This document shows positions 1 through 64,000 of a DNA stretch of 64,000 nt, piece after piece (position 1 is the stretch's first letter; each line of letters begins with the position of its first letter). Position numbers and translations under genes: made by a program. The DNA lies in the NCBI RefSeq assembly GCF_018424605.1, contig NZ_QTKT01000010.1:62001-126000 (forward strand), in the 5' to 3' direction. The notes beneath the pieces are model-generated. The model was not told where the DNA came from. It worked only from the letters and a program-made list of their open reading frames with translations, and did no database searches. Source of the DNA: Marinobacter lipolyticus. Lineage in GTDB: Bacteria; Pseudomonadota; Gammaproteobacteria; Pseudomonadales; Oleiphilaceae.

Positions 1-1
1 G

Positions 2-463
2 GTGTCCAACAAGGTCAAGAACGACGTGGTTGATGGCCTGCTGGAAACCACTGAGGTGGATATTCCGGCCGCACTGGTTGACCAGGAAATCGATCGCCTG
101 CGTCAGGACGCGGTACAGCGTTTTGGGGGGCAGGTGGATTTTCAGCAGCTGCCGAAGGAAATCTTCCAGGAGCAGGCTGAGCGTCGCGTGAAGACCGGCC
201 TGCTGTTCCAGGAAGTGGTCAAGAAGAACGACCTGAAGGCCGATCCGGCGAAAGTTGACGAGAAGATCCAGGAGATCGCGTCAACGTATGAACAGCCAGA
301 GGAAGTGGTCGCACACTTCAACAGCAACCCCGAGCAAAAGTCTCAGATCGAGTCGTCGGTGCTGGAAGATCAGGTTGTCGACTACGTGCTCGAGCAGGCG
401 AAGGTCAAAGAGAAGAAGGTCAAGTACGAAGAAGCCGTGCAGGCTGGTCAGCCGCAGCGCTGA
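2..463 (+). CDS. tig: Trigger factor, C-terminal part (5' end outside window)
   Basis: Ribosome-bound chaperone and peptidyl-prolyl isomerase that meets nascent chains at the exit tunnel. Only about the last 153 residues are here. They match the helical C-terminal arm region, with the family-typical stretch IDRLRQDAVQRFGGQ and a lysine-rich end. The ribosome-binding N-terminus and the FKBP domain lie upstream of base 1, so the GTG at base 2 is internal and not a start. It is followed by a terminator and then clpP-clpX-lon, the usual tig-clpP-clpX-lon order in gammaproteobacteria. This synteny supports the call as much as the sequence does. Confidence 0.93.
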   Translation: MSNKVKNDVVDGLLETTEVDIPAALVDQEIDRLRQDAVQRFGGQVDFQQLPKEIFQEQAERRVKTGLLFQEVVKKNDLKADPAKVDEKIQEIASTYEQPEEVVAHFNSNPEQKSQIESSVLEDQVVDYVLEQAKVKEKKVKYEEAVQAGQPQR

Positions 464-506
464 TGACACCCGGGGCCTTAGATTGGTCCCGGTTGGCCGA
501 AAAGGG

Positions 507-533
507 AAAACAGCCGGCATGTCCGGCTGTTTT
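507..533 (+). terminator. Intrinsic terminator after tig
   Basis: An 11-bp perfect stem (arms 507-517 and 523-533, core ACAGCCGG/CCGGCTGT) with a 5-nt loop, ending in a T run. It lies 44 bases after the tig stop and separates tig from clpP. Confidence 0.85.
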
Positions 534-584
534 CATCTTGGCCCGGTGGTGGCAGAGTATAGGGTGTAGATCACTGATAACGCA

Positions 585-599
585 GTGGCCTGAGGCCAC
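585..599 (+). other. Small hairpin in the clpP leader
   Basis: GTGGCC and GGCCAC flank the triplet TGA just ahead of the strong clpP ribosome-binding site (AAAAGGAG, about 612-619). There is no T run, so it is not a terminator. It could be a leader fold near the clpP translation start. Function unknown. Confidence 0.35.
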
Positions 600-631
600 G
601 CCCCAATGTCCAAAAGGAGTTCAGGCGCATC

Positions 632-1267
632 ATGACGCAAAAACCAATTGATGGTCCCGCAATGGTAACCAGTTCCGGCCTGGTTCCGATCGTTATTGAG
701 CAAACCGCTCGTGGAGAGCGTTCCTTTGATATCTACTCCCGGTTGCTCAAGGAGCGGGTGATTTTCATGGTGGGTCCGGTCGAGGATCACATGGCGAACC
801 TGATCGTGGCGCAGCTGCTGTTCCTGGAGTCCGAGAATCCGGACAAGGACATTCACCTCTACATCAACAGCCCGGGCGGCTCTGTCACTGCCGGTATGTC
901 CATCTATGACACCATGCAGTTCATCAAGCCGGATGTGGCAACCCTGTGTGTGGGTCAGGCGGCCAGTATGGGCGCTTTCCTGCTCGCCGGCGGCGCCGCG
1001 GGCAAGCGGGCCTGTCTGCCGAACTCCCGTGTGATGATTCACCAGCCGCTGGGTGGCTATCAGGGGCAGGCGACGGATATTGAGATCCACACCCGTGAGA
1101 TTCTCAAAATCCGTCATACCCTGAACTCCATCCTGGCGCATCACACCGGCCAGGATCTCGATACCATCGCGAAGGACACCGATCGCGATAACTTCATGGA
1201 TCCTCAGCAGGCGAAAGACTATGGCCTGATTGATTCTATACTTGATAAGCGCGTACCGAATAAATAA
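632..1267 (+). CDS. clpP: ATP-dependent Clp protease proteolytic subunit ClpP
   Basis: Serine peptidase that forms a two-ring 14-mer and degrades proteins unfolded by ClpX or ClpA. At 211 aa it is normal length. The catalytic triad is visible: Ser112 in GQAASMGA, His137 in MIHQPLGG and Asp186 in TDRDNF. The GSVTAG segment that shapes the oxyanion region is intact. The start is supported by AAAAGGAG a short distance upstream. The N-terminal extension before residue 20 is probably a processed propeptide, as known for the family. The gene is 76 bases upstream of clpX, so the two likely share a transcript. Confidence 0.98.
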
Positions 1268-1293
1268 TACTGAAGGTAATCGCATCATCCTTG

Positions 1294-1320
1294 GCCGGCG
1301 TATTAGCCAGTAGCGCCGGC
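1294..1320 (+). repeat. Inverted repeat between clpP and clpX
   Basis: Arms GCCGGCG (1294-1300) and CGCCGGC (1314-1320) around a 13-nt loop. No T tract follows. It may tune readthrough or mRNA processing between clpP and clpX. This role is inferred from position only. Confidence 0.4.
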
Positions 1321-1343
1321 ACACCAAGATCAGAGGTATTTCA

Positions 1344-2627
1344 ATGGCAGATGAAAGAAACGGCAGGGGCGACGATAACGGCAAGTTGCTCTACTGCTCG
1401 TTTTGTGGAAAGAGCCAGCATGAAGTCCGTAAGCTCATTGCAGGGCCCTCGGTGTTCATCTGCGACGAGTGCGTCGACCTGTGCAACGACATTATCCGTG
1501 AAGAGATTCAGGAGAATGCCCAGGAAGAGGCCAGTGATCGTCTTCCGACTCCTGCTGAAATCCGCGATACGCTCGACGAATACGTTATCGGCCAGGATCG
1601 TGCGAAAGTCGTGCTTTCCGTTGCGGTCTACAATCACTACAAGCGCCTGCGCTACGGTGAGGGTAAGGCCGAGGTTGAGCTGGGCAAGAGCAACATTCTG
1701 CTGATCGGTCCGACGGGCAGCGGCAAGACGTTGCTGGCGGAGACACTGGCGCGCATGCTGAATGTGCCATTCACCATTGCCGATGCAACGACGCTGACGG
1801 AAGCCGGCTATGTGGGTGAGGACGTTGAAAACATCATCCAGAAGCTGCTGCAGAAGTGCGATTACGACGTCGACAAGGCCCAGCGCGGCATTGTGTACAT
1901 CGACGAAATCGACAAGATTTCGCGCAAGTCTGACAACCCTTCAATTACCCGGGACGTGTCCGGTGAGGGCGTACAGCAGGCGCTGTTGAAGCTGATCGAG
2001 GGCACGGTTGCCTCAGTGCCGCCGCAGGGCGGCCGCAAGCATCCCCAGCAGGAATTCCTGCAGGTGGACACGGGCAACATGCTGTTCATCTGCGGTGGCG
2101 CTTTTGCCGGTCTGGACAAGGTCATCCAGGAGCGATCCGAGCGCAGCAGCATCGGCTTCTCGGCTTCGGTGAAAAGTCCGGACGACACCAAGAATACCGG
2201 CGACATCATCAAGGATGTCGAAACCGAGGATCTGGTGAAGTACGGTCTGATCCCTGAGTTTGTTGGTCGTCTGCCGGTGGTTGCCACACTGACGGAACTG
2301 GACGAAGAGGCGCTGGTACAGATTCTCACCGAGCCGAAGAACGCTCTGACCAAGCAGTATCAGAAGCTGTTCGACATGGAAGGTGTGGAGCTGGATTTCC
2401 GCGAGGACGCCCTGAGAGCCGTTGCTCGCAAGGCCATGGAGCGGAAAACCGGGGCCCGGGGTCTGCGATCCATCATGGAAGCGACCCTGCTCGACACCAT
2501 GTACCAGATCCCGTCCGAGCATGACGTCACCAAGGTGGTCATAGACGAGAGCGTGATCAGCGGCGATTCCGAGCCGTTCAAGATTTACGCCAGCAGTGAC
2601 CACGCCAAGGCAGTTCCAGAAGACTGA
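1344..2627 (+). CDS. clpX: Clp protease ATP-binding subunit ClpX
   Basis: AAA+ unfoldase that recognises tagged substrates and feeds them to ClpP. It has 427 aa, the usual size. An N-terminal C4 zinc-binding domain has Cys18, Cys21, Cys40 and Cys43. Walker A is GPTGSGKT (122-129), the pore loop is GYVG (155-158) and Walker B is IVYIDEID (183-190). The GGRKHP substrate-loop motif is present. The start follows an AGAGGT ribosome-binding site. The gene lies between clpP and lon, completing the quality-control block, and ends before a strong terminator. Confidence 0.98.
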
Positions 2628-2654
2628 TCCGGCCACCGGTTATCAGGATCTATG

Positions 2655-2679
2655 AAAAAGGGCGGCAACGCCCTTTTTT
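2655..2679 (+). terminator. Intrinsic terminator after clpX
   Basis: Stem GGGCG/CGCCC (2660-2664, 2669-2673), extended by A5/T5 pairing, closed by a GCAA tetraloop and followed by a T run. It lies 28 bases after the clpX stop. Confidence 0.9.
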
Positions 2680-2727
2680 ATTGTTCCGTAACCCGGCTTT
2701 CCCCGCCTGTGTCGTTTGGTAAAAAGA

Positions 2728-2752
2728 TTGCAATTTTCGCGGTCGCCCCAAT
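2728..2752 (+). promoter_or_regulatory. Possible heat-shock (sigma-32-like) promoter for lon
   Basis: TTGCAA (2728-2733) is followed after 12 bases by CCCCAAT (2746-2752). The -10 part resembles the CCCCAT core of the heat-shock consensus. The -35 part is weak and the spacing slightly short. lon is a heat-shock gene in E. coli, which makes the reading reasonable but not proven. Confidence 0.35.
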
Positions 2753-2794
2753 GATGGGTGATATGCTGAAAGAAACGTCGTCAGAGGATTCCTT

Positions 2795-5212
2795 ATGACC
2801 CGGATACCCGAAGAGTCTGTGCAAGAATACCCGCTGCTTCCCCTGCGTGATGTGGTGGTGTTTCCGCACATGGTCGTCCCGTTGTTTGTGGGGCGCGAAA
2901 AATCCATCCAGGCACTGGAAGCCGCAATGGAGGGCAGCAAGGAAATCCTGCTGGTCGCGCAAAGGGACGCCTCGACCGATGAGCCCGGACCGGACGATGT
3001 GTTCGAGATGGGGACGCTGGCCACGGTGCTGCAGATGCTGCGGTTGCCCGACGGCACCGTGAAGGTGCTGGTCGAGGGGAATGCCCGTGCCAGCCTGAGC
3101 GGAATTGCCGAGGGCGAGTACCTGTCCGGCAAGGCCATGATGATTGACGAGGATGCCTTGCCCGACCGGGAATCGGATGTACTTGTCAAAACCCTGATGG
3201 ATGAATTTGAAAAGTATGTGAAGCTCTCCAAGAAGGTGCCTTCGGAGGTCTCCAACGCGCTCACCGGCATCACCGATGTGGAACGTCTGGCGGATACCAT
3301 GGCCGCGCACCTGGAAATGCGCATTCCGGAGAAGCAGGAACTGCTGGAAGCGCTGGATATCCGCAAGCGAGTGGATCTCCTGCTGGGTAAGCTGGATGGC
3401 GAAATCGACCTGATAGAGGTGGAGAAGCGCATCCGTGGCCGCGTGAAGAAGCAGATGGAGCGCAGCCAGCGCGAGTACTATCTGAACGAACAGATGAAGG
3501 CTATCCAGAAGGAAATGGGTAACCTCGGGGAAGGCAATAACGACTTCGAAGAGCTTGAACAAAAGCTGGAAGAGGCCGGTCTTCCCGAAGAGGCCCGCAA
3601 GAAAACCGAAGCGGAGCTGAACAAGCTGAAAATGATGTCGCCGATGTCGGCCGAGGCGACGGTAGTGCGTGGCTACATTGACTGGATGCTGGCGGTACCC
3701 TGGAAGAAGCGCAGCCGGGTGCGGCACGATATCGAGAAGGCCCGTGAGATCCTCGACAAGGACCACTATGGTCTGGACGAGGTCAAGAAGCGGATTCTGG
3801 AATACCTGGCGGTACAGAGCCGGGTGAAGAAAGTGAAGGGCCCGGTGCTGTGTCTGGTGGGTCCTCCCGGTGTTGGTAAAACATCGCTGGGGCAATCCAT
3901 TGCCCGTGCAACCAACCGCAAATACACCCGTATGGCGCTGGGTGGCGTGCGTGACGAGGCGGAAATCCGCGGCCACCGCAAGACCTACATCGGCGCCTTG
4001 CCCGGGAAGCTGTTGCAGAAGCTGTCCAAGGTGGGCGTGAAAAACCCGCTGTTCCTGTTCGACGAAATCGACAAAATGGGGATGGATCATCGTGGCGATC
4101 CGGCCTCGGCGCTGCTCGAGGTGCTGGATCCGGAGCAGAACCATACCTTCAATGATCACTATCTGGAGGTGGATTACGACCTCTCGGATGTGATGTTCGT
4201 GTGCACCTCGAACTCGATGGATATTCCGTCGGCGCTGCTGGACCGGATGGAGATCATCCGGATCCCCGGTTATACCGAGGACGAAAAGGTCAACATCGCC
4301 CTGCGTTATCTGTTGCCAAAGCAGATCAAGGCCAACGGGCTGCGCAAGGACGAACTGACGATTCCCGAGCAGACCTTGCGGGATCTGATCCGTTATTACA
4401 CCCGCGAGGCGGGCGTGCGGGGCCTGGAGCGGGAAATCGCCAAGATCTGCCGCAAGGTGGTGCGTGAGCACGTGGAAAGCGGCGACAAAGCCGCTGTAAC
4501 GCTGGCGCCCGAGATGCTGGAAGACTATTCCGGCGTCAAGAAGTTCAAGTACGGACTGGCGGAAGAAACCAACGAGATCGGCCAGGTCACCGGTCTGGCC
4601 TGGACCCAGGTTGGCGGTGAGCTGCTCACCATTGAGTGTGCCCTCACCAAGGGCAAAGGTCGTGTGGTGAAAACCGGGTCACTCGGTGACGTCATGCAGG
4701 AGTCAATTCAGACCGCCCTGACGGTGGTTCGAAGCCGGGCACCGGGACTGGGAATCGCCGATGATTTCCATGAAAAGCACGATCTGCACGTGCACGTGCC
4801 CGAGGGTGCCACGCCAAAAGACGGCCCCAGCGCCGGTATCGGCATGTGTACCGCGCTGGTTTCTGCGCTGACCAAGATCCCGGTTCGAGCCGATGTGGCG
4901 ATGACCGGCGAGATTACCCTGAGAGGTAAGGTGCTGCCCATCGGCGGCCTCAAGGAAAAGCTGCTGGCTGCTCACCGGGGTGGTATCAAGACGGTTATTA
5001 TTCCGGACGAAAACGTTCGTGATCTCAAAGAGATACCGGATAATATCAAGGAATCACTGGAGATTGTTCCGGCGAAGTGGATTGATGAAGTGCTGGACGT
5101 GGCGCTGGCCTACTCGCCGGAACCGCGTACCGCCGACACGTCGTCAAAAACCGGTTCCGGAAAACCCAGAGATGATGATTCCGATGCTGCCGAACGCATA
5201 AATACACATTAA
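2795..5212 (+). CDS. lon: ATP-dependent protease Lon
   Basis: Hexameric AAA+ serine protease that removes misfolded and short-lived regulatory proteins. It has 805 aa. The order is an N-terminal substrate-binding domain (from about residue 12, with [12 protein letters not shown]), a coiled helical region, the AAA+ module with Walker A GPPGVGKT at 356-363 and FLFDEIDK for Walker B, then the peptidase domain. The catalytic dyad is Ser679 in PKDGPSAG and Lys722 in the [10 protein letters not shown] segment, the same numbers as in E. coli Lon. The start ATG follows CAGAGGA. No terminator is evident before the hupB promoter. Confidence 0.98.
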
Positions 5213-5227
5213 ACCCTTGATGAGTTG

Positions 5228-5257
5228 TTGACACGCCAGAGAGCCCATTGGTATAAC
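5228..5257 (+). promoter_or_regulatory. Sigma-70 promoter for hupB
   Basis: TTGACA (5228-5233, perfect) and TATAAC (5252-5257, five of six) are 18 bases apart. They lie about 190 bases ahead of the hupB start, leaving a long untranslated leader. The -10 is inside the left arm of an inverted repeat (5241-5291). Confidence 0.65.
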
Positions 5258-5291
5258 TGTTTCGCCGTGAAGCAGCCAATACCAAGGGCTC
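5241..5291 (+). repeat. Inverted repeat over the hupB promoter -10 region
   Basis: Left arm GAGCCCATTGGTAT (5241-5254) pairs with right arm ATACCAAGGGCTC (5279-5291), with one bulged base and a 24-nt loop. It overlaps the -10 element. It could be an operator or form a hairpin at the transcript start. Confidence 0.5.
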
Positions 5292-5450
5292 CCGCGCAGT
5301 AAGTGCCTATTCCGAACACCGGTTTACAACCGCAAGGAATAAAAAAACTGAAGAATGGAATTCTCTGACCGCTTATGCGATAGTCGAGAACGTCCGAGAA
5401 AAAACAATCCAACCTATAACATCTTCAACCTGAAATCGAAGGGGTTTAGT

Positions 5451-5723
5451 GTGAACAAGTCCGAACTTATCGATGCAATTGCAGAGTCCGCAGATATCTC
5501 CAAAGCCGCCGCTGGCCGTGCTCTGGACGCAATGACCAACTCTATTACCGGTGCCCTGAAAAAAGGCGATCAGGTTACTCTGATCGGTTTTGGTACCTTC
5601 TCTGTTAAAGAGCGTGCTGCCCGTACCGGTCGCAACCCGCAGACTGGTGCCGAGATCAAGATTCCGGCCTCCAAAGTGCCTGGGTTCAAGGCAGGTAAGG
5701 CCCTGAAAGACGCCGTTAAGTAA
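5451..5723 (+). CDS. hupB: DNA-binding protein HU-beta
   Basis: Small histone-like protein that bends and compacts DNA as a dimer. The GTG start at 5451 gives 90 aa, the exact HU length, beginning [12 protein letters not shown]. It is preceded by the ribosome-binding site AAGGGG. An in-frame ATG at 5355 would add 32 residues unlike any HU and is rejected. The family signature around [20 protein letters not shown], which forms the DNA-gripping beta arm, is intact. The position between lon and ppiD is conserved in many gammaproteobacteria. Confidence 0.97.
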
Positions 5724-5816
5724 ACGGTTCTTTCTAAGGCAGTGCCGGTCATGCGGGTGCTGCCGGAGCGGTTGGCCCGGGGTCAGCTCCGACGCCAGCC
5801 AGCTCCAGATGAATTC

Positions 5817-5847
5817 AAGGCGCATTCCGATCAGGGTGCGCCTTTTT
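5817..5847 (+). terminator. Intrinsic terminator after hupB
   Basis: Arms AAGGCGCA (5817-5824) and TGCGCCTT (5837-5844), 12-nt loop, ending in five T. It lies about 95 bases after the hupB stop and before ppiD. Confidence 0.85.
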
Positions 5848-5919
5848 ACGTTAAGCGTCTGAATCTAATCATCGTACGACAAGAATCAGCTCGATCTAAA
5901 TCAGGGATTCGGGAGAACC

Positions 5920-7773
5920 ATGCTTCAAGATATTCGGGAAAATGCCCAGGGCACCATTGCCAAAGTCATCATCGGTCTGTTGATCGTTTCGCTTTCCATC
6001 TGGGGGATGGATGCCATTGTTGGTGGGTTTTCCGGTGAGCCTGAAGTGGCTACGGTAAATGGCGAGGATATTACCGAGCGTGAGTTCATGCGGGTGGTTC
6101 AGATGGAGGGGCAGCGCAGGTTGTCGCAAATGGAGAACCCGGATCCGTCTCTGCTCGACGAAGATCAGATTCGTCAGGATGTGCTCGAGTCCCTGATCCG
6201 GGAGCAGGTGCTCATTCAGGACGCAAACGCCCAGGGGCTGGAGCTGTCTGAGCAGGATATTGATTCGCTCATCACCCAGATGCCGCAGTTCCAGGTCGAC
6301 GGAACTTTCAACAGCGACCGCTTTGTCGCCACCATCCGCAACATGGGCATGGGCGTGGGAGAGTTTCGCCAAGCCATGCGCAAGCAATACGTGGTTAACC
6401 AGATCCGTGCGGGCATTGTACAGAGTGCGGTGGTCACCGACGAAAATGTTGCCCAGCTGCTGCGTATCCAGAACCAGACTCGCAACTTCCGCGTGTTGAC
6501 GGTGGCTGCCGACGCGGTGCGTGAGGGCATCGAAGTGAGTGATGCCGAGATCGGTGAGTATTACCAGGCTAACCTTGAAGATTACCGCTTGCCGGAGCGA
6601 GTGGATGCCGAATACCTGGCCCTTTCCCAGGAAGCGCTGGCCGAGACCATTGAAGTCAGTGCCGAAGAGCTTGAAGCCTATTACAGCGAACGTGCCGCCG
6701 ATATGGCCTCCGAGGAGCGTCGGGCAGCGCACATACTGATAGAAGATGGTGACAACGCGTCTGAGACGATCGCCACGATTCAGCAGCGTCTGGAAGACGG
6801 TGAGGCCTTTGCCGAGCTGGCTGAGGAATTCTCCGCCGATACCATGTCGGCATCGGAAGGCGGCGATCTCGGGTTTGCCGGGCGCGGTGTGTACAGCGAA
6901 GCCTTTGACGAAGCCCTGTTCGCCCTGAATGAGGGTGAGGTGTCAGAGCCCGTTAATACCAGCTTTGGTGTACACCTGATCAAGTTGTTGGACGTGCGCA
7001 AGTCTGAGGTGCCCACGCTGGCCGAGCTGGAAGACGACCTGCGGCGTGAACTGGCGGAGCGTCAGGCCGAGGCCCGGTTTGCCGAGGTGCGCACGCAACT
7101 GGCGGATTCCGCCTATGCGGCCGACGATCTGAACGCACCTGCCGAAGAGCTGGGCCTGGAGATTCGTGAGGCCAGTAATGTCACCCGTGAGGGCGGACAG
7201 GCGCCGTTCGATCACGCGGGCCTGGTGCGTCAGCTGTTCTCGGAAGACGTCCTGAATGACCGGTTCAACACGGAGCTGATCGATGTTGGCGACAATGTGT
7301 CCGTGGTGGCGCGGGTAAAGACCTACTATGAGGCCGAGGAGCAGCCTCTGGAAGCGGTGCGCGAGGATATCCGTGCCGAACTGCTGGCGCAGAAAACCCG
7401 TGAGGCGCTGAGAGAGCGTGCCGATACCCTGATTGCCGAACTCGAAGCCGGTGCCGAGGCCGGTGAGCTGAACGCCGGCGAGTGGCAGGAATATACGGAA
7501 GCGTCCCGCAACGCAGCCGACGTCAGCCGCCCGATCGTTGCCACTGCGTTCTCGCTTGAGCGACCGGAAGACGGCGCCGTTCGCTACGGTCAGGCGCTCA
7601 CCGCGGAGGGCGTGGCGGTGATTGCCCTGGATCAGGTCAATGAGGGTGAGATCGCTGAAGGCTCTGGTGAGCTGGCGCAACTGGCCGGGTTCCTCTCCTC
7701 AATGGAAGGTCAGCGTGAATACGCCGCCTACCAGCAATACCTGAGGGAAAGGGCGGAAGTGTCTCGCCCCTGA
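5920..7773 (+). CDS. ppiD: Periplasmic folding chaperone PpiD (SurA/PpiC family)
   Basis: Inner-membrane-anchored chaperone at the periplasmic exit of the Sec translocon. It has 617 aa. A short cytoplasmic start (MLQDIRENAQ) is followed by one membrane segment at about residues 16-36, then a SurA-N-like chaperone domain, one parvulin-type PpiC domain at about 265-365 (with AAHILIEDGD and GGDLGFAGRG) and a second helical chaperone part. The protein is rich in Glu and Ala, normal for the family. Start supported by GGGAG. It lies downstream of hupB and ends before a strong terminator. Confidence 0.95.
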   Translation: MLQDIRENAQGTIAKVIIGLLIVSLSIWGMDAIVGGFSGEPEVATVNGEDITEREFMRVVQMEGQRRLSQMENPDPSLLDEDQIRQDVLESLIREQVLIQDANAQGLELSEQDIDSLITQMPQFQVDGTFNSDRFVATIRNMGMGVGEFRQAMRKQYVVNQIRAGIVQSAVVTDENVAQLLRIQNQTRNFRVLTVAADAVREGIEVSDAEIGEYYQANLEDYRLPERVDAEYLALSQEALAETIEVSAEELEAYYSERAADMASEERRAAHILIEDGDNASETIATIQQRLEDGEAFAELAEEFSADTMSASEGGDLGFAGRGVYSEAFDEALFALNEGEVSEPVNTSFGVHLIKLLDVRKSEVPTLAELEDDLRRELAERQAEARFAEVRTQLADSAYAADDLNAPAEELGLEIREASNVTREGGQAPFDHAGLVRQLFSEDVLNDRFNTELIDVGDNVSVVARVKTYYEAEEQPLEAVREDIRAELLAQKTREALRERADTLIAELEAGAEAGELNAGEWQEYTEASRNAADVSRPIVATAFSLERPEDGAVRYGQALTAEGVAVIALDQVNEGEIAEGSGELAQLAGFLSSMEGQREYAAYQQYLRERAEVSRP

Positions 7774-7810
7774 GGCGCTCGCGCTGCCAGATCGCTGGCA
7801 CGTTGAACAG

Positions 7811-7840
7811 AAAAAGCCCGGCCGTTGTGCCGGGCTTTTT
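7811..7840. terminator. Bidirectional terminator between ppiD and hexR
   Basis: 12-bp perfect arms (7811-7822 and 7829-7840; A5 GCCCGGC / GCCGGGC T5) with a 6-nt loop. T runs occur on both strands, so it can stop ppiD from the left and hexR from the right. Confidence 0.92.
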
Positions 7841-7889
7841 CGTTTCCGTATTCACAGGAATGGCGGATTGACTATCCTGAAAGGAGGGA

Positions 7890-8762
7890 TTAATCCAGCG
7901 GGAATCGCGTCGGCTTAAGGCTTTCCTTGATTTTTTTCAGGTGGCCCAGGAAGTCCGCACCCCGTTTGAGGGTGACGCCGGTCGCCAGGATGTCGATCAC
8001 GGTCAGGTGGATGATGCGGGACGACATGGGCATGTAGACCTCGGTGTCCTCCGGAGCGGTCACTTCGAGAACAACCGTGCAGGCGTCGCCGAGGGGCGAA
8101 TCCGGGTTGGTGATACCGATCACCGTTGCGCCATTGGCCCTGGCGATCTTCGCGATGTCGACGGTTTCCCGGGTGCGACCGGTGTAGGAGATCACCACAA
8201 TGACATCCCCTGTCGCGGAGCCGGCGGCCACCATCCGCTGCATCAGCGCATCATCGTAGGACATGACGGGAATATTGAAACGGAAAAACTTGTGCTGGGC
8301 GTCCAGGGCCACCGGTGCCGAACCGCCCACGCCAAAGAAGTTGATCTGCTTGGCCTGTATCAGATAGTCAATGGCAGTGGCCAGGGCTTTCGGATCCAGC
8401 GCCTGACGCGCCTTGTCCAGGCTGGCAATGGTGCTGAGCATGATCTTGTCGGCGAACTCGGCAACGGTGTCGTCCGGCTCGACATTCTGGCCAATATAGG
8501 GTGTGCCGGTGGCGATGCTCTGGGCCAGGCGAATCTTGAAGTCGGGGAAGCCGGTCGCGGAGAAGCCCCGACAAAACCGGTTGACCGTCGGCTCGCTTAC
8601 ATCGGCAGCCCTTGCCAGTGCCGCAATGCTGTAGCGAGTCGCCGCCGTCGGGTCGCGCAGAATGGCTTCGGCGACCTTGCGCTCGGATTTGTTGAGGTTC
8701 TCCAGCCGGGCCTGTATGTCTTCGATCAGGTTGTCGTCGCGGTTCGCCTGGTTCGCGGCCAT
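7890..8762 (-). CDS. hexR: HexR, RpiR-family repressor of central carbon metabolism
   Basis: Repressor of Entner-Doudoroff and related genes that is released from DNA by 2-keto-3-deoxy-6-phosphogluconate. The chosen start at 8762 ([12 protein letters not shown]) has AGGGAG nine bases upstream and gives 290 aa, the usual length. A longer in-frame reading from 8816 lacks support. An N-terminal winged helix-turn-helix (about 10-85, with [15 protein letters not shown]) precedes a C-terminal SIS sugar-phosphate domain (about 125-265, with [11 protein letters not shown] and [11 protein letters not shown]). It is divergent from its likely targets zwf-pgl-eda. Confidence 0.95.
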
Positions 8763-8850
8763 CAAAAGGTACTCCCTGCAGCTTAGGCGTTCGGTGTGAC
8801 GGGGTATTCGTGCCAAGTGCGGCCATTATAACGGGTTTAGGGCCATTCTG

Positions 8851-8869
8851 TGGTAGTAAAAATGTCACA
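8851..8869. promoter_or_regulatory. Possible second HexR-like site, hexR-zwf region
   Basis: TGGTAGTAAAAATGTCACA contains a GTAGT half-site and a poorer second half. It is weaker than the site at 8915-8931 but lies in the same divergent region, nearer hexR, so it could serve autoregulation. Confidence 0.35.
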
Positions 8870-8914
8870 GCTCCGAACAGGCTCTTGGGTTTGCCCATTT
8901 TAAGTGTCATTATT

Positions 8915-8931
8915 TGGTAAAAGTTACTACA
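8915..8931. promoter_or_regulatory. HexR operator ahead of zwf
   Basis: TGGTAAAAGTTACTACA, which reads TGTAGTAACTTTTACCA on the minus strand, is an imperfect palindrome close to the published gammaproteobacterial HexR consensus TGTARTNNNNTTACA (recalled, not searched). It ends 28 bases before the zwf start, where a repressor would block the promoter. Confidence 0.65.
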
Positions 8932-8959
8932 TGACGTGTTGCTGCGCGAGAAGGAAACT

Positions 8960-10435
8960 ATGGCTAAGAGTAACTACACCCAGTCCGATCTGATGCTGTT
9001 CGGGGCGCTGGGCGATCTGGCGCAGCGCAAGCTTTTCCCGGCGCTTTACCAGCTCGATCGCTCCGGCCTGCTTGATCAGGGCAGCCGGATTCTGGCGATT
9101 GCCCGGGACAGCATAGACACCGGAGAGTTGCGCCGGTTACTCGACAAGAAGCTCAGGGAGTACATCAAGCCGGAAGAATGTGATGAGGTCCTGCTGCGCA
9201 GGTTTCTGCAGCGGGTTGACTACCTGTACCTGGATTTCACCGACGCCGATGGCTATCAGTCACTGAACAGCTGGCGTGGCGCCCCGGACAGTAATCTGAT
9301 TGTGTACCTGGCGGCGCCGCCGTCCATGTACGGTGTGATTGCGCGCAATCTCCGCGCCGCCAATTGCTGTTCGAGCAAGACCCGGGTGGTCGTGGAGAAG
9401 CCCATTGGTCATGACCTGGCGTCGTCCCAGGTGATCAACGATGAGCTGGGGGAGGTGTACCGCGAAAACCAGTTGTTCCGCATCGATCACTACCTTGGCA
9501 AGGAGACGGTGCAAAACCTGATCGCCCTTCGCTTCGCCAACAACCTGTTTGCCTCGCAATGGGATCAGAATCATATTTCACACGTGGAAATCACGGTCGC
9601 CGAAAGTGTTGGCATCGAAGGTCGCTGGGGGTATTTCGACAAAGCCGGTCAGATTCGCGACATGATCCAGAATCATCTGCTGCAGTTGCTGTGTCTGATC
9701 GCAATGGATCCGCCATCGGACCTGTCGGCAGACAGCATTCGTGACGAAAAGGTGAAGGTGCTGAAAGCCCTGCGGGAAATCACGCCCGATCTGATGGAAA
9801 GTCACGTGGTCCGGGGCCAGTACACGGCGGGCACCAGTAACGGCAAACCGGTGCCTGGGTACCTGGAAGAGGAGGGCGCCAACAAGGGCAGCGCCACAGA
9901 GACCTTCGTGGCACTCAAAGCGGAGATCGAAAACTGGCGGTGGTCCGGCGTGCCATTCTACATCCGCACCGGTAAGCGGCTACCGGAAAAACTCTCGCAG
10001 ATTATCATCCACTTCAAACCGGCACCCCATTACATTTTTGATCCCGATCAGAAGCACCTCGCCAACAACAAGCTGATCATCCGGCTGCAGCCGGATGAAG
10101 GCATGTCGCTGAAAATACTCACCAAGGATCAGGGGCTGGACAAGGGCATGCGGCTGCGGCAGGGGCCTCTGGAACTCACTTTCTCGGAAACCTTCGATAC
10201 CGACCGCATCCCCGACGCCTATGAGCGGCTGTTGTGGGAAGTGATGAAAGGCAACCAGTATCTGTTTGTGCGCCGGGACGAAGTCGAGCACGCCTGGCGC
10301 TGGGTGGATCAGGTCATTGCCAACTGGAACGACAGTGGCGAATCTCCCAAGCGATACGCCGCCGGAACCTGGGGACCGGTGGCCGCCATTGCGATGATTA
10401 CCCGTGACGGCAGGAGTTGGTATGAAGATGCCTGA
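8960..10435 (+). CDS. zwf: Glucose-6-phosphate 1-dehydrogenase
   Basis: Oxidises glucose-6-phosphate to 6-phosphogluconolactone with NADP (or NAD), the entry to the Entner-Doudoroff and pentose phosphate routes. The start at 8960 (MAKSNYTQ) has GAAGGA just upstream and gives 491 aa, the family length. A GTG 24 bases earlier is less likely. The nucleotide-binding motif is [12 protein letters not shown] (14-25), with Ala-Leu where many enzymes have Ala-Ser. The substrate motif RIDHYLGKE is at 174-182. The EKPIGHDL segment is intact. First gene of zwf-pgl-eda, overlapping pgl by 14 bases. Confidence 0.97.
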
Positions 10436-11141
10436 CATTGCGCTGCCGCCCGGGGTGACGGCCAGATTTGGCGAGAATCCCCAACAGGTTGCGGAAGAAC
10501 TGGCGGACACGGTGGCGGACGCGCTGCGCCGGCGACTCGCAGAAGCGGCAGAGGCCACACTGGTGGTTTCCGGCGGCTCAACCCCGCGGCCGTTTTTCGC
10601 CGCGCTGTCCCGCAAGGAGCTTGACTGGGCGCGGGTCATAGTCACGCTGGCGGATGAGCGCTGGGTCGACGAGCCGGACCCGGCCAGCAATGCCGGGCTG
10701 GTGAAGTCGTCGTTGCTGCGGAACCGAGCGGCAGCGGCCTGTTTCCTGCCGCTCAAGCAGGAAGGGGAAACGCCGGCACAGGGCCTTGATGCGGTCAAGG
10801 CCGGGCTTGCACGGCTGAGGACGCCGGTGGATGTGCTTGTGCTGGGCATGGGTAGCGACGGTCACACCGCGTCATGGTTTCCGGATGCGCCCGAGCTGAG
10901 TGTTGCAATGGACCCGGCTTGCCCGGATCCGGTGGCGGCCATGACGCCGCCCTCCCAGGATCGGGCGCGGATCACGCTGACCTGGCCGGTGTTGTGTAAC
11001 GCGCGGTTTACTGCGCTGCATATCAAGGGCGCGGACAAGCTGGTCACCCTTCGTACTGCGCTGGCGCATCCCGCTGAATTGTCTGCCATGCCGGTCCGTG
11101 CTTTTCTGAAGGCCGGCCTGCAGATTTTCTGGAGTCCCTGA
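10422..11141 (+). CDS. pgl: 6-phosphogluconolactonase
   Basis: Hydrolyses 6-phosphogluconolactone to 6-phosphogluconate. The start at 10422 (MKMPDIAL) follows CAGGAG and lies inside the end of zwf, giving 239 aa, typical of the SOL/DevB type. Visible family motifs are VVSGGSTP (48-55), LADERWV (76-82) and [13 protein letters not shown]. Translational coupling to zwf is likely from the 14-base overlap. Second step of the pathway encoded by the operon. Confidence 0.95.
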
Positions 11142-11167
11142 CGAGGCCCATTCTTCTGGAGAAGGCG

Positions 11168-11827
11168 ATGAACCAACTGTCTGATTTTCACCGGGACCGT
11201 GTGCGCGCGGTGCTCGCGGCCTCGCCGCTGATTCCGGTCATTACCATTAACGACCCGGACGATGCGGTGCCGCTCTGCCAGGCGCTGGTGAAGGGTGGTC
11301 TTCGGGTGCTGGAAATCACCTTGCGAACCCGGCACGGTGTCCGGGCTATCGAGCGCGTGCGGCAGGCGCTCCCGGACGTCTGGGTCGGTGCCGGAACGGT
11401 GACGGGCGTGGCCCAGTATCGGGAGGTAGAGGCCGCCGGCGCCCAGTTTGTCATTACCCCCGGTGTTACCGAGGCGTTGCTGGAGTTCGGCCTGACCTCC
11501 GAGGCACCGTTGCTGCCCGGCATATCAACCATCTCCGAGCTGATGCTGGGCTACAGCCTGGGCTACCGGGAGTTCAAGTTCTTTCCGGCAGAGGTGTCCG
11601 GTGGTATTCCCGCCCTCAAGGCGTTTGCCAGCCCGTTCCCGGATGTCAGCTTCTGCCCGACCGGCGGTATCCGCCGTACGACCGCCAGAGACTTTCTGGC
11701 ACTGGCCAATGTCTCGGCGGTCGGCGGCACCTGGTTGATGCCGGAGGCGGCAGTTGCCGCGAAAGACTGGGATGCCATCTCCAGGGTGGTACAGGACAGT
11801 CTGGCGGATCTGCAGGTCGAAAACTGA
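11168..11827 (+). CDS. eda: KDPG/KHG aldolase
   Basis: Cleaves 2-keto-3-deoxy-6-phosphogluconate to pyruvate and glyceraldehyde-3-phosphate, the last Entner-Doudoroff step. It has 219 aa. The catalytic Glu49 lies in LEITLRT and the Schiff-base Lys137 in FKFFPAE; the phosphate-binding GGI is in PTGGIRRT. The ribosome-binding site is GGAGAAGG, and the gap after pgl is 26 bases, so it belongs to the zwf operon. A hairpin without a T run (11833-11849) lies in the short gap to convergent pyk. Confidence 0.96.
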   Translation: MNQLSDFHRDRVRAVLAASPLIPVITINDPDDAVPLCQALVKGGLRVLEITLRTRHGVRAIERVRQALPDVWVGAGTVTGVAQYREVEAAGAQFVITPGVTEALLEFGLTSEAPLLPGISTISELMLGYSLGYREFKFFPAEVSGGIPALKAFASPFPDVSFCPTGGIRRTTARDFLALANVSAVGGTWLMPEAAVAAKDWDAISRVVQDSLADLQVEN

Positions 11828-11832
11828 TGCGA

Positions 11833-11849
11833 GCCCGCCAGCGGCGGGC
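11833..11849. repeat. GC hairpin between convergent eda and pyk
   Basis: GCCCGCC (11833-11839) and GGCGGGC (11843-11849) with a 3-nt loop. No T run on either strand. It may slow polymerase coming from both sides, but it is not a classical intrinsic terminator. Confidence 0.45.
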
Positions 11850-11859
11850 AGGGCCAGGG

Positions 11860-13308
11860 TCAGCGGATGTCTTTGCCCACGCGGACAATCTTCATGGTGT
11901 TGGTGCCGCCCTGGGCGTTCACGTAATCGCCCTTGGTCATGACGATCAGATCGCCCTCACTGACTACGCCGCGATTCCTCAGCTCTGACACCGCCAGTGC
12001 GTTGGTGCGCTCGTTGGGAATCTTGGCGGAGTCGAAAGGCACCGTCTGCACGCCCCGAAACAGCGCGACCCGGTGCTGAGTGGAGTGGTGCCGCGAGAAC
12101 GCAAAGATCGGCAGGCTCGATTTAATGCGCGACATCAGCAGGGGCGTGGCGCCGGTCTCGGTCATGCAGATGATGGCCGTCACTCCATCAAGGTGATTGG
12201 CGGCGTACATGGCCGACAGCGCAATGGCTTCGTCCACCAGTGTCATACTCTCGTGGATGCGGTGTTTGGACTGGTGCATGGACGGGTGTTTTTCGGCACC
12301 GAGACAGATGCGCACCATGGCTTCCACGGCTTCTTTCGGATAGTCGCCCACGGCGGTTTCGGCCGACAGCATCACCGCATCGGTATAGTCCATCACCGCG
12401 TTGGCGACGTCGGATACCTCAGCCCGGGTGGGCATGGGGTTGTCTATCATCGATTCCATCATCTGGGTGGCGGTGATCACCACTTTGTTCAGCACCCGGG
12501 ATCGTTGAATGATGTGTTTCTGCACGCCAACCAGTTCGGCATCGCCTATTTCCACGGCCAGGTCACCGCGGGCAACCATCACCGCATCCGAGGCTTCGAT
12601 GACGGCATCCAGAGCGGCGGTATCATGGGCCAGTTCAGCGCGTTCGATTTTGGCGACGAGGCGGGCTTCGGAGCCGGCCTCGTTCAGCAGGCGGCGCGCG
12701 GTGTGCATATCTTCGGCGGTTCGCACAAACGACACGGCAACGTAATCGGCACCGAGACGCGCCGCCGTTACGATATCCCGTTTGTCCTTTTCGGTCAGCG
12801 CTTCCGCCGACAGTCCGCCGCCGCGCTTGTTGAGGCCCTTGTTGTTCGACAGCGGGCCGCCAATCAGTACCCGCGAGGTTATGCGTTTGTTTTCAACGCC
12901 GGTGACCTCCATCTCGATGCGGCCGTCGTCGAGCACAAGAATGTCGCCGGTGCCGACGTCATTGATCAGTTGTTCGTAATCGATACCGACGCGGGTTTCA
13001 TCACCCTGTTCCTTGTCCATGTCGGCGTCCAGCACGAATTCCTGTCCCGCTTTCAGGGTGACCTTGTTGTCGCGGAATCGGGCGATGCGCAGCTTCGGTC
13101 CTTGCAGATCGGCCAGAAGGGCGACGAAGCGTCCCTGGGCGGAGGCTGATTCCCTTACCCGTCGGGCCCGCTCAATATGCTCTTCGGCGCTCCCGTGAGA
13201 GAAGTTCAGTCTGGTGACATCAACCCCTGCAGCAATGATAGCGGCCAGTGACTCCGGGGAGTCCGTAGCGGGGCCAAGGGTGGCGACAATCTTGGTACGC
13301 CTGAGCAT
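11860..13308 (-). CDS. pyk: Pyruvate kinase
   Basis: Converts phosphoenolpyruvate and ADP to pyruvate and ATP. The ATG at 13308 ([14 protein letters not shown]) has AGAAGGA ten bases upstream and gives 482 aa; a TTG seven codons earlier is less likely. Substrate and metal motifs include TRLNFSHGS (residues 32-40) and [12 protein letters not shown], and the [14 protein letters not shown] stretch is typical. It resembles the PykA type more than PykF, but I cannot settle this by eye. It is divergent from edd-glk, so the 251-base region between them probably carries shared HexR control. Confidence 0.95.
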
Positions 13309-13392
13309 GATTTGAATGTCCTTCTGCAAAGTCCGTTGTTACTGTATGAACAGCCCGCGGAGTGGCCGCTGCCGGCATTGATTATGGTATCA

Positions 13393-13413
13393 CGTCATGA
13401 CCTTTTCATGACG
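13393..13413. repeat. Perfect 8-bp inverted repeat in the pyk-edd region
   Basis: CGTCATGA (13393-13400) and TCATGACG (13406-13413) with a 5-nt spacer CCTTT. It does not match HexR boxes. It could be an operator for another dimeric regulator or a leader hairpin for pyk. Confidence 0.5.
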
Positions 13414-13437
13414 GACGAGCCCCGGTCGATGGGCCAG

Positions 13438-13456
13438 TGATGTAGTAAATGTATCA
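13438..13456. promoter_or_regulatory. HexR operator between pyk and edd
   Basis: TGATGTAGTAAATGTATCA is a partial palindrome that holds the HexR half-site TGTAGTAA. A second similar core, GTAAAGTTACT (13509-13519), shares TAAAGTTACT or near with the zwf site. Their placement between pyk and edd fits the known HexR regulon. Confidence 0.55.
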
Positions 13457-13508
13457 AGATAGTCGCGATGAATGCACGAGTATGGCGTGAAAGCCACTGA
13501 GAAAGAAC

Positions 13509-13519
13509 GTAAAGTTACT
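13509..13519. promoter_or_regulatory. Second HexR-like core ahead of edd
   Basis: GTAAAGTTACT closely resembles the GTAAAAGTTACT core of the zwf operator. It lies 41 bases before the edd start. Only one side of the palindrome is good, so support is moderate. Confidence 0.4.
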
Positions 13520-13559
13520 TCGCTAGCCAGGATAAACTACTGAGCAGGGAGAATGCCGC

Positions 13560-15380
13560 ATGCACCCCGTGATTGACCAGGTAACACGCAGAATCACTGA
13601 GCGCAGCCGAGCCAGTCGTCAGGACTATCTGGGCAGGATGGAGGCATTGAAAGCGCAGTCGCCCCATCGCAGTACGTTGTCTTGTGGCAACCTGGCACAC
13701 GGGTTCGCCGCCTGCGGCCCGTCCGACAAGAACACGCTGAAGTTCATGAACCAGGCCAATGTGGCCATTGTCTCTGCCTACAACGACATGTTGTCAGCCC
13801 ACCATCCCTATCACGGGTTTCCGGACATTATTCGCGAAGCCGCCCGGGGCATGGGCTCGGTGGCGCAATTTGCCGGCGGAACGCCAGCCATGTGTGACGG
13901 TGTGACCCAGGGCCAGCCGGGTATGGAGCTGAGCCTGTTCTCCCGCGACGTCATTGCAATGAGCACGGCGGTGGCGCTGAGCCACAACATGTTCGATGCC
14001 ACGCTGTTGCTGGGCATTTGTGACAAGATCGTGCCGGGACTACTGATTGGTTCTCTGAGTTTCGGCTACCTGCCGACGGTGCTGGTGCCCGCCGGGCCGA
14101 TGCCTTCCGGTTTGCCCAACAAGGAAAAGCAGCGTATCCGCCAGCTGTATGCCGAGGGACGCATTGGCAGGGACGAACTGCTCGAGGCCGAGAGCAAGTC
14201 CTACCACAGCCCCGGTACCTGCACGTTCTACGGCACCGCCAACAGCAATCAGTTGTTGGTGGAGGTGATGGGGCTGCATCTGCCCGGGGCGGCCTTCGTC
14301 AATCCCGGCACGCCGCTGCGCGATCAGCTGACGCGGGCCGCGACCGAGCAGGTGATTCGTCTGTCACGGCCAAACGGCGGCAAGCTGGGGCTGGGCGACA
14401 TGGTGGATGAAAAAGCCATTGTGAATGCCCTGGTGGCGTTGCTGGTGACAGGTGGCTCCACCAATCACACCATTCACTGGATCGCGATTGCCCGCGCGGC
14501 CGGAATATTGATTGACTGGAACGATTACGCCGAACTCTCGGCGGTGGTCCCCTCCATGACCCGCATTTACCCCAATGGGCAGGAAGATATCAACGCCTTC
14601 CATGAAGCGGGCGGCACCCCGTTTCTGATCCGCGAACTGCTGGATGGTGGCTATCTGCACGATGATGTGCAGACCGTGATGGGAGCCGGGCTTGAGGCGT
14701 ATACCCGCATGCCGTCTCTGGAGAACGAGGAACTGGTGTGGTCTCCCGCGCCGGAGGCCAGTCTCCGCCCGGAGGTGCTCAGTTCCGCCTCTCGGCCCTT
14801 CGCAGCCGATGGTGGCCTGAAAGTGCTGGAGGGCAACCTCGGGCGCGGGGTGATCAAGGTGTCGGCGGTGGCTCCCGAGCACCACCGGGTTGAGGCGCCG
14901 GCCGTGGTTTTCAATGACCAGAACGACCTGAAGGAAGCGTTCGAGTCCGGGGCGCTGGATCGTGACTGCGTGGTGGTTGTGCGTTACCAGGGCCCGAAAG
15001 CCAATGGCATGCCGGAGTTGCACAAGCTCACCCCGTATCTGGGGGTGCTGCAGGACCGGGGTTTCCGCGTGGCGCTGGTGACCGACGGGCGAATGTCCGG
15101 GGCATCCGGCAAGGTGCCGGCGGCCATTCACGTGTATCCGGAGGCACTGGATGGAGGCCCGCTGGCGCGGGTACGGGATGGCGATGTGGTGCGCGTCGAT
15201 GCCGGCAACGGGGAGCTGCAGGTACTGCTGGAAGAACAGGAACTGGCGGCCCGTGAGGTGCGAGTTCCCGATCTGGCACTTCGTCATCAAGGCTACGGTC
15301 GAGAGCTGTTTGGCTGGATGCGCCGGTCCGCCAGCAGTCCGGAAGAGGGCGCCGGTTTTTTCTGGAACCACGACGCATGA
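13560..15380 (+). CDS. edd: 6-phosphogluconate dehydratase
   Basis: Dehydrates 6-phosphogluconate to KDPG, the signature Entner-Doudoroff step. It has 606 aa and belongs to the IlvD/Edd iron-sulfur family. [19 protein letters not shown] near residue 120, the [13 protein letters not shown] stretch and [13 protein letters not shown] supply the conserved cysteines expected to hold the Fe-S cluster. The C-terminal [19 protein letters not shown] is the family signature. Start ATG with GCAGGGA upstream. The stop overlaps the glk start by four bases (ATGA), so the two are translated together. Confidence 0.97.
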
Positions 15381-16342
15381 GCCGCGATGGCTACGCGTTG
15401 GTTGGCGATATTGGCGGCACCAATGCCCGCTTCGCACTGGTCAGGCGGGGGCAGGCCGGCCTTGAATCCGTGCAGGTGCGACCGTGCGGTGATTACACTG
15501 ACCTGACGGGTGCCATCGGTGACTATCTGCATGAGGTGGGCGTTGACGCGGTTACCGAGGCCTGTCTGGCGGTTGCCTCGTCGGATCGCGGCAACCGGGT
15601 GCAGCTGACCAACAATCACTTGTGTTTCGATCGCGACGACCTGCGCCGCCGGTTCCAGTGGCGGTCTCTGAAGATCGTTAACGATTTCACAGCCATGGCC
15701 CTTGGTGTGCCTCAGGTAGACGCAGCCCGACTGGTTCACGTTTGCGGCGGCCCCGGTGATCCCGGGCGCCCGCGCCTGGTGATGGGCCCGGGAACTGGCC
15801 TGGGGGTTTCCGGACTGGTGCCCACAAGGCAGGGCTGGGTGCCGTTGAGGACAGAGGGCGGACATGTTGATTTTGCACCGGTGGATGACACCGAAATCGC
15901 CATTCTGCGTCTGCTGACCCTCCGCTACGGTCGGGTATCGGTCGAGCGGATCCTTTGTGGGTCGGGTTTGCTGAACCTGTATCAGGCCCACGCCGACATT
16001 CAGGGATTGCCGGCTCCCTTCAAGGCCCCGGAACAGATCACCGAGGCGGCACTGGGCCATGCCGATGCTCTGGCGGAACAGACCTTGCAACACTTTTGCG
16101 GGATTCTTGGCCGGGTGGCGGGCAACGCTTCGCTGACGCTTGGCAGCGCCGGCGGAGTTTACCTGTGTGGCGGCATCCTGCCCCGCATCTTGCAGTTTTT
16201 TCTCGCAAGCCCGTTCCAGGCCGGTTTTGAAGCCAAGGGCCGGATGACATCCGTGATGGTCTCCACCCCCGTGTACGTGGTCACTGAACCCTGCACCGGC
16301 CTCCTGGGGGCGGCGCAGGCGCTGATCAACCCTGAAGTGTAG
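15377..16342 (+). CDS. glk: Glucokinase (ROK-independent Glk type)
   Basis: Phosphorylates free glucose with ATP to glucose-6-phosphate, feeding zwf. It has 321 aa. The ATP-binding [12 protein letters not shown] begins at about residue 11, [11 protein letters not shown] carries the catalytic Asp region, and [12 protein letters not shown] is the family's phosphate-binding segment. It overlaps edd by four bases. With edd, zwf, pgl and eda nearby, the full glucose-to-pyruvate entry is encoded here, but no sugar transporter or PTS gene is in the window. Confidence 0.95.
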
Positions 16343-16453
16343 GCCTGATGAGACTGGCCTTGGCAGGCGGAAAGGTCTACTCTGCACATAAAGAGGCCGG
16401 GCCAGAGCACTGGCTCGCCTGCCATCCACCGTAACCGGCAGTTTTACCTCGGC

Positions 16454-17989
16454 ATGGATTTGTTACTTTCCCACTTCGCCCGGTCATTGTCCGGCGCAGA
16501 AAATCTCGAACAGCTCGCCCGCCCCATTCTGATGCTGTTACAGCGCATTACCGGCCTGGAATCCACCTATCTCACCATCATCGACGAATCACAGGGGATA
16601 CAGACCATTCTTTATTCCCAGAACTCGGGGGGCCTGAATATGCCCGAGGGGTTGACGGTTGAATGGTTTGACACGCTGTGCAAGCGCGCAATGGAAGAAG
16701 AGACCTTTTTTACCGGTAACGTGTCCGAGGTCTGGGGCGATTCGTCGGCAGCTCGCGAGCTTGGCCTGCAAACCTATCTGACGGTGCCGGTAAAGAAGCT
16801 GGATGGCAGTATTTACGGAACCCTGTGCGGTGCCAGCAGCGAGTCGAAAGAGGTGGACCACGAGACCTTCGGTGTACTCAAGCTCTGTTCCGAGTTGATT
16901 GCCTACCAGATTGCCCGTGATGCCGCCGCCAAGGCGTCTATTTTGCGAGCCAGTCGTGCCGAGGAAAGGATGGAGTCACTGGCGTTGATCTCGTCAATCG
17001 GTGAACTGTGCTTTCGTGCCGAGGACCTGGCTTCCGCGCTTACCGAATCGGCCTCGTTGCTGCAGACACAGGGAGGATGGGATCATGCCGTCCCGTTTGT
17101 TCTGCAGGGTGAAAGTCTTCGTGCCGTGCGGGAGCTGGATACGGGCTGGATGACACTGGCCAAAGAGGCGCATGAGCTGGTGCCGTTAACGGATGCCCTG
17201 TTCGACAGCGCGCATCCCGATCCGTTTGTCAGTGCCTACGCCGACCCGGCGACACTGGCCGCCGGTATCTCAGAGGTGGATCTGTCCAGCCAGTCGGTGG
17301 TTGCACTGGTCAGCGTGGAAGTGCCGGCGGGGCGCAAGGGAGGCATCCTACTGGTGGCCGTTGATTGCGCGGGCGAGTTGGATAATGATGGGCAGGTTGT
17401 GATCAGCTGTTCAAATTACCTGTCTTTGTTAGCGGAGCGGGTGGAGTTTCTGACCCAGCTTGAGCGGGCCAACCAGGAGCTGTCGGTTTACGCCCTTCAT
17501 GATCCCCTGACCGGGCTGGCCAATCGTCGATATCTGGTGGAGGAGCTCGCGCGGATGCTGGCGGCAGCCCAGCGAAATGGGGGCAAAGTCTACGTTGCCT
17601 TCATCGATCTTGATGGCTTCAAGCAGATTAATGACCAGCACGGTCACGACGTAGGCGATCAGTTTCTACAAAGCATCGCCGGTTCATTGCGGGGCGCTTC
17701 GCGCTCCGGCGATCTGGTCAGCCGATACGGCGGGGACGAATTCGTTGTGCTCTCTTCGACCAGGCCAGAGGATGGTCAATCGGGACTGGAGGCCTTTGCT
17801 GACCGGCTACGCTCGGTGACCCGGGGGCGCTTTGACCTGCCCGAAATGGCACTGGATTACGCGGGCCCGAGCATTGGCGCTGTGATCAGCCGCGCGGGTG
17901 AGAGTGATCCGGATGCCCTGCTGGCAAGGGCGGATGACGCCATGTACGCGGTCAAGAAGGCCCGCAAAGGCCACATCGCTCAGAGATAA
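16454..17989 (+). CDS. GAF-domain diguanylate cyclase
   Basis: Predicted cytoplasmic enzyme making cyclic di-GMP from two GTP. It has 511 aa with no membrane segment. A GAF sensor domain covers about 20-160, a second less clear region about 165-325, and the GGDEF domain about 345-510. The active-site motif YGGDEF is intact (GGDEF at 426-430). An inhibitory I-site RSGD is at 417-420, exactly five residues upstream, so product feedback is likely. It is transcribed like edd-glk but separated by 111 bases. Its 3' end overlaps the convergent nitroreductase gene by 10 bases. The ligand is unknown. Confidence 0.9.
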   Translation: MDLLLSHFARSLSGAENLEQLARPILMLLQRITGLESTYLTIIDESQGIQTILYSQNSGGLNMPEGLTVEWFDTLCKRAMEEETFFTGNVSEVWGDSSAARELGLQTYLTVPVKKLDGSIYGTLCGASSESKEVDHETFGVLKLCSELIAYQIARDAAAKASILRASRAEERMESLALISSIGELCFRAEDLASALTESASLLQTQGGWDHAVPFVLQGESLRAVRELDTGWMTLAKEAHELVPLTDALFDSAHPDPFVSAYADPATLAAGISEVDLSSQSVVALVSVEVPAGRKGGILLVAVDCAGELDNDGQVVISCSNYLSLLAERVEFLTQLERANQELSVYALHDPLTGLANRRYLVEELARMLAAAQRNGGKVYVAFIDLDGFKQINDQHGHDVGDQFLQSIAGSLRGASRSGDLVSRYGGDEFVVLSSTRPEDGQSGLEAFADRLRSVTRGRFDLPEMALDYAGPSIGAVISRAGESDPDALLARADDAMYAVKKARKGHIAQR

Positions 17990-18714
17990 TGCACCAGCTG
18001 ACGTTTGTCGAAACGGTACTGCTGATTGTAGACACCGTTGTCGGCGCGTCGGCCGGCCGCCAGCACCATGACCACCAGCCCCTTGCGTGGCACTTTCAGC
18101 AGTTTGCGCACCCGCCAGTCATCGAACCCCTCCATCGGGCATGAATCGAAACCATGGGCCCTCAACGCGAGCATAAGGTTCTGGGCCGCAAGCGCGGTGG
18201 ACTTCGTGGCCCAGATTTTCATCTCCGACGGTGAGTAGGGGCCGCGTGGAACCGGCCGGGTCAGGCCAACGAACAGCCCCGCGGTTTTCTTGGCGAGTCC
18301 GAGCACGCCGAACGGGCCCTGGTTGTAATGAATCGGCGCGATGCGGGTGTAGTATTTTTCGACGATGCCCGGCAACCTGGTCTCCGGCCACTCCTGCAGG
18401 GCCTGGCGCGCATGGTCTCGCCAGGTGTCTGGCCGCGCCACAATAGCGATCAGAACCGGGGCGGTTCTGGCGGCGTTCTGGTTAAGGCAGGCATGCGCCA
18501 GTTTGCCTCGCAGTTCGGAGGAACGCACCACATAGAACTCCCATGGCTGCAGGTTACTGGAATTCGGGGCCAGCGTGGCCAGTTCCAGGCAGTCATCGAG
18601 GACGGCATCGGGGATGGCTTCGTCGGTGAATCGGCGGACGGAGCGTCGGCTGCGCACCACTTTCCTGAATTCGTCGATGGTGGTCTCTGGACTGACGTCG
18701 GTCTTGGCGTTCAT
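17980..18714 (-). CDS. Nitroreductase-family flavoprotein
   Basis: FMN-dependent oxidoreductase of the nitroreductase fold; the substrate cannot be told from sequence. The ATG at 18714 has CAGGA upstream and gives 244 aa. The N-terminal RRSVRRFTDEAIP and LATLAPNSSNLQPWEF are the FMN-binding and dimer-interface hallmarks, and LRAHGFDSCPMEGFDD is the usual central motif. It overlaps the cyclase gene convergently and is divergent from the uracil-DNA glycosylase-like gene. Confidence 0.85.
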   Translation of the reverse strand: MNAKTDVSPETTIDEFRKVVRSRRSVRRFTDEAIPDAVLDDCLELATLAPNSSNLQPWEFYVVRSSELRGKLAHACLNQNAARTAPVLIAIVARPDTWRDHARQALQEWPETRLPGIVEKYYTRIAPIHYNQGPFGVLGLAKKTAGLFVGLTRPVPRGPYSPSEMKIWATKSTALAAQNLMLALRAHGFDSCPMEGFDDWRVRKLLKVPRKGLVVMVLAAGRRADNGVYNQQYRFDKRQLVHYL

Positions 18715-18826
18715 GGTGCGGGTCCTGTTGCGGGTCGGCAAACGGCTGGTTAAAACCGGGAATGGGTCCTAAGGTTACGACAAACTCCGGGATATGCAAT
18801 GGCTCATCAGGCGGGAGAGTGGTTCC

Positions 18827-19426
18827 ATGAATGAAACCTTTGCATCGCTGTCATTCGATGAACTGGTGGCACGGGTTCGCCGCTGTACCCTGTGTGCCGA
18901 GCACTTGCCGCTGGGGCCGCGACCAGTGGTGCAGCTGAGTGAGACGTCGCGGATTCTGGTGGTGGGTCAGGCGCCAGGTCGCCGCGTTCACGAAACCGGA
19001 TTACCCTTCAATGACCCCAGTGGCGACCGGTTGCGAAGCTGGATGGGCGTTACCCGCGACACCTTTTATGACGAAAGCGAACTGGCGATTCTGCCTATGG
19101 GGTTCTGCTACCCCGGCACCGGCAAATCCGGCGACCTGCCGCCACGGCCGGAATGCGCACCGGCGTGGCGTGAGGCTCTGTTGGCCCGGCTGACCAACAT
19201 TGAGCTGACGCTGGTAATCGGCCAGTACGCCCACGCCTGGCATCTGCCCGGGGCGAGGCGGTCGGTCACGGATAACGTGCGGAACTGGCGGAGCGTGTGG
19301 CCGGTCATGCTGCCGCTGCCTCACCCCAGCCCGCGCAACAACCTCTGGCTGCGGAAAAATCCCTGGTTTGAGCAGCAAATCATTCCGACACTGCAGCGGC
19401 GGATTGGGTGCATCCTGCGACCCTGA
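18827..19426 (+). CDS. Uracil-DNA glycosylase superfamily protein, likely Fe-S type
   Basis: Probably a base-excision DNA glycosylase or close relative. Start at 18827 (MNETFASL) with GGGAGAG upstream; 199 aa, similar to family 4 enzymes. The active-site-like motif is GQAPGRRVHETGLPFND, where family 4 has GEAPG and a GRPFVG element. The late HPSPRN motif matches the family. Four cysteines look placed for a 4Fe-4S cluster: the pair CTLC near the N-terminus, then one in GFCYPG and one in PECAPAW, 15 residues apart. Its last 47 bases overlap glpD on the other strand. Substrate specificity is unknown. Confidence 0.8.
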   Translation: MNETFASLSFDELVARVRRCTLCAEHLPLGPRPVVQLSETSRILVVGQAPGRRVHETGLPFNDPSGDRLRSWMGVTRDTFYDESELAILPMGFCYPGTGKSGDLPPRPECAPAWREALLARLTNIELTLVIGQYAHAWHLPGARRSVTDNVRNWRSVWPVMLPLPHPSPRNNLWLRKNPWFEQQIIPTLQRRIGCILRP

Positions 19427-20906
19427 GCGCGATATAGGACGACAGCTCACGCACCTGCTCATCCGTTGCGTACAGACCCTGCTTGGTTCTCCGCCACAGG
19501 ATATCGTCGGCTGTCATTGCCCACTCTTCGGCCATCAGGTAGTCCACTTCCCTGCGATAGAGGTTTCCGGTGAAGCACGGCCCCAGGTCGTCGAGGGTGC
19601 GGGCCTGGCCAATCACGTTCTGGGTGCGCGTGCCATAGGTCCGCACGTACCGGCTCAGCAAACTCTCGGGGAGCCAGGGCCAGCGGGCTTGGAGCTCTGT
19701 GGTCAGTGAGCCGTGGTCGGTGAAATCTCCCCCGGGCAACACCGCCTGTCGCGTCCAGGGCCCACCCGCTGACGGGAAGAACTGACACAGCTTTTCCGTA
19801 GCGGCCTCGGCCAGTTTTCGATAGGTGGTGATCTTGCCGCCAAACACCGAAATCAGGGGCGCCTTACCGGCCGCTGCATCCACTTCGAAGGCGTAGTCTC
19901 TGCTGGCCTTCTGCGCGGGTTGCTGTTCGTCATCCATCAGCGGGCGGACACCGGAATAGGACCAGACCACATCGTCTTCCGACAGCTGCTTCCGGAAATG
20001 GTCATTAACGATGTCGATCAGATAGCGGGTTTCTTCTGGCGAGATCCTTGCCTTCTGAGGGTCTCCCTCATATTCCACGTCGGTGGTGCCGATCAGCGAG
20101 AAGGTATCCTCGTAGGGAATCACGAACACGATACGGCCGTCGCCGTTCTGCAGAATATAGGCTTCGGTGCCCTTGTTGAGCCTGGGCACCACAATATGGC
20201 TGCCTTTGACCATCCGGATGGCCTTGGGGGAGGGCATCGCCAGGGTTTCACTGAACAGCCGGCTGACCCAGGGGCCAGAGGCGTTGACAATGGTTTTTGC
20301 GGTTACCGTGCGGGTCGAGCCATCAACGGTGTTTTCCAGCGTGACGGTCCACAGATTGCTGCCCCGCGACGCACCGACACACTTGGTGCGGGTGAGCACA
20401 GTCGCACCACTGGCCTGTGCTTTCAGAGCCGTCAGCACCACCAGCCGCGCGTCGTCCACCCAACCATCGGAATACTCAAACCCGCGGGTAATCTCCGGCT
20501 TCAGCGGGCCGCCGCTATCGAAACGGATCGACCGCGAGCCGGGCAGCAGTTCCCGCTTGGCCAGGTGGTCGTACAGAAACAGACCGGCGCGAATCATCCA
20601 CGCTGGCCGGAGATGAGCCCGGTAGGGCAGCCGGAAACGCATGGGCCACATGATGTGGGGGGAGTTTCTCAGCAGTGATTCGCGCTCGGCCAGCGCCTCC
20701 CGCACCAGGCGGAATTCGTAATGCTCCAGGTAGCGCAGACCACCGTGGATGAGCTTGCTGCTGTTGGAGGATGTGGCCGAGGCGAGATCGTTCATCTCGC
20801 ATAACAGTACGTTCAGTCCGCGACCGGCGGCATCCATCGCAATCCCGGTCCCATTGACGCCGCCGCCCACGACGACAACGTCGTAATCCGTCTGTTCTGC
20901 TTTCAT
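19380..20906 (-). CDS. glpD: Aerobic glycerol-3-phosphate dehydrogenase
   Basis: FAD-dependent membrane-associated enzyme that oxidises glycerol-3-phosphate to dihydroxyacetone phosphate and passes electrons to quinone. The start at 20906 (MKAEQTDYDVVV) gives 508 aa, the E. coli GlpD length. FAD-binding VVVVGGGVNGTGIAMDA lies at the N-terminus, and LIHGGLRYLEHYEFRLV and GVRPLMDDE are family hallmarks. No glpF, glpK or glpR is in the window, so it is detached from a glycerol operon. The 3' end runs 47 bases into the neighbouring convergent gene. Confidence 0.95.
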   Translation of the reverse strand: MKAEQTDYDVVVVGGGVNGTGIAMDAAGRGLNVLLCEMNDLASATSSNSSKLIHGGLRYLEHYEFRLVREALAERESLLRNSPHIMWPMRFRLPYRAHLRPAWMIRAGLFLYDHLAKRELLPGSRSIRFDSGGPLKPEITRGFEYSDGWVDDARLVVLTALKAQASGATVLTRTKCVGASRGSNLWTVTLENTVDGSTRTVTAKTIVNASGPWVSRLFSETLAMPSPKAIRMVKGSHIVVPRLNKGTEAYILQNGDGRIVFVIPYEDTFSLIGTTDVEYEGDPQKARISPEETRYLIDIVNDHFRKQLSEDDVVWSYSGVRPLMDDEQQPAQKASRDYAFEVDAAAGKAPLISVFGGKITTYRKLAEAATEKLCQFFPSAGGPWTRQAVLPGGDFTDHGSLTTELQARWPWLPESLLSRYVRTYGTRTQNVIGQARTLDDLGPCFTGNLYRREVDYLMAEEWAMTADDILWRRTKQGLYATDEQVRELSSYIALRVAGCTQSAAAVSE

Positions 20907-21288
20907 GATCTGGTCGTTCCCTGGCACATCCATGCATTGATGGTCTCGAGTATACCCCCGTTGATTGGGGCGAACGACCGGAACCCGCAGGCGAGTGGCC
21001 GGAAAGTGACTGCCCGCACATTGCCGCGACGCCTCGTGCCGGTAGCGACCGGTATCAGTGCGCGGCTGATGGCAGATTGATCAGCCTCGCACCAAGGTGG
21101 TGCATTGACAACTTCGCTGTGGCGGCAGTGTGCCCGGTTTGAACCCGTGATCGCTGGCCCGGGTCACGATAACCGTGGGGCCCCCGCCGACGGCCCGATG
21201 TTTGCAAATGTCCGTTTGACCGGTCCGGTTGCACCAGGTCAGTGCCTGATTCGCAACCGGGATGTACGGAACAGAAGGACAACGCGGC
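20907..21288. other. Long intergenic region between glpD and chemoreceptor gene
   Basis: 382 bases holding the divergent upstream regions of glpD and the chemoreceptor gene. I find no open frame with a good ribosome-binding site, no tRNA and no clear -35/-10 pair. Short GC-rich complementary stretches occur (for example around 21175-21190), but nothing I would call a site. A small RNA or missed control element could be here. Confidence 0.4.
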
Positions 21289-23442
21289 ATGACACTGATT
21301 AGCGATTCCATGAATCTGACCAGCAAAGAACGAGGCTGGTTACCCTGGTGGGGGACGACGGGCAAACTCCGGATGGGGTGGTCCTGCTTCGTTAACCGCC
21401 GGATGTACAGCACCAACGAACAGATCTTCGAAAGCATCGCGCGCACCCGGCGGGAGGCGCTGATTGGCTGGGCCGAGCATAAGTGGTCGTTTCTGCAGTC
21501 CCTGGCGGAGCGTATGGATTCGGTCAGTGCAGACAGCCTGGACGATCTTCTCCAGGCTTCGTCCGGCCGCCTGCGGGAAATCTCGGAGCTGCTGGTGGTG
21601 AATGACGAGGGCAAGGTGCTCGCCTCCACGGCCGGGCAGCGTGTAGGTACACAGGACCTGCCAGCTATGGCGGTCAAACGTGGCCTGGCCTCTCCGCTCT
21701 TGCACGGCCCCTATAAAGATCCGGTTACCCGCCAGTTGGGGCGAACCACGTCCCGCTTTCACGACGATGTCACGCTGATGTTCTACCAGCCGGTGGTGCT
21801 GGAAGGCGGCAAGGCGGCGGTGTGTGCGCGGGTGCCCAATGACGTACTCAGCGACCTGATCCAGCGCGAAGCCGGCCATATTTTCGAAGAGTCCGGTGAT
21901 AATTACCTGTTCATGGTGGAGAGCCGTTTTGATTCTTCCATACTGCCAGGGACCGCGCTGTCACGATCCCGCTTTGAAGATGCCACTTTCAGCCACGGCG
22001 ACAATCTGAAGGACGGCATCCGCACCGGGTTCGGAACAGTGGGAATCCGCGATCACACCGAATTCGAAATCCGGTTTACCGACCCGGCGACCGGGCAACT
22101 GCATCCCGGTGTGCGTGAGACCATTGCCCGGGGTGAAAACCTCTATGTTAAATACCCGGGATACTCGGATTACCGCCACATACCGGTGATCGGCAAGGGT
22201 GTGACCTTCCAGATGCCGGGCTCCCCGGACCGCTGGGGCATGATGTGCGAGGGGGACCTGGAAGAGGTTTACCGCCGCCGTTCGGTTTCCTACCGCGTGT
22301 CCGTGCGGCTGGCGCTGCTGGTGCTGTTGCTGTGGGGCGTCAATCTGTCCATGGCCTGGAGCGGCGTGCCATTGTGGCTGGAGGGCGCCACCACCGCGCT
22401 GGCAGCGTTGCTGATGGTGTGGCTGTTTCGCGCCACCACGGCAAAACCGCTGGCCACCAACCTGGCCACCATGGCCGACGTTATCCGTAACATTGCCGAG
22501 GGTGGCGGTAATCTGCGCCAGAGGATGGATCTGTCGCGAATGCGGCGTGACGAAACCGGCGATCTGGCCCGATGGACCAACAGTTTTATCGACAGTCTCG
22601 ATGGCATGGTGGGCCAGGTCATTTCCCTGGCCCGGGATTCCGGTGTCGCCAGTGAGCATCTGATGGCTCAGAACCGGCTGGCGGATGAGCGCATCCGGGC
22701 GGTGTTGACTGACATTTCCGAGATGCTCGAAGGCGCCAACCTGCAGGAAAATGAAATCAGTAATGCCTCGACAACGGCTCAGGAAATGCGGGCAGGCATG
22801 GAAGAGGTGGTTACCCGCTCGCGGGAGCAGTTTGCCCGGGTCAGTCAGGAAACTCAGGGTATCCGTGACGTGATTAACCGGTCGGCCGAGAGTATTCGGG
22901 CGGCGAACGAGCGCACCGAGGAAATCAGTAAAACGGCGCTGGTGATCAACGATATCGCGGCGCAAACCAATCTGCTGGCGTTGAACGCCGCCATTGAAGC
23001 GGCGCGTGCCGGTGAGTCGGGTCGCGGCTTTGCCGTGGTGGCGGATGAGGTGCGCAATTTGGCGGGCAGGACCGCCAGTGCGACCGAAGAGATCGGTGAG
23101 CGGTTGCAACGGGTGCAGGAGGAGACGCGCCGCGCCGTCGCCACGATGGAAGACGGCATGTCAGAAATGGAGGCGCGGCTGCAGAAGGCCGAGGCGGCAG
23201 CGGATGATAACTCGGCGCTGCACCATATGGTGGAGAAATTGTTCCGGGCCATCACTGGCATTGCCATCACCAACCGCCAGCAAAGCAGCCAGACGTCAGG
23301 AGTGGCGGAGAGCGCGGCAGTCATGAACCGGGTAATCGAGGAACTCACCGGCAGTTCCGAGCAGACCCGGGTCGCTGCCCGCAAACTGCAGCGCCTGACC
23401 GGCCAGTTCCAGGTTTCAGGTGAGTCTCACCAGGTTCGTTAA
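21289..23442 (+). CDS. Methyl-accepting chemotaxis protein with unusual topology
   Basis: Chemoreceptor that signals through CheA/CheW. The start at 21289 follows AGAAGGA and gives 717 aa. About 335 residues of sensor region come first, including Cache-like [15 protein letters not shown] (100-114), with no N-terminal membrane segment visible. Two membrane segments then lie close together (about 338-357 and 366-381), followed by a HAMP-like stretch and a complete signalling domain with the hairpin tip around [20 protein letters not shown]. This arrangement would put both sensor and signalling parts in the cytoplasm. No CheB/CheR-binding pentapeptide is seen. Ligand unknown. Confidence 0.9.
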
Positions 23443-24809
23443 GACGGGCGTCGACTGGCCACCAGGGCCAGCAATACACTTACCACAGCCGAGCAAACCA
23501 GTGCGCCAAGGAACGGTGCAAGGGTTGGAATGGCGCCGGGGAAGCTGGCGGCGTGAAGCCCTGCGCTCAGCGAACCGGCACTGATCCACCCTGGCAGAAT
23601 GGCACCCAGCAGGCCGGCGAGGCCGCCGCCAACGGCGGCGATAGTCGACATCCGCTGCCAGAGCCCCATCAGAACCGGGATCACCGCGGTGGCGCATAGC
23701 AGGTCCGCGATCAGGAACAGCCTGAGCACAGAGATGCCCTGCAGCGCGACCAGCACCACGGGAATCATCAGTAGTACGGTAAGCCAGCGGGCAGAGGTGA
23801 GTGACATCCCGGCTTTTTCAGTCACCGCGAGGGAGGCGAGGGCGTTCTGCAGGGTGTCGACTGACGAGGCCACCAGTGTCAGTGCCAGTACCAGAGCGGG
23901 AATGGTCAGCCACGCCGGCGCACCGGCGAGCATGGCGAAGAAGGGTATCGGGGGCGAGCCCAGATCGGTCCCGCTCATGGCGGCGGCAATCCCCAGTGAG
24001 CCCACCAGGGCGACAGCGGCAATGGTGATGATGCCGCCGAGAAAGGCGCCTCGCTGCAGTGCAGAGGCGTCCCGCGCGGACCACAGTCGTTGCCAGTAGC
24101 CCTGGTGGAACAGATTGGCGGCCGTCACGGCAATCACCAGTGTGAGGGCCACACTCAGCGCACTGCCAACGGGCGTGTTGGCTGCATGCTCAATGCTGAT
24201 CTCTGGCAGGCGCTGGGTGGCCACCACGCCGACCATCACCAGCAATGCGATCAGCAGGAACGCCTGCCACTGGTCTGTGATCAAGCTGGCGCGGAGACCG
24301 CCCCAGGCGGTGTAGATAAGCGTGGCGATGGCAATACCCACCACCACCAGATTGCCGTTAATGGTTGACAGCAGTGAGGTGATGGCACCGATGGCGGTCA
24401 GCTCGGCGGTCAGGAAGCAGAGCATATAGAGAACCGAGATAACGGATACGTAACGGCGAACGGCGTTTCCGTAGCAGGCCTGGGCGAATTCACCAATGCT
24501 GCGGCCCCGGGGAAGCAAGCGACGAATCGCCGGCCCGCAGGCGGCAAAGACAATGAAGGGCAGGGCGGCGCCAACAGCGTACCCCGCCAATGCCAGCGGG
24601 CCCACCAGTGCGCCGACTTCCGGCGGCGCGAACAGAATCCACCCTCCCATGCCGGACGCCAGAAAGCTGAGCCCCAGTGCTGTGGCACCCTGGCTGTTGC
24701 GCGCGGTGACGAAATCGTCGAGGCCGCCGTCTGCCAGCCTTGCCCGCACGCCAAGCCAGGTAAACAGTATAAGGGCGACGGCCAGAGCAGCCGCAGTGGT
24801 GTAGAACAT
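23439..24809 (-). CDS. Sodium:solute symporter family permease
   Basis: Inner-membrane secondary transporter of the SSS type, with a substrate I cannot assign. The ATG at 24809 ([13 protein letters not shown]) follows GCGGAG and gives 456 aa. About 12 hydrophobic segments are seen. The run [23 protein letters not shown] matches the conserved start of the family core, and [19 protein letters not shown] is the typical sodium-site region; [15 protein letters not shown] fits the later signature. It overlaps the chemoreceptor gene by four bases at the 3' end. Confidence 0.85.
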
Positions 24810-25004
24810 GGTGGTTCGCTCCGCAGGTGAGAAGTGCGAGATGGTGCCACATTCCGCGGCGGGCGGCGAGAGTGCTGGGCTAGAGTGCTCGTTGGGCAGT
24901 TGCGCACCCAATTTGACGAGCATCAAAGCAGAGTCCGGCCTATGATTTACTGTGGGTTCTCAGGAAAAAGAGCCATCACCGATGGCCATGGCGGGAGGCG
25001 CATG

Positions 25005-25325
25005 ATGAATAACCGACAATCCGAGTTGGAAACCCTGCGAGCGGATCTGAAAGCCAGGTTGTCACGCTATGAGGCGCATCAGCACCGCGAGGACGGCGCT
25101 CTGGAGAAGGATTTCGAAGAGCAGGCGGTGCAGACCCAGAACGACGAAGTGGTGGACTCCCTGGAAACCGAAACGCGCGCGGAGCTGATACAGATTGAAC
25201 ATGCCCTGGAACGCATCCGTCATGGTGTGGGCGAGGAGTGTGAGGGCTGTGGCGAGGAGATTGATCCGCGACGGCTTCAGGTGTTGCCGTACACCACCGT
25301 CTGCGTGGCGTGTGCAGAGGACTGA
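25005..25325 (+). CDS. DksA/TraR-family C4 zinc-finger protein
   Basis: Small protein related to DksA and TraR, which act in the secondary channel of RNA polymerase. The second of two adjacent ATGs (25005) is better spaced from GGGAGG and gives 106 aa. An N-terminal coiled coil of about 70 residues is rich in Glu, Gln and Arg. The four-cysteine finger is CEGC followed after 18 residues by CVAC. The DxxDxA tip motif of true DksA is not evident, so its effect on polymerase is uncertain. Its TGA is directly followed by the GTG of the next gene, suggesting coupled translation. Confidence 0.8.
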   Translation: MNNRQSELETLRADLKARLSRYEAHQHREDGALEKDFEEQAVQTQNDEVVDSLETETRAELIQIEHALERIRHGVGEECEGCGEEIDPRRLQVLPYTTVCVACAED

Positions 25326-26786
25326 GTGGCACTGACCGAACGGGATAATCGGAAAAAAGGATTGCCCAAGAGTCAGCTGGCGGGCTTGCTACTGGGTCCG
25401 GTGTTCCTGTTGCTTACACTGGTGCTGCCGGCCCCGGAGGGTATGAGTGATGCCGGCTGGGCAGCGGCGGGGCTGATGCTGCTGATGGCCACCTGGTGGT
25501 CCACAGAGGCGATACCGATTCCGTCCACAGCGCTGCTGCCCATCGTGCTGGTGCCGGCGCTGGGGCTGGGCACGGCTGCCGAAGCGACGGCGCCTTACGC
25601 CCATCCGATCATCTTCCTGTTTCTCGGAGGCTTCACCCTGGGGCTGGCGATGCAACGCTGGGACCTTCACCGCAGAATCGCACTGCTGACGTTGAGGTCG
25701 GTGGGTGACCAGCCGAAACGCCAGATTGCCGGGTTCATGATCGCCACGGCGTTCCTCAGTATGTGGGTGAGTAACACCGCAACCTCCATCATGATGTTGC
25801 CCATCGGTTTGTCGGTGATCGGAATGATGGGCGGCGAGAACTCCGATGGTCAGCGACGATATGCCACGGCGCTGTTGCTGGCGATTGCCTATTCCGCAAG
25901 CATCGGCGGCATTGCCACCCTCATTGGCACGCCCCCGAATGCTCTGCTGGCGGCCTATCTCAATGAGAGTCAGGGCATCTCCATCGGGTTTGCCCAGTGG
26001 ATGCTGATTGGCGTTCCGGTCACCCTCGGGATGCTGGCTTTGACCTGGTGGTGGTTGACCAGAACGGATTTTGGGCTCTCTGGTCAGGGCGACAGCGACG
26101 CCCTGATCCGCAGCGAACTTGCGGCCTTGGGCCCATTGAAGAAAGGCGAGAAGCTGGTCGCGGCGGTTTTCGTGACGACAGCGGCCGCGTGGATTTTCCG
26201 ACCCCTGTTGTCGGGCACGCTGATGCCCTGGCTCAGCGATACCGGGATTGCCATCGCTGCAGCTGTGGCCATGTTCCTGATTCCGGTCAACGCGAAGGAG
26301 CGGACGTTCTTGCTGGACTGGGAGACCGCCCGGGGTATTCCCTGGGGGGTGCTGCTGTTGTTCGGTGGCGGCCTTGCCATGGCCGGGGTCATCAGCAGTT
26401 CGGGGCTGGCGGAATGGATTGCCGAAAGCCTGAGCGTGGCGGGTCATCTGCCGGTTGTTGTGATGATGGTGCTGGTTGCCGGCGTGATCATATTTCTGAC
26501 CGAAGTGACCAGTAATACCGCCACTGCCGCGGCGTTCCTGCCGTTACTCGGTGCCCTGGCGATGTCCCAGGACGTTTCACCCCTTCTGCTCACGGTGCCT
26601 GCAGCCATTGCCGCCAGTTGTGCGTTCATGATGCCGGTGGCCACTCCACCCAACGCCATTGTATTTTCCAGTGGCCACATGAAAATTCAGGACATGATCC
26701 GCGCGGGGTTCGCCCTCAACCTGATGGGCATCGTCGTGGTCACGCTCGCCAGTTACTTTCTGCTCGGGTTGGTCTTCACGCTTTAG
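25326..26786 (+). CDS. DASS (SLC13) family anion:sodium symporter
   Basis: Inner-membrane transporter for di- or tricarboxylates or sulfate, driven by sodium. It has 486 aa and starts at a GTG immediately after the preceding stop, with AGAGGA as ribosome-binding site. About 11-12 hydrophobic segments. The two family Ser-Asn-Thr motifs are present: SNTATSIMMLP and TSNTATAAAFLP. GTPPNALLAAYL and ATPPNAIVFSSG are the matching halves of the inverted repeat. The substrate cannot be set from sequence. Coupled to the DksA-like gene. Confidence 0.88.
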   Translation: MALTERDNRKKGLPKSQLAGLLLGPVFLLLTLVLPAPEGMSDAGWAAAGLMLLMATWWSTEAIPIPSTALLPIVLVPALGLGTAAEATAPYAHPIIFLFLGGFTLGLAMQRWDLHRRIALLTLRSVGDQPKRQIAGFMIATAFLSMWVSNTATSIMMLPIGLSVIGMMGGENSDGQRRYATALLLAIAYSASIGGIATLIGTPPNALLAAYLNESQGISIGFAQWMLIGVPVTLGMLALTWWWLTRTDFGLSGQGDSDALIRSELAALGPLKKGEKLVAAVFVTTAAAWIFRPLLSGTLMPWLSDTGIAIAAAVAMFLIPVNAKERTFLLDWETARGIPWGVLLLFGGGLAMAGVISSSGLAEWIAESLSVAGHLPVVVMMVLVAGVIIFLTEVTSNTATAAAFLPLLGALAMSQDVSPLLLTVPAAIAASCAFMMPVATPPNAIVFSSGHMKIQDMIRAGFALNLMGIVVVTLASYFLLGLVFTL

Positions 26787-27015
26787 AAACCGCTTCTTTC
26801 CGCTAAAACCGCGGGACGCCATTGACGTAACCGGCGCTCCGGTCTCGCCTTGAACCAGTTCTCAAAACCATGACGTCAGGCCTCTTCTGCAGCGACAGAT
26901 TTGAGGCACAGTTATCTTTAAGGCCCAGGGCTTTTCGGTATCTTACCGTAACAACATGTAACGCAAGAACGCGTGCGCAAGACCATGACTAATAATAACA
27001 GGGACTTCTTCTGAC
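26787..27015. other. Upstream region of the C39-peptidase cluster
   Basis: 229 bases without a gene. A small hairpin CGGTA-TCT-TACCG sits at 26936-26948. No confident promoter hexamers and no T-run terminator for the preceding transporter gene are seen. This is the most likely site of the promoter for the envelope cluster that follows. Confidence 0.4.
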
Positions 27016-27816
27016 ATGCTGCTGGTGCTGGCCGGATCCATTCTTACTTTCACCATGGTGCAGGAAGCCACCGTGGTGGAGCCGTTCGACCGGGGAGCAG
27101 TGGTCATCGAGCAGGACATCGATAGCGGTCCGGTCGAACTTCGGACCGATGTGAGCATCGAGCCGCTGGTTGAGCAGAAATTCCGCAATATCGTCCGTCA
27201 GGCCTATGACTACAGCTGTGGCAGCGCCGCACTGACCACCGTTCTGAATCATTATCTGGGGCGAACGCTCAACGAACGTCAGGTGATGGAAGGTCTGCTG
27301 CATTACGGCGAAAGTGAGCGAATTGTCCAGCGGCGGGCCTTCTCCATGCTTGATATGAAGCGTCTGGTGACCGCGCTGGGATACCCCTCCGGTGGTTTCC
27401 GTGCCTCCATTGAAGATCTGATCGATCTTGATCACCCCGCCATCGTTCCGATTGAGCATGCCGGCTTCAAGCACTTCGTGGTGCTTCGGGCGATCAGGGA
27501 CGGACGTGTTTATCTGGCGGACCCGGCCGTCGGGAATATTTCCTTCACGCTTGCCCAGTTCGAGGAGAAGTGGGACGACAACGTGCTCTTTATCGTTTTT
27601 CCGGGGAGCGACAAGCCACTGGATTACCTCGAGCTCAAGGAAGAGGACCTGCGGTTTGTTGACGACCAGACCATGACCCTGCTGGCCCTTCAACAGGTCC
27701 CGGAGTTTCATGAGTCGACGGCCCGGCGTATCCAGAACCTGCTTGAACGCCAGAAAAACAACCCGGATGGCAGTGTCGAGAACACACGCAAGCAGCTTCA
27801 CTACCGCCGAAATTAA
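27016..27816 (+). CDS. C39-type cysteine peptidase, exported, FapD-like
   Basis: Papain-like peptidase of the C39 (double-glycine) family, without the ABC transporter that bacteriocin C39 enzymes carry. It has 266 aa. The catalytic set looks complete: Gln62 and Cys68 in RQAYDYSCGSAAL, His153 in AGFKHFVVLRA and Asp169 in YLADPAVG. The N-terminus is short and hydrophobic (MLLVLAGSILTFTM), a weak signal peptide with no basic residues; an upstream stop excludes a longer frame. Stand-alone C39 peptidases of this kind include FapD of the Pseudomonas functional amyloid system. First gene of the cluster that continues with two outer-membrane barrels and a lipoprotein. Confidence 0.85.
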   Translation: MLLVLAGSILTFTMVQEATVVEPFDRGAVVIEQDIDSGPVELRTDVSIEPLVEQKFRNIVRQAYDYSCGSAALTTVLNHYLGRTLNERQVMEGLLHYGESERIVQRRAFSMLDMKRLVTALGYPSGGFRASIEDLIDLDHPAIVPIEHAGFKHFVVLRAIRDGRVYLADPAVGNISFTLAQFEEKWDDNVLFIVFPGSDKPLDYLELKEEDLRFVDDQTMTLLALQQVPEFHESTARRIQNLLERQKNNPDGSVENTRKQLHYRRN

Positions 27817-27875
27817 TGGCCCGGACGCAACCGCCGGGGATCAGGAATACTACAATTAGAATTAAGGGAGTCAGG

Positions 27876-28886
27876 ATGAATCGTTGGTTCACGCGAGGTT
27901 TTATCCTTTGTTCGATAGCCGGTCTGATGCCCGGGATGGCAATCGCCCAGGACGGCAATGTCGATCAGGCGAGGGAAGCGCTGGCAAAGCAGGAAGGGGA
28001 TGAGGATTCCACCCGTCAGCTGGAGGAAGTGTTCCAGGCTTCGGAGAAGAACTATTCTCTGCAGCAGAAGGGATCCCACGCCCTCAATTACTCCTTCGAT
28101 TACACCTACACCGCCGACCAGCGCCTGGATTTGGCCATCAGCGATGGCTCGGTGCGCAATCTCGACGTCGTGCCCTCGGCAACCCACAGTTTCACCAACG
28201 CCTTTTCCTACGATTACGGCCTGCTGAATAACCTGACCGTGGGTACGCGGGTTCCCCTGGTGGTGAAATACGACACCCAGGACGAACTCAACGTGTCTGA
28301 TTTCGGGGATATTTCCTTTACCGCACGCTGGCAGCCGTTCGCCTATGTGCCGGGTAAGATGTCCACCACCTTTTTTGGCACCCTGACGTCGAAAACCGGT
28401 GTCAGCCCCTACGAGATCGACATCAACGAACAGCTCTCCACCGGCAGCGGCTATTACTCCATCGGTGGGGGCGCCAGCCTGTCCAAGGTTCTGGATCCGG
28501 TGGTGGTGTTCGGCTCCGTGAGCGCCACCTATAACGTGACCGAGTCGGGCCTTGAGCAGGTCCGTGGTGCCCGCTTGCTGGAGAAAGTGGAGCCGGGCTT
28601 TGGTCTGTCCGGATCAGCCGGTTTTGCCTATTCACTGTCCTACGATATTTCCCTGAGCGTTTCGGCCCAGCTGAGCTACAGCGATGAAACGGTGCTGACG
28701 TTCTCCAATGGCGACCAGGCGGTGGCCCAGGACCAGATGACCGGTTTTCTCAGTTTCTCCCTCGGCACCCGGGTGAGCGATACCACCATCGTAAATACCA
28801 GTCTGGGTGTTGGTCTGACCGAGGACGCTCCGGACTTCTCTCTGGGAGTGTCTCTGCCCATTAATTTCTCCGGCCTCAAAGAGTGA
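27876..28886 (+). CDS. Outer-membrane beta-barrel, FapF / phenol-MetA-deg-like
   Basis: Predicted outer-membrane protein of 336 aa. Start at 27876 after GGGAGTCAGG. Signal peptide with cleavage after AIA (residue 24). The mature N-terminus (about 25-75) is charged and helical with coiled-coil character, followed by alternating beta strands from about residue 82 to a terminal strand ending LPINFSGLKE. A short coiled coil plus barrel is the layout of FapF, the amyloid exporter partnered with FapD, and the upstream neighbour is FapD-like. Homology to FapF is my inference from layout and context, not an alignment. It could instead be a general transporter of the phenol-degradation MetA family. 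Confidence 0.7.
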   Translation: MNRWFTRGFILCSIAGLMPGMAIAQDGNVDQAREALAKQEGDEDSTRQLEEVFQASEKNYSLQQKGSHALNYSFDYTYTADQRLDLAISDGSVRNLDVVPSATHSFTNAFSYDYGLLNNLTVGTRVPLVVKYDTQDELNVSDFGDISFTARWQPFAYVPGKMSTTFFGTLTSKTGVSPYEIDINEQLSTGSGYYSIGGGASLSKVLDPVVVFGSVSATYNVTESGLEQVRGARLLEKVEPGFGLSGSAGFAYSLSYDISLSVSAQLSYSDETVLTFSNGDQAVAQDQMTGFLSFSLGTRVSDTTIVNTSLGVGLTEDAPDFSLGVSLPINFSGLKE

Positions 28887-28923
28887 TTGGAGCCGCTGAC
28901 GTTTTACGGGAAGGGAAGACTCC

Positions 28924-30549
28924 ATGGGAATGACCAGCCACAAGAAGCAGATTCTCGGGGCCGTGATCGCCGCGACCATCTCGTGTGGTGCCGAGGCCCA
29001 GCTCGCGCAGAACCTGACGATCCATCCTAAGGCTCTGGCACTTGGTAACGCGGTGACCGCTGATCCCCCCGGGATTATGGCGATCCATTACAACCCGGCG
29101 GGCCTGACCAAACTGGAAGGGCGTCAGCTTGAGGTAAACCTGATGAGCGTTTACCTCGACATCGACGCCGATTTCTACGCCGATGAAGATTACGAGATCT
29201 TTGGTATCAAGGGCCTGGAAACCGACCCGCTGACTGGTAAGCAGCGGGATCCGGTTGCCAACAAGCACAGTCACACCAACAACGTGGCTCTGTATGTGCC
29301 GGGATACGGTATCCTGCGCGCGCCCCCCGGCCCGGCCGTTGCGCCTTCCGCCGGTATCAGCATCAACCCTCCGGGCTCCAAGTTGACCTTCGGCAACGCC
29401 TTTTACCTGCCTTTGGCGGCGGGCTTCTACCGCGATAAAGATGATCCGGGCCGCTACATGCCGCAGGCGACTGCGCTGCAGAGAACCACATACCTTTCGC
29501 CGACCGTTGGTTATGAAATCAACGACGAGTGGTCGGTCGGGGCCGGTATCCATTTGTCCCATATGGGGATCGCGGCGGATCAGTACATGCGCGCGCCCAA
29601 CATGCTGCTGGGGGTGGCCGAGGTCCTGCAGGACGCCTTTAACTGTGAGAGCGGCGATGAACCGCTGCAGCCCTGGCTCGCTCTGTGTGGCGGTAACGTG
29701 GGGCCCTGGGATGATATCGGTGCACTGAGTATCAATGTTCAGGAAACTCTGTCACCCACCTATACCCTCGGTGTGATGTGGGAGCCCACCGACTGGTTCA
29801 CCTGGGGCGCGAGCTACACCTCGGAAGCCGACATGAACCTGAAGGGCACTTTCGAGATCGAGTACACCGACGACTGGTCGGGCTTCTGGCAAAGCGTGAA
29901 CGGTTCCGTGCTGGGTGCGATCACATCCGCCATTCTCAGCCTGCCATCCGGTGCGCCCAGGGAAGCCGGCAACGTCAGCATGGATCTGGTCTATCCGCAG
30001 CATTTCCAGACCGGCATCAGCGTGGACGTACATGAAAAGCTGACCGTGAATGTGGACGTGGGCTGGACCGATTACAAACAGTGGGATGCCTTTGTGTTCC
30101 GGTTCGACCGTAACCTCGAATTTCTTAATGCGGCCCGGATTCTGTCGCCGGACAACGCCACGCCCAGCACTCTGCGGTTGCCGCTGGGCTTTACCGATCA
30201 GTGGAACTGGGCCTTCGGCCTGGAGTTCCATGCCTCGTCACGGCTTGATCTCAGGGCCGGCGTGGAGATTCGCGACTCGGTGATTCCGGACGATCAGCGC
30301 TCGATCATGGCCCCGTTTGGCGGCGCCAACCTCTACAGTGTCGGTATGGGGTATAAGTGGGATAAGGACACTGAGATCGATATGAACCTCAGCTACCTGC
30401 AATCCATTGAAACCGTTCCCGCCAATGGCAGTTGTAACCTGAACTGTGACAATATAACGAACATCATCTACAACCCATACGCCGGGCTGGACGTAAAGAC
30501 CTCGCTGAGGGTGGTGATGGCCGGGCTCAGTTTCCGGACCAAATTCTGA
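28924..30549 (+). CDS. OmpP1/FadL-family outer-membrane protein
   Basis: Predicted outer-membrane barrel of 541 aa with signal peptide (MGMTSHKKQILG...AEA, cleavage near residue 25) and AAGGGAAG before the ATG. The mature start, with ALALGNAVTADPPG and IHYNPAGLTKL, is the FadL-type plug region, and the C-terminus ends in Phe (LSFRTKF). FadL proteins import hydrophobic compounds; here the gene sits between a FapF-like barrel and a lipoprotein gene, so a structural or export-linked role is possible. Two cysteine pairs (NCESG...LCGG and SCNLNC) lie in regions likely to be surface loops. Substrate unknown. Confidence 0.82.
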   Translation: MGMTSHKKQILGAVIAATISCGAEAQLAQNLTIHPKALALGNAVTADPPGIMAIHYNPAGLTKLEGRQLEVNLMSVYLDIDADFYADEDYEIFGIKGLETDPLTGKQRDPVANKHSHTNNVALYVPGYGILRAPPGPAVAPSAGISINPPGSKLTFGNAFYLPLAAGFYRDKDDPGRYMPQATALQRTTYLSPTVGYEINDEWSVGAGIHLSHMGIAADQYMRAPNMLLGVAEVLQDAFNCESGDEPLQPWLALCGGNVGPWDDIGALSINVQETLSPTYTLGVMWEPTDWFTWGASYTSEADMNLKGTFEIEYTDDWSGFWQSVNGSVLGAITSAILSLPSGAPREAGNVSMDLVYPQHFQTGISVDVHEKLTVNVDVGWTDYKQWDAFVFRFDRNLEFLNAARILSPDNATPSTLRLPLGFTDQWNWAFGLEFHASSRLDLRAGVEIRDSVIPDDQRSIMAPFGGANLYSVGMGYKWDKDTEIDMNLSYLQSIETVPANGSCNLNCDNITNIIYNPYAGLDVKTSLRVVMAGLSFRTKF

Positions 30550-30587
30550 GGTCACGACGCGACCGGATTGCGTCAGTCAGGTAGTGA

Positions 30588-31661
30588 ATGCATATGCGGA
30601 GCAAGCGATTCGGAAGCCAGGTTGTATTGCTGGCGCTGTCAGGGAGTCTGCTGGTAGGGTGCCAGAGCGCCGGTGGCCCGTCTTCCGGAACGCAGGAATA
30701 CTTTACCTGGGTGGATGACCAGGGGCGTGTGCAGCAGTCGCCAATCATCCGCGAGCCGGAAGAGGCGGCGCGGGAGGAGACGGCCTCTGCCGAGAGCAAC
30801 GACGGCGTGCCTGCCGGAACCGTTGCGTCGTCGGCGCAATCCGGTTCGCCCACGGAACAGGCGGCGGATTCGGAGTTCAACCTCGAAAACTATCCCGATG
30901 GTGACCAGCTTGAGCGGGATGGTTACATCCGTCCGGGCGAACCCCAGCCCTATTTCAGTTGGCGCGATGCCGAAGGAAACATACGGGTCAGTTATTACCA
31001 GCCCGATACCCGTTCCGCCGTGGAAAAGGGTCGTATAAAGCCTCCTGTCCAGCTGACCCCGGCCAGTATCTACCAGCAGGGGGGCGTGGCGGAGCCAGAA
31101 GCCTCTCGCGAGGGTGGCGACCCCGACGCGTTTGCCGTTCTGGGTATTGAGCAAGCGGAGCAGAGCTACCTTGAGCAATGGGCGGCGCGCTGTTGTACCG
31201 AACTGGAAACCGGCGCTGTTGAACAAAGGCACAGTGGGCGTGAATTCGGTCTGACACTCGACGAGGCGTCGCCCGTTCATCGTTTCGCCTCCGGTGACAG
31301 CCCATATGTGCTGGTGCAGTTGCCAGCAGGCGAGACCGAAACAGGGTTTATTTTGAGGTTGCGATCATTTGCCAGGGACGGGCTCTTCGTGCCCTCGGTG
31401 GCGTTCCTCGATCGTGACATGCGCCCGGCGCGGATCGTGACGGATCTGGTGGCCGAATTTACCCCGGAGAGTTGGCACCGTCGTGGGTTCCTCGAGGCGT
31501 TCATACCGGTTTTTCCCGAGCATGGCGAACGCTGGCTGGTGATTTTTACCCGGGACGAAGACGTCCGGGGGCAGACCGTGATTGAAGATGAGCGGGGCCC
31601 CCGGGCGATTTCTCATGTTACCCGGGGGGAGTTGAGCCTGACCGAGCTCGACGAGCGTTGA
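30588..31661 (+). CDS. MalM-like lipoprotein with tandem WxDxxG motifs
   Basis: Predicted envelope lipoprotein of 357 aa: lipobox LLVGC with acylated Cys25. Two similar segments follow, YFTWVDDQGRVQ (38-49) and PYFSWRDAEGNIR (121-133), like the DUF4124-type motif. The C-terminal 160 residues, from ARCCTELE (200-207) through DEASPVHRFASGDSPYVLV, resemble MalM, the periplasmic protein of the maltose operon, but no maltose gene is near. Fourth gene of the envelope cluster; it may anchor or assemble the cluster's product. The function is not known. Its stop is two bases from that of the convergent deacetylase gene. Confidence 0.75.
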   Translation: MHMRSKRFGSQVVLLALSGSLLVGCQSAGGPSSGTQEYFTWVDDQGRVQQSPIIREPEEAAREETASAESNDGVPAGTVASSAQSGSPTEQAADSEFNLENYPDGDQLERDGYIRPGEPQPYFSWRDAEGNIRVSYYQPDTRSAVEKGRIKPPVQLTPASIYQQGGVAEPEASREGGDPDAFAVLGIEQAEQSYLEQWAARCCTELETGAVEQRHSGREFGLTLDEASPVHRFASGDSPYVLVQLPAGETETGFILRLRSFARDGLFVPSVAFLDRDMRPARIVTDLVAEFTPESWHRRGFLEAFIPVFPEHGERWLVIFTRDEDVRGQTVIEDERGPRAISHVTRGELSLTELDER

Positions 31662-31663
31662 TC

Positions 31664-32695
31664 TCAGTCCTCGGGCTGTTGCAGGTCCAGCCACTGCTGT
31701 GACAGCCAGTAGTATCGCCCGTCACCGGCAGGGTGTGTGCAGTTATAGCGAAACCGGCGGCTGTCGAAACCGTCGGGAGCCTGGATGCGCACGATGCCGT
31801 TGTCCCCTTCTTCGATCTCGATGCGACCCTGACCGGAGGCGAAACAGCTTAATTGGCTGACGTTGAGGGTCTCCGGCAGTTTGAATTCGAGTGTTGGCGG
31901 GTTGTCAGCCGAGACCCCGGTTGGTAAGTCGTTTGCGTTCACCGGGAGTGCCTTGCTCAGCAATTTGTCTTTCAGGCTGCCCAGCTGGCCGTAGGCATTG
32001 GCCATCGGGAAGCGGGGCAGGCGGGTTTTGCCGGAGGTGGCTCCCACGGCTCCGGACTGCTGGCCATAGCCAATCCAGTTCCTTGTCGAGAGCTTCTCTT
32101 CCAATGCGGCATCGAATTCGCCATAGGGGTAAGCAAACATCGGCACATCGATGCCAAGGCGGTCCTGCAGGATCGCCTGAGCACGGTCAAGGCTGTTGTC
32201 GGCACGTTGCTCCCAGTCGGCCTGGCTTTCGTCGATTCGGCGGGCGAGGTGGCCATGGTCATGGCTGTGATTCGCAATGGTCACCAGTTCACTCTGGTTC
32301 AGCTCTTTGAGTTGATCCCAGGTCATGTATCCCTTGCCGCCAACGGCATCGGTATTCACGAAGATGGTGTAGGGATAGCCCCGTTGCTCGAGCATGGGCG
32401 CTGCCTGTTGATACACCGACTCGTAGGCATCGTCGAAGGTAATGGCGACCTGTTGGCGGGTGGCGAGCTCCCCGTTCAACGCCGCTTCCGTGGCCGCCTG
32501 CAAGGCCACCACCTCCAGTCCCTCGCTGGCAATCATTTCCAGCTGGCCCTCGAACAGGGAGATTGAGGTGCTGGTTGCCGGTGGGGTAGCGTCACTGATG
32601 TGATGGTACTGAAGTACGACCAGATCCGCTCGCGCGCTGAGCGCCGCGACGGCACACAACAGTGCGGATGCAACACGTAAGGTTTGCCTTGCCAT
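31664..32695 (-). CDS. Secreted polysaccharide deacetylase (NodB domain)
   Basis: Predicted to remove N-acetyl groups from an envelope or extracellular polysaccharide. The ATG at 32695 follows GAGGAC and gives 343 aa. A signal peptide ends near ALSARA (about residue 23). The NodB metal-site motifs are TFDDAYESV and HSHDHGHLAR, and the YPYGEFD motif is also present. The domain spans about 25-235. The C-terminal 100 residues have no catalytic motif and may bind sugar. Relationship to PgaB/IcaB types is possible but not shown. Lies just after the DnaJ-domain gene on the same strand. Confidence 0.85.
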   Translation of the reverse strand: MARQTLRVASALLCAVAALSARADLVVLQYHHISDATPPATSTSISLFEGQLEMIASEGLEVVALQAATEAALNGELATRQQVAITFDDAYESVYQQAAPMLEQRGYPYTIFVNTDAVGGKGYMTWDQLKELNQSELVTIANHSHDHGHLARRIDESQADWEQRADNSLDRAQAILQDRLGIDVPMFAYPYGEFDAALEEKLSTRNWIGYGQQSGAVGATSGKTRLPRFPMANAYGQLGSLKDKLLSKALPVNANDLPTGVSADNPPTLEFKLPETLNVSQLSCFASGQGRIEIEEGDNGIVRIQAPDGFDSRRFRYNCTHPAGDGRYYWLSQQWLDLQQPED

Positions 32696-32714
32696 CAATG
32701 GGTCCTCGATCTGT

Positions 32715-33383
32715 TTATTGATAATGCGCCTTGAGTACGGCGAACGCCTGATTCAGGTTCTGAATGCCTTGGGTGTCGCCCCCGCGGTCGGGGTGGGCTC
32801 GCATGACCGCTCGTCTGAACCGCTGTTTCACCACGCTGAAACTGTCAGGAATTTTCTCCAGTCCCAATACGTTTGCCGCCTCGTGGACCTCCTGTGTTTC
32901 GGGGCGACGATGCTGCCGGCCATTCCAGAAATCGTCCATCATCGACTGGATGTGTTCGTCAGACAGCTGGTACTGAGACAGATCCAGATAAAAGGTGCGC
33001 AGTTCGTCAACCTCGCCCGCCAGCCCCGCGCCGGCCACCACGGCGCAGTTTTGGAGACGCAGGCTCAAGGGAGAGATGCTGACGGTCTCTCCCTGGCCGG
33101 CAAGCTGATCTCGCAGGCGGTACAGGGTATGGAAGAGCAGAAAATGCACCGGATAGAGCTTCTCGGGTTCACCGAATGCCACGTCGCCGATCAGCTCCCA
33201 GGGTTGCCCCTGCAGGCGCTTGATGAGGGCAAGTTCGCTCATACCCTCCGGGCATTGTCGCAGTTCGTGCTCTACTGCCACCAGCAGGTGCTGGATGTGG
33301 AGATCCAGCACTGGATTGCCGTCTGTCTGTGCAGGGTCCGGGTGTCCGGTCTGGGCCCGGCCCGTGTGAATGGGTTTTTTCAT
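32715..33383 (-). CDS. DnaJ-related protein with C-terminal J-domain
   Basis: Probable DnaK co-chaperone. It has 222 aa. The N-terminal 150 residues match the DNA-J-related family (LYPVHFLLFHTLYRL, LRTFYLDLSQYQLS), and a J-domain occupies the last 60 residues with the essential HPD tripeptide in RAHPDRGGD. This reversed layout, J-domain last, is known for the family in Pseudomonas and Marinobacter relatives. Ribosome-binding site is weak. The downstream deacetylase gene on the same strand starts 20 bases after its stop, so the pair may be cotranscribed. Confidence 0.85.
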   Translation of the reverse strand: MKKPIHTGRAQTGHPDPAQTDGNPVLDLHIQHLLVAVEHELRQCPEGMSELALIKRLQGQPWELIGDVAFGEPEKLYPVHFLLFHTLYRLRDQLAGQGETVSISPLSLRLQNCAVVAGAGLAGEVDELRTFYLDLSQYQLSDEHIQSMMDDFWNGRQHRRPETQEVHEAANVLGLEKIPDSFSVVKQRFRRAVMRAHPDRGGDTQGIQNLNQAFAVLKAHYQ

Positions 33384-33410
33384 GTCGCCATGTTAGGGGA
33401 CTGTGATCGG

Positions 33411-34055
33411 TTAGGAAAGGGTGTTGAGCCTGCCGAGCCCGCCCAGAAACAGTGTTGACGCGAAATGAGCAGCTGCCTCTGCTTCCTGCTCGCCATTGTC
33501 GGGCGCGGCGTGGGCCCGTCGGGCAACACGCAGGCTCATTTCATAAGCGGCGCCAAAAAACGCGGCGCACAGGTAGTCCTGATCAACGTTCGGCAGCAAG
33601 CCCCTGTCCACGGCATCCCGCACGTCTTCTTCCAGCGAAAGCATTGCCAGCCCAAGAATGTCCGAGCCAAACAGTTCGCGAATAGCGTGGTCATTACGGT
33701 GGGCGAGTTCGTACACCAGCGGATCGTTTGCGGTGGCACGAAACAGCGCCAGGTAAGCAGACTGGATAAAGTCTTCCCCGGTACCGGCGGTCTTGCGGTA
33801 GTGGGTCAGGTTGAGATTGAGATGGTTCAGGAAATCGGTGAGCAGGGCCGCAAAGATGTCCTGCTTGCTCGAGAAGTAGTTGTAGAAGGTTCCGGCGGCA
33901 AGGCCGGTTTTTCTCACGATATCGCGGATCGTTGAGTTGTCGTAGCCTTTCTCCCGGAAGCATTCCCGGGCGGCTACCAGAATGGCGTTGCGGTTGCGTA
34001 TCCGGTTGGATTCCCGCTTGCCCAGAGCCTCATCCGTGTGCTGTAACATATCCAT
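33411..34055 (-). CDS. TetR-family transcriptional regulator
   Basis: Predicted dimeric repressor. The ATG at 34055 (MDMLQHTDEALG) follows CAGGATA and gives 214 aa; a GTG ten codons upstream is less likely. The helix-turn-helix is at about 20-65, with CFREKGYDNSTIRDI and GLAAGTFYNYFSSKQDI. The C-terminal ligand domain has no recognisable specificity. It is divergent from ttcA and lies upstream of the DnaJ-related gene on the same strand. Target and ligand unknown. Confidence 0.88.
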   Translation of the reverse strand: MDMLQHTDEALGKRESNRIRNRNAILVAARECFREKGYDNSTIRDIVRKTGLAAGTFYNYFSSKQDIFAALLTDFLNHLNLNLTHYRKTAGTGEDFIQSAYLALFRATANDPLVYELAHRNDHAIRELFGSDILGLAMLSLEEDVRDAVDRGLLPNVDQDYLCAAFFGAAYEMSLRVARRAHAAPDNGEQEAEAAAHFASTLFLGGLGRLNTLS

Positions 34056-34088
34056 GTCGCTATCCTGTCCCTGCGTGTTTCTCACGCG

Positions 34089-34094
34089 TATAAT
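34089..34094 (+). promoter_or_regulatory. Possible -10 element for ttcA
   Basis: A perfect TATAAT lies 36 bases before the ttcA start. The -35 hexamer at the matching distance is poor (CTGTCC), so only the -10 is supported. Confidence 0.4.
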
Positions 34095-34129
34095 CCTGTG
34101 CCCACCAATCCTGTGAACGTAGTGTTTTT

Positions 34130-35059
34130 ATGTCCGATGCATTGACCGCCAATCCAGCCTTCTCTCAGCCTTCCGATTCACCGGCATCCGATGCCGATCG
34201 CAAGAAGAAGCTGGAACTTAACAAACTGCAGAAGCGTCTGCGCCGCGAAGTAGGTCAGGCCATTGCCGATTATTCGATGATTGAAGCCGGTGACAAGGTC
34301 ATGTGCTGCCTCAGTGGCGGCAAGGATTCCTACGCCATGCTGGATATCCTGCTGAATCTCCAGAAGAGTGCGCCGGTATCCTTCGAGCTGATTGCTGTGA
34401 ACCTTGACCAGAAACAGCCCGGCTTTCCTGAAGAGGTACTCCCCCGTTACCTGGAAACCATGGGGATCGAGTACCACATCATCGAAAAGGACACCTACAG
34501 TATTGTTAAGGAAAAAGTGCCGGAAGGGAAGACCACCTGTGGTCTTTGTTCGCGCCTACGTCGTGGAATTCTCTATAATTTTGCGGAAGAGCACGGTGTC
34601 ACCAAGATTGCCCTCGGTCATCACCGGGACGACCTGCTGGAAACCCTGTTCCTGAACATGTTCTACGGCGGCAAGCTCAAGTCCATGCCGCCGGTGCTGC
34701 ACAGCGATGACGGGCGCAACACGGTCATCCGGCCGCTGGCGTTCAGCCGCGAAAAAGACATTGCCCGTTACGCCGCGCTGCGGGAATTCCCGATCATTCC
34801 GTGCAATCTCTGTGGGTCCCAGGAAAATCTGCAGCGCCAGGTCATCAAGGAGATGTTTCAGTCCTGGGACAAACAGCACCCCGGCCGGCTGGAAACCATG
34901 TTCAGGGCACTGCGCAATGTCGAGCCGTCGCATCTGGCCGACAACGCGCTTTATGATTTCCGAGAGGGCAAGCGCATCGGCGGTGCGTCGGCATCGTCTG
35001 TCGAAATGTCGGAACCGGAATCAGTAGAGTTTGGACGCCTGGACGTTCTCAATATCTGA
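34130..35059 (+). CDS. ttcA: tRNA 2-thiocytidine biosynthesis protein TtcA
   Basis: Makes 2-thiocytidine at position 32 of certain tRNAs, using ATP and an Fe-S cluster. It has 309 aa. The PP-loop ATP pyrophosphatase motif SGGKDS is at about 64-69. Cysteines that hold the cluster are seen in TTCGLCSR and in IPCNLCG. The segment [13 protein letters not shown] is typical. The N-terminal 30 residues are low complexity and the C-terminal tail after FREGKR is variable, as in relatives. Divergent from the TetR gene and convergent with the TauE/SafE-like gene, five bases apart. Confidence 0.96.
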
Positions 35060-35064
35060 CGGGC

Positions 35065-35766
35065 TCAGCCGGGGTGTCCGCCATGGAGCACCAGGCTGAG
35101 GGGCAGGGTCCAGAGGCCGAAGGCAATCAGCAGGATGCCGGTCAGCTGCCGGATGCGTTTTTGCCCCTGAAGTTTGCGTACCCAGGTTGCCGCGTACCCG
35201 GTGGCCAGCATCGAAGGCAGCGTGCCCAGGCCGAAAAAAGCCATGGTTGCTGCGGCGCTGCCCACTGAAGGTTGAAGCGCGGCCCAGCCAAGCGTGCTGT
35301 AGACCAGACCACAGGGCAGCCAGCCCCACAACCCGCCCAGCGCAACGGCCTGCCAGCCGTTGCGAACCGGCAGGAAGCGCCGGGTCAGGGGCGACAGTCT
35401 CGCCCACACCGGTGCACCGATGCGCTCGATATGCCGGATACCCTGCCACCACTGCGCCATGGACAGTCCCATCAGGATCAACAGAATACCCGCCAGAGTG
35501 CGTAAAACCGGGGCCAGCTCGTTCCATTGCGCGGCGGCGCTGGTGCTGAGCACCGCCACCAGTGTGGCGATCAGCGTATAGCTGCCGATACGGCCGCCAT
35601 TGAAGGCGAGCAGCATGAGGGTCTGGCGAATTCGAAATCCCCTGCCCACCGGCAGCGCCATTGACAGCGATGCACTGATGCCACCGCACATGCCCAGGCA
35701 GTGAGTGCTGCCCAGCAAGCCAATCAGAAACGCACTGGAATAACTGAGGTAGAGGCCGTCGGTCAT
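35065..35766 (-). CDS. TauE/SafE-like membrane protein of the cbb3 locus
   Basis: Polytopic inner-membrane protein of 233 aa with about six hydrophobic segments. The first carries STHCLGMCGGIS, a His/Cys-rich motif that could bind copper or another metal. WGWLPCGLVYS adds another Cys in a membrane segment. Its start overlaps the ccoS stop by one base (TGATG), so it is the last gene of the ccoG-H-I-S unit. Placement suggests help with metal supply or maturation of cbb3 oxidase, as proposed for homologues at this position in Pseudomonas. The exact role is not known. Confidence 0.8.
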   Translation of the reverse strand: MTDGLYLSYSSAFLIGLLGSTHCLGMCGGISASLSMALPVGRGFRIRQTLMLLAFNGGRIGSYTLIATLVAVLSTSAAAQWNELAPVLRTLAGILLILMGLSMAQWWQGIRHIERIGAPVWARLSPLTRRFLPVRNGWQAVALGGLWGWLPCGLVYSTLGWAALQPSVGSAAATMAFFGLGTLPSMLATGYAATWVRKLQGQKRIRQLTGILLIAFGLWTLPLSLVLHGGHPG

Positions 35767-35993
35767 CAGTGCCGGGGGTTCTCATCGGTGTCGGTCGGAG
35801 TGTCGTCGCGTTCGCGCTCGGCGCTGGTTTTGGCGTCGTCCGGGATCATGTCCTTGTCGTCGTCAAACAGTATGCGGTGGGCCGGGCCTTCGAGATCATC
35901 GTATTGGCCGTTCTTGACTGCCCAGGAGAACAGCACGACGCCCAATGCCACGAGAATCAGCATGACTGGGACCAGGATCATTACAATTTGCAC
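35766..35993 (-). CDS. ccoS: cbb3 oxidase assembly protein CcoS
   Basis: Small single-span membrane protein needed to insert cofactors into cbb3 oxidase. It has 75 aa from a GTG start with GAGG upstream. One membrane segment (about 3-25) is followed by the family motif SWAVKNGQYDDLEGPAHRIL. The acidic, Asp/Glu-rich tail is longer than in some relatives but not unusual. Lies 39 bases after ccoI. Confidence 0.92.
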   Translation of the reverse strand: MQIVMILVPVMLILVALGVVLFSWAVKNGQYDDLEGPAHRILFDDDKDMIPDDAKTSAERERDDTPTDTDENPRH

Positions 35994-36032
35994 GGTGAAC
36001 CTCGGAAAACAAAGGGTGACGCTTCTACGGTA

Positions 36033-38480
36033 TCAGGAGGTGGTTGGTGCGCCAACCATCCGCGAATCCGGTTGGCGAGCCGTGCGTTCCCGGCCCAGCC
36101 GGAGCGCATTCAGCACCACCACCAGAGAGCTCAACGACATGCCGATGGCCGCGAGCCATGGAGGCACCATGCCTGCGGCCGCCAGTGGTAAGGCCAGCAC
36201 ATTGTAACCCAATGCCCAGGCCATGTTCTGGCGGATAATGCGGCGCGTCAGGCGGCTGGCTTCCATGGCGTTCACCAGTTGGATCAGTTGTCCATTGAGC
36301 AACACGGCATCGGCTTTCAGTTGGGTCAGGTCGGCAGCGGTGCCCATGGCGACGGAAACGCCGGCTCCGGCCATGGATGGCAAATCGTTGAGGCCGTCCC
36401 CGACCATCATGATTTTGTGCCCGTCTGCCGTCAGCTTTTCCAGCACGCCGAGCTTTTGCTCCGGGGACGCCTGGCCGATCGCCTCATCAATACCGAGCTG
36501 GCGGGCTATCTGCTCCACGTGACCGGACCGGTCACCGCTGAGCAGCAGCGTTCGGATGCCTGCGGCACGGAGCCGGTCAATGGTTTCGCGGGCATCCGCC
36601 CGCGGCTCGTCATCCAGCGTGAAACGGGCCAGCCATTCCTTGTCGGAGGCCAGCCAGATTTCCATGCCGGACCCGCGGGGCAGGTCGGGCGGGATGGCGT
36701 GGGTATGTTGCTGTATGAATTCGCTGTGGCCGATAAACACCGGTGTGCCGTTCCACTGGCCGGACAATCCGCCGCCAAGATGATTGGTGACGGCGGACAC
36801 GGTGTGTCCGGCGCCGCCGTGAAATACCCGCGCGATCGGGTGCTCGGAGTGTCGCTCCAGGCCCGTGGCGAGCCGGCGGCAGTCACTTGCATCCATAGAG
36901 CCGGTGACGTCGGTGGCAATCAGGCTCAATTCGCCACGGGTGAGGGTGCCGGTCTTGTCAAAAATGACTGTATCCACATCGTTCAGGGACTCCAGGGTGT
37001 GTCCGCGGGTCGGCAGGAACCCCAAGCGACGCAGTCTGACGGTTGCGGAGGTGATGGCGGTCGGCGTTGCCAACGACAGCGCGCAGGGACAGGTCACCAC
37101 CAGAACCGACAGGGTGATATCGAAAGCGTTGTCGGCGCCCGCCAGCCACCAGCCCACCCAGACCAGGGGGGTCAGAATCAGCACCCGACTGACAAATGTG
37201 CCGGCAATCCTGTCGGCCATTCGGGCCACCGGGGGCTTGTCGGCCTGCACCCGGTCAAGGATGCGCAGAATTCCGGACAGGCGGGTCTGGGCGCCGGCGC
37301 GGATGACACGGATCTCGAGTGGATTTTCGCCGTTTACACTGCCGGCATGCACCCGGTCCCCGGGATGCCGGGTTTCCGGAAGGTACTCGCCGGTCAGGGC
37401 CGCCTCATTGAGGGTGGACTGGCCGCTAACAATGACACCATCGGCCGGGAGAGTCTCACCGGGGCGCACCCGTACGGTGTCGCCGGTGCGCAGGTCGTGG
37501 GTCGCCACCACGTCGGTGTCTCCGCCTTCGACCCGGGTGGCCACCCCGGGCTGGAAGCCGGCCAGAGCGTTGCCGGTGAGTCCGGCGCGGTATCTGGCCT
37601 GCATCTCGATGTAACGCCCCAGAAGCAGAAAAAAGGTGAACATGCACACCGATTCAAAATAGACTTCGTCGCCGCCAGCTACGGTCACCCAGGCGCTGGC
37701 GGTGTAGGCAAGGCCGATGGCGATGGCAACCGGAACGTCCATGGTCAGGTGGCGACTGCGCAGATCCCGCAGGGCATTGCGAAAGAAGGGGCGGGCGCTG
37801 AACAGCACCACCGGTGTCGCAACCAGCAGGCTGAACCAGCGAAAAAACGCAATAAAATCTGCGGACAGGTCACTGACCAGCTCGAAGTACAGGGGGAAGG
37901 CCAGCATCATGCTCTGAACCATGCCGATTCCCGCGACAGCAAGCCGAATCAGGGTGGTGCGATGTTCGGCCTTCAGGGCCTGCTCTGCGTCATCCGCCTG
38001 ATAGGGGCGGGCGCGGTAGCCCAGTTCGTGGATGGCAATGAGCAGGTCACTGAGTCGGCTCTTCTCGGGAGACCATGCCAGTCGAGCCCTTTGGGTACTG
38101 TGATTGACGGAGAACGCCAGCACACCCGGCTGCTTCGCCATGTGATGTTCGAGCAACCAGATGCAGGCAGCGCAGGTGATGCCTTCGATCAATAATTCCG
38201 CTTCCTCGCCCCCTTTGGTGGGAACCACGAACGATTTCTGAACGAGGGGGTGATCCAGTTCCCGGATACGGCTGAGCTCAGTGGCGGTCAGCTGTTTTGG
38301 CGTCACCGCAGGTTCGGTACGGTATTGGTAAAAGCCGCCCAGCCCTTCGGCGCGGATCGTCTCACACACCGCCTGGCAGCCCCGGCAGCAAAAGTACCGG
38401 CGTTCGCCGTCAAGCTCCAGCGTAATTGGTGGTTCGCCGTCCGCCGGTTCACCGCAGTGGAAACAGGGCCGTGTGGTCAC
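36033..38480 (-). CDS. ccoI: Copper-translocating P-type ATPase CcoI (FixI)
   Basis: P1B ATPase that exports copper for cbb3 oxidase maturation. It has 815 aa from a GTG start four bases after the ccoH stop. The order is a Cys-rich N-terminus (CFHCGEPAD, YFCCRGCQAVC), an HMA domain with GITCAACIW near 120, membrane segments, the CPC metal site in VTCPCALSLATP, the phosphorylation motif DKTGTLTRGE, and GDGLNDLPSMAGAG in the hinge. The double Cys-rich N-terminus is typical of FixI and distinguishes it from CopA. Confidence 0.95.
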   Translation of the reverse strand: MTTRPCFHCGEPADGEPPITLELDGERRYFCCRGCQAVCETIRAEGLGGFYQYRTEPAVTPKQLTATELSRIRELDHPLVQKSFVVPTKGGEEAELLIEGITCAACIWLLEHHMAKQPGVLAFSVNHSTQRARLAWSPEKSRLSDLLIAIHELGYRARPYQADDAEQALKAEHRTTLIRLAVAGIGMVQSMMLAFPLYFELVSDLSADFIAFFRWFSLLVATPVVLFSARPFFRNALRDLRSRHLTMDVPVAIAIGLAYTASAWVTVAGGDEVYFESVCMFTFFLLLGRYIEMQARYRAGLTGNALAGFQPGVATRVEGGDTDVVATHDLRTGDTVRVRPGETLPADGVIVSGQSTLNEAALTGEYLPETRHPGDRVHAGSVNGENPLEIRVIRAGAQTRLSGILRILDRVQADKPPVARMADRIAGTFVSRVLILTPLVWVGWWLAGADNAFDITLSVLVVTCPCALSLATPTAITSATVRLRRLGFLPTRGHTLESLNDVDTVIFDKTGTLTRGELSLIATDVTGSMDASDCRRLATGLERHSEHPIARVFHGGAGHTVSAVTNHLGGGLSGQWNGTPVFIGHSEFIQQHTHAIPPDLPRGSGMEIWLASDKEWLARFTLDDEPRADARETIDRLRAAGIRTLLLSGDRSGHVEQIARQLGIDEAIGQASPEQKLGVLEKLTADGHKIMMVGDGLNDLPSMAGAGVSVAMGTAADLTQLKADAVLLNGQLIQLVNAMEASRLTRRIIRQNMAWALGYNVLALPLAAAGMVPPWLAAIGMSLSSLVVVLNALRLGRERTARQPDSRMVGAPTTS

Positions 38481-38484
38481 TTTT

Positions 38485-38988
38485 TCAGCGGCTGGCCGCG
38501 CCGATCTGGATGGCGTTATCCGACGGCAGTGAGGTTTCCCCTTTCAGGCGCCAGTCGTTCTCAGGACTGCGCAGGTCGAAATACCAGCGGCCACTGACAT
38601 CCTGGTTGAGAGTGGCTCGGTAGGTGTTCTCTCCGGTCCGCGTGAACTGAACGGTCTGGTCCTTTTCCGCAATCGTCGGATGAAACAGGTTCAGGATCAG
38701 GTAGGGGTATTGCGCCTGCCCCTCGCTGCTGGACAGGGTAAGCCGGATATCCCGTCCGGAAAAGGCAAACTCGCCCTGAAGTCCCAGTGCCTTCGCCTTC
38801 TGGTCACGGGCGATCTGCATGTTGATGCCGCGGCCTTCTTTGGAATAGTCATCCGTTACCATGGCGTTTTCAGTGTTCATGGCCACGGTAATGGCGATGG
38901 TGCACCAGGTAATTGAAGCCAGCGGAAAGGCCAGCAGGAACCACAGCCAGGGCTGACGATACCAGGGTTTTACAGCTTCTTCGGTCAT
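38485..38988 (-). CDS. ccoH: cbb3 oxidase maturation protein CcoH (FixH)
   Basis: Membrane protein of the FixH family required for stable cbb3 oxidase assembly. The ATG at 38988 (MTEEAVKPWYRQPW) gives 167 aa. One membrane segment (about 17-40) is followed by a periplasmic beta-rich domain with LNLFHPTIAEKDQTV and a conserved GRWYFDLRSPENDWRL end. A longer frame reading to 39069 lies inside ccoG and is unlikely. Between ccoG and ccoI. Confidence 0.92.
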   Translation of the reverse strand: MTEEAVKPWYRQPWLWFLLAFPLASITWCTIAITVAMNTENAMVTDDYSKEGRGINMQIARDQKAKALGLQGEFAFSGRDIRLTLSSSEGQAQYPYLILNLFHPTIAEKDQTVQFTRTGENTYRATLNQDVSGRWYFDLRSPENDWRLKGETSLPSDNAIQIGAASR

Positions 38989-39031
38989 AACAGCAATCTC
39001 TTGAACAGGGTGGCGCCGCGTAGCCAACGGG

Positions 39032-40462
39032 CTAGCGGGTAGGACCGACAAAACGGCTTTCAGTTTCAATAATCAGTGACTCGTCGGTTTCTGACCGGAT
39101 CTCGAATCGGATGGTGTTGTTACTTTCGGTGATCACCTCGGGCGATACATCCACCACCGTGGGCAGTGCACGATTCTCTCCGCTACCGACAGTGACCCGG
39201 GTATCGGTCAGGACCCGGATATCCTCCATGCCGGAAACAGAAATGGTGAAGGTCTGGGGCACTTCCGTCATGTTGGCAATTTTCAGAGTGTACGTATTCT
39301 CGACCCGGCCTTCTCCGTTGAAGTTGAACAGGGCCCCACGGTCCCTCAGTACGTCCAGTTGCGCCGGCACACGAGTGGCAAGCACAAAAACGATGGCGCC
39401 AATCATCAAGGCCAGCACGGCACCGTATCCGAACGTGCGGGGCCGCAGCAGTTTGGACGGTTTGCCCTCCAGCTCGTTTTCCGTGGTGTAACGGATCAGC
39501 CCTCGGGGATAGTCCATTTTGTCCATGATTTCGTCGCAGGCATCGATGCACAGCGCGCAGCCAATACACTCGTATTGCAGACCGTCGCGAATATCAATGC
39601 CGGTGGGGCAGACCTGCACACATTGACCGCAATCGATGCAGTCTCCCAGGCCCAGTTCGCCAGGATCGGCATCCTTCCGACGTCCGCCACGGGGTTCACC
39701 ACGGTTGGGGTCGTAGGACACCACCCGGGTGTTGGGATCGAACATGACTGACTGGAAACGGGCATACGGACACATGTAAAGGCATACCTGCTCACGCATC
39801 CAGCCGGCATTGAGGTAGGTGGCGACGGTGAAGAAGCCCACCCAGAAGTAGGCCCAGCCATTTGCCTGGAAGGTAAACAGGTCGGCGATCAGCTCACGGA
39901 TCGGGTAAAAGTAGCCGACAAAGGTCAGGCCGGTGGCGAGAGCAATCAGCAGCCAGGCCGTGTGCTTGAGCGACTTCTTGATCACTTTACCCGAAGACCG
40001 CGGGGCCTTGTCGAGCTTCATACGCTGGTTACGGCTGCCTTCGATGCGCTCTTCGACCCACATGAAAATAAAGGTCCAGACCGTCTGTGGGCAGGTGTAG
40101 CCGCACCACACCCGGCCAAAGAGCGTGGTAATGAAGAACAGCCCAAAGGCACTGATAATCAGTAGTCCGGAGAGCAGGAAAAAATCTTTCGGGTAGAAGG
40201 TGACGCCGTAGAGGTGGAACTCCCGGGCGGGCAGGTCGAAATGAATCAGCGGCTGGCCATCGAGGGTCAGCCAGACGAACAGGAAGTACATGCCCATCAG
40301 CACCAGCAGGCTGACATTGCGGATGCGCTGAAAGAAGCCCTTGACCTCTTTCACGTAGATCTTTTTACGGCTGGCGTATAGCTCGACGGTTCCGGATTTT
40401 TTCTTGTTGTCGGAGGCGTCAGAGGATGGGTCAATCTGTCTGACCGGAATCTCACTGCTCAT
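39032..40462 (-). CDS. ccoG: cbb3 oxidase accessory protein CcoG (RdxA/FixG)
   Basis: Polytopic membrane iron-sulfur protein, reported to reduce copper for cbb3 assembly. It has 476 aa. Five or so membrane segments are seen. The ferredoxin-like part has two 4Fe-4S motifs, CIDCGQCVQVCP and CIGCALCIDACD, plus extra Cys in VWCGYTCPQTVW and LYMCPYARFQ. A C-terminal Ig-like domain with beta strands follows. Starts 125 bases after ccoP, with two hairpins in the gap, so it probably heads its own unit ccoG-H-I-S. Confidence 0.95.
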   Translation of the reverse strand: MSSEIPVRQIDPSSDASDNKKKSGTVELYASRKKIYVKEVKGFFQRIRNVSLLVLMGMYFLFVWLTLDGQPLIHFDLPAREFHLYGVTFYPKDFFLLSGLLIISAFGLFFITTLFGRVWCGYTCPQTVWTFIFMWVEERIEGSRNQRMKLDKAPRSSGKVIKKSLKHTAWLLIALATGLTFVGYFYPIRELIADLFTFQANGWAYFWVGFFTVATYLNAGWMREQVCLYMCPYARFQSVMFDPNTRVVSYDPNRGEPRGGRRKDADPGELGLGDCIDCGQCVQVCPTGIDIRDGLQYECIGCALCIDACDEIMDKMDYPRGLIRYTTENELEGKPSKLLRPRTFGYGAVLALMIGAIVFVLATRVPAQLDVLRDRGALFNFNGEGRVENTYTLKIANMTEVPQTFTISVSGMEDIRVLTDTRVTVGSGENRALPTVVDVSPEVITESNNTIRFEIRSETDESLIIETESRFVGPTR

Positions 40463-40521
40463 CGTTACCTCCCGATGAAAGTAGCCCCTGAGGGTGCTCA
40501 GCGGCTTCAGATCTTCTCAAG

Positions 40522-40581
40522 CCTGTGCCCGCGATGCAGACACAGGGGTGAGCAGACCTGGCCGGAACCGGGGTTCCGGCC
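40522..40581 (-). repeat. Two hairpins between ccoP and ccoG
   Basis: GGCCGGAACC/GGTTCCGGCC (40560-40569, 40572-40581) is a perfect 10-bp arm pair with almost no loop. CCTGTG/CACAGG (40522-40527, 40541-40546) follows on the minus strand. Neither has a T run. They probably damp readthrough from ccoNOQP into ccoG or stabilise the 3' end. Confidence 0.5.
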
Positions 40582-40587
40582 GAATAC

Positions 40588-41478
40588 TCAATTGGACAGG
40601 CTGTAAACGTAAGCCGCCAGGATCTGAATCTGGTCGTCGGAAAGACGGCCGCCCTGTGCCGGCATCTGGTTCTGGCGGCCATTGACCACCGTTTCACGGA
40701 TCCAGTCGTAGGTGGAGCCGTACAACCAGATATTGTCGGTCAGGTTGGGCGCGCCCATGCCCTGATTGCCTTTGCCGTCCGTCCCATGACAACCGGCGCA
40801 GGCCTGGGCAAATACCGCCTCACCGGCTTCGGCCGCCTCCGCGCTCTTCTCGCGGTCGCTGAAAGAGAGAACGTAGTTTACGACCTGATCAACCTGAGTG
40901 TTGTTCATATTCGGCATGAAACCTTTGGCAGGCATGTTGCCGTTACGACCTTCGTGCAGCGTTGTCAGGATATTGTCCGGTTCACCGCCATACAGCCAGT
41001 CGTTGTCGGTCAGGTTGGGGAAGCCCAGGGAGCCACGCCCCGCGGAACCGTGACACACCGCGCAGTTGTTGGCGAACAGGCGCTGGCCCATTTTCATCGC
41101 ATCTTCGTTGTCCGCCAGCGCCGGCACTGGCGTATCGCCGTAACGGGCGTAAAGCTCGCTGTAGCGGGCATCCGCCTGTTGCATCTCGGTTTCCCACTGG
41201 TTGGTGGAACTCCAGCCGAGCAGCCCCTGGAAGTTGCCCAGGCCCGGATACAGCGCCAGGTAGCCCAGTGAAAACACGCAGGTGCCGATGAACAGATAGA
41301 ACCACCACTTGGGCAGTGGGTTGTCATACTCTTCAATGCCATCGAAGGAATGGCCAGTTGTCCGGTCTGTTTCGGTGTCGGTGGTCTGACTCTTGCGCGT
41401 TGCCATCAGCAACCACCAGCACCCGAAAATAGTACCGAGCACGATCACGCTGATCCAGATGCTCCAGAAGGTACTCAT
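40588..41478 (-). CDS. ccoP: cbb3 cytochrome oxidase subunit III, CcoP
   Basis: Membrane-anchored dihaem cytochrome c that brings electrons to the oxidase. It has 296 aa. Two N-terminal hydrophobic segments (about 5-25 and 58-80) are followed by two cytochrome c domains with CAVCH and CAGCH haem sites and downstream Met ligands in GNMPAKGFMP and NQMPAQGG. Start overlaps the ccoQ stop by four bases (ATGA). The two-span N-terminus is the longer CcoP type common in gammaproteobacteria. Confidence 0.97.
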   Translation of the reverse strand: MSTFWSIWISVIVLGTIFGCWWLLMATRKSQTTDTETDRTTGHSFDGIEEYDNPLPKWWFYLFIGTCVFSLGYLALYPGLGNFQGLLGWSSTNQWETEMQQADARYSELYARYGDTPVPALADNEDAMKMGQRLFANNCAVCHGSAGRGSLGFPNLTDNDWLYGGEPDNILTTLHEGRNGNMPAKGFMPNMNNTQVDQVVNYVLSFSDREKSAEAAEAGEAVFAQACAGCHGTDGKGNQGMGAPNLTDNIWLYGSTYDWIRETVVNGRQNQMPAQGGRLSDDQIQILAAYVYSLSN

Positions 41479-41660
41479 TGCTTTTTCTCCGTTTTTTCCT
41501 GTTCAAGAGTACGCTTTTCCACCTCGTCATCGTCGAAGGGCAGGTGGGCCGCCTCGTCGTTCGGCTTCTTGCGGTGGGCGCTGTACGCCCACCAGACGAT
41601 GCCGAGGAACATGGCCATGACAAGAAGGGTGTGAATGCCGCGTAACTCGTTCAAATCCAT
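41475..41660 (-). CDS. ccoQ: cbb3 oxidase subunit IV, CcoQ (FixQ)
   Basis: Small single-span subunit that stabilises the complex. The ATG at 41660 (MDLNELRGIHTLLV) gives 61 aa; an upstream GTG overlapping the ccoO stop would add three residues. One membrane segment (about 8-27, with FLGIVWWAYS) is followed by a charged tail. Only five bases separate it from ccoO, and it overlaps ccoP by four bases. Confidence 0.92.
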   Translation of the reverse strand: MDLNELRGIHTLLVMAMFLGIVWWAYSAHRKKPNDEAAHLPFDDDEVEKRTLEQEKTEKKQ

Positions 41661-41665
41661 GGGGA

Positions 41666-42274
41666 TCACCGTTTCTCAGAAATCACTGTGCCCAGCTGTT
41701 GCAGGTAGGCCACCAGCGCTTCGATCTCGAACTTGCCTTCCACCGCGCTGGCTGCCTCGGCAATCTGCTCGTCGGTGTAGGGCACGCCCAGCGTTTGCAG
41801 TGTCTTCATCTTCGCTTCAGTGTCGGTGTGGTCGACGCGATCCTCGAACAGCCAGGGGAAGGCTGGCATGTTGGATTCGGGAACCACGCTGCGCGGGTCA
41901 TAAAGGTGCTGACGCTGCCAGGCATCGGAGTACCGGCCGCCCACACGGGCCAGATCCGGCCCGGTACGCTTGGAGCCCCACAGGAACGGGCGGTCGTAAA
42001 CGAACTCGCCCGCCACGGAGTAGTGACCGTAGCGTTCGGTTTCCGCCCGGAACGGACGGATCTGCTGTGTGTGACACACGTGGCAGCCTTCGCGGATGTA
42101 AATGTCTCGACCTTCCAGTTCCAGCGCCGACAGCGGCTCAAGCCCTTCAATGGGCTCGTTGGTCTGCTTACTGAAGAACAGAGGCACGACTTCGGCCAGG
42201 AAACCGCCACTGATGGTGAGGATGATCAGCACGATCATCAGACCAAGGTTCTTTTCTACAATTTCGTGTTTCAT
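41666..42274 (-). CDS. ccoO: cbb3 cytochrome oxidase subunit II, CcoO
   Basis: Membrane-anchored monohaem cytochrome c. It has 202 aa with one N-terminal hydrophobic segment (about 9-32) and a single CHVCH haem site in [15 protein letters not shown]. The axial Met is probably in SNMPAFPWL. Other conserved parts are [11 protein letters not shown] and [10 protein letters not shown]. Follows ccoN by 15 bases. Confidence 0.97.
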
Positions 42275-42289
42275 CTTGAAGGTCTCCCG

Positions 42290-43720
42290 TTACGCCGGCT
42301 GAACGGCCGCGTTGTCCAGAGCGACGGCGTCTTTCTGGCGAACGGTCATATAAGTGTTGTAGGCCATGACCAGCATGCCGGAGAGGAAAATCGCGCCGCC
42401 GATGAAGCGGACAAGGTAGCCCGGCCAGGACGCTTCCAGGGCCTCAACAAAGCTGTAGGTCAGGGTGCCGTCCTGGTTCACGGCGCGCCACATCAGGCCC
42501 TGCATGATGCCATTGACCCACATGGCCACGATGTAAAGCACGGTGCCGACCGTCGCCAGCCAGAAGTGCACGTTGATCAGGCCGGTGCTGTACATGGCCG
42601 GCACGCCCCACAGCTTGGGAATCAGGTGATAGACGGCGCCGATACTGATCATCGCTACCCAGCCCAGGGCACCGGAGTGCACGTGGCCAATGGTCCAGTC
42701 GGTGTTGTGGGACAGCGCGTTGACGGTTTTGATCGCCATCATCGGGCCTTCAAAGGTAGACATGCCGTAGAACGACAGGGAAACCACCAGAAAGCGCAGG
42801 ATCGGATCGGTGCGCAGTTTGTGCCACGCTCCGGACAGCGTCATCATGCCGTTGATCATGCCGCCCCAGGACGGTGCCAGCAGGATCAGGGACATCACCA
42901 TGCCAGCTGTCTGGGCCCAGTCGGGCAGCGCGCTGTAGTGCAGGTGGTGGCCGCCAGCCCACACGTAGGTCGCAATCAGCGCCCAGAAGTGAACGATGGA
43001 CAGGCGGTAGGAGTAAACCGGACGGTTGGCCTGCTTGGGAACGAAGTAGTACATCATGCCCAGGAAGCCGGCGGTCAGGAAGAAGCCCACGGCGTTGTGG
43101 CCGTACCACCATTGCATCATGGCGTCGGTGACACCAGCGTAGGCGGAGTAGGATTTGAACGCGGTGGCGGGCAGTGCCAGATTGTTACCGATGTGCAGCG
43201 CCGCAACGGTGAGGATAAAGCCCCCGTAGAACCAGTTGGCAACGTAAATGTGCGGGGTGCTGCGCTTGGTGATGGTGCCGAAGAACACCAGTGCGTAAGT
43301 GATCCAGACCAGCGCAATCAGGATGTCGATCGGCCATTCCAGCTCGGCGTATTCCTTCGTTGAGGTAAGCCCCATTGGCAGGGTAATAATGGCGGCGACC
43401 ATAACCGCTTGCCAGCCCCAGAAGGTGAAGGCGGCAAGGCTATCGGAGATCAGGCGCGCCTGACAGGTGCGCTGTACCACGTAATAAGAGGTGGCGAACA
43501 GAGCGGAACCGCCAAACCCGAAGATTACCAGGTTCGTGTGCAGAGGTCTGAGCCGACCAAAGTGAGTCCAGGGTAAGTCCAGGTTCATTGAGGGCCAGAC
43601 AAGTTGCGATGCAATCAGCACGCCCATGCCCATGCCAACAATGCCCCAGACCAACGTCATGATGGCGAACTGCCGCACCACCTTGTAGTTGTATGTCAGG
43701 TTTGCATTTACTGTGCTCAT
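42290..43720 (-). CDS. ccoN: cbb3 cytochrome oxidase subunit I, CcoN
   Basis: Catalytic haem-copper subunit with a high-affinity oxygen site, pumping protons at low oxygen. It has 476 aa and about 12 membrane segments. Histidines that hold the haems and CuB are visible in [13 protein letters not shown], in [11 protein letters not shown] and in [15 protein letters not shown] Tyr in the YGHNAVG helix is the family's cross-linked residue position. Only one ccoN copy is in the window; Marinobacter and Pseudomonas can carry more elsewhere. Preceded by an FNR/ANR box. Confidence 0.97.
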
Positions 43721-43807
43721 AGCCTTACCAATGGGTTCAGAGTGGGGAATTATGCGGGCGCAAGTATGGAGAAACCATTAGCGCTTTGCAATGACTCAGG
43801 TCAACTC

Positions 43808-43821
43808 CTGATATCCGTCAA
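43808..43821 (-). promoter_or_regulatory. FNR/ANR box ahead of ccoN
   Basis: On the minus strand TTGAC-GGAT-ATCAG matches the FNR consensus TTGAT-N4-ATCAA at eight of ten positions. It is centred about 94 bases before the ccoN ATG. If it acts at -41.5, transcription would start about 52 bases before the ATG. Oxygen control of cbb3 oxidase by FNR/ANR proteins is well known. Confidence 0.65.
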
Positions 43822-43953
43822 ATACGCCCAAATCAGCAGCATGCAGCGCTTATTCACGGTTGGTTTTACCGGTACGGCAAGCACCATTATACTGGCCGGA
43901 ATTTGCTATCCGACCCCTCCATAGTAGAAGTACATACTGCATAGGTGAAATGA

Positions 43954-44619
43954 ATGGCGATTTTTACCACCCACGGTGGCGAGCCGGATGGTCCGGTGCT
44001 GCTGCTGGCCCACGGTGCGGGCGCGCCAGCGGATTCCCCGTTCATGGAGGAGATGGCCGAATGCCTCGCCAGGCAGGGCATCACCTCGGTTCGTTTCGAA
44101 TTTCCCTACATGGTGAAGCGCCGGGAGGATGGCAGAAAGCGCCCGCCAGATCGGCAGCCGGCGCTGCTGCAGAGTTTCGAGCAGGTGTTGACGGAGATTT
44201 CCTCAACGCTGGGTGAGGGACGTCCGGTATTTATCGGCGGCAAGTCAATGGGTGGGCGGATGGCCAGTTTGCTGGCGGCCCAGTCACGGCTTGCCGGACG
44301 CTTCTTGGGCGTAGTGTGTCTTGGCTACCCGTTTCACCCGCCCGGCAGGCCTGACCGTTGGCGTATCGAGCATTTTGACGATGTCTGGTGCCCCGTTTGC
44401 GTGATTCAGGGCACCCGGGACCCCTTTGGCAAGCGTGATGAAGTGGAGCAGGAGTTGCAGCGGCCAGCCAACCTGAAACTGGTCTGGCTGGAGGGCGGCA
44501 ATCACGATCTCAAGCCGCTCGCACGGCAACCGGAGAGTCATTCCATGTTGCTTGAGCGGGCGGCGGGTGCTGCCGCTGCCTTTATACAGTCAGTGCTGCG
44601 CCCAAAGACGGATCACTGA
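43954..44619 (+). CDS. Alpha/beta hydrolase of the KANL3/Tex30 type
   Basis: Predicted serine hydrolase of 221 aa, cytoplasmic. The oxyanion-side LLLAHGAGAP opens the fold, the nucleophile elbow is GGKSMGGRMAS (Ser near residue 98), Asp is probably in QGTRDPFGK and His in GGNHDLKP. It belongs to the YcjY/Tex30-like group of small dienelactone-hydrolase relatives; the substrate is not known. Divergent from ccoN and convergent with the next gene, overlapping it by seven bases. Confidence 0.85.
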   Translation: MAIFTTHGGEPDGPVLLLAHGAGAPADSPFMEEMAECLARQGITSVRFEFPYMVKRREDGRKRPPDRQPALLQSFEQVLTEISSTLGEGRPVFIGGKSMGGRMASLLAAQSRLAGRFLGVVCLGYPFHPPGRPDRWRIEHFDDVWCPVCVIQGTRDPFGKRDEVEQELQRPANLKLVWLEGGNHDLKPLARQPESHSMLLERAAGAAAAFIQSVLRPKTDH

Positions 44620-46454
44620 ACTGTCTCTACACCTGCAGTGGTGACCCGGTCCCTACCGGAGGCTTTGGCCCCGTACAGGGCTTCATCGGCCTGCTGGAAC
44701 AGCTCCTGCTCGCTCTGACCGGGTGACATTGTAGCCACGCCGGCGCTCAGGGTGATGATGACGCCTGCGCCGTCTGCCGCTTCAATTTCGGTGCTTCGCA
44801 TGTCTTCGAGAATGTGCTGGCACACGCGGCGGGCGCCGTCGCGATCGGTGCCCGGCAGCAGCAGCGCAAACTCCTCGCCGCCAAAGCGGATGGCCACGTC
44901 CCGCGGGCGTTTGACATGGCGGCTTAGAATGTCGGCAATGCGCTGCAGGCAAAGGTCGCCAAAGCCGTGTCCCCAGGTGTCGTTGATGCGTTTGAAGTGG
45001 TCGGCGTCAATCAATGCCAGGGACAGCGGCTGACCGGTTCTGCGGGCCTCTGCACAGAGTTCGGGAAGGATATTGTCCAGGTGGCGCCGGTTGTGGAGGC
45101 CGGTCAGCGCATCGTTAAGGCTCAGGGTGGCCAGCTTGCGGTTTGCCCTTTCCAGTTCGCGCATGGTGTTGCGCAGCTGCGCGGTACGCTCATGGACTTT
45201 GACTTCCAGTTCGGTGCGGGCGTTGTGTTCCACGTCGAGCAGTTTCTGGTTCAGCAGCCGCCATCGCTGCACCATGGCGTAATTCAACAGGACCACCTGG
45301 GCGCCGATCGCCGTCAGCATGAAGAACTCACGGGCCAGAAAATCGGTCAGGTAGCCGAAAGCTGCCAGCGCATAGATCAGTGCGCCCACCAACATCACTG
45401 ACCAGGCCACCACATACCAGAGCGCGGGCGCGTAGCCCTGACGCCAGCGCAGCACGCCAATCAGAAACAGGCTGGTAATGATGGTGAGCGCAAGCGTGGT
45501 GTTCAGCAGTATTGATTGGTTGTACGGCAGCAAAAAGGTGGTGAACAGCAGCGCGGCGGATGCCCAGGCCTGGACCCTGAGAGTGGCAGACGACAGTGTT
45601 CCCGGCGAGATCTCGAGAAAGGAACGCCCGAAGGCCGTCATCGCCAGGGCGCACAAGGCGATCAGCAGGGGGATGGAGGTGTTGGCGAAGCCGGTGCTGT
45701 CGGGCCAGAAATACTGATTCGCGAAACCACCCATGGCAAAGAGAAACAGCCCCATGGTGCCCATATAGAAGGCGTTGTAGAAGTAGTAAACCGTACCGGA
45801 GCTGAAGAACAGCAGCAGATTGAAGACCGCGAATACCAGTAGTGCGCCATAGAAAAGCCCGTGAGTCAGGGTAAGGTGATTGCTCTCGGCAACCACCTTG
45901 TCCGGCGTTTCCAGCGACAATGGTACGTTGAGTGCGCCGCTGCTGCGGATGCGCAGGGTGACCCTCTGTGTCTCGCCCGCTTCCAGCGTGACGGGCAGCA
46001 GGAAATACCGGTAATCTATGCCCCTTGAGTGGAATGGGTGCTGGTCCCCGGTGGTCAGGGTGCGGGTCTGGCGTGCGTCGGTCTGCCAGAAGGTAACGTC
46101 ATCAAGCAGCGGATAGTTGAGCTTCAGATACCAGAAGCCTTGCCGGGAGTCATTGTTGACCAGATGCAGGTGCACCCAGTAGACCGAGTCGGTATGGCTG
46201 AACACCAGGTCATGGCCTTGGGCAGCCTGCCAGTCCATATCTTCCGGCAGTTCGGACGGGGCGACGGCCTTGTGCACAGGATCGTCGGGGTCAGCCGCAT
46301 GGAAACAGACATAGTCCATCAGCCGCTCGCGCTGGGCCGCATTACTGGCATCCAGAGCCGGGCAAGTGTTGCCGGGGTGCGCCTCCAGGGCAATGGCGGC
46401 GCCGGTAAAGGCCAGAAAAGTCAGCATGGCGATGGTGCGCAGGTACAGCGGCAT
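44613..46454 (-). CDS. Diguanylate cyclase with 7TMR-DISM sensor
   Basis: Membrane sensor that makes cyclic di-GMP. It has 613 aa. A signal peptide (about 1-23) precedes a periplasmic 7TMR-DISM extracellular domain (about 35-185, with VYWVHLHLVNND and LKLNYPLLDDV). Seven membrane segments lie at about 195-390, then a coiled coil (395-440), then the GGDEF domain. The motif FGGEEF is active type (GGEEF at 525-529), with I-site RPRD at 516-519. The periplasmic ligand is probably a carbohydrate, as in related receptors, but that is inference. Overlaps the hydrolase gene by seven bases. Confidence 0.92.
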   Translation of the reverse strand: MPLYLRTIAMLTFLAFTGAAIALEAHPGNTCPALDASNAAQRERLMDYVCFHAADPDDPVHKAVAPSELPEDMDWQAAQGHDLVFSHTDSVYWVHLHLVNNDSRQGFWYLKLNYPLLDDVTFWQTDARQTRTLTTGDQHPFHSRGIDYRYFLLPVTLEAGETQRVTLRIRSSGALNVPLSLETPDKVVAESNHLTLTHGLFYGALLVFAVFNLLLFFSSGTVYYFYNAFYMGTMGLFLFAMGGFANQYFWPDSTGFANTSIPLLIALCALAMTAFGRSFLEISPGTLSSATLRVQAWASAALLFTTFLLPYNQSILLNTTLALTIITSLFLIGVLRWRQGYAPALWYVVAWSVMLVGALIYALAAFGYLTDFLAREFFMLTAIGAQVVLLNYAMVQRWRLLNQKLLDVEHNARTELEVKVHERTAQLRNTMRELERANRKLATLSLNDALTGLHNRRHLDNILPELCAEARRTGQPLSLALIDADHFKRINDTWGHGFGDLCLQRIADILSRHVKRPRDVAIRFGGEEFALLLPGTDRDGARRVCQHILEDMRSTEIEAADGAGVIITLSAGVATMSPGQSEQELFQQADEALYGAKASGRDRVTTAGVETVQ

Positions 46455-46572
46455 TCAAAAATTCCTGCAGAAAAGTAGTGACGCAGTGTAACCCCAGACG
46501 GCCGGGAGCACTGTTAAACAGTTTGAAATTCGTGATGGTTTCCCCGGCGGGAAACCCGACATAAGGTACGCC

Positions 46573-47649
46573 ATGGAATACATGATTCTCTTCTGCCGAC
46601 CAGGCTTCGAAACCGAGGCCGGGCGCGAAATGACTGACGCGGCCGCGGCAGTAGGCGTGTTTGGCTATTTTCAACCCGGTGCCCGTCAGGGCCACCTGCT
46701 GTTCTGTCTGACCGGGCCGGAGGGCACGGCAACCTTGTTGCAGCGCCTGAATCTGCTGGACCTGGTGTTTGTCCGCGACTGGATGGTGGGCCTTGCAGAT
46801 CTCGAGTTGCCGGCAACCGACCGGGTGGGCGCCGTTATCCAAGCGCTGCAGTCGGTGGCCTCCGGTTTTCCGAATTGCGCCAGGGTGGAAGTAAGGTTGC
46901 CGGAGGACAACGCGGATGGCGATCTCGGCAACTTTGCACGCAAGTGGGTGGCGCCGCTTTCCCGGGCGTTGAGAGGGGCGGGTTTGCTCAAGCCAGATGC
47001 CAGCGCCCAGGCGCCGGCCAGGCTCGATATCCTGCTGGTGAACTTCGAGCGGGCCCTGGTGGGCGTCAGCCCGGCCAATAACCGGGCGCGTTTCCCCGGT
47101 GGCATTGCCAGGCTGCGTCTGCCGGCCTCCGCCCCAAGCCGGTCGGCACTGAAGCTGGAAGAGGCCTGGAAAGTGTTCCTGCCCCCCGAGCAGGCACTGG
47201 ATTACCTGGGGGGTGGCAAGAGCGCGGTCGATCTCGGTGCAGCGCCGGGCGGCTGGACCTGGCAACTGGTGCGCCAGGGGATGATGGTCACGGCGGTGGA
47301 CAACGGGCCGATGAATGCCGACCTCATGGCCTCTGGGCAGGTGACGCACGTCGAGGCCGATGGCTATCACTGGAAGCCGAAGCGGGCAGTCGACTGGATG
47401 GTGTGTGACATCGTGGATCACCCGCGACGCACGTCGCACATGGTGGTCGATTGGCTGATGTCAGGCTTGTGTCGTTACACCGTTTTCAATCTCAAACTGC
47501 CCATGAAAAAAAGGTACGAAGAATGGCTGATCTGCCGTGGCATCATGGAGGACGCGCTGGCGGAAGCGGAGCGCGGTTTTCGCCTCAGAGCAAGCCACCT
47601 GTATCACGATCGCGAAGAAATCACCTGTTTTATAGAGCGTCTGGATTGA
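46573..47649 (+). CDS. rlmM: 23S rRNA 2'-O-ribose methyltransferase RlmM
   Basis: Methylates C2498 of 23S rRNA with S-adenosylmethionine. It has 358 aa. The N-terminal THUMP-like domain (about 1-170) is followed by a Rossmann methyltransferase with SAM-binding VDLGAAPGGWTWQL near residue 220. Catalytic residues of the RlmM KDKE set are expected in the downstream region, including VCDIVDHPRR and FNLKLPMKK. Start ATG follows AAGGTACG. Confidence 0.95.
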   Translation: MEYMILFCRPGFETEAGREMTDAAAAVGVFGYFQPGARQGHLLFCLTGPEGTATLLQRLNLLDLVFVRDWMVGLADLELPATDRVGAVIQALQSVASGFPNCARVEVRLPEDNADGDLGNFARKWVAPLSRALRGAGLLKPDASAQAPARLDILLVNFERALVGVSPANNRARFPGGIARLRLPASAPSRSALKLEEAWKVFLPPEQALDYLGGGKSAVDLGAAPGGWTWQLVRQGMMVTAVDNGPMNADLMASGQVTHVEADGYHWKPKRAVDWMVCDIVDHPRRTSHMVVDWLMSGLCRYTVFNLKLPMKKRYEEWLICRGIMEDALAEAERGFRLRASHLYHDREEITCFIERLD

Positions 47650-47667
47650 GAGGCCGCCAGCAGCGGG

Positions 47668-47952
47668 TCAACTCTGCTCCATAACGGTGATGATTTCGTC
47701 ACGATCCATCATTGGCGCCAGTTCCGTCATCAGTGCTTTACGGTCCTCGGAGTGATACCAGCGATCCCAGTCTGCTTCTGAGCGCCAGTTCGCCAGCGTC
47801 AGACGGTGGTTCGGGTCATGAGCATCTACCAGCGTTTCGCCGGAAATGAAGCCTGACGCACTGACGGCCTGCTGCAGCACCTTGCGGGACCGTTCCTCGT
47901 ACGCGGACTCGAGGGTTTCAGCAATATGACGTTGAATCAGTACCCGGATCAT
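47668..47952 (-). CDS. Antibiotic biosynthesis monooxygenase (ABM)-domain protein
   Basis: Small ferredoxin-like fold protein of 94 aa, dimeric in known relatives. Typical stretches are MIRVLIQRHIAETL, SASGFISGETLVD and LANWRSEADWDRWYHSEDRKAL. Similar proteins act on quinones or haem, but many have no shown activity. Convergent with rlmM and divergent from tusA. Confidence 0.82.
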   Translation of the reverse strand: MIRVLIQRHIAETLESAYEERSRKVLQQAVSASGFISGETLVDAHDPNHRLTLANWRSEADWDRWYHSEDRKALMTELAPMMDRDEIITVMEQS

Positions 47953-48041
47953 TGTTTACCTCGTAACATTTTGACAGCTATAAACAATAATTTAGCATGT
48001 ATTCTGAGAAACGCAGCGGTGAAGGTAACGGAGAAGCAGTC

Positions 48042-48281
48042 TTGAGCACGATAAAATTTGACGAAGAGCTTGATGCCCGCGGGCTGTATTGTCCGGAGCC
48101 GGTTATGCTGCTGCACAACCGCATTGCGGAGGTGCCGATTGGCGGTGTGTTGAAAGTGGTGGCCACTGACCCGTCAACCACCCGGGATATTCCGCGCTTT
48201 TGCCAGTTCCTGAATCATCCTCTGATTCACAGTGAGGAAACCGGCAAGGAGTTCCTGTTCTTTATCCGTCGAGGGAGCTGA
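48042..48281 (+). CDS. tusA: Sulfur carrier protein TusA
   Basis: Passes persulfide sulfur from IscS for tRNA thiolation and molybdopterin synthesis. The TTG at 48042 has GGAG eight bases upstream and gives 79 aa, the usual TusA length. An ATG 45 bases earlier lacks a ribosome-binding site. The active Cys is in DARGLYCPEPVM, and TDPSTTRDIPRFCQF is family typical. Its last 20 bases overlap the convergent dsbD gene. Confidence 0.92.
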   Translation: MSTIKFDEELDARGLYCPEPVMLLHNRIAEVPIGGVLKVVATDPSTTRDIPRFCQFLNHPLIHSEETGKEFLFFIRRGS

Positions 48282-50157
48282 GGTGCGTCAGGAACTCAGC
48301 GCGGTCCATCTCGCCCAGAACCCGTGCGTCGGGCAGTTCCTCGCCGTTGGCGGCAAAAAACAGAATGGCCGGCGGGCCGAACAGGCCGAGCTCTTCCAGA
48401 AACGCCTGCTGGGCGGGCGTGTTGTCGGTCATGTCAATCTGAAGCAACGTGTAGGGAGCCAGTGCGTCGATCACGGCGGGCGCACTGAACACGTTGCGCT
48501 CCATGATCTTGCATGAAATACACCAGTCAGCGTAGAAATCCAGCACGACCGGCCGGCCGTTGCGACTGGCTGCTTCCATCATGGTGTGGATTTCCTCTGG
48601 CGTGGTCACCCGCTGGAACGCCGCATGGCTCTGGCTACCTTGCTGTGTTCCGGATGCCGAGGCGGTGTAGGGCGCCAGCGGTTTCAACGGATCGGTAGCG
48701 CCCCCGACCGCGCCAGCCAGCAGCGCCAGCCCGTAGGCAAACATCACCAGCCCGACACCCTTGCGTGTTCGGCCCCAGCCGGCTTTGGCTGCATCGAAAG
48801 CGCCAAGCTGCACACCGGTGATGGCCACCAGCAAGCCCCACAGCGTCAGTGCCAGCCAGGCAGGCACCAGGCGCTCAATCAGCCAGATGGCGACGGCCAG
48901 CAGCATGATGCCGTAAAACGCCTTGACCACGTTCATCCAGGGGCCGGTTGCAGGCAACAGTTTGCGGCCGCCCACGGCGACCAGAATGAGCGGAATGCCC
49001 ATGCCGAGGCCAAGCGAGAATAACGCGATGCCGCCGATAACGGCATCCTGAGTGGTGCTGATGTACAGCAGGCTGCCCGCAAGCGGTGCCGATACGCACG
49101 GCGACACCACCAGCGCCGACAACGCGCCGATACCAAAAATCCCCGCCACCCGGCTGCCGGAGAGGCGATGGCTGGCATCGTTCAGGGGTTCCCGGATAAA
49201 GCGCGGCAGCTGAATGTCGAACAGGTTAAACATGGAAAGCGCGAACAGCGTGAACAACGCGGCGAAAACGCCCAGAACCCATGGTGATTGCAGATGGGCC
49301 TGCAGGTTGAAGCTGGCCCCGAGCAGGCCGGTCACAACACCGGCTGCCGAATAGGTCAGCGCCATGCCGAGCACGTAGCTTCCGGAAAGCATCAGCGCGT
49401 GGCCGGTGGTGCGGGTATTACGTTGTGATACCAGCGCCGAGATGATCGGTACCATTGGCAATACGCAGGGGGTGAACGTCAGCCCGAGACCCAGCAACAG
49501 GAACAGGGCGGCAATGGTCAGTGCTGATTGCTCAGCCAGAAAGCCCGCCAGCCCGGTGGCCGAGCGGGTGTCGGAACCCGACATGGCACTGGCCCCGGTG
49601 CTGGAGGTGGTGCGTGATACGGGTGAGGCCGCCGCCGTTGCTGAGGCGCTGCCGCCGTCACCGGGGTAATAGAGCACCGTGCGGGTCTGCGGCGGGTAAC
49701 AAAGCCCGGCTTCCGCGCAGCCCTGATAAGTGACCTGCAGCTCAGCCTCCCGGATACCCTGGGGGAGGCTGACCGGAACCCGGGCTTCGACCGGGTCGTA
49801 GAATACCGTGACTTCACCGAAGAACTCGTCTTCGGTGGTGGTGCCACGGTCAGAGAATTCGGGCGCGCCGAGGGTGACGCCCGCGGTCAGTGATTCGACA
49901 GAGACCCGCGACTGATAAAGGTAGTGGTCAGGGGCGATATTCCAGGACAGAACCATGCTGCCTGTGTCGGTGGTGTAGTTGAAAGGCAGTGCTTCATCCA
50001 CCGGCAGGAAGTCGCTACCGTTACCGAACAGCGAGTTGCCCGAACCACCCAGCCCCCAGGCCGTGGCCGACAGCAGAAAAAGTACCAGTGTAAGCAGCAA
50101 CTGCCGGGCAGAGACCAGAGTGGGTAGGCGTGAATCGGGTTGAGCGTGCTCTGTCAT
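48262..50157 (-). CDS. dsbD: Thiol:disulfide interchange protein DsbD
   Basis: Carries electrons from cytoplasmic thioredoxin to periplasmic DsbC and cytochrome c maturation. The ATG at 50157 gives 631 aa; a longer frame to 50310 would place non-conserved residues before the signal peptide. The order is a signal peptide, a periplasmic alpha domain with YQGCAEAGLCYPPQ, eight membrane segments with the redox Cys in LTFTPCVLPMV and LVVSPCVSAPLA, and a C-terminal thioredoxin domain with ADWCISCK. All three cysteine pairs are present. Confidence 0.95.
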   Translation of the reverse strand: MTEHAQPDSRLPTLVSARQLLLTLVLFLLSATAWGLGGSGNSLFGNGSDFLPVDEALPFNYTTDTGSMVLSWNIAPDHYLYQSRVSVESLTAGVTLGAPEFSDRGTTTEDEFFGEVTVFYDPVEARVPVSLPQGIREAELQVTYQGCAEAGLCYPPQTRTVLYYPGDGGSASATAAASPVSRTTSSTGASAMSGSDTRSATGLAGFLAEQSALTIAALFLLLGLGLTFTPCVLPMVPIISALVSQRNTRTTGHALMLSGSYVLGMALTYSAAGVVTGLLGASFNLQAHLQSPWVLGVFAALFTLFALSMFNLFDIQLPRFIREPLNDASHRLSGSRVAGIFGIGALSALVVSPCVSAPLAGSLLYISTTQDAVIGGIALFSLGLGMGIPLILVAVGGRKLLPATGPWMNVVKAFYGIMLLAVAIWLIERLVPAWLALTLWGLLVAITGVQLGAFDAAKAGWGRTRKGVGLVMFAYGLALLAGAVGGATDPLKPLAPYTASASGTQQGSQSHAAFQRVTTPEEIHTMMEAASRNGRPVVLDFYADWCISCKIMERNVFSAPAVIDALAPYTLLQIDMTDNTPAQQAFLEELGLFGPPAILFFAANGEELPDARVLGEMDRAEFLTHLSSLDG

Positions 50158-50309
50158 AGCGTATATCAGGTCCTGGGTGTTACTGGCCGGGCTGGAATAC
50201 CGGAGAAACAGGCCCCCGGAACAGCGGTTGTCAGGAAGCAGTGGACACCGGTAGCACCCTAAAGTTCCCTCTGGTATTGAAGGGTTTAAAGACGCACAAT
50301 AGCGTCCCA

Positions 50310-50873
50310 ATGAATCACAATCCAGACGATCTTATCATGCTGTTCAATGACCTGTTCCGGGAAAACTGCCGGACGGTCCTGGTCAGGGGTGGCGAGGAAC
50401 CTGAGTACCTGCCCGCCGCCGAGGCCGGTGGTGTGGCACAGATTATCTTCGCCCATGGTTACTTTGCCAGCGCCCTGCATGAGATCAGTCACTGGTGCAT
50501 TGCCGGGGCGCAGCGCCGCACCCTCAGGGATTATGGCTACTGGTACTGTCCCGACGGTCGTACGGCAAGCCAGCAGCAGGCTTTCGAGCAGGTGGAGGTG
50601 AAACCTCAGGCGCTTGAATGGCTTTTTTCCGTGGCTGCGGGCTCCCGTTTTCACATCAGCGTCGACAACCTGTCAGGCGAGGGCGCAGCCGACGAAGCCG
50701 GGTTCCGCCGCCGGGTGAGGGCGCAGGCCAATGATTATCTGGACGTCGGAATGCCGGCTCGCGCCCGGGCATTTTTCGATACGCTCACCACATTTTACGG
50801 AACCGGGGAAACGTTTGAACACGCCTGGCACGAAGAGACCCGGCGCACTCTACCTCCGATTCCACATCAGTAA
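50310..50873 (+). CDS. epmC: Elongation factor P hydroxylase EpmC
   Basis: Hydroxylates the beta-lysyl-modified lysine of elongation factor P. The ATG at 50310 (MNHNPDDLIMLF) gives 187 aa, close to E. coli EpmC (YfcM, 182 aa). The metal-binding HEISHWCIAG motif is intact, and FAHGYFASALHE and RRTLRDYGYWYCPDGR are typical. It lies 20 bases upstream of the RNA helicase gene. No epmA or epmB is in the window. Confidence 0.92.
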   Translation: MNHNPDDLIMLFNDLFRENCRTVLVRGGEEPEYLPAAEAGGVAQIIFAHGYFASALHEISHWCIAGAQRRTLRDYGYWYCPDGRTASQQQAFEQVEVKPQALEWLFSVAAGSRFHISVDNLSGEGAADEAGFRRRVRAQANDYLDVGMPARARAFFDTLTTFYGTGETFEHAWHEETRRTLPPIPHQ

Positions 50874-50893
50874 TAAAGGAAGACTGAATACCT

Positions 50894-52189
50894 ATGACAT
50901 CTGACTCACGTGATACCAGCAAGACGCTGTTCAAGGATCTCAATCTCGACCAGCGCCTGCTGGATGCCATTACCGACATCGGTTTTGAACACTGCACCCC
51001 GATTCAGGCGGAGACTCTGCCCTTCACCCTGGCATGTCAGGACCTGATTGGGCAGGCCCAGACCGGGACCGGCAAAACCGCGGCGTTCCTGATCACCGCC
51101 ATCCAGAGTCTGCTGGAAACCCCGGTGCCGCCAAAGGACCGCTTCGCCTCCGAGCCCCGGGTGCTGGCACTGGCCCCGACCCGGGAGCTGGCCATGCAGA
51201 TAGCGAAAGACGCAGAGCAGCTGTGTGGTTACACCGGCCATAACGTCGTAACAGTTGTGGGCGGTATGAACTACGATAAGCAGCGGGACCAGTTGCAGAA
51301 CGAGATTGTCGATATCCTGGTGGCAACGCCCGGGCGGCTGATTGATTTTCTGGGGTCCCAGGACGTGTTTCTCGACCAGCTGGACATCCTGATTCTGGAT
51401 GAAGCCGACCGTATGCTGGATATGGGGTTCATCCCCGACGTCAAGCGCATTATCCGCAAGTGTACACCCAAGGAAGAGCGCCAGACGCTGCTGTTCAGTG
51501 CCACGTTCAATCAGGATGTGCTGAATCTTGCGTCAATGTGGACCCAGAACGCAGAGTTTGTGGAGATCGAGCCTGAACAGAAGACGGCGGAACGGGTTGA
51601 ACAGACGGTCTATCTGGTCGGCGAGGATGAAAAGCTGCCGGTGCTGGTCAACTACCTGAAAAACCCGGACGTTGAAAAGGCCATTGTGTTCGCCAATCGT
51701 CGAGACCAGTGCCGGGATCTGGAAGAGGATTTACGAAATCAGGGGGTGAAGGTCGCCCTGATGTCCGGGGAAATCGCCCAGAACAAGCGCCTCAAGACCC
51801 TCGAGCAGTTCAAGAAGGGATCGATTCAGGTGTTGGTGGCAACGGACGTGGCGGGGCGCGGCATTCACGTCAACGGCGTGACCCATGTTTTCAACTACAA
51901 TCTTCCTGAAAACGCTGAAGACTATGTCCATCGCATCGGCCGGACTGGTCGCGCCGGCAAGACCGGGGTGTCGGTCAGCTTCGCCAGTGAGGACGACGCG
52001 TTTTCGCTGCCGGCGATTGAATCCTACATCAGCCAGAAGCTGAAAACCGCGGTGCCTGATCAGGAACTGATGGCGGCCATGACGAACCCTCCGATCACCA
52101 GAAAGCGCGGTGGCCGGCGACCTCAGGGTAGCCGGGGCCAGGGCGGGCGCAGTCAGGGTGGACGACCCTCCCGCGCGCGCCGGAATTAA
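50894..52189 (+). CDS. rhlB: DEAD-box ATP-dependent RNA helicase RhlB-like
   Basis: Unwinds RNA, probably with the degradosome. It has 431 aa. Helicase motifs in order are the Q motif TPIQAETLP, Walker A AQTGTGKT, PTREL, TPGR, the DEAD box LDEADRMLD, SAT, and the C-terminal TDVAGRGIHV and HRIGRTGRAGK. The short Arg/Gly-rich tail (RGGRRPQGSRGQGG) is typical for an RNA-binding extension. The subtype RhlB rests on overall resemblance; another RhlE/RhlB paralogue cannot be excluded. Confidence 0.88.
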   Translation: MTSDSRDTSKTLFKDLNLDQRLLDAITDIGFEHCTPIQAETLPFTLACQDLIGQAQTGTGKTAAFLITAIQSLLETPVPPKDRFASEPRVLALAPTRELAMQIAKDAEQLCGYTGHNVVTVVGGMNYDKQRDQLQNEIVDILVATPGRLIDFLGSQDVFLDQLDILILDEADRMLDMGFIPDVKRIIRKCTPKEERQTLLFSATFNQDVLNLASMWTQNAEFVEIEPEQKTAERVEQTVYLVGEDEKLPVLVNYLKNPDVEKAIVFANRRDQCRDLEEDLRNQGVKVALMSGEIAQNKRLKTLEQFKKGSIQVLVATDVAGRGIHVNGVTHVFNYNLPENAEDYVHRIGRTGRAGKTGVSVSFASEDDAFSLPAIESYISQKLKTAVPDQELMAAMTNPPITRKRGGRRPQGSRGQGGRSQGGRPSRARRN

Positions 52190-52210
52190 AATAAGCGGAC
52201 AGCTCAGACT

Positions 52211-53365
52211 ATGTTGATCGTAGCAGACGAAAACATCCCCCTGCTGGAATCGTTTTTTGCGGATATTGGCGAGATTCGACGGGTGTCCGGGCGAACCCTG
52301 TCGCCCGATGATGTCAACGACGCCGATATTCTGTTGGTCCGCTCGGTTACGCGGGTTAATGAGGCGTTGCTGAAAGACAGCAGGGTGCGGTATGTGGGTA
52401 CCTCGACCATTGGCACCGACCATGTCGATGTGGCCTGGCTGGAGGCCAGGGGCATTGCGTTCTCGGCGGCGCCCGGGTGCAATGCCAACAGTGTTGCGGA
52501 ATACGTGCTGTCGGTGTTGTCGTTGTATGCCGAGAAACAGGGTCGGGACGACTGGGAAACGCTCAGCGTGGGCATTGTAGGCGCCGGCAACGTGGGCAGT
52601 GAGCTCGCTCGCAAACTGGACAGGCTGGGCTTTACCGTGCGGTTGTGTGATCCCCCCAGGGCAGAGCGGGAAGAAGGCGCGGAGGAGCTTTTCTGTAGTC
52701 TCGACGAGGCCCTCGAGTGCGATGTGGTATCGCTCCACACCCCCCTGATCCGGGACGGCCAGCACGCCACGTTTCATATGATCGATGCCGCAAAGCTGGA
52801 GCGGATGACCGCAGGGCAATTGCTGATCAACAGCAGCCGCGGTGAGGTCATTGATTCTGCAGCACTGCTGGAAAGGCTCCAGGGAGCGAATGCGCCCACG
52901 GTGGTGCTGGATGTCTGGGAGCAGGAGCCGCGGATCAACCCGCAGTTGGTGGATCGGGTGTGGCTGGCGACCCCGCATATCGCCGGTTACAGCCTGGAGG
53001 GCAAGGTGCAGGGCACCGAAATGGTGTATCAGGCATTGTGTCGTTTCCTGGGGCTTCCCGTGCGCAAGAAAGCCGGCCAGTATCTGCCGGAGCCGGCCCT
53101 GAGCAAACTCTCGTTCACCAGCGCAGCCGAGGAAACGGGGGCGGGCAATATCGCCATGCGGTCCTGTTACGATCCCCGTCGGGACGATGCCCGGCTCAGG
53201 CTGACCATGGATCTGCCAGCGGAGGATCGTGGTGGGGCCTTTGACCGCCTGCGGAAGAACTACCCGGTTCGCCGCGAGTTCTCAAGCGTCAAGATTCAGC
53301 TCAAAGGCACCAGCAAGTCGCTCCAGGACACCTTTCGTGCCCTGGGTTTCAAGCTGAAGATCTGA
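52211..53365 (+). CDS. pdxB: Erythronate-4-phosphate dehydrogenase
   Basis: Oxidises 4-phosphoerythronate in pyridoxal phosphate synthesis. It has 384 aa. The D-isomer-specific 2-hydroxyacid dehydrogenase layout is clear: NAD-binding GIVGAGNVGSEL near 120, catalytic Arg in INSSRGEVID, Glu in DVWEQEPRI and His in TPHIAGYSLEGK. The extra C-terminal domain (about 285-384) is specific for PdxB. Follows the helicase by 21 bases; its stop is directly next to that of convergent htpX. Confidence 0.96.
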   Translation: MLIVADENIPLLESFFADIGEIRRVSGRTLSPDDVNDADILLVRSVTRVNEALLKDSRVRYVGTSTIGTDHVDVAWLEARGIAFSAAPGCNANSVAEYVLSVLSLYAEKQGRDDWETLSVGIVGAGNVGSELARKLDRLGFTVRLCDPPRAEREEGAEELFCSLDEALECDVVSLHTPLIRDGQHATFHMIDAAKLERMTAGQLLINSSRGEVIDSAALLERLQGANAPTVVLDVWEQEPRINPQLVDRVWLATPHIAGYSLEGKVQGTEMVYQALCRFLGLPVRKKAGQYLPEPALSKLSFTSAAEETGAGNIAMRSCYDPRRDDARLRLTMDLPAEDRGGAFDRLRKNYPVRREFSSVKIQLKGTSKSLQDTFRALGFKLKI

Positions 53366-54247
53366 TCAGAGGCTTGCCCGTTGCAACGCCGCTATGCGGT
53401 CATCCAGCGGCGGGTGAGTCATGAACAGGGCGCTCAGGCCAGCGCGGGCGCCGCGAATGATGCCGAACGCCTGGAGTGAATCGGGCATCTGGTCGGGCAC
53501 CTCACTTTCCTGCTTCAGTTTCGCCAGCGCGTTGATCATTGCGCCGCGCCCGGCCAGCTGGGCCCCGGCAATATCGGCACGAAACTCCCGACGGCGGGAG
53601 AACCAGAACACGATGGTGCTGGCCAGTATGCCCAGCACGATTTCCGCAATAATGCTGACCACGAAGAAACCGATGCCGTGGCCACTCTCGTTCTTGAACA
53701 CCACCCGGTCCACAAACGACCCGATGACCCGTGACGCGAAGATCACAAAGGTGTTCACCACGCCCTGAATCAGCGCCAGCGTGACCATGTCACCGTTGGC
53801 GACGTGGCCAATCTCATGGCCGAGCACCGCGCGGATTTCGTCCTTGTCGAATCGCTGGAGAAGCCCTTCGCTGACCGCGACCAGAGAATCGTTCTTGTTC
53901 CAGCCAGTCGCAAAGGCATTGGATTGCGACGCTGGAAAGATTGCCACCTCCGGCATGCCAATCCCGGCGTTCTTCGCCAGTTGGCCAACGGTGTCCACCA
54001 GCCAGCGCTCCGCCGGGGTGCGTGGCGAGTCGATGACACGGGCCTTGGTACTCCATTTCGCCATGGGCTTGGAGATGAGCAGCGAGACAATGGCGCCGGC
54101 AAAGCCGAACACAGCGGCAAAGGCGAGCAGTGAACCGTACTGGATACCGTTCTGGGCGAGATAGCTGTCCACCCCGAGCAGACGCAGGGTGAAGCTGGCG
54201 ACAATGATTACGGCCAGGTTAGTGGCGAGAAACAGCAGAATACGCAT
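53366..54247 (-). CDS. htpX: Membrane metalloprotease HtpX
   Basis: Inner-membrane zinc protease for quality control of membrane proteins. It has 293 aa. Two N-terminal membrane segments (about 4-24 and 35-57), then the zinc motif HEIGH in [13 protein letters not shown] near residue 140, two more membrane segments and a third zinc ligand Glu in [11 protein letters not shown]-like region (RREFRAD). Start ATG follows AAGGAACC. Commonly stress controlled; no clear heat-shock promoter was found. Confidence 0.96.
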
Positions 54248-54346
54248 TATCGGTTCCTTTTATCAGTCTCAATCCACATGGGCGGCACAGGTGCCACGGA
54301 GGGAATACGTGGTCTGGTCAACTCCGTTCAAGCGACTAACGCGGAT

Positions 54347-54841
54347 TTAATGATCGCCCGGGGCGACAGAAGTTCCTGCAAGGGTATTGCTGAAGAAGGT
54401 CTCCTGCATCACCTGGCTGATGGTGGCGGAACTGCCACTGCGCAAGGCGTTGCGTATCAGGTGGATGTGAGTGGAGAGATCCTGGCGGACGGAATCGGGC
54501 AGTTGGTCCCGCTCATCGGGAGTCAGTGTATCCAGAGTGCCCGGCAAGGTCCCGCTGGCGGGCATGCTCAGGCGAACAAAGGCGCGGCGGGTCAGCACCG
54601 CCTGATCCAGGGTTTCCTGACGAATGGTGTCCACATAGCGCAGCAGGCCTTCTTCCTCTAGCCAGAGCAGGGCGCCGAAGCACGCCATGTGGCGCTTGCT
54701 GTGGAGGCCAAATTCATCCGGTTCGTCGGGCCCGGCAATGTCTTCGACAAACAGGTTGATGCGCCGTGGAAAGGCGTTGAAAAGCTGGACCAGCGCAATA
54801 GCGGCGTCTTTGTAGAATTCCTCTATGTGGATGTCTGCCAT
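54347..54841 (-). CDS. Conserved protein of unknown function
   Basis: A 164-aa soluble protein without membrane segments, signal peptide or motifs I recognise. Helical, acidic, with IEEFYKDAAIALVQLFNAFP at the start and conserved-looking GLHSKRHMACFGALLWLEEE. It starts 12 bases after the alaA stop on the same strand, so it is likely cotranscribed with alaA. I cannot assign a function; a nucleic-acid or regulatory role would be guesswork. Confidence 0.75.
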   Translation of the reverse strand: MADIHIEEFYKDAAIALVQLFNAFPRRINLFVEDIAGPDEPDEFGLHSKRHMACFGALLWLEEEGLLRYVDTIRQETLDQAVLTRRAFVRLSMPASGTLPGTLDTLTPDERDQLPDSVRQDLSTHIHLIRNALRSGSSATISQVMQETFFSNTLAGTSVAPGDH

Positions 54842-54853
54842 GTCTGGTACCGC

Positions 54854-56068
54854 TTACTGCTGGTAGGTGGATAGGAAGTGTGCAAGACGCTTCATGGAGT
54901 CCTCCAGGGTATCCACCCGCGGCAGGAAGACCACCCGAAGATGCTGGCGGTCGTTGATGTTGAACGCCGACCCCTGAACCAGCAGGATTCGTTCCTGCAG
55001 CAGCAGGTCCAGAACCAGCTTCTCGTCGTTGACGATCGGAAAACGCTTGGGGTCGAGCTTCGGGAACAGGTAGAGCGCGCCTTTGGGTTTGACGCAGCTG
55101 ACCCCCGGGATATCGTTGAGCAACTGCCAGGCGGTTTCCCGTTGTTCGTACAGGCGGCCACCGGGCGCTACCAGGTCGTCGATTGACTGGTACCCGCCGA
55201 GGGCGGTCTGGATAGCAAGCTGAGCCGGGACGTTGGCGCACAATCGCATATTCGACAGCATCTCGATGCCCTCGATGAGATCGCGGGCACGATGTTTGGC
55301 GCCGCTGATGATCATCCAGCCAGAGCGGTATCCCGCCGCGCGATAGTTCTTGGACAGGCCGTTGTAGGTAAAGAACAGCACGTCGTCGGCCAGCGACGCG
55401 GTGGATACGTGCTCCGTGCCGTCGTACAGAATCTTGTCGTAGATTTCATCGGACAGGATGATCAGGTTGTGCTGCCTGGCCAGTTCAATGACCTGCTCCA
55501 GCAACTCCGTGGAATAGACCGCCCCGGTAGGATTGTTGGGGTTGATCAGCACGATCGCGCGGGTACGACTGGTGATTTTCTTGCGGATGTCGTCAATGTC
55601 CGGGAACCAGTCCTGGGCCTCGTCGCAGTGGTAGTGCACGGGTTTACCGCTGGACAGGGTGACGGCGGCCGTCCAGAGCGGGTAATCCGGAGCGGGTATG
55701 AGGACTTCGTCGCCGGTATTGAGCATGGCCTGCATGGACATGACAATCAGTTCGCTGACGCCGTTGCCGAGAAAGATATCGTCTATGTCGACCTTGTCGA
55801 TGCCCCGTTGCTGGCAGTAATGCATGACCGCCTTGCGGGCGGAGAAAAGGCCCTTGGATTCCACATAGCCCTGCGCCAGGTGCATGTTGTAGATAACGTC
55901 CTGCTGAATCTCCTCAGGTACATCCAGCTCGAATGCCGCAGGGTTGCCGATGTTGAGCTTCAATACCCGGTGCCCTTCCTCTTCCAGCCGGCGCGCCTCG
56001 CGCAGAACCACGCCACGTATCTCGTAGCACACGTTATCCAGCTTGGCGGACTTCTGGAAGTTCTGCAT
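54854..56068 (-). CDS. alaA: Alanine/aspartate-type aminotransferase AlaA
   Basis: PLP enzyme that makes alanine from pyruvate and glutamate. It has 404 aa, class I/II fold. Motifs are NPNNPTGAVYS, SDEIYDKILYDG and the PLP-lysine segment YNGLSKNYRAAGYRSGW. The N-terminus (MQNFQKSAKLDNVCYEIRG) matches AlaA closely. First gene of a two-gene unit with a protein of unknown function, and divergent from the glutathione peroxidase gene. Confidence 0.9.
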   Translation of the reverse strand: MQNFQKSAKLDNVCYEIRGVVLREARRLEEEGHRVLKLNIGNPAAFELDVPEEIQQDVIYNMHLAQGYVESKGLFSARKAVMHYCQQRGIDKVDIDDIFLGNGVSELIVMSMQAMLNTGDEVLIPAPDYPLWTAAVTLSSGKPVHYHCDEAQDWFPDIDDIRKKITSRTRAIVLINPNNPTGAVYSTELLEQVIELARQHNLIILSDEIYDKILYDGTEHVSTASLADDVLFFTYNGLSKNYRAAGYRSGWMIISGAKHRARDLIEGIEMLSNMRLCANVPAQLAIQTALGGYQSIDDLVAPGGRLYEQRETAWQLLNDIPGVSCVKPKGALYLFPKLDPKRFPIVNDEKLVLDLLLQERILLVQGSAFNINDRQHLRVVFLPRVDTLEDSMKRLAHFLSTYQQ

Positions 56069-56193
56069 AGGACCCTGGTTTCCTTAACCCGTTATCGGAA
56101 AAAAATATAATAACATCAGCTCGGTATTCTAACGGAGCATGACCGCCCGACAACAGGGCAATTATGATGAATTGTGGCGAAAGCAGACATCCG

Positions 56194-56224
56194 TCGACAA
56201 ATAATGTATTGTGCACAATCTAAT
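56194..56224 (+). promoter_or_regulatory. Promoter and palindrome ahead of glutathione peroxidase gene
   Basis: TCGACA (56194-56199, five of six to -35) and TCTAAT (56219-56224) with a long 19-base spacer. Within it, ATTGTGCACAAT (56208-56219) is a perfect 12-bp palindrome. It may be the operator for the MarR-type regulator encoded downstream. Confidence 0.5.
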
Positions 56225-56249
56225 CACGAACAATTAAAGGAGACAGTGC

Positions 56250-56732
56250 GTGAGCGAGAGCATTTACGATTTTACCGTGCAGGACATACAGGGAAACGAA
56301 CACGACATGGGCGAGTACCGGGGCAAGGTACTGCTGATTGTGAACACCGCGAGCAAATGCGGTTTCACACCCCAGTTCGAGGGTTTGCAGGGACTTTACG
56401 GTGATCTGAAGGAGAAGGGCCTGGAGGTGCTTGGCTTTCCGTGCAACCAGTTTATGAATCAGGATCCGGCGGACAACGGCGCGATCAGTCAGTTCTGCAG
56501 TCTGAATTACGGCGTGGATTTTCCGATGTTCGCCAAGATCGAGGTCAATGGTCCCGGCACTCATCCGCTCTACGCTTTTCTGAAACAGCAGGCCAAAGGG
56601 CTGATGGGCTCCGAAAAGGTCAAATGGAACTTCACCAAGTTCCTGGTGAACCGGGACGGCCAGGTGGTGCGCCGTTATCCGCCGACCACCAAGCCGGAAG
56701 CCATTCGCAGTGACATCGAGAAGCTGTTGTAA
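56250..56732 (+). CDS. Glutathione peroxidase (Cys type)
   Basis: Reduces hydrogen peroxide and organic peroxides; cysteine types often use thioredoxin rather than glutathione. It has 160 aa from a GTG start with AAAGGAGA upstream. Catalytic set: Cys37 in NTASKCGFTPQ, Gln in GFPCNQF and Trp in VKWNFTKF. Directly followed by an OspR-like regulator gene, four bases later, as in the PA2826-PA2825 pair of P. aeruginosa (recalled). Confidence 0.93.
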   Translation: MSESIYDFTVQDIQGNEHDMGEYRGKVLLIVNTASKCGFTPQFEGLQGLYGDLKEKGLEVLGFPCNQFMNQDPADNGAISQFCSLNYGVDFPMFAKIEVNGPGTHPLYAFLKQQAKGLMGSEKVKWNFTKFLVNRDGQVVRRYPPTTKPEAIRSDIEKLL

Positions 56733-56735
56733 CCG

Positions 56736-57203
56736 ATGATGGCGTCCGACGATGACATGGGGCTGGACAACCAGCTGTGTTTCGCGCTGTATGCCGCCAA
56801 CCGGGCTGTTGTGGCCCGGTATCGGCCGCTGCTGAGCGAGCTCGGGCTTACCTACCCGCAGTACCTGGTCATGCTGGTGCTGTGGGAGGCCGCTTCGGAT
56901 GGGCGACGGCTGAACGTGTCGGATCTCGGTGGCCGGCTGCGGCTGGATTCCGGAACGCTGACGCCGCTACTCAAGCGTCTGCAGCAACGAGGGTTGATTA
57001 GCCGAACGCGGAGTAAGGAAGACGAGCGAATCGTGAGCGTCGGGCTCACCGACGCGGGCAAGGACCTGCGGGCGCAGGCCCGGGCCATCCCGGGGCAGTT
57101 GCTGTGCGCCACCGGTGTGGCGCCGGAAAGGCTGGTGGCACTGCGTGACGAACTCAGGTCGATTCTTGCCCAACTGGAGAGCCCGGCGCCCAACGGGCAA
57201 TGA
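56736..57203 (+). CDS. ospR: MarR-family thiol-based peroxide sensor, OspR/OhrR type
   Basis: Predicted repressor inactivated by peroxide. It has 155 aa. The N-terminal LDNQLCFALYAANRAV carries the sensing Cys15; a second Cys124 (QLLCATGV) fits the two-cysteine mechanism. The winged helix includes LTYPQYLVMLVLWE, LDSGTLTPLLKRLQQRGL and the wing SKEDERIVSV. Lies four bases after the glutathione peroxidase gene, which is its likely target. The last 50 bases overlap the hybrid sensor kinase gene on the other strand. OspR rather than OhrR is chosen from the neighbour, so that part is inference. Confidence 0.85.
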   Translation: MMASDDDMGLDNQLCFALYAANRAVVARYRPLLSELGLTYPQYLVMLVLWEAASDGRRLNVSDLGGRLRLDSGTLTPLLKRLQQRGLISRTRSKEDERIVSVGLTDAGKDLRAQARAIPGQLLCATGVAPERLVALRDELRSILAQLESPAPNGQ

Positions 57204-59151
57204 CGGCCTTCAACTCGTCACGGTTATAGGGCTTGGTGATGTAGTCATTCATGCCGGAGGCCAGGCAATCCTCACGGTCGCCCTGCATGACGTTGGCCGT
57301 CACCGCGACGACTGGCAATGCCTGCCAGTCCGGGTTCTCCCTGATCCGACGGGTCGCTTCGTATCCGTCCATCACGGGCATCTGGCAATCCATCAGCACG
57401 ATGTCGTAGTTCTTGTTCGTCAGCGCCTGCAAAGCGCGCTTGCCATTCTCCGCAAGATCCACGTGATGACCGAGCTTACGCAACAGGCTGCTGGCAACCA
57501 GCTGGTTGACCTGGTTGTCCTCGACCAGAAGGATGTCGAGCGCAGGGATGGGGGCGTGTTCTTCTTCCGGTACCACAGCCGGTTCCGTTATCGGGACAGC
57601 CTGTTCATAGATTGGCAGGGGAAGCGTCACGGTAAAGTGAGTGCCGTGGCCCACATCGGAATCGACCAGAATCTGCCCGTGCATGCGCTCTACCAGCTGA
57701 CGGCAAAGTGTCAGCCCAAGCCCGGTGCCGCCGTAAAGTCGGGTAGTATCGCTGCCGGCCTGCGAGAAAGGCGAGAATATGCGGTGCAAACTCTCCCTCG
57801 ACATGCCGATGCCGGTATCGATCACCTCGATCTTGATGTTGCCGCCGACGCGGCCGGCCCGGATTTTGACGCTGCCGTTCTCGGTAAACTTGATGGCGTT
57901 GCTCAGCAGGTTATTGAGAATCTGGCGGGTGCGCGTGGGATCGCCCAGGACCATCTCGGGCAGCTCGCGGTCGATGTCTGTGAACAGATCAATGTTCTTG
58001 CGACGCGCCTGCTGGGCGTGCAGGGTGGCGCACTCCTCGATGAGGCCGCGGGCGCTGAATGGGATGTTTTCCAGGCTCAGCTTGCCGGCTTCGACCTTGG
58101 AAATATCGAGAATATCGTTCAGCAGCCCCAGCAGGCTCTGACCCGCATTGAGCGCGATCTCAAGCCGGTTTCTCTGTTCCGGGTCGAGATCGCCTTCCAG
58201 CGCCAGCCCCAGCATGCCCAGAACGCCATTCAGCGGAGTGCGGATCTCATGGCTCATGCTGGCCAGGAAGTTGGCCCGGGACCGCGCACGCCGCACAGCG
58301 TCCTCCTTGGCCTTCACCAGCGCATGATTACCCCGCTGCAGCGCCTCATTCTTTTCCGAGATTTCCCGGGTGCGATCGTCCACTTCCCGTTCCAGTTGGC
58401 TGGAATAATTTTTCATGGCGCTCTCGGCGTGACGGAGCTGGGCGAGACTGGAGTCGAGCGTTTGCAGGTGTTGATTGATGATGCCCACCATGGTGCCGAT
58501 TTCGTCGTCCTCATGGTTGACCGGGATCGGCACTCGCACTTTTTCGGGGCTGTCCGCCTGCACCCGGCTTAACGCATTGATCACGTTCATCATTGGCCGG
58601 GTGAGTACAAAGTAGAAAATACCCAGCAGCGCCACCGTCAGGATCAGGCTCTTGAAGAAGCCGCTGAGCAAGGTGTAGCCCGCCCGCTGCAGGAACAGCA
58701 ACCCGTAATGGTAGGTATCGATGGTGACGTTCAGCGTGCCGAGGGGCAGATCCGCCAGTTGGCGGACCCGCAGTTCATCACTGAAGGTCCGGTTTGCTCC
58801 GAACAGGGCATCGCTGATCCAGCGATAGGGGGAGGTCGGGCTGCTCTGGCTGGCGGCGGCCATGGTGTGCCCGTCGTTGTCGATAATACGGGCGTCTATG
58901 GTGGCCGGATGGCGCAGCAGGCCGTCCAGCAGCTCCTCGGCGAGACGGACGTCGATGTTGTAGGCGATCTGCGAGGCTGGGCTGTGACTGATTTCAATCA
59001 GCGCCTGGATTTCGTTTTCCATCGATTCCCGGGCGTTGAAAAATTCCAGCGCAACCTGAACCAGATTCAGTATCAGGCCCAGCAACATGGCCAGCAGCAC
59101 CGTATCGCGGGTCAGGCGGTAGGATAGACGTTTACGGAATAGCCTGGTCAC
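57154..59151 (-). CDS. Hybrid sensor histidine kinase/response regulator
   Basis: Membrane two-component sensor of 665 aa. Membrane segments at about 17-37 and 164-186 enclose a periplasmic sensor domain of about 125 residues. Then HAMP-like (186-240), coiled coil, HisKA with phosphorylated His301 in SMSHEIRTPLNG, ATPase with NLLSNAIKF and GTGLGL, and a receiver with Asp588 in VLMDCQMPVMDG. There is no HPt domain and no response regulator gene nearby, so partners lie elsewhere. Related to the BarA/GacS layout, but GacS would carry an HPt at the end, so this is not GacS. Overlaps ospR by 50 bases. Confidence 0.92.
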   Translation of the reverse strand: MTRLFRKRLSYRLTRDTVLLAMLLGLILNLVQVALEFFNARESMENEIQALIEISHSPASQIAYNIDVRLAEELLDGLLRHPATIDARIIDNDGHTMAAASQSSPTSPYRWISDALFGANRTFSDELRVRQLADLPLGTLNVTIDTYHYGLLFLQRAGYTLLSGFFKSLILTVALLGIFYFVLTRPMMNVINALSRVQADSPEKVRVPIPVNHEDDEIGTMVGIINQHLQTLDSSLAQLRHAESAMKNYSSQLEREVDDRTREISEKNEALQRGNHALVKAKEDAVRRARSRANFLASMSHEIRTPLNGVLGMLGLALEGDLDPEQRNRLEIALNAGQSLLGLLNDILDISKVEAGKLSLENIPFSARGLIEECATLHAQQARRKNIDLFTDIDRELPEMVLGDPTRTRQILNNLLSNAIKFTENGSVKIRAGRVGGNIKIEVIDTGIGMSRESLHRIFSPFSQAGSDTTRLYGGTGLGLTLCRQLVERMHGQILVDSDVGHGTHFTVTLPLPIYEQAVPITEPAVVPEEEHAPIPALDILLVEDNQVNQLVASSLLRKLGHHVDLAENGKRALQALTNKNYDIVLMDCQMPVMDGYEATRRIRENPDWQALPVVAVTANVMQGDREDCLASGMNDYITKPYNRDELKAVIARWAPGSPVGQEST

Positions 59152-59206
59152 CAGTGTTCACAATCCTTGTCCGGAGGCAGTTCAGAAGCGAGTGGCGGGC
59201 CGTCGC

Positions 59207-59983
59207 TCAGTCGTCATAGTCGGCTTTTTTCTTCCACTCGTCATCATGGAGGAAGGTATCCCATTCCCGGTCCAGTTTGGATTGGTCGTCCTGACTGCCG
59301 GCGGTTTGTTCGCCGTCGTTGCTCATGGCTTCCAGTTCCTTGATCCGGGTTCGGAAACTCTTGACCGCTTTCATCGCCAGGGGATTGTCGCGGGATTTCC
59401 CCATCTCGGTACTGGCGAGGTGGTAGGCGTGAATGGCCTTGCGAATCTGGTTCTGTCTGACGTAGTCCCTTGCCTGGAACACGTGCAGGTCGGCGTGGGT
59501 TTTGTGCACCAGGAACAGCACGTGTTTGAGATTCTTCTTCGCCGTGGCGTTGTCGAGTTTTCCAGCCTTGTGCATGCCTTCAATCATCTTGAAAAGACTT
59601 TGAAGTAACTCTTTGACATAGGTTGATTTTTCAGCGGAATCGATTTTTATCGGAGAGCGGTTGTCGGTACCGTCCAGCACGTGTTTCTTGAGTTGCTGTG
59701 CAGCCTCAAGCCATTGCCTGGCGGGCAGGGCTGATTTCAGGGCGGCCAGCTCGTGACTGGCCTCCTCCATACGTTTGATCAGCAACAACTTGAGATCCGG
59801 GGTCAGGTACTGACCGGGAATTTCGTTGAGCAGGCGGTTGGCCCGGTTGTATTGGTCTTCCAGGGCAGCGGTTTTTCGGGCCCGTTCGATTCTCGACCTT
59901 TCACGCATCTGAATGGCCACAATAATGATGATCGAAATGGCAACCAGGGCAGCGAGAATCAGAACGATCGTAGTGGTATCCAT
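59207..59983 (-). CDS. Membrane-anchored conserved protein of unknown function
   Basis: A 258-aa protein with one N-terminal membrane segment (about 5-24) and then a charged helical domain with coiled-coil tendency. A part near LHVFQARDYVRQNQIRKAIHAY resembles a tetratricopeptide-like helix pair. The tail is acidic (HDDEWKKKADYDD). Directly upstream of the hybrid kinase gene on the same strand, 55 bases apart. I do not recognise the family; a scaffolding or signalling-partner role is only suggested by position. Confidence 0.75.
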   Translation of the reverse strand: MDTTTIVLILAALVAISIIIIVAIQMRERSRIERARKTAALEDQYNRANRLLNEIPGQYLTPDLKLLLIKRMEEASHELAALKSALPARQWLEAAQQLKKHVLDGTDNRSPIKIDSAEKSTYVKELLQSLFKMIEGMHKAGKLDNATAKKNLKHVLFLVHKTHADLHVFQARDYVRQNQIRKAIHAYHLASTEMGKSRDNPLAMKAVKSFRTRIKELEAMSNDGEQTAGSQDDQSKLDREWDTFLHDDEWKKKADYDD

Positions 59984-60214
59984 AAGATTGGCAACGACTC
60001 CGGTGACAGTACCAATGGCGAAGAAACCGGCAATGGAGGTTCCGGTTTTTCCGCAAGTAACCGAAAGACTAGCAGAAAACGAGACCCGAATCCGTTTCCA
60101 AGTGTGAAAGATTGACTCATTATATTGATTTCATGAATCTGTATGATCATGTACATTAACACAGTGAATGCTGGCGCCTTTGTTCAGTATCACGAAGCTG
60201 TCTGGAGTGGATGA

Positions 60215-61225
60215 ATGGATATTTCCCGGGTCGATCTCAATCTTCTGGTGTACCTCGATGTTCTCTTGCGGGAGCGCAACGTTACCAAAGCGGCCAACCA
60301 CCTGGGCATCACACAGCCAGCCATGAGTAATGGTCTCAGGCGCTTGCGGGACGTATTCGGCGATCCATTACTGGTGCGCACCAGCGAGGGCATGTCGGCT
60401 ACCGAGCGCGCGCGGGAACTGCAGCCGCTGGTCCGCGGAATACTCTCGGACATTGAGCAGGCGGTGCAGGAAAAGACGCCATTCTCGGCAATGGAAAGTC
60501 AGCGTGTGTTCCGCATCATGGCCAGTGATTACGCGGAATCCTGTTTGATGCCACGGGTACTGCGCCGCATTCGCCAGGAAGCGCCACACGTAACCCTGGA
60601 TGTCCTGACGCCCAGTGACGTCAGCTTTCTGGACGTGGAGCAGGGCCGGCTCGACATGGCCATCAACCGCTTCGACAAGATTCCCCAATCGTTCCACCAG
60701 AAGACGTTGTGGACCGAGTATTTCGCCTGCCTGATGAATGCGCGGAACCCGATTCTGAGGGAGCCTTTTACGCTGGATACCTACCTGGCCGCCAGTCATA
60801 TCTGGGTCAGTAAAACCGGTTTCGGGGTGGGCGTGGGTGTGAACCCGAAAGACGTCCAGCGCCTCGGGTGGGTCGACGAAGCGCTGTCACTGATTGGTCG
60901 CAAGCGCCAGATATCCGTGTTCACCCGCCACTATCAGGTGGCGATGCTGCTGGCCGAGCAGCATGACCTGATCGCCACCCTGCCATCCCGTGCGGCGTGG
61001 TTGCAGAAAGATAACGCCAACCTGGTGGTCAAGGTGCCGCCGTTCGAGATTCCGCCGTTTGAACTCAAGATGGCCTGGAGTCCGCTGCTTCAGCACAACG
61101 CCGACCATCAATGGTTGCGTAAGCTGATCGCGGAAGTGGCCGGAGAGGTGGACGCCGAGTTCGCACCCTTTGGCGCCCAGTTCGAATCTGCGGAGGTTTC
61201 GCCGCCTTTTCACTCAGAGCGGTAA
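60215..61225 (+). CDS. LysR-type transcriptional regulator
   Basis: Predicted DNA-binding regulator of 336 aa. N-terminal winged helix (about 5-65, with LNLLVYLDVLLRERNVTKAANHLGI-type start and TQPAMSNGLRRLRDVF). The effector domain resembles the NodD/LeuO-like group, beginning FRIMASDYAESCLMP. Ribosome-binding site GGAG. Target and ligand unknown; the neighbours do not point to a pathway. Its end overlaps the convergent GNAT gene by 12 bases. Confidence 0.9.
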   Translation: MDISRVDLNLLVYLDVLLRERNVTKAANHLGITQPAMSNGLRRLRDVFGDPLLVRTSEGMSATERARELQPLVRGILSDIEQAVQEKTPFSAMESQRVFRIMASDYAESCLMPRVLRRIRQEAPHVTLDVLTPSDVSFLDVEQGRLDMAINRFDKIPQSFHQKTLWTEYFACLMNARNPILREPFTLDTYLAASHIWVSKTGFGVGVGVNPKDVQRLGWVDEALSLIGRKRQISVFTRHYQVAMLLAEQHDLIATLPSRAAWLQKDNANLVVKVPPFEIPPFELKMAWSPLLQHNADHQWLRKLIAEVAGEVDAEFAPFGAQFESAEVSPPFHSER

Positions 61226-62182
61226 GTCCCGCAATTCCAGCGAGGGGCGCCCGGTTTCCCACATGCGAAGGAAATTTTCCGCGAGCAGTTTGACTCTGCC
61301 GCCGTCGGCGAAACTGGCAAAACCCTCGGGCTTGAAGAAATCGTGGCGGTAGAGGACGCCTGCGCGATCCACCAGCATGAACGGTTGATCCGTGGCCGGG
61401 TAATCTCCATGCACCAGCCGCAGTTCCATACGGCTGGGCAGTCGTTTCATCAGTTCAACAATCTGGTGCCGTCGCTTGACCAGTGGTTTGTCGTCGTGGA
61501 TGAGCAGGCGGATTTCGCTTAACCGGTTGCGGCGTGCCAGCGCCGACAGCAGTTCACGGAACTGAGGGCGGTCGTAGGTGTCATGGTCCAGCACCCGGTC
61601 ATAGAGCCAGAGGCGCTGGGAGGCCTGCGCTGTCAGGGAATCCAGCAACTGGGTCATGGGCTGTTCGGAAGAGAACAGCCAGGCGTCGCGGTCGTTCCCC
61701 AGTATAGCCGGGCAGTGGCGTTGGCCCGGGTCGCGGGCAATCAATTCTGCCATCAGGCAGCGCATATCCACATGGGGGATGCCGGCATCGTCATAAACGC
61801 CCGAGCACACGTGAAAGCCGGAACGCTGGTAAAAGGCGATGGCGTGCTGCTGGGCCGACAGTCTGAGCTCGCGGAAACGACCGCCGGCGTCACGGATAAG
61901 GTGGTGGAGTAACGCCTCACCGACACCTTGACCGCGCCAGGCCGGCAACACCGCCATGCGGCCAATGTGGCCGGTCTCTTCAAGGGTGGAAAACAGGCGG
62001 GCGACGGCGACGGGCTGATTATCCGCATTGACGGCCAGATAGTGGTCGGCGATTTCATCCCTCGCATCCCACTCCAGCTCAGGCGGCACCTGCTGTTCCT
62101 CGATAAACACCCGTTGCCGGATATCGCGCAGGTCCCCCGGCGCCAGTTGCCAGCTGTACTTGCGTATGCGTATCCGCGTCAT
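61214..62182 (-). CDS. GNAT acetyltransferase with C-terminal domain of unknown function
   Basis: Predicted N-acetyltransferase of 322 aa; start at 62182 (MTRIRIRKYSW) overlaps the roxA stop by four bases. The GNAT fold (about 1-145) has acetyl-CoA loop LPAWRGQGVGEALLHH and FYQRSGFHV. The second half (about 150-322) is a separate domain, with LWLYDRVLDHDTYDRPQFREL and HDDKPLVKRRHQIVE, resembling a recently named DUF (from memory, unsure of number). Substrate unknown. Last gene of the purB-roxA-GNAT unit. Confidence 0.82.
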   Translation of the reverse strand: MTRIRIRKYSWQLAPGDLRDIRQRVFIEEQQVPPELEWDARDEIADHYLAVNADNQPVAVARLFSTLEETGHIGRMAVLPAWRGQGVGEALLHHLIRDAGGRFRELRLSAQQHAIAFYQRSGFHVCSGVYDDAGIPHVDMRCLMAELIARDPGQRHCPAILGNDRDAWLFSSEQPMTQLLDSLTAQASQRLWLYDRVLDHDTYDRPQFRELLSALARRNRLSEIRLLIHDDKPLVKRRHQIVELMKRLPSRMELRLVHGDYPATDQPFMLVDRAGVLYRHDFFKPEGFASFADGGRVKLLAENFLRMWETGRPSLELRDLPL

Positions 62183-63330
62183 TCGAAGTAAACCGACCCC
62201 TGATTGTAAAGATGGCTGAGCAAACCGCCGATAGCGGTATCGTCCACCAGGGTGGCCAGTTCGGTCATGTCGATTCGGGCGCCGGCGCACATCAGTGGCG
62301 CCAGGGGCCGGGCATCCCCTTTCAGCAGATACTGCTCGCCATCCACGAACAGCGCGGTTTCGTCCCCGAACTCGTGAAACGCAAACCGCGAGCCTTCATT
62401 CCAGCGTAATTGTGCGCCTTCGCGTACGAGGTCGCTGAATACCTCCGGGGCAATGGGCTCTTCCGACGGCACCACGATGTCCATGCTTTTCGGTGCGGTG
62501 GTGAACTGGCCAAACCACAACGTGAGTTGGCGGCGGTCCGACATTTTGCGGTGAATGACGTCTGCAACACGGTCAATGACTTCCGGGGCAATGGTGCCGG
62601 GATTGCGTTGAATCTGCAGATCCGGATCGTCCAGATGATCAGAAGCGTCGGACTGGCCGCACAGGAAATCGGTAAACCCGGTGAGAATGTCGTCAACGGT
62701 TGGTGCGCGGAAGCCCACCGAGAGGGTAATGCAGTCGTCTTCCGCTACGCCGTGATGGCCAATGCCGGGGGGCAGATAGAGCATGTCGCCGGGTGCCAGG
62801 GTGACGGTTTCCTCGCCTTCCCAACTGCTCAGGATGCGCAGGGGAGTGCCATCCACCCGTGGCGAGGTGTGATCGCAATGGCCGCCGAACGTCCAGCGAC
62901 GATGGCCCTGGGCCTGCAGCAGGAATACATCGTACTGATCGTAGTGCGGCCCGACACTGCCGCCTTTGGGGGCGTAACTGGCCATGATGTCGTCCAGCCG
63001 CCAGTTGGGAACGAAGCGGAAATGCTCCAGCAGATCGGCGGCGTCCGGGACCCAGTGGTCGAGCCCCTGCACCAGCAGCGTCCAGTCGTGCTCCGGCAGG
63101 CTGCTGAAGCGTTCGGGGTCGAACGGGCCATTGTGCAGTTGCCAGGGCTTGCCATCGTCGTTTTCGATGACCAGTCTTGACTCCACCCCTTCTTCGCAGG
63201 CCAGGCCCGCCAACTCGTCCGGAGAAACCGGAGAACGAAACTCCGGAAACGCCTGGCGGATCACCAGCGGCTTTTTCTGCCAGTAATCTCTGAGGAAATC
63301 AGCCGCTGAGCGTCCGCCGAGCATATCCAT
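62179..63330 (-). CDS. roxA: Ribosomal protein L16 arginine hydroxylase RoxA (YcfD)
   Basis: JmjC-type Fe(II)/2-oxoglutarate oxygenase that hydroxylates an arginine of L16. It has 383 aa. The metal ligands are His129 and Asp131 in PHYDQYDVF and His192 in GIGHHGV. The winged-helix C-terminus is present. It follows purB by 16 bases and overlaps the GNAT gene by four, so the three are one unit. Confidence 0.92.
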   Translation of the reverse strand: MDMLGGRSAADFLRDYWQKKPLVIRQAFPEFRSPVSPDELAGLACEEGVESRLVIENDDGKPWQLHNGPFDPERFSSLPEHDWTLLVQGLDHWVPDAADLLEHFRFVPNWRLDDIMASYAPKGGSVGPHYDQYDVFLLQAQGHRRWTFGGHCDHTSPRVDGTPLRILSSWEGEETVTLAPGDMLYLPPGIGHHGVAEDDCITLSVGFRAPTVDDILTGFTDFLCGQSDASDHLDDPDLQIQRNPGTIAPEVIDRVADVIHRKMSDRRQLTLWFGQFTTAPKSMDIVVPSEEPIAPEVFSDLVREGAQLRWNEGSRFAFHEFGDETALFVDGEQYLLKGDARPLAPLMCAGARIDMTELATLVDDTAIGGLLSHLYNQGSVYFE

Positions 63331-63346
63331 AAAGCGTTTCCCGATA

Positions 63347-64000
<654 letters not shown>

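What the first reader, a model, noticed from the sequence alone, without database searches (positions are those of the whole stretch)
27016..31661. Four-gene envelope cluster: C39 peptidase, FapF-like barrel, FadL-like barrel, MalM-like lipoprotein
Seen: a stand-alone C39 peptidase with a complete Gln62/Cys68/His153/Asp169 set, then a barrel with a helical N-terminus, then a FadL-type barrel, then a lipoprotein, all same strand with gaps of 59, 37 and 38 bases. Known: FapD (C39) and FapF (coiled coil plus barrel) work in Pseudomonas amyloid export. Inference: this is a related export or surface-fibre system with extra FadL and MalM-like parts. No FapB/FapC-like repeat protein is in the window, so the substrate would be elsewhere or of a different kind. 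Similar families occur, from memory, in loci named fil in Acinetobacter; this is unchecked.
Basis: partly seen in the sequence, partly recalled or inferred. Interest (0 to 1): 0.72.

Follow-up and report, generated by a model that had tools for sequence, protein, structure and literature searches.

The report
Fil system exporting leader-tagged filament proteins
Four neighbouring genes look like machinery that trims and exports a family of surface proteins whose own genes are scattered around the genome, which would give a job to an unexplained 'pilus-like' fibre structure and suggest what the peptidase of related amyloid systems cuts.

Summary
The four genes are filB-filC-filD plus a MalM-type lipoprotein, an order conserved in relatives. 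FilC is a FapF-type channel (Z 28.2 over 263 residues).

The likely substrates lie elsewhere: nine proteins of this genome carry a Sec-type signal peptide followed by a double-glycine-type leader, L/M/I(-12)...L/M(-7)..V/I(-4).G(-2)Q/A(-1). Eight hit DUF6160, the FilA family. Among 293 genomes of the order, DUF6160 occurs in 38 of 40 with fil-type FilC and 1 of 253 without; in the class, 6 of 6 against 0 of 363. Pseudomonas FilA matches one solved structure, 9xfv, an orphan 'bacteria pilus (like)' filament whose first residue falls right after the predicted cut; proteins of the window's family alone reach it only weakly (0.0069).

Best reading: Sec export, leader removal by FilB in the periplasm, export through FilC, polymerisation. 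A similar scheme was proposed for Neisseria nap peptides. FapE-position proteins carry a similar leader in 9 of 9 fap loci read. Cleavage, export and filaments here are inferred.

The parts
27016..27816 (+). filB: stand-alone C39 peptidase, 266 aa, short hydrophobic N-terminus, catalytic set Q62/C68/H153/D169
   Evidence: NF050078 1.7e-85; FapD model 9.2e-37; PCAT peptidase domains in PDB, best 8.2e-6; conservation in 77 FilB
27876..28886 (+). filC: FapF-like outer-membrane channel with N-terminal helix before a beta-barrel
   Evidence: NF050079 2.9e-105; FapF model 7.6e-20; FapF 5o65/5o67/5o68, about 8e-15; 5o65 Z 28.2, rmsd 2.1, 263 aligned
28924..30549 (+). filD: FadL/OmpP1/TodX-family barrel
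   Evidence: PF03349 5.9e-69; NF050080 1.5e-163; PorV_fam 5.3e-8
30588..31661 (+). MalM-type putative lipoprotein with weak DUF4124, in the filE position but not shown to be homologous to FilE
   Evidence: PF07148 1.6e-12; PF13511 4.3e-4, below its cut-off; found in 75 of 80 loci; no profile link to FilE

Best explanation
filBCD plus the MalM-type lipoprotein gene is a processing and export machine for Sec-exported proteins that carry a second, double-glycine-type leader. Steps: (1) Sec moves the precursors (DUF6160/FilA-type and similar leader proteins, encoded at scattered sites in this genome) into the periplasm and signal peptidase cuts at the A-x-A site. (2) FilB, a C39 peptidase facing the periplasm, binds the remaining leader of about 16 residues through its hydrophobic positions -12, -7 and -4 and cuts after Gly-Gln (in one of the nine, Gly-Ala). 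(3) The freed, still unfolded protein leaves through FilC, a FapF-type barrel. (4) Outside, FilA-type subunits polymerise into a pilus-like filament of the kind solved as PDB 9xfv; longer leader proteins may decorate or anchor it. FilD and the lipoprotein are accessory; loci with only filB and filC exist. Shown here: gene identity and order, the channel fold, the leader pattern, co-occurrence with the channel, and homology of Pseudomonas FilA to a solved filament whose chain starts where the leader ends. Inferred: cleavage by FilB, export through FilC, filament formation in this organism, and the roles of FilD and the lipoprotein.
For: Channel: FilC matches FapF by sequence and fold (Z 28.2; best other kinds 23.8 for COG4313 4rl8 and 18.8 for an autotransporter). 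Leader: 9 proteins in this genome at E <= 3.4e-10 with a 40-position signal-plus-leader profile, next hit 0.064 (8 of the 9 were rows of that profile, the ninth, at 3.4e-10, was not). The pattern fits the PCAT consensus L(-12)xxxE(-8)L(-7)xxxxG(-2)G(-1) (PMC6959990, passages) and the -4/-7/-12 groove contacts of LahT (PMC6363468, passages); E(-8) is common only in some groups. In two distant genomes with filB and filC I read 20 of their 26 DUF6160-profile hits; all 20 carry it (19 end Gly-Gln, one Gly-Glu), and in the 13 aligned the information drops after the cut. Co-occurrence: 38 of 40 against 1 of 253 genomes of the order; by genus 20 of 21 against 1 of 97; class 6 of 6 against 0 of 363. 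Two of the 12 sampled genomes of the window's genus lack both; none of the 12 (order) and 34 (class) genomes with only weak, fap-type FilC matches has DUF6160. Neighbourhood: in 74 of 78 named loci with filB a leader gene lies upstream on the same strand; of the 72 found by script 57 lie within 300 bases and 15 within 3 kb. Filament: the profile of 35 Pseudomonas-type FilA finds only 9xfv in PDB (7.5e-14), chain residue 1 at the first position after GQ; entry numbering starts at 38. Precedent: in Neisseria a C39 peptidase and a FapF homologue are proposed to cut (in the periplasm) and secrete double-glycine peptides (PMC11798529, passages).
Against: No experiment shows that FilB cuts these leaders. 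Gly-Gln is not among the classical Gly-Gly/Ala/Ser sites. The site varies: Gly-Arg in the upstream genes of L134 and L148, Ala instead of Gly at -2 in two of four tandem FilA of L229. Four of 78 loci with filB (L202, L206, L207, L208: two Hahella isolates, a Hahella MAG and an unclassified gammaproteobacterial MAG) have no leader gene found upstream. Two genomes have filC but no DUF6160 hit (G058, G145) and one has a weak DUF6160 hit without filC (G057). The filament link is weak for this organism: one window-genome protein alone finds no PDB match; 12 proteins of the window's family give 9xfv only 0.0069, with neither end significant alone; the better value of 7.6e-10 came from a 20-row profile that also held 8 proteins of other families, two of them Pseudomonas FilA. 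The fold match has Z 7.5, below the aligner's trust level. The leader of the 9xfv protein was not seen and its source gene was not found. FilB's N-terminus lacks a positively charged n-region, so its export is plausible, not proven.
Confidence: 0.72

Rival explanations
1. A Fap-type functional-amyloid system: FilC exports intrinsically disordered amyloid repeat proteins, and the DUF6160 proteins are amyloid subunits like FapB/FapC or regulators like FapE.
For: FilB and FilC are homologous to FapD and FapF; FapE-position proteins also carry a leader; a FilA protein is predicted beta-rich.
Against: I noticed no FapB/FapC-type repeats in the leader proteins read (no systematic test); genomes with only fap-type channel matches lack DUF6160; the only PDB relative is a filament entry of 25 chains labelled pilus-like. 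Whether that filament is cross-beta was not visible here.
Confidence: 0.14
2. The cluster is an envelope uptake system for hydrophobic compounds (FadL and COG4313-like channels) with a regulatory peptidase; the leader proteins are unrelated surface proteins that happen to co-occur.
For: FilD is in the FadL/TodX family; FilC also resembles the COG4313 channel 4rl8 (Z 23.8); many of the 80 loci are from Alcanivorax, known to me as hydrocarbon degraders.
Against: A leader gene lies upstream of filB in 74 of 78 named loci with filB; co-occurrence is near complete and includes absence of both in two genomes of the window's genus; filB-filC occurs without filD (L070, L072; L096).
Confidence: 0.06
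3. FilB is cytoplasmic or only a chaperone, and the GQ segment is the binding site of another factor or part of the fold rather than a cleavage site.
For: FilB's signal sequence is atypical; degenerate C39-like domains recruit without cutting in some toxin exporters (PMC6363468, abstract passage).
Against: Catalytic residues are nearly invariant; the leader lies behind a Sec-type signal peptide; the solved filament chain starts at the predicted +1; FapD acts in the periplasm and needs its Cys (PMC5557850, passages).
Confidence: 0.08

Closest known systems
Fil 'putative pilus system' (NCBIfam FilA-FilF; NF050077-NF050081, NF033645; named, as I recall, from Acinetobacter)
   Same: FilB, FilC and FilD homologous and in the same order; FilA-type proteins present in the genome; a locus with four tandem filA then B-C-D-E-F was seen in L229.
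   Different: No filA next to the window's filB (nine leader genes elsewhere); MalM-type lipoprotein instead of a recognisable FilE; no FilF. No paper on FilA-E function appeared in the listings; FilF is a T2SS-dependent lipoprotein in A. baumannii (PMC12802150, passages).
Neisseria nap island (NapP C39 peptidase, NapF FapF homologue, double-glycine peptides NapA-C)
   Same: C39 peptidase plus FapF-type channel acting on leader peptides; periplasmic cleavage and secretion proposed by its authors (PMC11798529, passages).
   Different: Small cationic peptides with Gly-Gly linked to autolysis, not filament-type proteins; no signal peptide is mentioned in that text and a holin-like protein is suggested for the inner membrane; no FadL barrel mentioned in the passages seen. 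I did not compare the proteins themselves.
Fap functional-amyloid system of Pseudomonas (FapA-F)
   Same: C39 peptidase plus FapF channel; a leader-like motif in the FapE-position protein beside FapD.
   Different: Candidates are DUF6160/FilA-type, not FapB/FapC; extra FadL barrel and lipoprotein; scores for FilB and FilC far below the FapD and FapF cut-offs.
Double-glycine leader processing by PCAT/AMS ABC exporters
   Same: C39 homology and catalytic set; leader positions -12, -7, -4, -2.
   Different: No ABC transporter; precursors have a Sec-type signal peptide in front of the leader; -1 is mostly Gln.
PDB 9xfv, 'Pilus-like-alpha ... from a Karst cave', molecule 'bacteria pilus (like)'
   Same: Homologous to Pseudomonas FilA over both ends; chain starts at the predicted mature N-terminus.
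   Different: Source organism and genome context not known here; the window family's proteins reach it only weakly.

Membership tests
Fil putative pilus system | FilB, FilC, FilD homologues in that order on one strand | tested here: met
   E 1.7e-85, 2.9e-105, 1.5e-163; all below the models' curated cut-offs (475, 630, 970 bits)
Fil putative pilus system | FilA-type (DUF6160) protein encoded in the genome | tested here: met
   five FilA-model hits, best 7.8e-10, below cut-off 220 bits; 8 DUF6160 hits, best 2.5e-36
Fil putative pilus system | filA adjacent to filB | tested here: not met
   upstream gene is a DASS symporter; none of the 8 DUF6160 hits lies in the window. In relatives a leader gene is upstream in 74 of 78 loci with filB
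Fil putative pilus system | FilE homologue after filD | tested here: not met
   no FilE model hit (E <= 1) for gene 4; its family profile does not find the FilE of L229
Fil putative pilus system | FilF | tested here: not met
   best E 0.335 in the whole genome
Fap amyloid system | FapF-type barrel preceded by a helix | tested here: met
   the alignment starts at the helix before the barrel (model 50, FapF 88). Strand count and trimer not established
Fap amyloid system | FapD and FapF equivalog scores | tested here: not met
   126.5 bits against 330 (FapD), 71.1 against 700 (FapF)
Fap amyloid system | FapB/FapC amyloid repeat subunits | not tested
   no whole-genome search with FapB/FapC models was made
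PCAT double-glycine exporter | C39 domain fused to an ABC transporter | tested here: not met
   266 aa, C39 domain only
DUF6160 leader proteins as C39 substrates | hydrophobic -12, L/M(-7), V/I(-4), G(-2) behind a Sec-type signal peptide | tested here: met
   7 profile hits not caught by the pattern still carry it. Exceptions: A at -2 in two L229 FilA, F at -4 in L199
DUF6160 leader proteins as C39 substrates | cleavage after position -1 by FilB | not testable with these tools
   indirect: 9xfv chain starts at +1

The most novel reading that the evidence does not exclude
A distinct class of surface-filament pathway: Sec export, then a second double-glycine-type leader (mostly Gly-Gln) removed by a free periplasmic C39 peptidase as the trigger for export through a FapF-type channel and for polymerisation of a pilus not assembled by any pilus route known to me. 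One FilB/FilC pair would serve up to 17 mostly unlinked substrates that share little but the leader, so the leader works as an address tag. FilD would act like the FadL-family PorV of type IX secretion, as an acceptor or anchor. FapD/FapE and the Neisseria nap genes would be branches of the same mechanism.
Probability: 0.42. Interest if true: 0.88.

Novelty: new variant of a known kind. Interest (0 to 1): 0.73.

Why it matters
The Fil genes carry a 'putative pilus' label with no mechanism that I could find, the substrate of FapD was reported as undetermined in 2018 (PMC6173800, passages), DUF6160 has no function, and 9xfv is a filament whose assembly machine is not named in its record title. 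One hypothesis links all four and can be tested with N-terminal mass spectrometry and a FilB Cys mutant. It also gives a leader profile that can list the candidate exported proteins of bacteria with this system.

Tried and rejected
Defence system: no PADLOC hit at E <= 0.01 for the four proteins. Second C39 protein of the genome (L010:11486-12487) as part of the system: it is a PA2778-family protein with TPRs, another kind; set aside although a DUF6160 gene lies about 4 kb away. GQAG DNA pattern in the genome: 10 hits against 5 for the reversed control; of the 6 outside DUF6160 genes, three were read as ORFs that are not leader proteins and three gave no matching ORF. NCBIfam and Pfam at E <= 10 on ten leader proteins: no significant bacteriocin-leader model; one weak, sub-cut-off match to a peptide pheromone model, VP1 (0.02), which I recall to be a double-glycine peptide; not used. 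Promoter and terminator scan: nothing above shuffles. Rfam: no hit in 20000-40000. Foldseek with the FilA model: no match at E <= 0.001; 9xfv appeared only in the second look and in sequence searches. Source gene of 9xfv: 268 genomes of the family of G094 searched with its first 99 residues; 18 had matches, best E 1.3e-5, 50% identity over 38 residues, so not the source. Papers: none describing 9xfv among those listed (0 papers; 15 of 90 listed, one of which mentions CryoSeek in another context); none on FilA-E function among those listed (20 of 165; 36: 2 of 2; 93: 12 of 111). DUF6160: one paper holds the term, listing only. On FapD-type processing, the listings led to the Fap papers and to the Neisseria nap paper, which I had first passed over and read (passages) only on checking this report.

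Rows dropped or chosen before counts: from the pattern lists I dropped 7 and 13 chance ORFs by eye before the logo. The strong/weak FilC split (E below 1e-40 in the order, 1e-50 in the class) was set after seeing a gap in the values. Adjacency: 72 by script, L134 and L148 added after reading them (Gly-Arg sites). The own-genome leader profile held 8 of the 9 proteins found and 5 of the 17 of G429. Fap loci: 9 read of 22 weak FilC places listed; 7 by pattern plus L081 and L084 by eye, where L084 has Gln at -4.
Full report
What is there. Four + strand genes lie at 27016-27816, 27876-28886, 28924-30549 and 30588-31661 with gaps of 59, 37 and 38 bases. They are a C39 peptidase, a barrel without a Pfam match, a FadL/TodX barrel and a MalM-type putative lipoprotein. 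NCBIfam names the first three FilB, FilC and FilD of a 'putative pilus system', with FapD and FapF as more distant matches; all scores lie below the curated cut-offs. Gene 4 has no FilE match, and a profile of its family (75 relatives and the window protein) does not find the FilE of locus L229, whose FilE, FilF and three of four FilA pass the curated cut-offs. FilF is absent from the genome. Q62, C68, H153 and D169 are kept in at least 97% of 77 aligned FilB.

The channel. The window's FilC finds FapF in PDB by sequence (7.5e-15). An AlphaFold model (mean pLDDT 79) matches FapF by Foldseek (first 18 rows) and by VIA-align (5o65 Z 28.2, rmsd 2.1 A, 263 residues, including the helix before the barrel; other kinds follow with COG4313 23.8 and autotransporters 18.8). 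The first 60 residues are low-confidence helix; I did not test for a coiled coil as in FapF.

Conservation. In a public-genome scan 245 relatives of FilC were found and the best 80 kept. filB was found in 78 of the 80 loci, each followed by filC and filD; the MalM-type gene was found in 75 of 80. Some distant loci have filB and filC with no filD or lipoprotein gene found (L070-L072; L096; L104 and L107 too, but these end at or near filC).

The candidate substrates. A FilA-model search of the window's genome gave five hits at scattered places. The two I scanned in Pfam are DUF6160 proteins; in all, the genome has 8 DUF6160 hits. They have a Sec-type signal peptide followed by a segment such as ELQAMDESAMGNVTGQ/AGVTIE. 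Its spacing fits the leader of C39 substrates of ABC exporters: L(-12)xxxE(-8)L(-7)xxxxG(-2)G(-1), with position -4 also in the groove (PMC6959990 and PMC6363468, passages). Here -1 is usually Gln, sometimes Ala or Gly, rarely Glu or Arg. With a 40-position signal-plus-leader profile (20 rows, 8 from this genome) the genome has nine such proteins at E <= 3.4e-10 and then nothing better than 0.064; the ninth was not in the profile. Four of the nine stand in one row (L011: 798, 185, 360 and 401 aa). The same profile finds 17 leader proteins at E <= 8.1e-6 in the distant genome G429 (5 of its rows come from there), and none at E <= 0.006 in two genomes of the window's genus that lack filC (G019, G146) or in G211, which has only a fap-type channel match.

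Is it a leader? In genomes G429 and G541 I read 20 of 26 DUF6160-profile hits; all 20 have the motif (13 by pattern, 7 by eye; 19 Gly-Gln, one Gly-Glu). For the 13 aligned, information is high to -1 (V(-4), G(-2), Q(-1) invariant) and drops from +2 on, as expected if little but the leader is shared. Part of this conservation is built in by the pattern used for selection; positions -15, -10, -8 and the choice of Gln at -1 are not.

Co-occurrence. In 293 genomes of the order, 52 have a FilC-model match: 40 at E < 1e-40 and 12 weaker, which I take as fap-type. DUF6160 is found in 39: 38 of the 40 strong, none of the 12 weak, and one other at 5.6e-5. Fisher 3.5e-44 per genome; by genus 20 of 21 with, 1 of 97 without, 2.1e-20 (related genomes are not independent). 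In 369 genomes of the class, 40 match FilC; 6 strongly, and exactly these 6 have DUF6160 (two of the six were also in the first sample). In the named loci a leader gene lies upstream of filB on the same strand in 74 of 78 (72 by script, 57 of them within 300 bases and 15 within 3 kb; L134 and L148 by reading). The four without are L202, L207, L208 (Hahella) and L206. In the window it is likewise not adjacent.

The filament. The FilA model (P. resinovorans, mean pLDDT 74) had no Foldseek match at E <= 0.001, but the second look put 9xfv_A first (Z 7.5, 36% identity over 100 residues; next 4.5). Sequence supports the kinship for Pseudomonas: the profile of 35 FilA finds only this chain (7.5e-14, both ends matched) and P. 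aeruginosa PA7 FilA alone 2.3e-7. For the window's side it is weaker: a mixed profile of 20 DUF6160 proteins (12 of the window's family, 8 of others, two of them Pseudomonas FilA) gives 7.6e-10 (next 0.69), the 12 of the window's family alone give 0.0069 with 9xfv still the only chain at E <= 1, and one protein alone nothing. Chain residue 1 (Asp-Gly) aligns with the first residue after Gly-Gln and the entry numbers it 38, so the deposited subunit appears to lack a presequence of the expected length. I saw the record title, parts of the chain sequence and alignments; no paper and no coordinates.

Fap and Nap. In nine fap-type loci (of 22 weak FilC places) the gene next to fapD encodes a protein with a signal-peptide-like segment and a motif such as L.D.EL..LRG(R/K/G): 7 by pattern and 2 by eye; two of three tested match the FapE model (8.3e-104 and 7.5e-33), and a fourth weakly (0.007). 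FapD's target was called unclear in 2017, with FapE suspected from missing N-terminal peptides, and undetermined in 2018 (PMC5557850 and PMC6173800, passages). The FapE suspicion is therefore not new. In Neisseria, a C39 peptidase (NapP) and a FapF homologue (NapF) flank genes of double-glycine peptides, and the authors propose cleavage in the periplasm and secretion by the two (PMC11798529, passages). So the idea of a C39 peptidase plus FapF-type channel for leader peptides is in print; what I add is the Fil/DUF6160 set, the Sec signal in front of a Gly-Gln leader, the scattered genes, the genome-wide co-occurrence and the link to a solved filament.

Mechanism. Most likely Sec export, signal-peptide cleavage, FilB cutting after GQ/GA in the periplasm, export through FilC, and polymerisation outside. 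Shown: genes, order, fold, leader pattern, co-occurrence, homology of Pseudomonas FilA to a filament. Inferred: every catalytic and transport step. FilB's hydrophobic N-terminus without basic residues makes its export plausible only; FapD is shown to act in the periplasm (PMC5557850, passages). FilD's similarity to the PorV family (5.3e-8) suggests, weakly, a surface acceptor or anchor; that reading of PorV is from memory.

Novelty. The gene family is named in public models and a related scheme is published for Neisseria, so this is a new variant of a known kind. I did not find the Fil substrate set or the 9xfv link in the listings, which cover open-licence PubMed Central only and show capped lists.

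Noticed in passing
L079, L080, L081, L082, L083, L084, L085, L087, L088 next to fapD: FapE-position proteins in 9 of 9 fap loci read carry a signal-peptide-like segment plus a double-glycine-like motif such as L.D.EL..LRG(R/K/G), a candidate cleavage site for FapD.
   Followed up: partly
L011:4849-10095 (own genome, near a contig end): Row of four leader proteins (798, 185, 360, 401 aa); similar rows are seen in L120 and L121. One leader ends Gly-Ala. Perhaps tip, anchor or large surface subunits.
   Followed up: partly
L089-L103 (genomes G429, G541): Many short proteins (97-246 aa) share little beyond the signal peptide and leader; G429 has 17 by profile. They resemble a dispersed set of secreted peptides.
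   Followed up: partly
L229:14945-16852: Two of four tandem FilA have Ala-Gln instead of Gly-Gln at the predicted cut; they may be uncut variants or show relaxed specificity. L134 and L148 have Gly-Arg.
   Followed up: no
L134:5052-6926: A 624-aa protein whose start looks like TPR repeats sits between the leader gene and filB in this Alcanivorax locus; 15 of 72 loci have a leader-filB gap of 0.3-3 kb.
   Followed up: no
L010:7590-9503: A choice-of-anchor-D/DUF6801 protein lies directly beside a DUF6160 gene on the same strand.
   Followed up: no
L010:11486-12487: Second C39 protein of the genome, a PA2778-family peptidase with TPRs and a lipoprotein-like signal, of unknown substrate.
   Followed up: no
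window:31664-32698: Polysaccharide deacetylase (PgaB-like) convergent with the cluster; also found next to it in genomes of the window's family and in two Hahella loci, L202 and L207.
   Followed up: no
FilA C-termini (A3, A4): Conserved C-terminal ending V/I-W/Y-G-H in most FilA/DUF6160 proteins (W-A-H in 9xfv), possibly a subunit-interface or export motif.
   Followed up: no
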